DNA of 26,058 bases from a virus, in the IMG/VR virus record IMGVR_UViG_3300009164_000317, positions 1-26,058 of that record; one strand, 5' to 3'. Under the pieces are notes generated by a model. That model worked only from the letters and a program-made list of their open reading frames with translations. It did no database searches and was not told where the DNA came from. The first letter of the stretch is position 1; each line of letters starts with the position of its first letter. This document shows positions 1 through 26,058 of this stretch, piece by piece. The translations under genes and the position numbers were made by a program.

Positions 1-5
1 CACCC

Positions 6-833
6 ATGGTCAATGCCCAAGAGTTTAACGAGATTACCAAGGAGCCCTTTGAACCCATCAACATTTGGGACAACGGCAATTTTTATCCAGGTGGTACCAC
101 TGTGCTCTACGGCGACAAATATTATATCAGTACTAAAAATGTGCCGCCAGGTACAGATATCACCAATACTCAATATTGGCAAGAAAAATCTAATCCTGCT
201 ACTCTAGCAGACAAGATGAGTACTAGACCCAAAGACTTGCAAATCAATGATGCTATTCTAATTCAAGCCGAAGCAGAAATACCCAAGTCAGGATTTGATG
301 TTGTGAAGTTTTACATTGTGGCCACCAATTTAGATGGCACACCTGCTAATCCTACCAATGCAACTTACACCGCAGACTACACCATAACTGACGCATCAAG
401 AACCGTGGCCAATGATGGTAACTCACCTCGAGGTGATGGGTATACTGCAGGCTATCTCACAGGCGATGGCAAGGCACCCAATGGCTTGCCAGTCACAGCC
501 GGCGTAAACTTCCCGGTAAATCCTCTCGCTGGACAATACGCTTTGCGATTGGACTACTTCCCCAATCGACTGTTCCGCTTTAACGGCAGATCATGGGTCA
601 AGATCGAAAGCGATGTACGTACTCAACTCACGCCTGGAGCCACCAACAATACTTTACGCAGTAGTTTCGTTAACAATACATACACTACGCCAACTTCAGA
701 CATGGGCAACATTCCAAGTCGTCAAAGTTTGAGCCAGGCGTTACAACCCAATGCGGCCAATGGCGACAATGGTGGCAACGTTGAGCCGCCTAATCCGTAT
801 CCGCCAACGCAACCTTATCAACCATCGAGTTAA
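6..833 (+). CDS. Virion structural (neck-like) protein, probably 5'-truncated by window edge
   Basis: The visible product is 275 residues. It lies 3 bp before the gp15-type sheath stabilizer, where T4-like phages usually carry neck or tail-completion genes. The first 60 residues are rich in Trp, Tyr and Gly (IWDNGNFYPGG, YYISTKNVPPG, QYW) and resemble a small carbohydrate-binding or beta-sandwich module. Around residues 178-203 the segment YALRLDYFPNRLFRFNGRSW looks like one I associate with structural proteins of marine T4-like phages. The tail (about 240-275) is Pro/Asn-rich and probably disordered. The frame stays open to the left edge and no Shine-Dalgarno sequence is visible before the ATG at position 6, so the true start may lie outside the window. 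A role in the neck or head-tail connection is inferred from position only. Confidence 0.6.
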   Translation: MVNAQEFNEITKEPFEPINIWDNGNFYPGGTTVLYGDKYYISTKNVPPGTDITNTQYWQEKSNPATLADKMSTRPKDLQINDAILIQAEAEIPKSGFDVVKFYIVATNLDGTPANPTNATYTADYTITDASRTVANDGNSPRGDGYTAGYLTGDGKAPNGLPVTAGVNFPVNPLAGQYALRLDYFPNRLFRFNGRSWVKIESDVRTQLTPGATNNTLRSSFVNNTYTTPTSDMGNIPSRQSLSQALQPNAANGDNGGNVEPPNPYPPTQPYQPSS

Positions 834-836
834 TTT

Positions 837-2252
837 ATGCAAATGTTCTATTATGATGAGCAAATACGCAGATACCTGCTACAGTTCACACGCATGGTCA
901 GTCTGTTCCAAGTAGAGTATGGACGCAATGAGCAAGGCACAAAAGATCTAGTACGTGTACCTGTGCGTTATGGTGATGCTAGTCGTCAGGCCGCCGTCAT
1001 CATGCAACAGAACTCAGCCAATGCACTGCCATCAACTCCGCTGATAACATTTTACATCACTGGTATGGACTATGATCGTCCTAGAATGCAAGAGCCATAT
1101 CATGTGAACAAAATGCAGGTTCGTCAACGCACTTATGATCCTGCCACAGACACATACGATACCACACAAGGCAATGCATTTACTGTTGAACGACTTATGC
1201 CTGTACCGTACAACATGACTATCAGTATGGACATCTGGACTAGTAACACTAACCAAAAAATGCAGATCTTTGAACAAATTGCCACACTATTCAATCCTAG
1301 CCTGGAAATTCAAAGTTCGGAAAACTATATTGACTGGACCAGTTTGAGTGTGGTAAATCTAGAACGAGTAAACTGGAGTTCAAGAACCATTCCGGTGGGC
1401 ACAGAAAATCCTATTGATATTATGACGTTAACGTTTGGTATTCCTATCTGGATATCTTCGCCAGCCAAGGTCAAGAAACTGGGCGTGGTCGAACGTGTGA
1501 TTGCAAGTATATTTGACGCTAATGGTGATGCTGCCAACGCTATCCTGGACAACGACTTGTTGTTGGGCACACGGCTCAAGGTCACTCCTTGGAATTATCA
1601 AGTGGTGTTGTTAGACGGGCAGTTGCAAATCCTACAACCTGCCGAGGTGGTTATACCCAACCGATTGAGTTTGTCACCGTTTACATTCCCTATTGTGGAA
1701 AATCCACAAATCACTTGGCCTGCTGTGGTTGAAGCCTATGGGGTGTTACGTCCCGGTATTAGTTATATTACCTTGGATAACCCTTGGAATCCTGACTCCA
1801 GCATTGTGGGAACTATTACACTGAATCCTGCAGATGATAGATTGTTTATTTTCAACATTGATCCAGACACTGCACCGCAAAATACTTTGCTTCCTGTAAA
1901 TTCAGTGATCAACCCTTTGTTGAGTGGCCCCAACAACGGATTACCTGCACCAGTCCTAGGTCAACGTTATTTGATTACTGAAGCGACTGGCAATACTGAT
2001 AACGCACAAAACCCCATGGGTTGGCTGGGTGCCGGGGGACAACCTTTGTTGGCCAATGCCAATGACATTATTGAATTTGATGGTGTTAGATGGATAATAG
2101 CATTTAACAGTTTAACTGACACTGAAGTACAGTATGTAACCAATCTTACCACCGCCATTCAATACAAGTGGACTACTGGCACAACTGGTGGTGCTTGGGT
2201 CAAAAGCATCGATGGCTTGTATGCTGGGGGCTCGTGGAATCTGATATTGTAA
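837..2252 (+). CDS. gp15: T4 gp15-like tail sheath stabilizer / tail completion protein
   Basis: The 471-residue product matches the T4 gp15 family, which forms a ring at the top of the contractile tail, stabilises the sheath and joins tail to neck. The family-like N-terminus is FYYDEQIRRYLLQFTRMVSLFQV, split here as FYYDEQIRRYL then the hydrophobic stretch after it, followed by VRVPVRYGD, then ITFYITGMDYDRPR at about 64-77, and VPYNMTISMDIWT at about 122-134. Residues about 135-230 hold the conserved core ending at the PIWISSPAKVKK segment. T4 gp15 is about 270 residues. The extra 200 or so residues include GQRYLITEATG (about 380) and NANDIIEFDGVRWI (about 400-413) and end in GLYAGGSWNLIL, an extension I recall from other marine T4-like phages. 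A second ATG two codons downstream (843) is an alternative start. GAG lies about 8 bp upstream as a weak ribosome-binding site. Confidence 0.85.
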   Translation: MQMFYYDEQIRRYLLQFTRMVSLFQVEYGRNEQGTKDLVRVPVRYGDASRQAAVIMQQNSANALPSTPLITFYITGMDYDRPRMQEPYHVNKMQVRQRTYDPATDTYDTTQGNAFTVERLMPVPYNMTISMDIWTSNTNQKMQIFEQIATLFNPSLEIQSSENYIDWTSLSVVNLERVNWSSRTIPVGTENPIDIMTLTFGIPIWISSPAKVKKLGVVERVIASIFDANGDAANAILDNDLLLGTRLKVTPWNYQVVLLDGQLQILQPAEVVIPNRLSLSPFTFPIVENPQITWPAVVEAYGVLRPGISYITLDNPWNPDSSIVGTITLNPADDRLFIFNIDPDTAPQNTLLPVNSVINPLLSGPNNGLPAPVLGQRYLITEATGNTDNAQNPMGWLGAGGQPLLANANDIIEFDGVRWIIAFNSLTDTEVQYVTNLTTAIQYKWTTGTTGGAWVKSIDGLYAGGSWNLIL

Positions 2253-2662
2253 AGGCCGTTGGGGTGTGGTTCTACTGTGGTAGAACACAACGGTACCTCT
2301 ATCTCTTAAGAAATGATGTCAAGTATCCTGACACCTGGGGCCTGGCCGGAGGCAAGGTTGAGTCGGGCGAAAATCTTCTTGTGGCAGTGGAACGCGAATG
2401 CAGTGAAGAACTGGGCAGTGTGCCTGATTACGAACGCTTGATACCCATAGAAAAATTCACATCACCAGATGGTGCGTTTGAGTATCATACTTTTTGGTGC
2501 AGGGTAGACTATGAGTTTGTACCTGATCTAAATCACGAACACACAGGCTATGCCTGGATTGAATCTGGACGTTGGCCAAGACCTTTACATCCTGGCTTGT
2601 GGAACACTGTAAATTTAGATGCTGTTCAGCAAAAGATTCAGCAAGTGGAACAGACGTTATAG
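2234..2662 (+). CDS. Nudix hydrolase
   Basis: A 142-residue protein with a complete Nudix box GX5EX7REUXEEXGU: from the GTG start, G40, E46, R54-E55, E58-E59 and G61 are all present (GGKVESGE, then RECSEELGS). Such enzymes cleave nucleoside diphosphates linked to another group, for example oxidised nucleotides, (d)NTPs, ADP-ribose or nucleotide sugars. The substrate cannot be told here. The GTG at 2234 is preferred because the hydrophobic first strand (DIVKAVGVWFYC) begins just after it and GGGGG lies 3 bp upstream. The frame stays open to an ATG at 2168, but that would add an unlikely Trp/Cys-rich tail read from within gp15. The gene overlaps the end of gp15 by 19 bp, so it is probably translated from the same transcript. 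It ends tail to tail with the minus-strand fibre block. Confidence 0.85.
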   Translation: MESDIVKAVGVWFYCGRTQRYLYLLRNDVKYPDTWGLAGGKVESGENLLVAVERECSEELGSVPDYERLIPIEKFTSPDGAFEYHTFWCRVDYEFVPDLNHEHTGYAWIESGRWPRPLHPGLWNTVNLDAVQQKIQQVEQTL

Positions 2663-2666
2663 TCTG
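2657..2666. other. Convergent gene junction with interlocked stop codons
   Basis: TTATAG at 2657-2662 contains TAA of the minus-strand fibre gene and TAG of the plus-strand Nudix gene. A weak inverted repeat (CAGAC at 2651-2655, GTCTG at 2662-2666) spans it, but no U-tract follows on either strand. No convincing factor-independent terminator separates the two opposing transcription units. Confidence 0.6.
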
Positions 2667-4216
2667 CCAACCACAACTTCAATTGTACCAATATCGGTAC
2701 TGGAGTAACTTTCTAGTGCTTTGCCAATGATCACACCTGGTTGATATTTGCTCATATCTAAGCGTTCAGCAACACCAGCACGGTTGCTAGATACCACACG
2801 ATCACCTGCTGTGATTGGACCAATCACCCGACATGGCACACGGCCAATCAAGCCAACTTCCACTGTAAATTCTGATTGCAGTCCTGAATTCATCACGTGT
2901 GCTGGGTGTGTAGATACTACCCCGGCAATTTTGTTGTCATGAGTCACCGTGCTCATGGTGACTTCTTGTGTGCCACCAAATACTACTACAGTACCTGGAG
3001 GATATTGCGCATCGGCTTTATAAACTTCGGCCAAGTCAGCATAGAGTGCTGTGGTTGCTTGAGCAAACAATCTGTTGAAATAGTTGCTGGCGTTGCCAAT
3101 GTTGGCTGTGGCGTTGGCAGTACTGGTTTGAATGTTGCCTGAAACGATTAACACACCGCTACCTAAGGCGGCTGTGCCATTAATGATCACGTTTGAATGA
3201 ACAGCATTGCCTGTTGAACTCATTAGTCCAGCAGTTAGAATGTTACCACCAATTACGTTGGCAGTGACACTGAGTATACCAACCGGTATATTGGTTTGTC
3301 CTGAGCCGTTAGGGTTCAAGTTGATGTTACCGTTAGAAGTGGTGTTAATCCACAATGTGCCGGTGTCAACAATGTTGCCGGTTAAACTATGGTCGCCACC
3401 TGTTATGAGAGCGCCTGCGGCACTAATCAGGCCACCTGTCAACAAATTACCACCTGTAACGTTGGCAGTAACAGAAACCACTGAGCCTAGATGACTTGTA
3501 CCAGTGATTGTACTAGTAGCACTAATTAATCCACCTGTCAACAAATTACCACCTGTAACGTTGGCTGTTACAGCCAATGAACCCAAAGTACCAACTGATG
3601 TAATGTTGGTTTGTGCGACTGTGGTTAGCGTACCAACAATGTTAGTACCTGACAAATTACCACCTGTAACGTTGCCAGTTGCACTGATCAATCCACCTGT
3701 TAAGAAGTTAGCACTAGTTATGTTGCCACTTACACTGGATAAACCAGTTGTATAGATTCCAGTTGATGCTACAACAAACACATTTGATGTACCACCAATT
3801 GTGATGTTGGCGTTACCGCCACTTGTGCCAATATTGGCTTCACTTGTGCCGTTAAATATTTTGCTGGCGCTGAGTCCACTTAATGCGGCACCATTACCGA
3901 TAAAATAAGGGGCAGTTACGTTGGCGGCTGCAGATATCAATCCACCAGTCAAGATGTTACCACCTGTAACGTTGGCTGTTACAGATACCACTGAACCCAA
4001 ATGGCTTGTGCCAGTAATTGTACCTGTGGAACTAATCAACCCACCAGTTAGCAGATTACCTGCTGAGACGTTGCCTGAAAATGTAGCACTAGAAACAACT
4101 AGTGTACCAATAATGTTTCCGCCATAGATATTGCCAGTGGCAGAGATAATACCCCCACTGGATATGATATTGCCTGTTGCTGATATTCCTGTTGTACCGT
4201 CTAGTGATAATGCCAT
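2657..4216 (-). CDS. Tail-fibre-like repeat protein with C-terminal Peptidase_G2-like domain
   Basis: A 519-residue protein beginning MALSLDGTTGISATGN, a short N-terminus common in phage fibre proteins. Residues about 10-385 are a degenerate Gly/Asn/Thr/Ser repeat built on ATGNVTGGNLLTGGLIS, probably a beta-helical shaft. From about 385 a different domain starts at ALYADLAEVYKAD and runs through KIAGVVSTHPAH and GLIGRVPCRV to GTIEVVVGRL. This resembles Pfam Peptidase_G2 (PF11962), a self-cleaving intramolecular chaperone at the end of beta-helical tail proteins. The assignment is by memory of the pattern, and cleavage is not shown. The same domain closes the 2099-residue fibre at 6412-12711, with near-identical DNA at its start. 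The start codon follows GAGGACAGG, a likely ribosome-binding site. The last 6 bp overlap the stop of the Nudix gene on the other strand. Confidence 0.75.
   Translation of the reverse strand: MALSLDGTTGISATGNIISSGGIISATGNIYGGNIIGTLVVSSATFSGNVSAGNLLTGGLISSTGTITGTSHLGSVVSVTANVTGGNILTGGLISAAANVTAPYFIGNGAALSGLSASKIFNGTSEANIGTSGGNANITIGGTSNVFVVASTGIYTTGLSSVSGNITSANFLTGGLISATGNVTGGNLSGTNIVGTLTTVAQTNITSVGTLGSLAVTANVTGGNLLTGGLISATSTITGTSHLGSVVSVTANVTGGNLLTGGLISAAGALITGGDHSLTGNIVDTGTLWINTTSNGNINLNPNGSGQTNIPVGILSVTANVIGGNILTAGLMSSTGNAVHSNVIINGTAALGSGVLIVSGNIQTSTANATANIGNASNYFNRLFAQATTALYADLAEVYKADAQYPPGTVVVFGGTQEVTMSTVTHDNKIAGVVSTHPAHVMNSGLQSEFTVEVGLIGRVPCRVIGPITAGDRVVSSNRAGVAERLDMSKYQPGVIIGKALESYSSTDIGTIEVVVGRL
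3031..3079 (-). repeat. Dispersed direct repeat, copy 1 (partner at 6780-6828)
   Basis: These 49 bp match 6780-6828 with a single mismatch, and 3042-3079 is a 38-bp exact match to 6791-6828. They encode the start of the shared C-terminal domain (FNRLFAQATTALYADLA). Flanking DNA has diverged much more. This suggests recent gene conversion or recombination between the 519- and 2099-residue fibre genes. Confidence 0.9.
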
Positions 4217-4234
4217 GAAACCTGTCCTCGATTG

Positions 4235-4242
4235 TATTTATG
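4235..4242 (-). promoter_or_regulatory. Candidate T4-like late promoter (CATAAATA)
   Basis: Read on the minus strand the sequence is CATAAATA, 7 of 8 to the T4 late -10 element TATAAATA. It sits 18 bp upstream of the ATG at 4216 and overlaps the stop codon of the 720-residue fibre gene. The next bases (ACAATCGAGG) are shared in part with the region upstream of the 2380-residue gene. No sigma70 -35 box is evident. T4 late promoters do not need one. Confidence 0.45.
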
Positions 4243-6400
4243 GTGCGTAAACATATAGCGTTGATGAGTCGGGTACTGAAATATTAAACCCATTCCCTAA
4301 TGTGACTGGGCCCAGCAACAGGGCATTTACAGAATCTGCCACTGCTACATTAGCACTCAGTGTTTTTGGCCCTGCAAATGTACCGTACATGGTCAAACTG
4401 CCCAGGTTAATAACCACAGTATTTGACGCACCTGCCACGTTCATGGCAATGTTGCCCGAAGCCTGCGGTATGCTGATAGTTGTGGCACCGTTGGCAATTT
4501 GGCTGGCAGCACCTGCATTAAGCCCAGTTAAAAACGCACCGTTACCAATGTAATAATTACCAGTGATATTGCCGGTTGCTGAAATTTGTCCAACTGTGAG
4601 TAAGTTACCACCAGTGATATTACCCGTTGCTGTAACTAGGCCTGCTGTGGTAATATTACCACCAATTATGTTGGCAACTGAAATTACGTTGCCAGTGGCT
4701 GTGAGTATACCTGCTGTGAGCAAATTACCACCAGTAATGTTGGCTGCTGAGGTAATTGTTGATGTAGCAGATATCAATCCTGCTGTCAGTATGTTGCCAC
4801 CAGTTATATTTGCTGTAACAGATACTACTGTACCCAAGTGACTTGTGCCAGTTATGGTACTAGCGGCACTTATTAGCCCACCGGTCAAGATGTTGCCACC
4901 GGTTATGTTGGCAACTACTGATGCACCAGTTGAATCAATTTTTACTCGTTCAACCAGTCCATTAGTGCCGACACTACCGGGAGTTTTTGTTTGAAGACTG
5001 AGATAGGCTGAATAGTTACCATCATCAATTCCGGCTATTCTGGCTTCTGCGTTGGCCGCGGCAACTGAAATTTGATAAGTGTAGAAATCAATTGCTGACC
5101 CAGCGCCTGCGCCGCCACCTGTGTTAATTAGATTTAACTGAACTTTTGTTGCCGCTGCCAAACTGTTGTTAAGATTTAATGGGGCAATAGTATACCATGT
5201 TGGCTGTGCCGGGATAGAGCCAAAGAAAACATTACCTATAAAGGTAGATATGTTGGCCGACCCTGGAATAGTTATATTTCCACCTGTGATATTACCTGTA
5301 GCGGATATCAATCCGCCTGTTAATATGTTACCGGCAGTTACATTACCACTAACACTGACCACAGCACCTGTATGACTTGCCACGTTAACAATGTTAGTGA
5401 ACATACCATTATTGGCTATAATGTTAGCAGTGGCACTAACCAATCCACCTGTCAACAAGTTACCACCGGTTACGTTACCGGTTGCTGTGATCAACCCACC
5501 AGTCAACAAATTACCACCTGTAACGTTGGCAGTCACCGCCAATGATGTTAGTGTGCCAACCGAGGTAATGTTTGCTTGTGCGTTACCTGATACTGTGGCA
5601 GCATAACTTGTTGTTGGAATGCTCAATGTGCCTGTGACGTTGGCGCCCGGTATACTGGTTAATCCAGCACCTGATCCATTAAATTGTGATCCAGTGATAG
5701 TTGATGTAGCACTGATTAGTCCACCTGTCAACAAGTTGCCACCTGTAACGTTAGCAGTAACAGCCAATGAGCCTAATGTGCCAACGCTTGTGATATTAGT
5801 TTGAGCGGCTGTGATCAGTGTACCCGCAATATTAGTACCTGATAAATTACCACCTGTGATGTTGCCAGCGGCACTAACTGCTCCGCCAGAACTTATGCCA
5901 CCTGCTGAAATATTACCTGCGCTGAGATTAGCAAGTGTGGTTGCTCCACTTACACTGAGCGTGCCAGTAACACTAACCAATCCAGCAGTTAATAAATTCC
6001 CACCAGTGACATTGCCTGCCGATATAATGTTACCGCTGGCACTTACGATACCAGTAACATATTCACCTGTTGTGGCAAACACAGCCACATTGCCCGTGCC
6101 ACCAATGCCAACACTAACGTTGCCGCCTGAACTTACTACACTTACATTACTTGTACCATTGGTTATGGCCGCAGGATTTGTAGAAATACCTGTGAGTAAC
6201 GCACCGTTACCAATAAAGTAATTGCCTGTTAGGATGTTGCCGGCCGCACTGATATAGCCATTAGAAACAACAGTATTGGCCGTGATGATGTTGGCCGTTG
6301 AGAGGATGCGGGTCCAGGAGTTGCTAACGTTCGAGTACTGATACGAAACGTTGTTAACAACTACCGTTTGCCCGTTCGTCGGCGACGTTGGAAAGGCCAT
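4238..6400 (-). CDS. Tail-fibre-like repeat protein, 720 aa
   Basis: A 720-residue protein beginning MAFPTSPTNGQTVVVNNVSY and NSWTRIL, an N-terminal module also found at the start of the 2099-residue fibre and common in phage fibre and adaptor proteins. The shaft is a mosaic of the 17/23-residue GN-T repeat. Near residues 387-493 there is a non-repeat insertion (PTWYTIAPLNL, then INTGGGAGAGSAIDFYTY, then LVERVKIDSTG), resembling the pre-tip region of other phage fibres. The C-terminus has its own tip, VNALLLGPVTLGNGFNISVP, and lacks the Peptidase_G2-like domain. The start follows AAAGGATAGCGA, a good ribosome-binding site, 11 bp after the stop of the upstream fibre gene, so the two are probably co-transcribed. 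Role: distal fibre or baseplate-attached virion protein. The receptor is unknown. Confidence 0.75.
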   Translation of the reverse strand: MAFPTSPTNGQTVVVNNVSYQYSNVSNSWTRILSTANIITANTVVSNGYISAAGNILTGNYFIGNGALLTGISTNPAAITNGTSNVSVVSSGGNVSVGIGGTGNVAVFATTGEYVTGIVSASGNIISAGNVTGGNLLTAGLVSVTGTLSVSGATTLANLSAGNISAGGISSGGAVSAAGNITGGNLSGTNIAGTLITAAQTNITSVGTLGSLAVTANVTGGNLLTGGLISATSTITGSQFNGSGAGLTSIPGANVTGTLSIPTTSYAATVSGNAQANITSVGTLTSLAVTANVTGGNLLTGGLITATGNVTGGNLLTGGLVSATANIIANNGMFTNIVNVASHTGAVVSVSGNVTAGNILTGGLISATGNITGGNITIPGSANISTFIGNVFFGSIPAQPTWYTIAPLNLNNSLAAATKVQLNLINTGGGAGAGSAIDFYTYQISVAAANAEARIAGIDDGNYSAYLSLQTKTPGSVGTNGLVERVKIDSTGASVVANITGGNILTGGLISAASTITGTSHLGTVVSVTANITGGNILTAGLISATSTITSAANITGGNLLTAGILTATGNVISVANIIGGNITTAGLVTATGNITGGNLLTVGQISATGNITGNYYIGNGAFLTGLNAGAASQIANGATTISIPQASGNIAMNVAGASNTVVINLGSLTMYGTFAGPKTLSANVAVADSVNALLLGPVTLGNGFNISVPDSSTLYVYAP

Positions 6401-6411
6401 TCGCTATCCTT

Positions 6412-9400
6412 TTAATGCTTGCCAATCACGATTTCAATTGTGCCTTTGTCGCCGTCGAAGTCTTCTAGTGATTTACCAATTATAGTACCTACTTTTGGAC
6501 TTGTAATTGTAACTGCTCTGGCGGTGCCGTCTCCAGCACTGACCATCAAGTCACCTTTGCGTACTGTGCCTGTTACACTGACTGGTACACGACCAATCAA
6601 TGCCACTGTGACCACATGTTCACCAACGACTCCTGCGTTCATCAAGTGAGCCGGATTTGTTGAAACCACACCAGCAACCCGCTTGCTGGAATCTACAGTA
6701 CTTATAGTAACTTCTTGTGTGCCACCAAAATCTAAAACAGTACCAGAAGCGTAGTCAGCATCGCCTACGTAGTTCTCTGCCAAGTCAGCGTAGAGTGCTG
6801 TGGTTGCTTGAGCAAACAATCTGTTGAAGTAAACGCTGGAACTACCGATGTTACCAACGGCGTTGCCTTGACCGTTAACTATGTCTTTGTTAACAATAAT
6901 TACACCTGTACCATTTGGACTTAAAGTAATGTTGCCATTGCTCGAAGTACTAACAGTCAATGCGCCAGTATCAACGATGTTACCTACTAGGCTTATGTCT
7001 CCACCGACCTGTATTGCGCCAGTTGCTGATATCAATCCACCTGTCAACAAGTTGCCACCGGTGATATTACCAGTAACACTTGTAAGACCTGCATTGATCA
7101 AGTTGCCTACGTTTACGTTACCGGTTGCTGATATTAGTCCACCTGTCAACAAATTGCCACCGGTTACGTTGGCTGTTACAGAAACTACACTACCTAAATG
7201 ACTTGTACCAGTGATTGTACCAGTAGAACTGATTAGTCCACCTGTCAAGATATTGCCACCAGTTACGTTGGCTGTCACAGCCAATGAACCCAAAGTACCA
7301 ACACTTGTAATATTAGTTTGTGCGGCAGTAGTTAGCGTACCAACAATATTAGTACCTGACAAATTACCACCAGTAATATTGCCAGTTGCTGATATCAATC
7401 CACCTGTCAAGATGTTGCCACCTGTAACGTTACCAGCCACGCTGGATGTTGCGGTTGCACCGGCTAATACTGTGGTTCCACCTGCTGGGTTGGTCAGCAC
7501 AATTGCTGTGGCGTTGGCACTGATTTGAGCGTTGCCCAAATAAATTGTGCTGTTGCTCAACCACAAGTCTTTCCAACGCTGTGATGTTGAACCTAAATCA
7601 TAAGTGATGTTGGCACTTGGCAAGAAGTTAGTTGCCAAAGTCAATGCAGTTGTACTAAACACAGCAGTGTTACTTGTGCCAGCAATTGTGATATTGGCAT
7701 TGCCGTTTGGTGACTGAATGTCAATCTGTGTTGTGCCATTCTGTATGCGATCGCCCAGGATGTTACCACTCAGTGTGGCATTGCCTGACACACTCAAGTC
7801 ACCTGTGATCGAGACCAAAGTTGGTGTGACCACCATCACATTTGATGTGCCACCCACTGAGGTTGTGACGTTACCACCAGACCCATTCACTGTAACGTTT
7901 GATGTGCCGTTGTTGATGTTGCTTACACTTGTAATAATGCCGCTAAGTGAAGCACCGTTACCATAGTAGTTCACAGCATACACATTGGCAAATGATTGAC
8001 TTGAACTACCAATGTCGTATGTGGCATTGGCATTGACCAACAGGCTACCGGAAATTGCCACGTTGGCAACCACTCCGCCAGCAAATGCAGGGCTGGATAC
8101 ATCGACCCAGTAATTACTTGTGCCATCATAAAGGTACTCGTACAACACATCCGTTGAAGTGTTATACCACTGGTCGGTCACTTTAGGATTTGGAGTTGTA
8201 GGAGGTGCTGTATTGGCTGTGTATATTATGCCAGGAGGAACTGGAGTTCCGTTGGCATAAAAATAGTTGTTGGTGAGTATGTTACCACCAGCAATGTTAC
8301 CTGAGGTACTGATCAAACCAGTTGTGGTAATGTTACCACCAGTTACGTTACCGCTTACACTGACCACACTGCCCAGGAAACTTGAACCAGTGACTGTACC
8401 AGTTGAACTGATCAATCCACCTGTCAACAAGTTGCCACCGGCAATATTGGCTGCGCTGGTAATAGTTCCAGTTGAACTGATTAAGCCACCTGTCAACACA
8501 TTGCCGCCTGTTACATTACCACTCACACTCAACAGTCCATTAATGTATTCACCAGTAGTGGCAAATACGGCTACGTTTGATGTTCCACCAACACTGACTG
8601 CCACGTTGGCATTGGCCGCATAGATACTAACGTTTGATGTACCATTGTTGATATTGGCTACTGATGTAATAACTCCACTTAGGAATGCACCATTACCCAA
8701 GATGTAGTTACCAGTCACATTACCAGTTGCTGACACTAGTCCTGCAGTTAGCACATTACCACCAGTGATGTTGGCAGCACTAGTGATTGTTGATGTAGCA
8801 GAGATCAACCCACCAGTTATCAAGTTACCACCAACAACGTTGGCAGTAGCACTAATTAATCCACCAGTCAGTACGTTACCGCCTGTGATATTGGCAGTTG
8901 CCGAGACTGCACCGCCTGTGTTTACGTTACCACCAGTTACGTTGCCGTTTGCACTGATTAAACCAGTTACCAGTAGACCTGCACCAGTGAAAAGTCCCAC
9001 ATTACTTGCACCACCTATGGTGATACCAATATTACCGTTAGTGGCACCTGCAATGTTTGAAGTTCCTGCTGTGATTGGGAAGCCTGCTGAGGTAGCAGTA
9101 ACACCTGTTAGTTGCGAGCCGTTACCAATAAAGAATGAGCCTGTGTTAGCGGTAATATTACCAACTGCACTTATTTGACCAGCAGTTAAAATGTTGCCAC
9201 CAAGAATATTGGCTGTTGCAGATACTATGCCACCTGTCAACAAGTTTCCACCGGTAATATCAGAAGTAGCAGAGATCAAACCACCAGTTAAAACATTGCC
9301 ACCAGTTACGTTACCACTCAATGATGCAATAGTACCGGTTAAACTTGGTGCGTTGACAATAGTAGTAGCAATTACATTGTTGCCGTTGACGTTCGCCGCA

Positions 9401-12400
9401 CTAGTGATTGTACCAGTTGAACTAATCAATCCACCTGTTAAGATGTTACCGCCAGTGATGTTGGCTGAACTTGTGATTGTTGACGTTGCAGATATTAATC
9501 CACCTGTCAACAAATTGCCACCAGTTACGTTACCACTTGCTGTGACAACTGAACCAATCAATGTAGAACCAGTGACAGTACCAGTGGAACTAATCAATCC
9601 ACCTGTGAGCAAGTTGCCACCGGCAATATTAGCACTACTTGTGATGTTACCAGTTGCTGTGATCACACCGCCTGTTGTGATGTTGCCACCTATTACATTG
9701 CCGGTAGAACTTACCAGGCCACCAGTGTTAAAATTACCTGCATCAACGTTGCCGGTTGTGCTTAGACTTGTACCGGTTGCCGCACCAATGTTTGGTGTTG
9801 TAAGATTAGCACTTGCTTTGACAATAATATTGCCACCGCCATCAAATGCGGTTGTGATGCCATCTGTCTTGGCTGAAAATACTGTGCCAGTTAGACTTAG
9901 ACCGGCTGCTGTGTTGGCTGAGTAAACTGGACTCTGGCTGAACACAGCAAATGAAATGTTACTAGTACCAAATGTAATGGTTCCTGGAGGGGCATTAACA
10001 ATAAATGCAGTACCAGCATTAACATTACCATTTGTGGTAAAGAAATAGTCGTTGATACTGATTTCTTCTGCGCTGTTTGCACCATATTGGTCAGTGTCTG
10101 TGGAACGAGTAATTACAGTGGCATTTGACCAAACATATACACCGTTTTGCACAGCGTTGGCTTGGTCCTTAACCAGGATACGTGTGCCTACTGTTTGAAC
10201 GTTGGCTGTGTCAATCAAGTTGAACGACGTGGTAGTTGTCAGCGTTGCACCAATACCATTGGCAGCACCATTGGGTTGAGCATACGTAATTGTACCACCT
10301 GTGGTTGTGGCCAATGTGGTTGTTGTGGCTGCATATACTGGTTCGTGGAAAGTGATACCAGTTGTGGCAATGTTATCAACATAAAGTTTGGTTGCCGCAT
10401 CTTGATTTTGTACCGGCTGGGCCAAGTTGTTGATGTAGGTATTGCCTACTGCCAACACAATGTTACCAGCAGGATTTAAGTTTATATCGCCTGTTGCGGT
10501 GCTAACTGTCAACGCACCGGTTGTTGGGCGAATAGCACTGGTATTAACGTTAGCGGCAATTACATTGCCTGCTGTGCTGAAAGATGTTGTGGCAAAGATG
10601 TTGTTACCAAACACATTACCTGCGGCAGTTACCACGCCCGAGGTTGCAATGTTACCACCTGTTACGTTACCAGTTGCCGAAACTAATCCACCAGTGTTAA
10701 CGTTGCCACCGGTTACATTACCAGTAGCACTTGCAAAACCGCCTGTGGCCAAGTTGCCACCTGTGACCGTGGCAGTTGCAGATATCAAGCCACCTGTTAA
10801 TAGGTTAGCGCCAGTGATATTGGCACCACTTGTAATAGTACTTGTAGCCGATATCAAGCCACCTGTTAATACATTACCACCAGTAATATTGGCTGAACTT
10901 GTGATGGTTGATGTTGCAGATATTAGTCCTGCTGTGAGCAAGTTGCCACCGGTTACATTACCTGTAGCACTTGCAAAACCACCTGTGGCCAAGTTGCCAC
11001 CAGTGACAGTAGCAGTGGCACTTACTAATCCACCTGTTAAGACATTTCCACCAGTTACATTACCGTTAGCACTGATGTTTCCAATTACGTCTAGACCCGA
11101 TTGAGTAAAGACTCCTATGTTGGCGGAACCACCCACTGTGATAGCAATGTTACCATTGGCTACTGGGGCCGCAATGTTTGAAGTTCCGCTGGTAATTGGG
11201 AATCCAGCACTGGTAGCAGTAACACCTGTTAGTTGCGAACCATTGCCAATAAAGAACGAACCTGTGTTGGCAGTAATATTACCAAGAGCACTTATTTGAC
11301 CTGCAGTCAAGATGTTGCCACCAGTGACATTACCTGTAGCAGTGATCAATCCACCAGTGGTCACGTTACCACTGATTACGTTGGCTGTGGCACTGAGTGT
11401 GGTGCTAGAAATTACATTGGCGCCAGAGATGTTGCCACCCGAACCCGAGGTGCTGATGTTACCAAAAGTACCGTTGCCAGTAGCACTTACTGCTCCAGCG
11501 GTTAAGATATTACCGCCAGTTATGTTGGCTGTGGCAGATATCAAACCACCTGTTAATACGTTGCCACCCGTGATGTTGGCAGCACTGGTAATTGTTGATG
11601 TGGCTGATATTAATCCGCCTGTTAATACATTTCCACCGGTTACGTTGGCAGTGGCACTTACTGAACCACCAGTCAACAAGTTGCCACCTGTGATGTTAGA
11701 AGTAGCAGATATCAAACCACCAGTCAAGACGTTACCACCAGTTACATTACCACTTGCTGTGACAACAGAGCCGATCAAAGTTGAACCGGTAACAGTACCG
11801 GTTGCTGAAATCAAGCCACCTGTCAATAGGTTACCACCTGTAGTGTTCCCACTTACACTTAATACGCCGGTGATATATTCGCCTGTGGTGGCAAACACTG
11901 CCACGTTTGATGTGCCATCAACACTGACTGCCACGTTGGCATTGGCTGCATAGATACTGACATTTGATGTGCCATTGTTGATGTTAGCAACGCTAGTAAT
12001 GACTCCACTTAAGAAAGCACCATTACCTAAAATATAGTTACCGGTTACGTTACCGGTCGCTGATACTAGACCAGCAGTTAATAAGTTACCACCTGTTATA
12101 TTGGCTGAACTTGTGATTGTGCTTGTGGCAGAGATCAATCCACCTGTGTTGATGTTACCGCCAGTTACATTGCCACTTGCTGTGACAACTGAACCAATCA
12201 GGGTTGTACCAGTTACTGTACCGCCTGCACTTACTAATCCACCTGTCAACAAGTTAGCACCGGTTACGTTACCGCCTGCACTTGCTGTGCCACCTGTTGC
12301 TAAATTACCACCAGTAACAGTACCGTTTGCACTTAATACGCCGGTGATATATTCGCCTGTGGTGGCAAATACAGCCACGTTGGCAGTTCCACCCACTGTA

Positions 12401-12711
12401 ATAGCAATGTTACTATTGGCAGCGGCTGCAATATTTGAAGTTCCAGCCGAGATCGGAAAACCAGCACTGGCAGCCGCAACACCGGTTAACTGTGAACCAT
12501 TACCAAAGTAGTACCCGGTGGTGCTTATGTTCCCGGTTGCACTGATTGTGGTACCAACTGTGAGCGCACCATTTACAGCAATGGTGTTGGCTGTGATAAC
12601 GTTGGCAGTGGATAAGATTCTAGTCCATGAATTGGTTGCACTAGAATACTGGTATGATACCTGGTTTACTACGGTTACTTGTCCATTTGTGGGCGATACT
12701 GGGAATGACAT
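6412..12711 (-). CDS. Giant tail-fibre-like repeat protein, 2099 aa
   Basis: A 2099-residue modular protein. Residues 1-45 are the MSFPVSPTNGQ module shared with the 720-residue fibre. Most of the rest is the 17-residue GNVTGGNLLTGGLISAT repeat and its 23-residue form. Embedded modules are a GNYILGNGAF/FATTGEY unit at about 220-300 and again at about 1335-1410, a GSFFIGNGSQLTGVTA unit at about 478 and about 1185, a 250-residue DAATKLYVDN/ILVKDQ/FTTNGNVNAGTAF domain at about 750-1000, and a TDQWYNT/YLYDGTSNYWVD unit at about 1495-1540. The end (from about 1965) is a Peptidase_G2-like domain. The DAATKLYVDN region resembles a common phage fibre domain. The start is supported by AGGAGA 9 bp upstream. 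There is no signal peptide or membrane segment. Likely role: a long fibre or extended virion appendage. Confidence 0.8.
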   Translation of the reverse strand: MSFPVSPTNGQVTVVNQVSYQYSSATNSWTRILSTANVITANTIAVNGALTVGTTISATGNISTTGYYFGNGSQLTGVAAASAGFPISAGTSNIAAAANSNIAITVGGTANVAVFATTGEYITGVLSANGTVTGGNLATGGTASAGGNVTGANLLTGGLVSAGGTVTGTTLIGSVVTASGNVTGGNINTGGLISATSTITSSANITGGNLLTAGLVSATGNVTGNYILGNGAFLSGVITSVANINNGTSNVSIYAANANVAVSVDGTSNVAVFATTGEYITGVLSVSGNTTGGNLLTGGLISATGTVTGSTLIGSVVTASGNVTGGNVLTGGLISATSNITGGNLLTGGSVSATANVTGGNVLTGGLISATSTITSAANITGGNVLTGGLISATANITGGNILTAGAVSATGNGTFGNISTSGSGGNISGANVISSTTLSATANVISGNVTTGGLITATGNVTGGNILTAGQISALGNITANTGSFFIGNGSQLTGVTATSAGFPITSGTSNIAAPVANGNIAITVGGSANIGVFTQSGLDVIGNISANGNVTGGNVLTGGLVSATATVTGGNLATGGFASATGNVTGGNLLTAGLISATSTITSSANITGGNVLTGGLISATSTITSGANITGANLLTGGLISATATVTGGNLATGGFASATGNVTGGNVNTGGLVSATGNVTGGNIATSGVVTAAGNVFGNNIFATTSFSTAGNVIAANVNTSAIRPTTGALTVSTATGDINLNPAGNIVLAVGNTYINNLAQPVQNQDAATKLYVDNIATTGITFHEPVYAATTTTLATTTGGTITYAQPNGAANGIGATLTTTTSFNLIDTANVQTVGTRILVKDQANAVQNGVYVWSNATVITRSTDTDQYGANSAEEISINDYFFTTNGNVNAGTAFIVNAPPGTITFGTSNISFAVFSQSPVYSANTAAGLSLTGTVFSAKTDGITTAFDGGGNIIVKASANLTTPNIGAATGTSLSTTGNVDAGNFNTGGLVSSTGNVIGGNITTGGVITATGNITSSANIAGGNLLTGGLISSTGTVTGSTLIGSVVTASGNVTGGNLLTGGLISATSTITSSANITGGNILTGGLISSTGTITSAANVNGNNVIATTIVNAPSLTGTIASLSGNVTGGNVLTGGLISATSDITGGNLLTGGIVSATANILGGNILTAGQISAVGNITANTGSFFIGNGSQLTGVTATSAGFPITAGTSNIAGATNGNIGITIGGASNVGLFTGAGLLVTGLISANGNVTGGNVNTGGAVSATANITGGNVLTGGLISATANVVGGNLITGGLISATSTITSAANITGGNVLTAGLVSATGNVTGNYILGNGAFLSGVITSVANINNGTSNVSIYAANANVAVSVGGTSNVAVFATTGEYINGLLSVSGNVTGGNVLTGGLISSTGTITSAANIAGGNLLTGGLISSTGTVTGSSFLGSVVSVSGNVTGGNITTTGLISTSGNIAGGNILTNNYFYANGTPVPPGIIYTANTAPPTTPNPKVTDQWYNTSTDVLYEYLYDGTSNYWVDVSSPAFAGGVVANVAISGSLLVNANATYDIGSSSQSFANVYAVNYYGNGASLSGIITSVSNINNGTSNVTVNGSGGNVTTSVGGTSNVMVVTPTLVSITGDLSVSGNATLSGNILGDRIQNGTTQIDIQSPNGNANITIAGTSNTAVFSTTALTLATNFLPSANITYDLGSTSQRWKDLWLSNSTIYLGNAQISANATAIVLTNPAGGTTVLAGATATSSVAGNVTGGNILTGGLISATGNITGGNLSGTNIVGTLTTAAQTNITSVGTLGSLAVTANVTGGNILTGGLISSTGTITGTSHLGSVVSVTANVTGGNLLTGGLISATGNVNVGNLINAGLTSVTGNITGGNLLTGGLISATGAIQVGGDISLVGNIVDTGALTVSTSSNGNITLSPNGTGVIIVNKDIVNGQGNAVGNIGSSSVYFNRLFAQATTALYADLAENYVGDADYASGTVLDFGGTQEVTISTVDSSKRVAGVVSTNPAHLMNAGVVGEHVVTVALIGRVPVSVTGTVRKGDLMVSAGDGTARAVTITSPKVGTIIGKSLEDFDGDKGTIEIVIGKH
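6780..6828 (-). repeat. Dispersed direct repeat, copy 2 (partner at 3031-3079)
   Basis: Second copy of the 49-bp sequence that starts the shared C-terminal domain, with one mismatch to 3031-3079. See that entry. Confidence 0.9.
8107..8136 (-). repeat. 30-bp exact dispersed repeat in QWYxT module, copy 1 (partner 14027-14056)
   Basis: Thirty identical bases occur here and at 14027-14056 inside a longer, roughly 200-bp imperfect match (about 8040-8240 against 13960-14160). Both encode the module with DQWY, YEYLYDGTSNYW and SPAFAGGVVANVAISG. One lies in the 2099-residue fibre and one in the 492-residue protein. Confidence 0.85.
9180..9730 (-). repeat. Degenerate 51/69-bp coding repeat block
   Basis: Successive copies encode variants of SATGNVTGGNLLTGGLI. 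Third-codon positions vary freely between copies while the Gly, Asn and Thr positions hold. The same type of array also fills much of 2700-4190, 4560-6050, 7020-7450 and 8270-8990. Confidence 0.8.
9740..10560 (-). repeat. Paralogous domain copy (partner about 18200-19020)
   Basis: About 820 bp encode a 270-residue domain that recurs in the 2380-residue giant fibre. Shared landmarks are DAATKLYVDN, PVYAATTTTLA, FNLIDTANVQT, GTRILVK, DYFFTTNGNVNAG and ANLTTPNIGAATGTSLS. Protein identity is visibly high but the DNA has many silent differences. This is an old duplication or repeated acquisition. Confidence 0.85.
10630..11080 (-). repeat. Tandem 51-bp repeat with 69-bp variants
   Basis: Equivalent points (CCRCCW) fall at 10688, 10739 and 10790, exactly 51 bp apart, and then at 10859, a 69-bp step. 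The long form adds six residues (STITSG or STITSA type) to the 17-residue unit. Confidence 0.85.
11300..12340 (-). repeat. Degenerate 51/69-bp coding repeat block
   Basis: N-terminal shaft of the 2099-residue fibre, with the same 17- and 23-residue units. It is interrupted by FATTGEY modules near 11860-12010 and 12340-12400, which share a 40-bp exact stretch ending in GGTGGCAAA. Confidence 0.8.
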
Positions 12712-12742
12712 ATAAAAATTTCTCCTGCTATACTGTTACTTA

Positions 12743-12769
12743 TGTCAAACTGAAAATTTTACTTTGACA
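12743..12769. promoter_or_regulatory. 27-bp inverted repeat in intergenic gap
   Basis: TGTCAAA at 12743-12749 and TTTGACA at 12763-12769 flank an AAAATTTT centre. The repeat lies in the 68-bp gap between the chaperone-like gene and the 2099-residue fibre. On the minus strand no U-tract follows the hairpin, so an operator or processing hairpin is as likely as a terminator. A TTGACA on the minus strand lies within it, but no matching -10 box was found at normal spacing. Confidence 0.45.
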
Positions 12770-12779
12770 CATTTGTTAA

Positions 12780-13448
12780 TTATTTTATTTTTGTTTGCTC
12801 TGCTAACCACTGCTCTCGGGTCATTTGCGGCGGTTGTACTGCGGTTTTTTGCTGTTCTAACCACTGTTCTCTGGTCATCTTTTGAACACTTTCCAAAGAT
12901 GCTTGCTCTCTCAACCACTCTTCTGCGGTCATGGTACGAGTGACCGTGACCATATTTGTTGGTGTTGCAATGGGCACAGTTTTGACTTCAACTTGCGATG
13001 CTAACCATTCTTCTCGTGTCATTGGCGTTACTGACTGTTGTTGTGCTAACCACTGTTCTGCAGTCATCTTTGTTGTTGCTTCTTCTGCCAACCACTGCTC
13101 AACTGACATTGTTGGCGCCGACTGCTCTGCAGTTTGTGCATGGTTCGGAGAATATCGTGGGTATTTTTGCTTTACTGCCCGTATTCTGGCGGCCATCTCT
13201 GCTGGAAATACCCCAGCATGGTATAGCGCATCCAATTGTTCCTGGATACTAGGATATTCTCTAGCACGATTTCTTTGATATTCATTCCAGTCATAGGCCT
13301 GTTGCAAACGCTGTTGTTCTGCCTGTATTTGCTCTATGGTCACCGGAGCGACTTCAGGGTTGTGCCAAACTATTTCTTGATTGTATATGCCCACGCTGAC
13401 TTCTGCGCCGGGCACCAAACTTTGGATAGCATGAAATACAGTTATCAT
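12780..13448 (-). CDS. Tail-fibre assembly chaperone-like protein with six MTxEQWLAxQ motifs
   Basis: A 222-residue protein. The ATG at 13448 overlaps the TGA of the upstream fibre gene (ATGA) and has AGGAGA 10 bp upstream. An in-frame ATG at 13478 would add ten residues read from within that gene and is less likely. Residues 1-30 include SVGIYNQEIVWHNPEVAP, and 36-66 are a charged, Gln-rich helix. Residues 64-97 (YPSIQEQLDALYHAG, then RIRAVKQKYP) resemble small tail-assembly and XkdW-like phage proteins that follow fibre genes. Residues 114-218 hold six near-copies of a ten-residue motif at 114, 128, 143, 173, 191 and 209, joined by variable linkers. I do not know this repeat tail from a described family. 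The gene sits between two fibre genes, which suggests a fibre-folding or attachment role. Confidence 0.65.
   Translation of the reverse strand: MITVFHAIQSLVPGAEVSVGIYNQEIVWHNPEVAPVTIEQIQAEQQRLQQAYDWNEYQRNRAREYPSIQEQLDALYHAGVFPAEMAARIRAVKQKYPRYSPNHAQTAEQSAPTMSVEQWLAEEATTKMTAEQWLAQQQSVTPMTREEWLASQVEVKTVPIATPTNMVTVTRTMTAEEWLREQASLESVQKMTREQWLEQQKTAVQPPQMTREQWLAEQTKIK
12795..13109 (-). repeat. Six-copy MTxEQWLAxQ short-motif repeat
   Basis: The copies are MSVEQWLAEE, MTAEQWLAQQ, MTREEWLASQ, MTAEEWLREQ, MTREQWLEQQ and MTREQWLAEQ. Start-to-start spacings are 14, 15, 30, 18 and 18 residues. The 30-residue gap equals two 15-residue steps, as if one copy had decayed. Trp and Leu are invariant. Confidence 0.95.
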
Positions 13449-14923
13449 GATGCGGCAATCTCCTGCACTATCAACCAAATATTTGTGCTGGTCAGTGTAC
13501 TGCTGGCGTTAGATACCTTTTGCTGTAGTTTGTAGGTCACAGGACTTGTGGTTCCTGGTGAATCCATATAACTGTAACTCACCGCCCCTGTTGCGCCAAC
13601 CCCTGTTGCGCCAACTGTTTGTATCTGTAAACTGGTGCTAGGTGATCTAACTAACTGAGTGTCAGCACTAATGTCTTGTCCTACTACCGAAGTGAAACCA
13701 CTTGTGCCTGTGGCTATAACAAGAATTTTACTGGTTGCACTAGATGGTGTAATTATCACGTTGGCATAACTGATATCAGCATAAGATGTACTGTTAGTTG
13801 TACTACCACCCAGACTTGAACTCATTACCGTTTGCACCACAGCGCCCAAAGGCATGTTGTATGCAGGCAGTCTGTTGTTGGTGTAGAGATTTTGTGTGTA
13901 GGTGTTGCGGAAATATGCAGTGCTATTTCCCACATCATAACTGACATTGGCAACTGGCAACAATGTACCAGAAATTGCCACATTGGCGACCACTCCGCCG
14001 GCAAAGGCAGGACTGGTAGTATCGATCCAGTAATTACTTGTGCCATCATAAAGGTATTCGTATAGAACATCATTGGCGGTATCATACCACTGATCAGTTA
14101 CTTTGGGTGCTGGACTCACAGGAGGTGCGGTATTGGCTGTGTATACAATGCCCGGAGGAACTGGTGTGCCATTGGCGTAATAGTAATTGTTTGAAAGTAT
14201 GTTGCCACCAGTGATGTTACCACTGGCACTCATCGCCCCGGTAATGTATGCACCTGTGTTGGCCACAACTATCACATTGCCTGTGCCGTTCACACCCATG
14301 GTAATATTGCCATTGGCGGTGGCGATGTTCACATTACTTGTGCCATTGCTGATGAATGTGGTGTCTACTCCAAACTCACCAACGTATCTGTAACCCACAA
14401 TATAAATTACGTTGGCTGTTCCTGTACCAATAGCAGTTGGTATGGTTGCGCCATTAAAGTTTAGAACACCAGACTGGTAATCAAAGAACCAGGTGTCATC
14501 GCTGCCAGAACCGGCACCAAATAACTTGGTACCTGCTGTCTGAGGATTGCTTATGTTTGCGGCACCAGCATACACTTGTACCAGGTAGTTGTCGCCAAAC
14601 TGTGTAGGAATCCAGTTGATTGAGTTTGTCTTCCAGGTTTGATTGTCAGGTGCTGTTAGGTCTTCGGTACATTGTACAGCAGGACTGTATCCAGCGCCGC
14701 CACCATCTTTGTATACCTGTACCAATGATGTGGTATTAGCCGGAGGCGAAGCAGGTATGCTTCCACTCTGTGTCCAAATGAGATCGCCACGATACAGCAG
14801 TGGACTGGGTATGGTTTCGTTGAAGGCTTGCTTGGATTCAGGCTCGGCTGTTTTGGTCACGCCATAGCCGACCTTTTTCCAAAGATAATCAATCTTTTGT
14901 GATTCGTTAAACGAGGCGGCCAT
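13445..14923 (-). CDS. Tail fibre / baseplate-adaptor-like structural protein, 492 aa
   Basis: The N-terminus (FNESQKIDYLWKKVGYGVTK, then AFNETIPSPLLYRGDLIW) resembles structural proteins of T4-like marine phages and probably forms the virion attachment part. Residues about 95-180 carry a Trp/Tyr-rich domain (NWIPTQFGDNYLVQVY, DDTWFFDYQSGVLNF). A short GN-T shaft follows, then the QWYDT/YLYDGTSNYW module (about 255-315) shared with the 2099-residue fibre. The C-terminus (about 350-492) is a jelly-roll-like tip common in phage fibres: GAVVQTV, ITPSSATSKILVIATG, YSYMDSPGT and final WLIVQEI. The start codon overlaps the stop of the giant upstream gene as TAATG, with AGGAG 10 bp before it. Its stop overlaps the next start as ATGA, so the three genes appear translationally coupled. 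Confidence 0.75.
   Translation of the reverse strand: MAASFNESQKIDYLWKKVGYGVTKTAEPESKQAFNETIPSPLLYRGDLIWTQSGSIPASPPANTTSLVQVYKDGGGAGYSPAVQCTEDLTAPDNQTWKTNSINWIPTQFGDNYLVQVYAGAANISNPQTAGTKLFGAGSGSDDTWFFDYQSGVLNFNGATIPTAIGTGTANVIYIVGYRYVGEFGVDTTFISNGTSNVNIATANGNITMGVNGTGNVIVVANTGAYITGAMSASGNITGGNILSNNYYYANGTPVPPGIVYTANTAPPVSPAPKVTDQWYDTANDVLYEYLYDGTSNYWIDTTSPAFAGGVVANVAISGTLLPVANVSYDVGNSTAYFRNTYTQNLYTNNRLPAYNMPLGAVVQTVMSSSLGGSTTNSTSYADISYANVIITPSSATSKILVIATGTSGFTSVVGQDISADTQLVRSPSTSLQIQTVGATGVGATGAVSYSYMDSPGTTSPVTYKLQQKVSNASSTLTSTNIWLIVQEIAAS
14027..14056 (-). repeat. 30-bp exact dispersed repeat in QWYxT module, copy 2 (partner 8107-8136)
   Basis: Second copy of the 30 identical bases, within a roughly 200-bp imperfect match. 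It encodes part of the YLYDGTSNYWID segment of the 492-residue protein. Confidence 0.85.
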
Positions 14924-17900
14924 TAAGTTGCTACTCCTATCGACAAGGCTGTAATGGACTGTCCAGAAGCCAATGCAATTCTAATTAAAATGTTAGTCCC
15001 AGTACTATTGGCAGCGTTTTGTCCTCCCAAGGTCATTGTGTATCCTACGTTGGCTATTGCTGTATTTAACGGTATCACATCCGCACCGGTTAATGCACAT
15101 CCGTTTGAACCGTTGCCACCAGTACCGCTGGCAGCACCAGGAACCCCTGCTCCGGCATACTGTGTAGATGCTTCCAGCCATCCGTTAATGGTACTAGTAG
15201 GGCCTGGGAATCCCGGTGTGGGCGATGAGAATCCGCCGGAATCAATTGTGGTTCCTGGTGCTGCCACCCAAACACCTGCAACACCTGTGGTTGTGGTCAG
15301 TCTGATGTCAAAGTTTGCTAAACTTGGTCTTGCAAACGCAAAAGTAAAGTACTGTGTGGTGGTGCGATTTCCACCAATTGACAAGTTTGGTCCTACTGGC
15401 AAATATCCTGTTGACAAATCAACTGCATATCGTTGGAGTACCCCATACCGCACAACTGCTTCAGGCGTGTTAGCAATGGTTTGTGCTCCAGACCAAGCAT
15501 TAGATGTATAGTAGTTTATGCTGTTGGCAAACACAGGAGTATTGCCTGCGGTACTCATCACAATACGTATGGCTGCTTGTGTGTTGGCAGTGGGTGTGCA
15601 AGTGATTGACTGTTCGTTTATGCCAGAGTTTGCACCAGCATACATCTGTATGTTAGCAGGCAATTGCACTGTGGTACTGGTTCCTATCACGTTGAATATG
15701 TTGGCCTGCAACGTAGCCACTACGTTGTTGGCACCTGTTAAGTTGGCGGTCATGTTGCCAAGTGTGTAATTTGAACCAATGCCCACATTGGCATTCAAGT
15801 TTGAACCTGTTAAAAAACTGTTGGCGGCATTGTTGATTGTGCTGAGTGCTTTGGTTTGTGTTGCAGATACCAATGCTCCTGATCCTTCTGACACTGTTCC
15901 ACTGGCTAAAATAAAAGGATCAGCACTTCTAAATGTCTGTCCAGACAAGTTTGCCACTTCCAAATTGGCAATGGTAATTGTGGGCGATCCTGTGTTGTAG
16001 TAAGGAATACCCGAAATGTATCTGTAGGTTCCTGCAGTGGCTTCGACCATTGCGGTATTGGCGGTAACAATACTAGGTGCCGAATTCAAATTGTCTTTGA
16101 CAAATCCCACATAGTTAGTGTTGCCTGTTACTGAGTCTACCAATTTGTAGTTGTTGTAACCAGTGCCCAAACTACTCAAAGCACAAGCAATGTTGGCATT
16201 GAATACTTTGTAGAAATAACTGGGCACCGCGGCATTGGCCACGTGCAAATCTCGATCTTGTGTTACAACCAATGCTCCTGATGTTCCAACTGTGTTACTC
16301 ACATTGCTGAATGTCACATTACCGGCATTGGCATTGTTGACATAGGCAAACAAGTTGGCCGTCAACTGACTTGAACTTATTCCTGTATTGGCGTTTATAA
16401 TATTGGCTGCGGTAGCAATAGTTGTTGTGGTTGCAAAGCGTGTGACACTTACACCGTTGGCCACAATGTTGCCACCTGATGCATCTCTTGCGCCGGCTGC
16501 CAACAAAGGACTGGTTCCTTCACTAGTGTTAGCAATAGCCAAGTTAGAGAAGCCACTGAGGTTTGTGGGTGCTGTGGGGTTGCTGGCAATAAAAATATAT
16601 CCAGTGGTAGTCAATGTATTGCTTTGTGCTGTGCTAGTTATACCGTTAGGTGTACCATTGGCTGTGAGCGCCACAGTAAACGCACCAGTGCTGTTGTAGG
16701 TATGAAGGGTGTTGGCCACATTTGACACACCATTGCTAAATGTGCTGTCACCCCAGGACCAGTTGGCCAAATTGCTGTTTTGGCTGGTATTCTGGAATGT
16801 AAAGGTAGAACGATTGGAATTGTTATAGTCGGTATACAGATATCCAACTCGGGCATTGCCTGTGTTGGCTGTGGCATCTGTTATGACGTTGGCTGTGGTT
16901 CCAATATAGTTGGCACGAGTCTGTGGTTCAACAGTGATGGTGATGTTACCACTCTTGGCCGGGCTGGTACTGTAGCCAGTGTACAAGAACAAGTTGGCCG
17001 TGAACTGTTGATATGCATTAGCAGCCTGGTTGGCAGCACTCAGTGCAAATGTGTTGGTGACGTTGGCGGCACTTGGGTTACCTGCAATACCTGTTCCCAC
17101 GTTAACGTTACCAACATTACCATCACCATAATTGAAGTTGTACAATTGTTGTGCGCCAAAACTGGCTGTGTTTCCAGGAGTACCATTTGAATCATTACGG
17201 AAACTTATGCCACCAAGTCCATTGATCACGTTGGCTCGATTGGCAGTGACAAACACATTGCCTGTTTGTGGCGAGTAAACTTTGACGTTGCTGGCTGATG
17301 ATACAACAGTGACGTTGCTGGGTCCGGCTGTGTTACTAGTACCACTCAGGATCACGCTGTACAAACTGTCTGCGTTGGCTGAAACAGAATTGTACTGATG
17401 AGTCACATTGGTAAACGATGTATTGCCTAACCCAGGTCCGGCAGTAAAGTTAGCAGTACCGTCGCCAAAACTCAAATCATACCAAGTCACATACTGACTG
17501 GTGTTGGTTATGGTTATAGTGTTGCCAGTATTGAAACTGTTGCTACTCAGAGTAAATGATGGTATTGGACTTGGAGTGTACAACACAATGTTCGAAATGT
17601 TGGCGGTACTGGTAGAACCTTTGGCACCATTGGCTGCATTGCCGTTATAGGTTCCATTGGTATTGAAGGCAGTGAAGGTTACTGTGTAAGTTCCGCCCGA
17701 AGCATTACTAAATGTGTGAGTGGCATTGGCTGTGGTAACATTGGCTGTACCATCACCAAATTGCCACAAGAAACTGTTAGGATTACCAATATAATAACTG
17801 GTGAATGCCACCGTTAATGGACTGGGTCCAGAATAAACATTGGCAGTGATGTAAGCATTGCCCACGTATGTGCTGTTGGCAATGTTTAATGACACTTGAT

Positions 17901-20900
17901 TTAGATCATCTAAGCCATCTGTAACAAAAGTTGCTGTGGTCCACCCAGGATATGCAACGTTGACTGTTAGGCTACCATCTGTGGGGGTTCCCAAAGTGAT
18001 TGTGTTACCTTGACCGCCGGATGCAATAACTCCAGTGAGTTGACTACCGTTACCAATAAAGAAATTACCAGAAATGTTACCAGTTGCCGAGACTACACCA
18101 GCAGTTAGCACATTACCAAGTGTAGCATTGCCGGTTGCGCTGAGTAACCCTGACGTGAGTACGTTTCCGCCAGTGACATTACCAGTGGCACTTACCAGGC
18201 CGCTTGTGTTGACATTTCCACTGTTGATGTTGCCTATTAAACTTAAACTTGTACCTGTTGCGGCACCAATGTTGGGTGTGGTTAGATTAGCGCCTGCTTT
18301 GACAATGATGTTACCAGTGACATCAAATGCAGTGGTGTTGTTGTCTACCTTGGCATTAAACTGTGTACCTATTAGGCTTAGACCAGCATCCACATTGGCC
18401 GTGTAGGCTGTTGTTTGACTAAACAAGGCAAAAGTAATATTGCTTGTGCCAAACGTAATAGTACCTGTAGGTGCGTTAACTACAAATGCTGAACCAGCAT
18501 TAACGTTACCGTTTGTGGTAAAGAAGTAATCGTTTAGACTCAGTTGATTAGCACTATCTGGGCCATATTCGTCTGCATCAGTTGAACGAACTATAACAGT
18601 GGCATTGCTCCAAGTATACACACCATTGTATACCGCATTACCTTCGTTCTTGACAAGAATACGTGTGCCTGCTGTTTGCACATTGGCTGTGTCAATTAGA
18701 TTAAATGAACCAGTAGTACTCAAATATGCGCCAACACCATTGCTAACACCATTGGGTTGTGTGTAACTGATTGTACCACTTGTGGCCACTGCTAGTGTGG
18801 TTGTGGTGGCTGCATACACCGGTGAATGGAATGACAATGCTGACGACACCATGTTGTCAACATACAATTTTGTTGCGGCGTCAGTATCTTGTGCTGGATA
18901 TGCTACACTATTAATAAACGTGTTGGCCAACACAATGTTGCCAGCAGGTTGTAAATTCAAATTACCTGAGGCTGTGGTGATTGTTAGTTCGCCGCTTGTG
19001 GGACGAATATTACTGGTGTTTACGTTTCCAGCAATTACATTACCTGTGACGCTTGCAAATCCCGTAGCAAAAACATTGTTGCCTGAAATATTACCAGCGG
19101 CGCTAATTAAGCCACCTGTTAGTAGATTGCCGCCAGTTGTATTTCCTGTTACTGTTAAGTTGGCCAGTGTTCCAACTTGGGTTAGACTTGAATATAAAAC
19201 ATTTGAACTCAGTGTGTTACCAGTTAATGCATTGGCGTTTACACTAGATGCTGTAACACCTGTTAACTGACTGCCATTACCAATAAAGTAGTTGCCAGAA
19301 ATGTTACCGGTTGCCGAAACAACTCCACCAGTTAAGACATTACCACCTGTGATATTGCCACTTAAAGATGCTACAGATCCTAACAAACTGGAACCAGTGA
19401 CTGTACCAGTTGAACTAATCAATCCACTAGTTAAGATGTTACTGCCTGTGATATTACCACTTGCACTTAACAACCCTGTGATGTATTCCCCTGTGGTAGC
19501 AAACACTGCTACATTTGATGTTCCACCAACACCAACTGTGACATTGCCGCCCGAACTTACTACTGTAACATTACTTGTGCCATTGTTGATATTAGCCACA
19601 CTTGTAATAACACCAGTTAGTAATGCACCATTACCAAGAATATAATTACCAGTTACATTGCCGGTTGCTGAGATTACACCACCTGTTAGTACATTGCCGC
19701 CGGTGGCATTACCGGTTACGCTCAAGTTGGCTAAATTACCAACCTGAGTCAGGCTTGAGTACAAGACATTTGAACTTAGTGTGTTACCAGTTAATGCATT
19801 AGCATTTACATCTGACGCAGAGACTCCAGTTAATAATGAGCCGTTACCAACAAAATAGTTGCCGGATATGTTAGCCGTTGTTATTACAGGTCCGGTTAGG
19901 CTGACCAAGTTACCAGTATAAGTTGGCAAGTAATTGGCCACATCAGCATTGCTGTAGCCTGCTGGCAGTCCGGTAATGAATGCACCATTACCCAACAAAT
20001 AACTACCGGTAACGTTACCTGTTGCACTTACCTCGCCAATGATATAGGCGCCAGTATTGGCAAAAGATGCAATGTTGCTTACGCCTGCTGAACTTATTGT
20101 AACGTTGCCGTTAGCGGCCACAACAACATTGCTGTTTCCGTTTAAGATCGAAGTACCAGCACTGACTGTAATACCAGTTAATTGCGAGCCGTTACCAATA
20201 AAATAACTGCCTAAGACATTACCGGCTGTGAGTAGATTTCCACCTGTGATATTACCCGTAGCACTGAGAGACGCGGCGCCAAATGTTCCCGAAATAGAAA
20301 CATTGCCTGCAGATAGATTGCCAGTTACTGATATCGAAGAACCAATAAGATTATTGCCATAGACATTGCCTACAGCAGAAATAATACTGTCAACGTTGAT
20401 ATTGGCCGCATGTATATTGCCAGTATCCACGTTACCGCCAGTAATATTACCAGTGGCCGTAATAAATCCGGTAGTAACAAAATTGCCGCCTTGTACCTTT
20501 CCAGTAGCACTGACAATGTTAGATGTTATTGTACCACCAGGTGCATTGACATTACCACCTTGTATATTGCCTGTTGCTGATACTTGACCACTGGTTGTGA
20601 TATTACCCCCAACTATATTGGCAATGGCTGTGACAGTTGTGGCCGTGACAGTTGTTCCAATTAAATTGTTACCTGTTATATTACCGGCTGCAGAAATAGT
20701 TGATGCAACTGTGACTGTGTTTGCATTGACTCTGCCAGTATCAACATTGCCACCTGTAATGTTACCTGTGGCTGATATTTGACCTGCGGTGCGTAAATTA
20801 CCACCGGTGATGTTAGAAGTGGTTGTTACTGGGCCTGTCAGACTGACTAGGTTACCGGTGTATGTGGGCAAGAAAGCCGCCACGTTGGCATTGCTGTAAT

Positions 20901-22065
20901 TACCGGCTGGCAAGTTTGTAAGTTGACTACCATCACCAATAAAGTATGCACTGGTAGTGATGTTGGCCACTGCTGATATCAATCCACTTGCAGTGATGTT
21001 GGCCGCATTGACTCTACCTGTGTCAAGGTTGGCCGCAGTGATATTACCTGAGGCCAGTATTGTGCCCGATGTTCTTAAATTACCACCTGTTACGTTGGCA
21101 GTGGTTGTTACTGGTCCTGTCAGGCTGACTAGATTACCAGTGTATGTGGGCAAGAAAGCCGCCACGTTGGCGTTGCCATAATTGGCATTTATACCTGTGA
21201 GTAAACTACCATCACCAATAAAGTAACTACTGGTGGCAATATTGCCCACAGCACTTATGGTAGTACCTGTGGTGATGTAACCTGCGTTTAATCTACCGGT
21301 GTTAATGTTACCGCCAGTGATATTACCAGTGGCTGATATCTGTCCTGCTGTTCTTAAATTTCCACCGGTTACATTGGCTGTGGTTGTGACCGGACCGGTT
21401 AGGCTAACTAGGTTACCAGTATATGTAGGCAAAAAGTCTGCTACATTGCTGTTACCATAACCAATGTTGATACCAGTTAGTAATGCACCATTACCTAAAA
21501 TATAATTGCCAGCGATATTGCCGGTGGCACTAACTGTGCCGGCAACATATGCTCCGGTGTTGGCAAATGTTACAACATTGCTGGTACCGTTAACAGTGAC
21601 AAAGATGTTTGATCCAGCGGCAGGTATATTAATATTGCTGTTACCATTTGTAACTTGACTACCAGTTGTGGCCACAATGCCAGTGAGTTGACTGCCGTTA
21701 CCAATAAAATACCCAGCAGTAATATTGCCTGTGGTTGTTATACCTCCAGTGGTATTAATACCACCGGTGCCCAAATAGATGGAGTTAAAACGCAAACTAG
21801 GAGTACCAATGTCGTAAACATTGTCAAGCCTAGGAAATAAAGTATTGTTGAATTGTACACGTCCAATTCCTGATGGACTTAAGATTAAATTGCTGTTGAG
21901 AACTGTGGTGGTAATAGTATTATTACCAATTTGAATGTTGCTGAGCACTGGCCCTGCGGCAAAAATCTGATTGAAGTTTTCATTGGTATAGTCAAATGCT
22001 GTACGTAACGGACTGCCCTGCCCATCATCTGGGTAAGCACCAATGTCAATGATATACTGTGTCAT
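14923..22065 (-). CDS. Giant tail-fibre-like protein with PKD-like domains, 2380 aa
   Basis: At 2380 residues this is the largest gene here. Residues 1-90 (YIIDIGAYPDDGQGSPLRTA, NENFNQIFAAG, YDIGTPSLRFNSIYLG) look like an attachment domain. Residues about 90-1030 are shaft, including three tandem copies of a 93-residue module (FLPTYTGNLVSLTGPV) and the 17-residue repeat. Residues about 1030-1290 are the DAATKLYVDN domain shared with the 2099-residue fibre. Then come four PKD-like beta-sandwich units, marked by WQFGDGT (about 1433), LSFGDGT (about 1530), FNYGDGN (about 1643) and WSWGDST (about 1768). PKD domains in other proteins bind surfaces or sugars. Residues 1800-2200 are not recognised. 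The end (about 2240-2380) has a Gly-rich tip with FDIRLTTTTGVAGVW and NGWLEASTQYAGAGVPG. It has no Peptidase_G2-like domain. The ribosome-binding site before the ATG is weak. Confidence 0.8.
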   Translation of the reverse strand: MTQYIIDIGAYPDDGQGSPLRTAFDYTNENFNQIFAAGPVLSNIQIGNNTITTTVLNSNLILSPSGIGRVQFNNTLFPRLDNVYDIGTPSLRFNSIYLGTGGINTTGGITTTGNITAGYFIGNGSQLTGIVATTGSQVTNGNSNINIPAAGSNIFVTVNGTSNVVTFANTGAYVAGTVSATGNIAGNYILGNGALLTGINIGYGNSNVADFLPTYTGNLVSLTGPVTTTANVTGGNLRTAGQISATGNITGGNINTGRLNAGYITTGTTISAVGNIATSSYFIGDGSLLTGINANYGNANVAAFLPTYTGNLVSLTGPVTTTANVTGGNLRTSGTILASGNITAANLDTGRVNAANITASGLISAVANITTSAYFIGDGSQLTNLPAGNYSNANVAAFLPTYTGNLVSLTGPVTTTSNITGGNLRTAGQISATGNITGGNVDTGRVNANTVTVASTISAAGNITGNNLIGTTVTATTVTAIANIVGGNITTSGQVSATGNIQGGNVNAPGGTITSNIVSATGKVQGGNFVTTGFITATGNITGGNVDTGNIHAANINVDSIISAVGNVYGNNLIGSSISVTGNLSAGNVSISGTFGAASLSATGNITGGNLLTAGNVLGSYFIGNGSQLTGITVSAGTSILNGNSNVVVAANGNVTISSAGVSNIASFANTGAYIIGEVSATGNVTGSYLLGNGAFITGLPAGYSNADVANYLPTYTGNLVSLTGPVITTANISGNYFVGNGSLLTGVSASDVNANALTGNTLSSNVLYSSLTQVGNLANLSVTGNATGGNVLTGGVISATGNVTGNYILGNGALLTGVITSVANINNGTSNVTVVSSGGNVTVGVGGTSNVAVFATTGEYITGLLSASGNITGSNILTSGLISSTGTVTGSSLLGSVASLSGNITGGNVLTGGVVSATGNISGNYFIGNGSQLTGVTASSVNANALTGNTLSSNVLYSSLTQVGTLANLTVTGNTTGGNLLTGGLISAAGNISGNNVFATGFASVTGNVIAGNVNTSNIRPTSGELTITTASGNLNLQPAGNIVLANTFINSVAYPAQDTDAATKLYVDNMVSSALSFHSPVYAATTTTLAVATSGTISYTQPNGVSNGVGAYLSTTGSFNLIDTANVQTAGTRILVKNEGNAVYNGVYTWSNATVIVRSTDADEYGPDSANQLSLNDYFFTTNGNVNAGSAFVVNAPTGTITFGTSNITFALFSQTTAYTANVDAGLSLIGTQFNAKVDNNTTAFDVTGNIIVKAGANLTTPNIGAATGTSLSLIGNINSGNVNTSGLVSATGNVTGGNVLTSGLLSATGNATLGNVLTAGVVSATGNISGNFFIGNGSQLTGVIASGGQGNTITLGTPTDGSLTVNVAYPGWTTATFVTDGLDDLNQVSLNIANSTYVGNAYITANVYSGPSPLTVAFTSYYIGNPNSFLWQFGDGTANVTTANATHTFSNASGGTYTVTFTAFNTNGTYNGNAANGAKGSTSTANISNIVLYTPSPIPSFTLSSNSFNTGNTITITNTSQYVTWYDLSFGDGTANFTAGPGLGNTSFTNVTHQYNSVSANADSLYSVILSGTSNTAGPSNVTVVSSASNVKVYSPQTGNVFVTANRANVINGLGGISFRNDSNGTPGNTASFGAQQLYNFNYGDGNVGNVNVGTGIAGNPSAANVTNTFALSAANQAANAYQQFTANLFLYTGYSTSPAKSGNITITVEPQTRANYIGTTANVITDATANTGNARVGYLYTDYNNSNRSTFTFQNTSQNSNLANWSWGDSTFSNGVSNVANTLHTYNSTGAFTVALTANGTPNGITSTAQSNTLTTTGYIFIASNPTAPTNLSGFSNLAIANTSEGTSPLLAAGARDASGGNIVANGVSVTRFATTTTIATAANIINANTGISSSQLTANLFAYVNNANAGNVTFSNVSNTVGTSGALVVTQDRDLHVANAAVPSYFYKVFNANIACALSSLGTGYNNYKLVDSVTGNTNYVGFVKDNLNSAPSIVTANTAMVEATAGTYRYISGIPYYNTGSPTITIANLEVANLSGQTFRSADPFILASGTVSEGSGALVSATQTKALSTINNAANSFLTGSNLNANVGIGSNYTLGNMTANLTGANNVVATLQANIFNVIGTSTTVQLPANIQMYAGANSGINEQSITCTPTANTQAAIRIVMSTAGNTPVFANSINYYTSNAWSGAQTIANTPEAVVRYGVLQRYAVDLSTGYLPVGPNLSIGGNRTTTQYFTFAFARPSLANFDIRLTTTTGVAGVWVAAPGTTIDSGGFSSPTPGFPGPTSTINGWLEASTQYAGAGVPGAASGTGGNGSNGCALTGADVIPLNTAIANVGYTMTLGGQNAANSTGTNILIRIALASGQSITALSIGVAT
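18200..19020 (-). repeat. Paralogous domain copy (partner about 9740-10560)
   Basis: Second copy of the 270-residue DAATKLYVDN domain. Differences from the other copy are mostly silent or conservative. See 9740-10560. Confidence 0.85.
20800..21440 (-). repeat. Tandem ~280-bp (93-residue) module, three copies
   Basis: The FLPTYTGNLVSLTGPV segment recurs, with equivalent bases (TTACCRG) at 20852, 21134 and 21413, that is 282 and 279 bp apart. A fourth, separate copy lies at 19910. Each unit also carries a SYFIGDGSLLTG-type turn and a TGGNLRT shaft segment. Confidence 0.85.
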
Positions 22066-22084
22066 AAATTAGAGTCTCTGATTG

Positions 22085-22092
22085 TATTTACC
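22085..22092 (-). promoter_or_regulatory. Weak late-promoter-like element (GGTAAATA)
   Basis: On the minus strand this reads GGTAAATACAATC, sharing TAAATACAATC with the element upstream of 4216. It lies 19 bp before the ATG of the 2380-residue gene. GATTG and CAATC flank it as a short inverted repeat. The match to TATAAATA is only 6 of 8, so it is tentative. Apart from this element I see nothing in the rest of the 59-bp gap 22066-22124. Confidence 0.3.
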
Positions 22093-22124
22093 GCAATCAA
22101 ATATACTCCGAGATTGAGCAGGTG

Positions 22125-22712
22125 CTAGAGATCTTGACCCGTTGACACACGATCTTGAAACATCTGCATGGGTATGTGTAGGAGATTGTTAAAGACTTTT
22201 AGTTCTCGGATGTCTGCTGTGGTTGCTCCACACACTCGTACGAATGTTATATGAGGGAAATCCCGTACAATAGTACACAATTGTTTTACCCAATTGCCGG
22301 TGTATGTGGGCGCGGCATCTTGTTTTTTGTAAAAATCTGTGCCAGCATACACATTATTGAACTTTTGATTCACAGTAGGCCCCATGTCAAAGCCCAACAT
22401 ATACACAGTTTGATGCTGGTCCAAGGCTGCAAGAGCAACAGCAATAGGCCCTGAACTGTTGCTGTGATACTTTTTGGGCACAGGTAAGGCACCTAATTTG
22501 TGTATGGGTTTGCGGGTATGAAATCTATGTGTGGCACTGTACCCAGACTTTTGTATACTTTCAGCAATGGGTTTGTCTGTGGCCACGAGACAGTCGGGCT
22601 CAAAATCTCTGTAGAGTCCGTTACAGCCGTATATCTTGCCTAATGTTTTTAATTGAATTAAATCTACTGCTTGCCGGCTAATGCCATTGCCACACACAAA
22701 TGCTCTAGTCAT
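22125..22712 (-). CDS. Sialyltransferase/Maf-like (GT42/DUF115-type) protein
   Basis: A 195-residue protein. The N-terminus FVCGNGISR (6-13) matches the GNGPS nucleotide-sugar loop of GT42 sialyltransferases and of DUF115/Maf proteins. It is followed by IYGCNGLYRDFEPD at 27-40, where CstII has a CNQFY segment, and SSGPIAVALAAL at 86-97 with VYMLGFDMG at 103-111, where CstII has SGVYMCAVAIAL and IYLSGIDF. The order and spacing of these elements support a shared Rossmann-like fold, but similarity is limited and activity is unproven. GT42 enzymes move sialic acid, and Maf proteins glycosylate flagellin. MptE-type pterin enzymes share the DUF115 fold and are an alternative. The gene sits between two virion structural genes. 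Its ribosome-binding site lies in the arm of the preceding terminator hairpin. Confidence 0.5.
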   Translation of the reverse strand: MTRAFVCGNGISRQAVDLIQLKTLGKIYGCNGLYRDFEPDCLVATDKPIAESIQKSGYSATHRFHTRKPIHKLGALPVPKKYHSNSSGPIAVALAALDQHQTVYMLGFDMGPTVNQKFNNVYAGTDFYKKQDAAPTYTGNWVKQLCTIVRDFPHITFVRVCGATTADIRELKVFNNLLHIPMQMFQDRVSTGQDL

Positions 22713-22743
22713 AAAAAATCCCCCTTGTAGTTAGCAAGGGGGA
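22713..22743 (-). terminator. Factor-independent terminator whose 3' arm is also the next gene's Shine-Dalgarno
   Basis: On the minus strand TCCCCCTTG (22743-22735) pairs perfectly with CAAGGGGGA (22727-22719) around a 7-nt loop, followed by six U residues. It lies 17 bp after the stop of the 275-residue structural gene. The start codon at 22712 follows the U-tract at once, so AAGGGGGA with a 6-nt spacer is the only visible ribosome-binding site of the downstream gene. Confidence 0.9.
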
Positions 22744-22760
22744 TGTTAGGGTGTTACAAA

Positions 22761-23588
22761 TTAACTTGTAACGTTGACCACTTGAGCCAACTGTAATGAA
22801 CCGTTGTTTGCGTCTACACCGTTGATGATCTCTGCACCGGACCATGTGACTGTGCCTTCGTCTGTGAAGAAGTTGGTTACATAGAAGTTTTCACTTGAGT
22901 AAATGTTTTCGCCATCATTGCTGTTGCTGTAGTTGCCATAAGTCATGCCGTTCCAGTCACGGATCCACTTGTTAGTGATGTAACTGGCATACACAGCGGC
23001 CGAGTCGCCTACTGAATATTCAATACTCATGTTACCGGCTGTTGGTGAGCCTGTGTTTGACAACACACATTGACCAACTGGGTACGCAGTACCTGTTCCT
23101 GATCCAACTGCTACAGCCGTAAATATATCACCAACTGCCGAATCAGCACCACCACCGCAAGCCTGCCAGTCAGTTGTGCCAAGTACAGCAATTTGATATG
23201 CTTGACCAATAATTAAACTTTCGTCAGCAGTGGTACTGGCTGTGTAAGCAACCAAGAACTTGTGCGCACCTTTCTGGCGGATCAAACGTCCAGCGCCGGC
23301 AGTGGTGCTTGTGCCATCTGCTAAACTGATATTGACTGCTGCCAACACTTCAGGAAACGTAGCACTAGGAGTACTAGTAGCGGGTGAACCACCAACCACG
23401 CCCACAAACTGATCTGAATTGAGTGTGTCGGCTGAGTTATATGGAGTTGCCGGTGAGGTCAAACTACCAAAGTTTGGAAAACCAGCATCAGTTAAGATGG
23501 TTTGGTTGTATGTTGTTACTGGAGGTGTACCGGTTACAGTAGATCCAGAACCAACGTTGTTTTTTTGAATTTTAAGTGCTCTTCCCAT
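22761..23588 (-). CDS. Virion structural protein, 275 aa
   Basis: The start MGRALKIQKNN and the central GRLIRQKGAHKFLVAYT resemble a structural protein found beside tail genes in T4-like marine phages. At about 128-165 there is a segment of the type YQIAVLGTTDWQA followed by VGDIFTAVAVGSGTGTAYPV, a small beta-rich module widespread in phage virion proteins. The C-terminal third is Tyr/Asn-rich (WIRDWNGMTYGNYSNSNDGE, then NFYVTNFFTDEGTVTW). It may be a small fibre, whisker or decoration protein, but the exact position in the particle is unknown. The start is secure: AAGGAG lies 7 bp before the ATG. The gene has its own candidate late promoter upstream and a strong terminator downstream, so it probably forms a single-gene, highly expressed unit. 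Confidence 0.7.
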   Translation of the reverse strand: MGRALKIQKNNVGSGSTVTGTPPVTTYNQTILTDAGFPNFGSLTSPATPYNSADTLNSDQFVGVVGGSPATSTPSATFPEVLAAVNISLADGTSTTAGAGRLIRQKGAHKFLVAYTASTTADESLIIGQAYQIAVLGTTDWQACGGGADSAVGDIFTAVAVGSGTGTAYPVGQCVLSNTGSPTAGNMSIEYSVGDSAAVYASYITNKWIRDWNGMTYGNYSNSNDGENIYSSENFYVTNFFTDEGTVTWSGAEIINGVDANNGSLQLAQVVNVTS

Positions 23589-23603
23589 TTGATTTCTCCT
23601 TAA

Positions 23604-23672
23604 AGAAGCCCCATGCGGGTTCTAGCCGCTACGCGGTGGGTATTAATCGCCGCATAAAACGCAGAATTGCGT
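23604..23672 (-). other. Structured 5' leader of the 275-residue structural gene
   Basis: On the minus strand the region between the candidate late promoter and the ribosome-binding site carries AACGCA-ATTC-TGCGTT (6-bp stem) and then short GC stems. CCGC at 23626-23629 can pair with GCGG at 23633-23636 or with GCGG at 23615-23618, but not both. The remaining bases of 23589-23735 show nothing else clear. Confidence 0.4.
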
Positions 23673-23679
23673 TGACTAG

Positions 23680-23687
23680 TATTTATG
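23680..23687 (-). promoter_or_regulatory. Candidate T4-like late promoter (CATAAATA)
   Basis: CATAAATA on the minus strand, 7 of 8 to TATAAATA and identical to the element at 4235-4242, including the flanking C before and AC after. It sits 91 bp upstream of the ATG at 23588 and would drive the 275-residue structural gene. Confidence 0.5.
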
Positions 23688-23735
23688 GACAATTGGTTTA
23701 TTTTAGCCAACATGACGGTTTTCTTAAATATCACT

Positions 23736-24893
23736 ATGAACACTGAAGACTTGATTGCCAGCGGTAACCTGGCCAGAGAAAAACACAACCCCGAACAGGC
23801 CATTGCATTTTATGCACAAGCATTTGTGCAAGATCCCAACAGTTCGGGTGCCTTTAACAACTATGGCAATGTACTGAGAGAGATGGGTCATGCACAACGT
23901 GCTATTCCATTTTTAGAAACAGCACGCCTATTAGATCCCACTAGTGTCACAGCAGAATTTAATCTAGCGGTGGCGCATCTCATGCTAGGCAACTATGAAC
24001 AGGGTTGGCGACTGTACGAAAGTCGCTGGCGTTATGAGCACCTAGATGGAACCAAGCCCCGACTACCTAGTCCTGAATGGTCAGGCGAGGATCTACGCGG
24101 AAAAACTATCCTGGTCATTGGCGAACAAGGACTTGGTGATCAGATTCAGTTCTTGAGATTCTGTGGTAATCTTCAAGACATGGGTGCAAAGATTAGACTC
24201 CACGTGAGTCCGGGCATTAAACCTTTGTTGATCAATACTCCTCCAGCAATTGTGGGCATAACCTGCAACACAGAAGATGTAATCGGCGAATTTGACTACT
24301 GGGTGGCCATGATGAGCCTGCCTAGACTGTTAAACATGAAGTTAGAAAATGTTCAACACTATTTGCAGTATGTGCAACCTGAACCAGAACGTGTTAAAGT
24401 ATGGGCCGAAAGACTAGGTATTCCTAAAAATCGCATGAGAATCGGTGTTGCTTGGTCAGGTCGCAAAGATTCCTGGATCAATCAACACAAGAGCATGCCA
24501 GCAGAAACCATGGCTGCTCTTGTGCGGAAGTTTCCTGAACACCAATGGGTTAGTTTGCAAGTTGATGCATTGCCTGAAGATGAAGCAGTGATCAAGGCCG
24601 CAGGTGTAGAGTGTTATCCTGGCACTATCAATGACTTTGCTGACACAGCCGCATTAATGCACCATTTGGATCTTGTGATCTCTGTAGACACGGCGGCCGC
24701 ACACCTAGCAGGTGCTATGGGCCGTCCACTTTGGATTCCACTCAATGCTTATGGTCCATGCTGGCGCTGGATGCAAAATCGTGATGACTCACCTTGGTAT
24801 ACTACCGCTCGACTATTCCGTCAGGAAAAATATGGCGATTGGTTAGCACCAATGACCAAGATTGAAAAGTTCTTAGGCTGGTTTAAAATTTAA
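23736..24893 (+). CDS. TPR-containing glycosyltransferase (GT9/GT41-like)
   Basis: A 385-residue protein from the ATG at 23736. Residues 3-102 form three tetratricopeptide repeats (for example NPEQAIAFYAQAFVQDP and AFNNYGNVLREMGHAQRAI), ending in the family hallmark GWRLYESRW (90-98). PEWSGEDLRGKTILVIGEQG (113-132) and LGDQIQFLRF open a GT-B fold like that of heptosyltransferases. VDTAAAHLAGAMGRPLW (317-333) and RDDSPWYTTARLFRQ (349-363) are the sugar-nucleotide end of the family. Databases usually name such proteins TPR-containing glycosyltransferases. Bacterial relatives modify surface polysaccharide or protein. Earlier in-frame ATGs at 23685 and 23712 are possible. None has a clear Shine-Dalgarno, and 23736 is chosen because the first TPR starts right there. 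It is the only plus-strand gene in the right third of the window. Confidence 0.8.
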   Translation: MNTEDLIASGNLAREKHNPEQAIAFYAQAFVQDPNSSGAFNNYGNVLREMGHAQRAIPFLETARLLDPTSVTAEFNLAVAHLMLGNYEQGWRLYESRWRYEHLDGTKPRLPSPEWSGEDLRGKTILVIGEQGLGDQIQFLRFCGNLQDMGAKIRLHVSPGIKPLLINTPPAIVGITCNTEDVIGEFDYWVAMMSLPRLLNMKLENVQHYLQYVQPEPERVKVWAERLGIPKNRMRIGVAWSGRKDSWINQHKSMPAETMAALVRKFPEHQWVSLQVDALPEDEAVIKAAGVECYPGTINDFADTAALMHHLDLVISVDTAAAHLAGAMGRPLWIPLNAYGPCWRWMQNRDDSPWYTTARLFRQEKYGDWLAPMTKIEKFLGWFKI

Positions 24894-25973
24894 GTGGTGT
24901 TTGATTGCATTGGCAATTGGACCAAACCCCCAACGCTGATCTTTTACCAACTTACGATTGTGTTCAATTACTGGTTGCATTTCTAAACAGGCCTGTTGAC
25001 GTTGAGAATCATTTAACTGTGAAAATTGTTTAACGCTGTCAACAATAGCGTCTATACGTTTGTCAGTATCTGTCACAAGATCGTATGTTTCGTCCAACCA
25101 AGGTGAGAATGTTTGAAAACCCAAATCACGCAAACATTGTAAGTATCCTGTACAACCAAATACCACAAACGGATGTCCTACCAACAACGGCCTAGTGATC
25201 TTTTCGCTGATAAAAAAAGTATCCGGTGCTACCACAGTTTCAGTTTCAGCAACTATGCTGATATAGGCTGAATTGTAAATATTTCTAGGAATCAATTGAC
25301 TAACCCAACCGTGCTGGTAAGGTCGCATGTTTGGGATTGGTCGACATGTGTTTATTGTTGTCGATTGTGATTTTCCTGAAGTTTCATCGTCAAACGCTAT
25401 GCTTTGAAATTCAGGATTATCAATTTGATATAATATTGGTGTCCTCATATTAAAATATAGGTCAGGATGTTGGAGCCGTAGTTGATTTCTACGATCCATT
25501 GATTCTTGAGATCGTTCGTAATAGTTTACTAAACACTGATCAATTAATCCTTGTTGTTTTAATCCTTTTAATAGTAGTCCTCGGTTATACATCCACCCTC
25601 CTAATAATGCTGTCGCCAGGCAAGGTTTATGTCCTAGATCCAATGCTGGTAATTCAGAATTGACTCTTACAGTACTTGTGAGATTTGAAAAATATTCAAA
25701 CCATTGGGATAATTTCCAATTATCTATTTTTCCGTGCCCACTTACTGCCCACACGGCATTAGTTTTACTTGCAATTTGTTTAATATAGATCTGATCAACA
25801 CAATGTATAGTAGGTTCAGGTTGTATTAAAATAGTTAGTTTTTCTGACTGTTGAAAACTTTCTGGGCACAAAGTTGGTAGCACATCAACATCAGACCTGA
25901 TCGATTTAGTAAACTCAGAAAAGTTTTCAAACAGTTCTGGAATCAAATCATAAGGGTCATTAACTAATATCAT
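24873..25973 (-). CDS. Putative GT10-like glycosyltransferase
   Basis: A 366-residue protein from the ATG at 25973. A TTG at 25991 would add six residues encoded within the terminator and is rejected. The best landmark is FISEKITRPLLVGHPFVVFG at about 254-273, followed by GYLQCLRDLGFQTFSPWLDE (276-295) and YD, with a DKRIDAI segment after. A conserved S/F-E-K block, then a hydrophobic strand ending in GF+TF..DE.YD, is typical of GT10 fucosyltransferase-like proteins found in many aquatic phages. The first 230 residues are not recognised beyond a probable Rossmann-like half. No signal peptide or membrane helix is seen. The DNA is visibly more AT-rich than the fibre genes. Its 3' end overlaps the TPR-glycosyltransferase gene by 21 bp tail to tail. 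No clear promoter is visible after the terminator at 25991-26014. Confidence 0.55.
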   Translation of the reverse strand: MILVNDPYDLIPELFENFSEFTKSIRSDVDVLPTLCPESFQQSEKLTILIQPEPTIHCVDQIYIKQIASKTNAVWAVSGHGKIDNWKLSQWFEYFSNLTSTVRVNSELPALDLGHKPCLATALLGGWMYNRGLLLKGLKQQGLIDQCLVNYYERSQESMDRRNQLRLQHPDLYFNMRTPILYQIDNPEFQSIAFDDETSGKSQSTTINTCRPIPNMRPYQHGWVSQLIPRNIYNSAYISIVAETETVVAPDTFFISEKITRPLLVGHPFVVFGCTGYLQCLRDLGFQTFSPWLDETYDLVTDTDKRIDAIVDSVKQFSQLNDSQRQQACLEMQPVIEHNRKLVKDQRWGFGPIANAIKHHLNFKPA

Positions 25974-25990
25974 TGAATACTTAGCCAACA

Positions 25991-26014
25991 AAAAAGGCTC
26001 CGAAGAGCCTTTTT
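25991..26014. terminator. Bidirectional factor-independent terminator with UUCG tetraloop
   Basis: AAAAAGGCTC (25991-26000) pairs with GAGCCTTTTT (26005-26014), a perfect 10-bp stem. On the minus strand the loop is C-UUCG-G, the extra-stable tetraloop, followed by a U-tract. On the plus strand TTTTTGTTTTT follows. It most likely ends a minus-strand gene lying beyond the right edge. Positions 26015-26058 hold no gene I can support. Confidence 0.9.
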
Positions 26015-26058
26015 GTTTTTCCTTCCCATCCCTGAGAAAGTTGAGTTCTCTGATTAGG

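Follow-up and report, generated by a model that had tools for sequence, protein, structure and literature searches.

A putative fibre-tip chaperone with a repeated Trp-Leu motif arm of varying copy number in a phage lineage

A motif-arm gene between two fibre genes

The window, by which we mean the whole 26,058-base stretch analysed, is virus record IMGVR_UViG_3300009164_000317 of IMG/VR. The closest matches of its tail-sheath-stabiliser gene come from jumbo phages, among them Phosso, Atu_ph07 and Pseudomonas phage MIJ3 (33–38% identity), and contigs holding relatives of the gene studied here reach 178 and 200 kb, which suggests, from these sequence matches, that the phage belongs to a jumbo-type lineage. 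On the minus strand, a gene for a 222-residue protein follows a gene for a 492-residue fibre protein, its ATG overlapping the stop codon of the latter (ATGA). Behind it comes a repetitive 2099-residue fibre, the N-terminus of which was found directly behind the motif-arm gene in 10 out of 10 records searched. The features are as follows.

12780..13448, minus strand: whole gene, 222 aa, putative chaperone-type N-terminal domain plus motif arm (ORF translation)
13155..13448, minus strand: N-terminal domain, residues 1-98 (phrog_9114 match; AlphaFold2)
12783..13154, minus strand: C-terminal arm, residues 99-222, six predicted helical motifs and variable linkers (motif pattern, selection, AlphaFold2, copy counts)
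13080..13109, minus strand: motif 1, MSVEQWLAEE, residues 114-123 (predicted helix 116-126)
13038..13067, minus strand: motif 2, MTAEQWLAQQ, residues 128-137 (predicted helix 130-138)
12993..13022, minus strand: motif 3, MTREEWLASQ, residues 143-152 (predicted helix 145-154)
12903..12932, minus strand: motif 4, MTAEEWLREQ, residues 173-182 (predicted helix 175-185)
12849..12878, minus strand: motif 5, MTREQWLEQQ, residues 191-200 (predicted helix 193-203)
12795..12824, minus strand: motif 6, MTREQWLAEQ, residues 209-218 (predicted helix 211-220)
13445..14923, minus strand: gene lying upstream, for the 492-aa fibre protein that is the likely client (gene order, head match)
13448..13897, minus strand: predicted TNF/C1q-like head at the C-terminus (residues 343-492) of the 492-aa fibre (AlphaFold2, VIA, 9efk match)
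6412..12711, minus strand: next gene downstream, repetitive 2099-aa fibre (ORF)

The original prediction had described six C-terminal motif copies with an invariant Trp-Leu, and this string is real, following the pattern M[TS]xE[QE]WLxx[QE]. When the 112-residue tail was shuffled 100,000 times, M[TS]xE[EQ]WL occurred once in 25 of the shuffles and never more than once; the six occurrences observed therefore exclude chance. Mean identity between the six copies is 67% at the protein level and 74% at the DNA level, and Tandem Repeats Finder (TRF) run on the gene DNA found no tandem array. Across ten records, including the two of 178 and 200 kb, all 41 matches to TxE[EQ]WL, a search that misses Ser copies and degenerate copies, fell inside the motif-arm gene, which was present as one copy in each of eight records searched.

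Against 50,697 deposited phage records the arm gave two matches only (E 0.3 and 2), which we took as chance; it matched nothing in the PDB, and our literature search found no publication on such an arm. Three exact-pattern matches to the string in cellular genomes were rejected, as by eye they were short or repeat-like frames lacking the N-terminal domain.

Motifs are conserved and linkers are not

We scored as a copy any Trp whose next residue is Leu, Phe, Ile, Val or Met, and obtained 131 copies in 23 distinct proteins. Position 6 is by this definition Trp in all 131. Leu comes next in 120 of them, with Phe in 6, Val in 4 and Ile in 1; in the window's protein Trp-Leu is invariant. The remaining consensus is Met at position 1 (106 copies, with Leu in 12), Thr or Ser at position 2 (107 and 16), Glu at position 4 (114), Gln or Glu at position 5 (67 and 58) and Gln at position 10 (116). 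Use of the motif Met codons as internal translation starts was considered and rejected: besides the 12 Leu, position 1 is Ile in 4, Thr in 3, Arg in 3, Lys in 2 and Val in 1 of the 131 copies, and no clear Shine-Dalgarno sequence was seen by eye where one would normally be expected ahead of the window's six motif ATGs, two of which have purine-rich stretches farther upstream (also by eye).

Read as the start of a helix, the motif places Met at N′, Thr at the N-cap, Glu or Gln at N3 (the capping box) and Trp at N4, where it would form a hydrophobic staple with Met. Staple and cap fit in 119 of the 131 copies, which have a hydrophobic residue at position 1, Ser or Thr at position 2 and Glu, Gln or Asp at position 5. 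AlphaFold2, run with 61 sequences, placed six helices from residues 116, 130, 145, 175, 193 and 211, that is, from position 3 of each motif, with pLDDT of only about 50–70 for these helices and below 50 for most linkers. Each motif is thus predicted, with modest confidence, to be a short helix between disordered linkers, and the Trp-Leu pair would be its putative recognition face.

The original prediction held that copies of one motif are joined by variable linkers, and selection on the two parts bears this out. Among 13 six-copy sequences, dN/dS was 0.069 for the motifs, 0.084 for the N-terminal domain and 0.403 for the linkers, while mean amino-acid identity was 0.85, 0.87 and 0.48, respectively, so that conservation is much lower in linkers than in motifs. 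Synonymous sites of the motifs change freely (pS 0.625), which places the constraint on the motif protein itself and not on an overlapping frame. The motifs are under strong purifying selection and the linkers under weak selection.

These values bear on whether the arm might be a low-complexity tail with no specific task. Its linkers are indeed variable and rich in T, Q, P and A across the family, and its copy number drifts, as such a tail might; yet the motifs match the folded domain in their low dN/dS, at high synonymous divergence, and the motif is retained where linkers have been replaced wholesale, as in the relative L033. We consider this explanation already disfavoured and highly improbable.

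Copy number varies among relatives

Relatives were collected by IMG/VR searches, one of which kept the best 80 of 526 matches, the copy numbers of the others being outside our counts. Copy number, for which the original prediction had suggested a comparison among relatives, is not fixed: the 23 distinct proteins, including that of the window, hold one (L078), three (L072), four (L077), five (3 proteins), six (15 proteins) or nine copies (L021 and L027). One of the copies counted in each of the five L074-group proteins is degenerate (EQQ[HN]W[VI]AQQ type) and drops out under a stricter pattern, and L031, the contig of which ends before the arm, is excluded from the counts and included in the tree below. 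L147 has one motif-plus-linker unit more than L074 and L146, and in the nine-copy proteins a three-motif block is duplicated (within L027, at a DNA identity of 84.6% across 104 bases). L033 and L045 keep six motifs, joined by entirely different linkers that are rich in Pro and Ala.

A decayed seventh copy had been suspected in the 30-residue step of the window's arm. The linker there (VEVKTVPIATPTNMVTVTRT) contains neither Trp nor Leu, and each copy of the block duplicated in L021 and L027 is followed by a step of 28–30 residues, so we dropped this idea. Linkers between counted copies lack Trp in all 23 proteins, which follows in part from the way copies were scored (Trp plus one of the five hydrophobic residues named above).

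A tree of the N-terminal domain, built from 24 arm-side rows (L031 among them) and 25 chosen arm-less rows, separates the two sets by one fully supported branch (100/100) and requires at least seven changes of copy number. On this tree a single gain of the arm is enough, with valency apparently changing ever since. The upstream frame has a median length of 516 in 19 arm-bearing loci versus 203 in 61 others; since only one gain of the arm is needed, any link between the arm and long fibres counts as one event. We saw by eye no relation between copy number and the length of the adjacent fibre, with frames cut at the locus start, and rejected such a link. Shaft words number 1 in the window's 492-residue neighbour, versus 29 in the 2380-residue and 70 in the 2099-residue fibre. 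The arm-bearing contigs are presumably of freshwater origin.

The same comparisons can be set against a structural role, in which the motif helices pack on one another or on the N-terminal domain within a trimer, whose 18 helices would build a helical stalk or some larger structure. Helices that are short, capped and hydrophobic on one face are well suited to packing against each other, and the fibre chaperone gp25 of phage Pam3 trimerises through helices (PMC9608196). Against a fixed stalk, motif spacing varies between lineages (14, 15, 30, 18, 18; 33, 27, 15, 37, 15; 20, 16, 27, 27) and the linkers evolve fast; L078, moreover, has a single copy. We regard self-packing as unlikely.

The N-terminal domain defines a family of function-unknown phage proteins

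Residues 1-98 of the window's protein match positions 1-101 of the 103 in phrog_9114 (E 3.3e-20), a group of unknown function in PHROGs, and so do all 61 aligned family members; the profile covers the N-terminal domain without the arm. In HTVC010P, HTVC026P, P-SSP7 and S46-C10 the domain stands alone as a protein of 96-102 residues. AlphaFold2 models it as a helix, a beta hairpin, a long helix and two short helices (block mean pLDDT 80-89).

No Pfam or NCBIfam family exceeded its cut-off for the 222-residue protein. Neither Phage_tail_APC (PF16778; 60 positions, cut-off 26.6 bits) nor the Tfa/Caudo_TAP fibre assembly family, which we take to be PF02413, was listed for it at E ≤ 1, and neither was among the 25 of 31 families listed for the 61 members at E ≤ 0.1. 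Those listed were mostly weak and unrelated, the best being WD40_4 (9.8e-5), and the phage family XkdW matched one member (E 0.027).

A PDB sequence search with the N-domain family detected no family member, its only match being a chance one (3gqu, E 0.14), and fold comparison with the PDB by Foldseek and VIA gave no clear match; the best rows there were weak, and 7YPX and 5YVQ were absent from both lists. In BFVD, two fold matches reached E ≤ 0.001, both to proteins with no named function, and one further match was named ‘Phage tail assembly chaperone-like’ (E 0.14).

The domain is paired with a predicted TNF-like fibre head

The C-terminal domain of the 492-residue fibre was modelled by AlphaFold2 with a mean pLDDT of 89.8. 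In VIA its nearest structures are the TNF-like lectins PLTL (Z 14.9) and BC2L-C (Z 14.2), the comparison with 9ib7_B giving Z 14.9 and an rmsd of 2.1 over 125 residues, and we therefore predict a TNF/C1q-like jelly roll. The head family profile also matches the C-terminus of orf22 in PDB entry 9efk (E 1e-31, residues 499-658 of 658), for which we found no publication. The PHROGs group phrog_6942, ‘tail fiber protein’, is matched by 36 of 58 head members; for the head of the window's fibre there was no PHROG match at E ≤ 0.01.

Gene order ties the head to the N-terminal domain. Taking as upstream frame the longest one ending between −300 and +60, 77 of 80 such frames end −27 to +3 nt from the start of the family match. 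A held-out fibre-head profile matched 69 of 72 distinct upstream proteins at E < 1e-3, with E-values computed for small test sets, training sets that may include close relatives, and a best reversed control of E 0.066; the three misses were L120 (borderline), L081 and L126.

In the reciprocal direction we took 14 named head-bearing phages, namely the 13 behind 19 records (one of four Melnitz records being used) and S46-C10. Directly behind the head gene, ten have a family member (E ≤ 2.3e-9) and two a Phage_tail_APC protein; HTVC024P has a weak match (E 0.001) and ctn9Y15 neither. Seven of the ten had already been family matches, and the other seven phages of the set divide into three with a family member, two with Phage_tail_APC, one weak and one with none.

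Heads and partners are not always equal in number. In P-SSP7 the five genes tested include four head genes and one family member; for Lederberg and Melnitz-3 the ratio is two heads to one partner; MEP402 (L158, 941-2692) has two successive pairs of head and N-domain partner; and phiAxp-1 has a 63-residue family member (E 6e-10) with no head in two genes tested. This unevenness suggests that one partner may serve several heads in arm-less phages, in which case the arm is not needed for several heads. In each of the ten arm-bearing records searched, two of which measure 178 and 200 kb, there is one strong head match (G013 has one further at 12 bits), which disfavours an arm that serves several types of head.

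C-terminal modules look interchangeable with a tail assembly family

In Synechococcus phage S-B05 and in Melnitz-3, the slot behind the TNF-like head gene, equivalent to that of the 222-residue protein, holds Phage_tail_APC (PF16778) proteins of 107 and 127 aa (E 8e-16 and 8e-13), the latter annotated as ‘tail fiber assembly protein’. The Lederberg and Melnitz-3 proteins have their N-terminal half in common (first 69 residues; 38% over 72 columns, E 2e-11 as a single comparison), but the former ends in a YPSI module and the C-terminal module of the latter differs. Similarly, the S-B05 protein and gp40 of P-SSP7 have 51 N-terminal residues in common (29%, E 3e-5) and differ in their C-terminal modules. 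Because a common N-terminal half is joined to differing C-terminal modules in one gene slot, the modules appear to have been swapped, and they look interchangeable on one N-terminal part. The Phage_tail_APC proteins lack a motif arm, whereas the C-terminal module here is of the YPSIxEQLDxLYH type, with no PF16778 match; comparison with the S-B05 chaperone-like protein by hhalign gave nothing significant (E 0.12). This apparent exchange is the strongest argument for a fibre chaperone, the function of PF16778 itself coming from annotation only.

Two described systems resemble the arrangement. In Pam3, the fibre gp24 has a TNF-like domain and gp25 is its chaperone (PMC9608196); gp25 (7YPX) consists of a beta module followed by a helical module, as predicted for the N-terminal domain here, and the accessible part of that paper describes no motif arm for gp25, unlike the 222-residue protein. 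Compared with gp25 and with Tfa of phage Mu, the N-terminal domain here has no more than a hairpin as its beta part, and there is no PDB sequence match. In the V22 paper, gp27 of Alteromonas phage V22 and gp9 of A5 are transient chaperone caps, each encoded by a small gene directly behind the fibre gene and built of a helical body and a beta hairpin, as here. At 195 aa, gp27 is twice the size of the N-terminal domain, no motif arm is described for gp27 or gp9 in the passages considered, and hhalign detected no similarity to gp27 (probability 0.1, E 0.51). The fibre-assembly character that the original prediction assigned to the N-terminus is thus backed by gene order, the upstream TNF-like head and the exchangeable Phage_tail_APC module, and not by direct chaperone homology: our searches found no direct homology of the 222-residue protein to a proven chaperone.

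Precedent also exists for proteins that stay on the particle. According to the V22 paper, Mu Tfa, encoded directly behind its fibre gene, remains on the fibre tip, and S16 fibres bear a terminally attached protein. The 222-residue protein could likewise be a permanent virion part, a fibre-tip cap or adaptor whose arm acts as a multivalent adhesin or baseplate anchor. The sequence gives no signal either way, but Phage_tail_APC proteins of the same slot are named assembly chaperones, and the PDB holds a relative of the fibre head (9efk) while no family member is detectable there. On balance we find a permanent virion part improbable.

A proposed role for the motif arm

Our best reading, which we hold to be an even call, is that the protein is an intermolecular assembly chaperone, or transient cap, at the fibre tip, acting on the TNF-like head of the preceding fibre and extended by a multivalent helical docking arm. 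The motifs, their selection, the changes of copy number, the gene pairing and the C-module exchange are its observed side; the helices and the TNF-like head come from models, and chaperone action and docking would follow from them by inference. The N-terminal domain of 98 residues would cap the TNF-like head and help it to fold and trimerise during synthesis, and the ATGA overlap would couple synthesis of head and partner. One jumbo-type lineage would then have gained a disordered arm of one to nine short helices, each started by Met and Thr and offering its invariant Trp-Leu face. The copies would be equivalent docking peptides, raising avidity for a partner that itself offers several equivalent sites; the most plausible partner may be the fibre chains or another component of fibre assembly. 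Candidates would include multiple chains of a single fibre as well as the long repetitive fibre whose gene comes next.

A bolder version, which we offer as tentative and rather doubtful, is that the chaperone has turned into a multivalent scaffold, an evolution-tuned array of one to nine copies that would gather several fibre chains or fibre types at one assembly site. We know of no other phage fibre chaperone with such a motif array.

The docking partner might instead come from the host, the arm recruiting a host chaperone, protease or translation factor to the site of fibre synthesis or disabling it. Tandem copies of a motif whose strict pattern was confined to this gene across the ten phage records fit an outside partner. 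A search of cellular genome contigs with one exact two-motif pattern gave no like string, although such a string is not required in a host partner; we think a host target distinctly improbable.

If docking by a fibre chaperone is correct, phages would have built a valency-tunable docking array onto it, and since natural relatives with 0, 1, 3, 4, 5, 6 and 9 copies exist, valency is directly testable. The proposed role for phrog_9114, as partner of a TNF-like fibre head in Pelagibacter, Prochlorococcus and Methylophilales phages and in the window's jumbo-type lineage, would aid annotation of receptor-binding modules in aquatic phages.

Further observations at the locus and in other phages

The 2380-residue fibre (14923-22065, minus strand) has a PKD domain at about residues 1412-1475. 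A 997-residue protein of L033 starts like this fibre and ends in a TNF-like head, which may mean that the 2380- and 492-residue genes of the window are a split form. The 519-residue (2657-4216, minus strand) and 2099-residue (6412-12711, minus strand) fibres have, by eye, similar C-terminal domains unlike the TNF-like head, with ends of the form YADLAE ... GTIEVVVGRL / GTIEIVIGKH.

Beside the fibre genes, 22125-22712 (minus strand) weakly matches the phage alpha-2,3-sialyltransferase family phrog_4603 (E 8e-5) and also phrog_30607, of unknown function (E 3e-34). At 23724-24893 (plus strand), TPR repeats are fused to a glycosyltransferase family 9 part, and the product is possibly involved in glycan modification linked to the fibres.

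Second, short family members were seen in L157 (HTVC106P; 148-477, E 2e-12) and L152 (S30-C28; 3839-4006, E 7e-12). Limnohabitans phage DC33 (L149, PQ492659.1), of 39 kb and with a TNF-like fibre-head protein, is recorded as Inoviridae, which is probably a misclassification.
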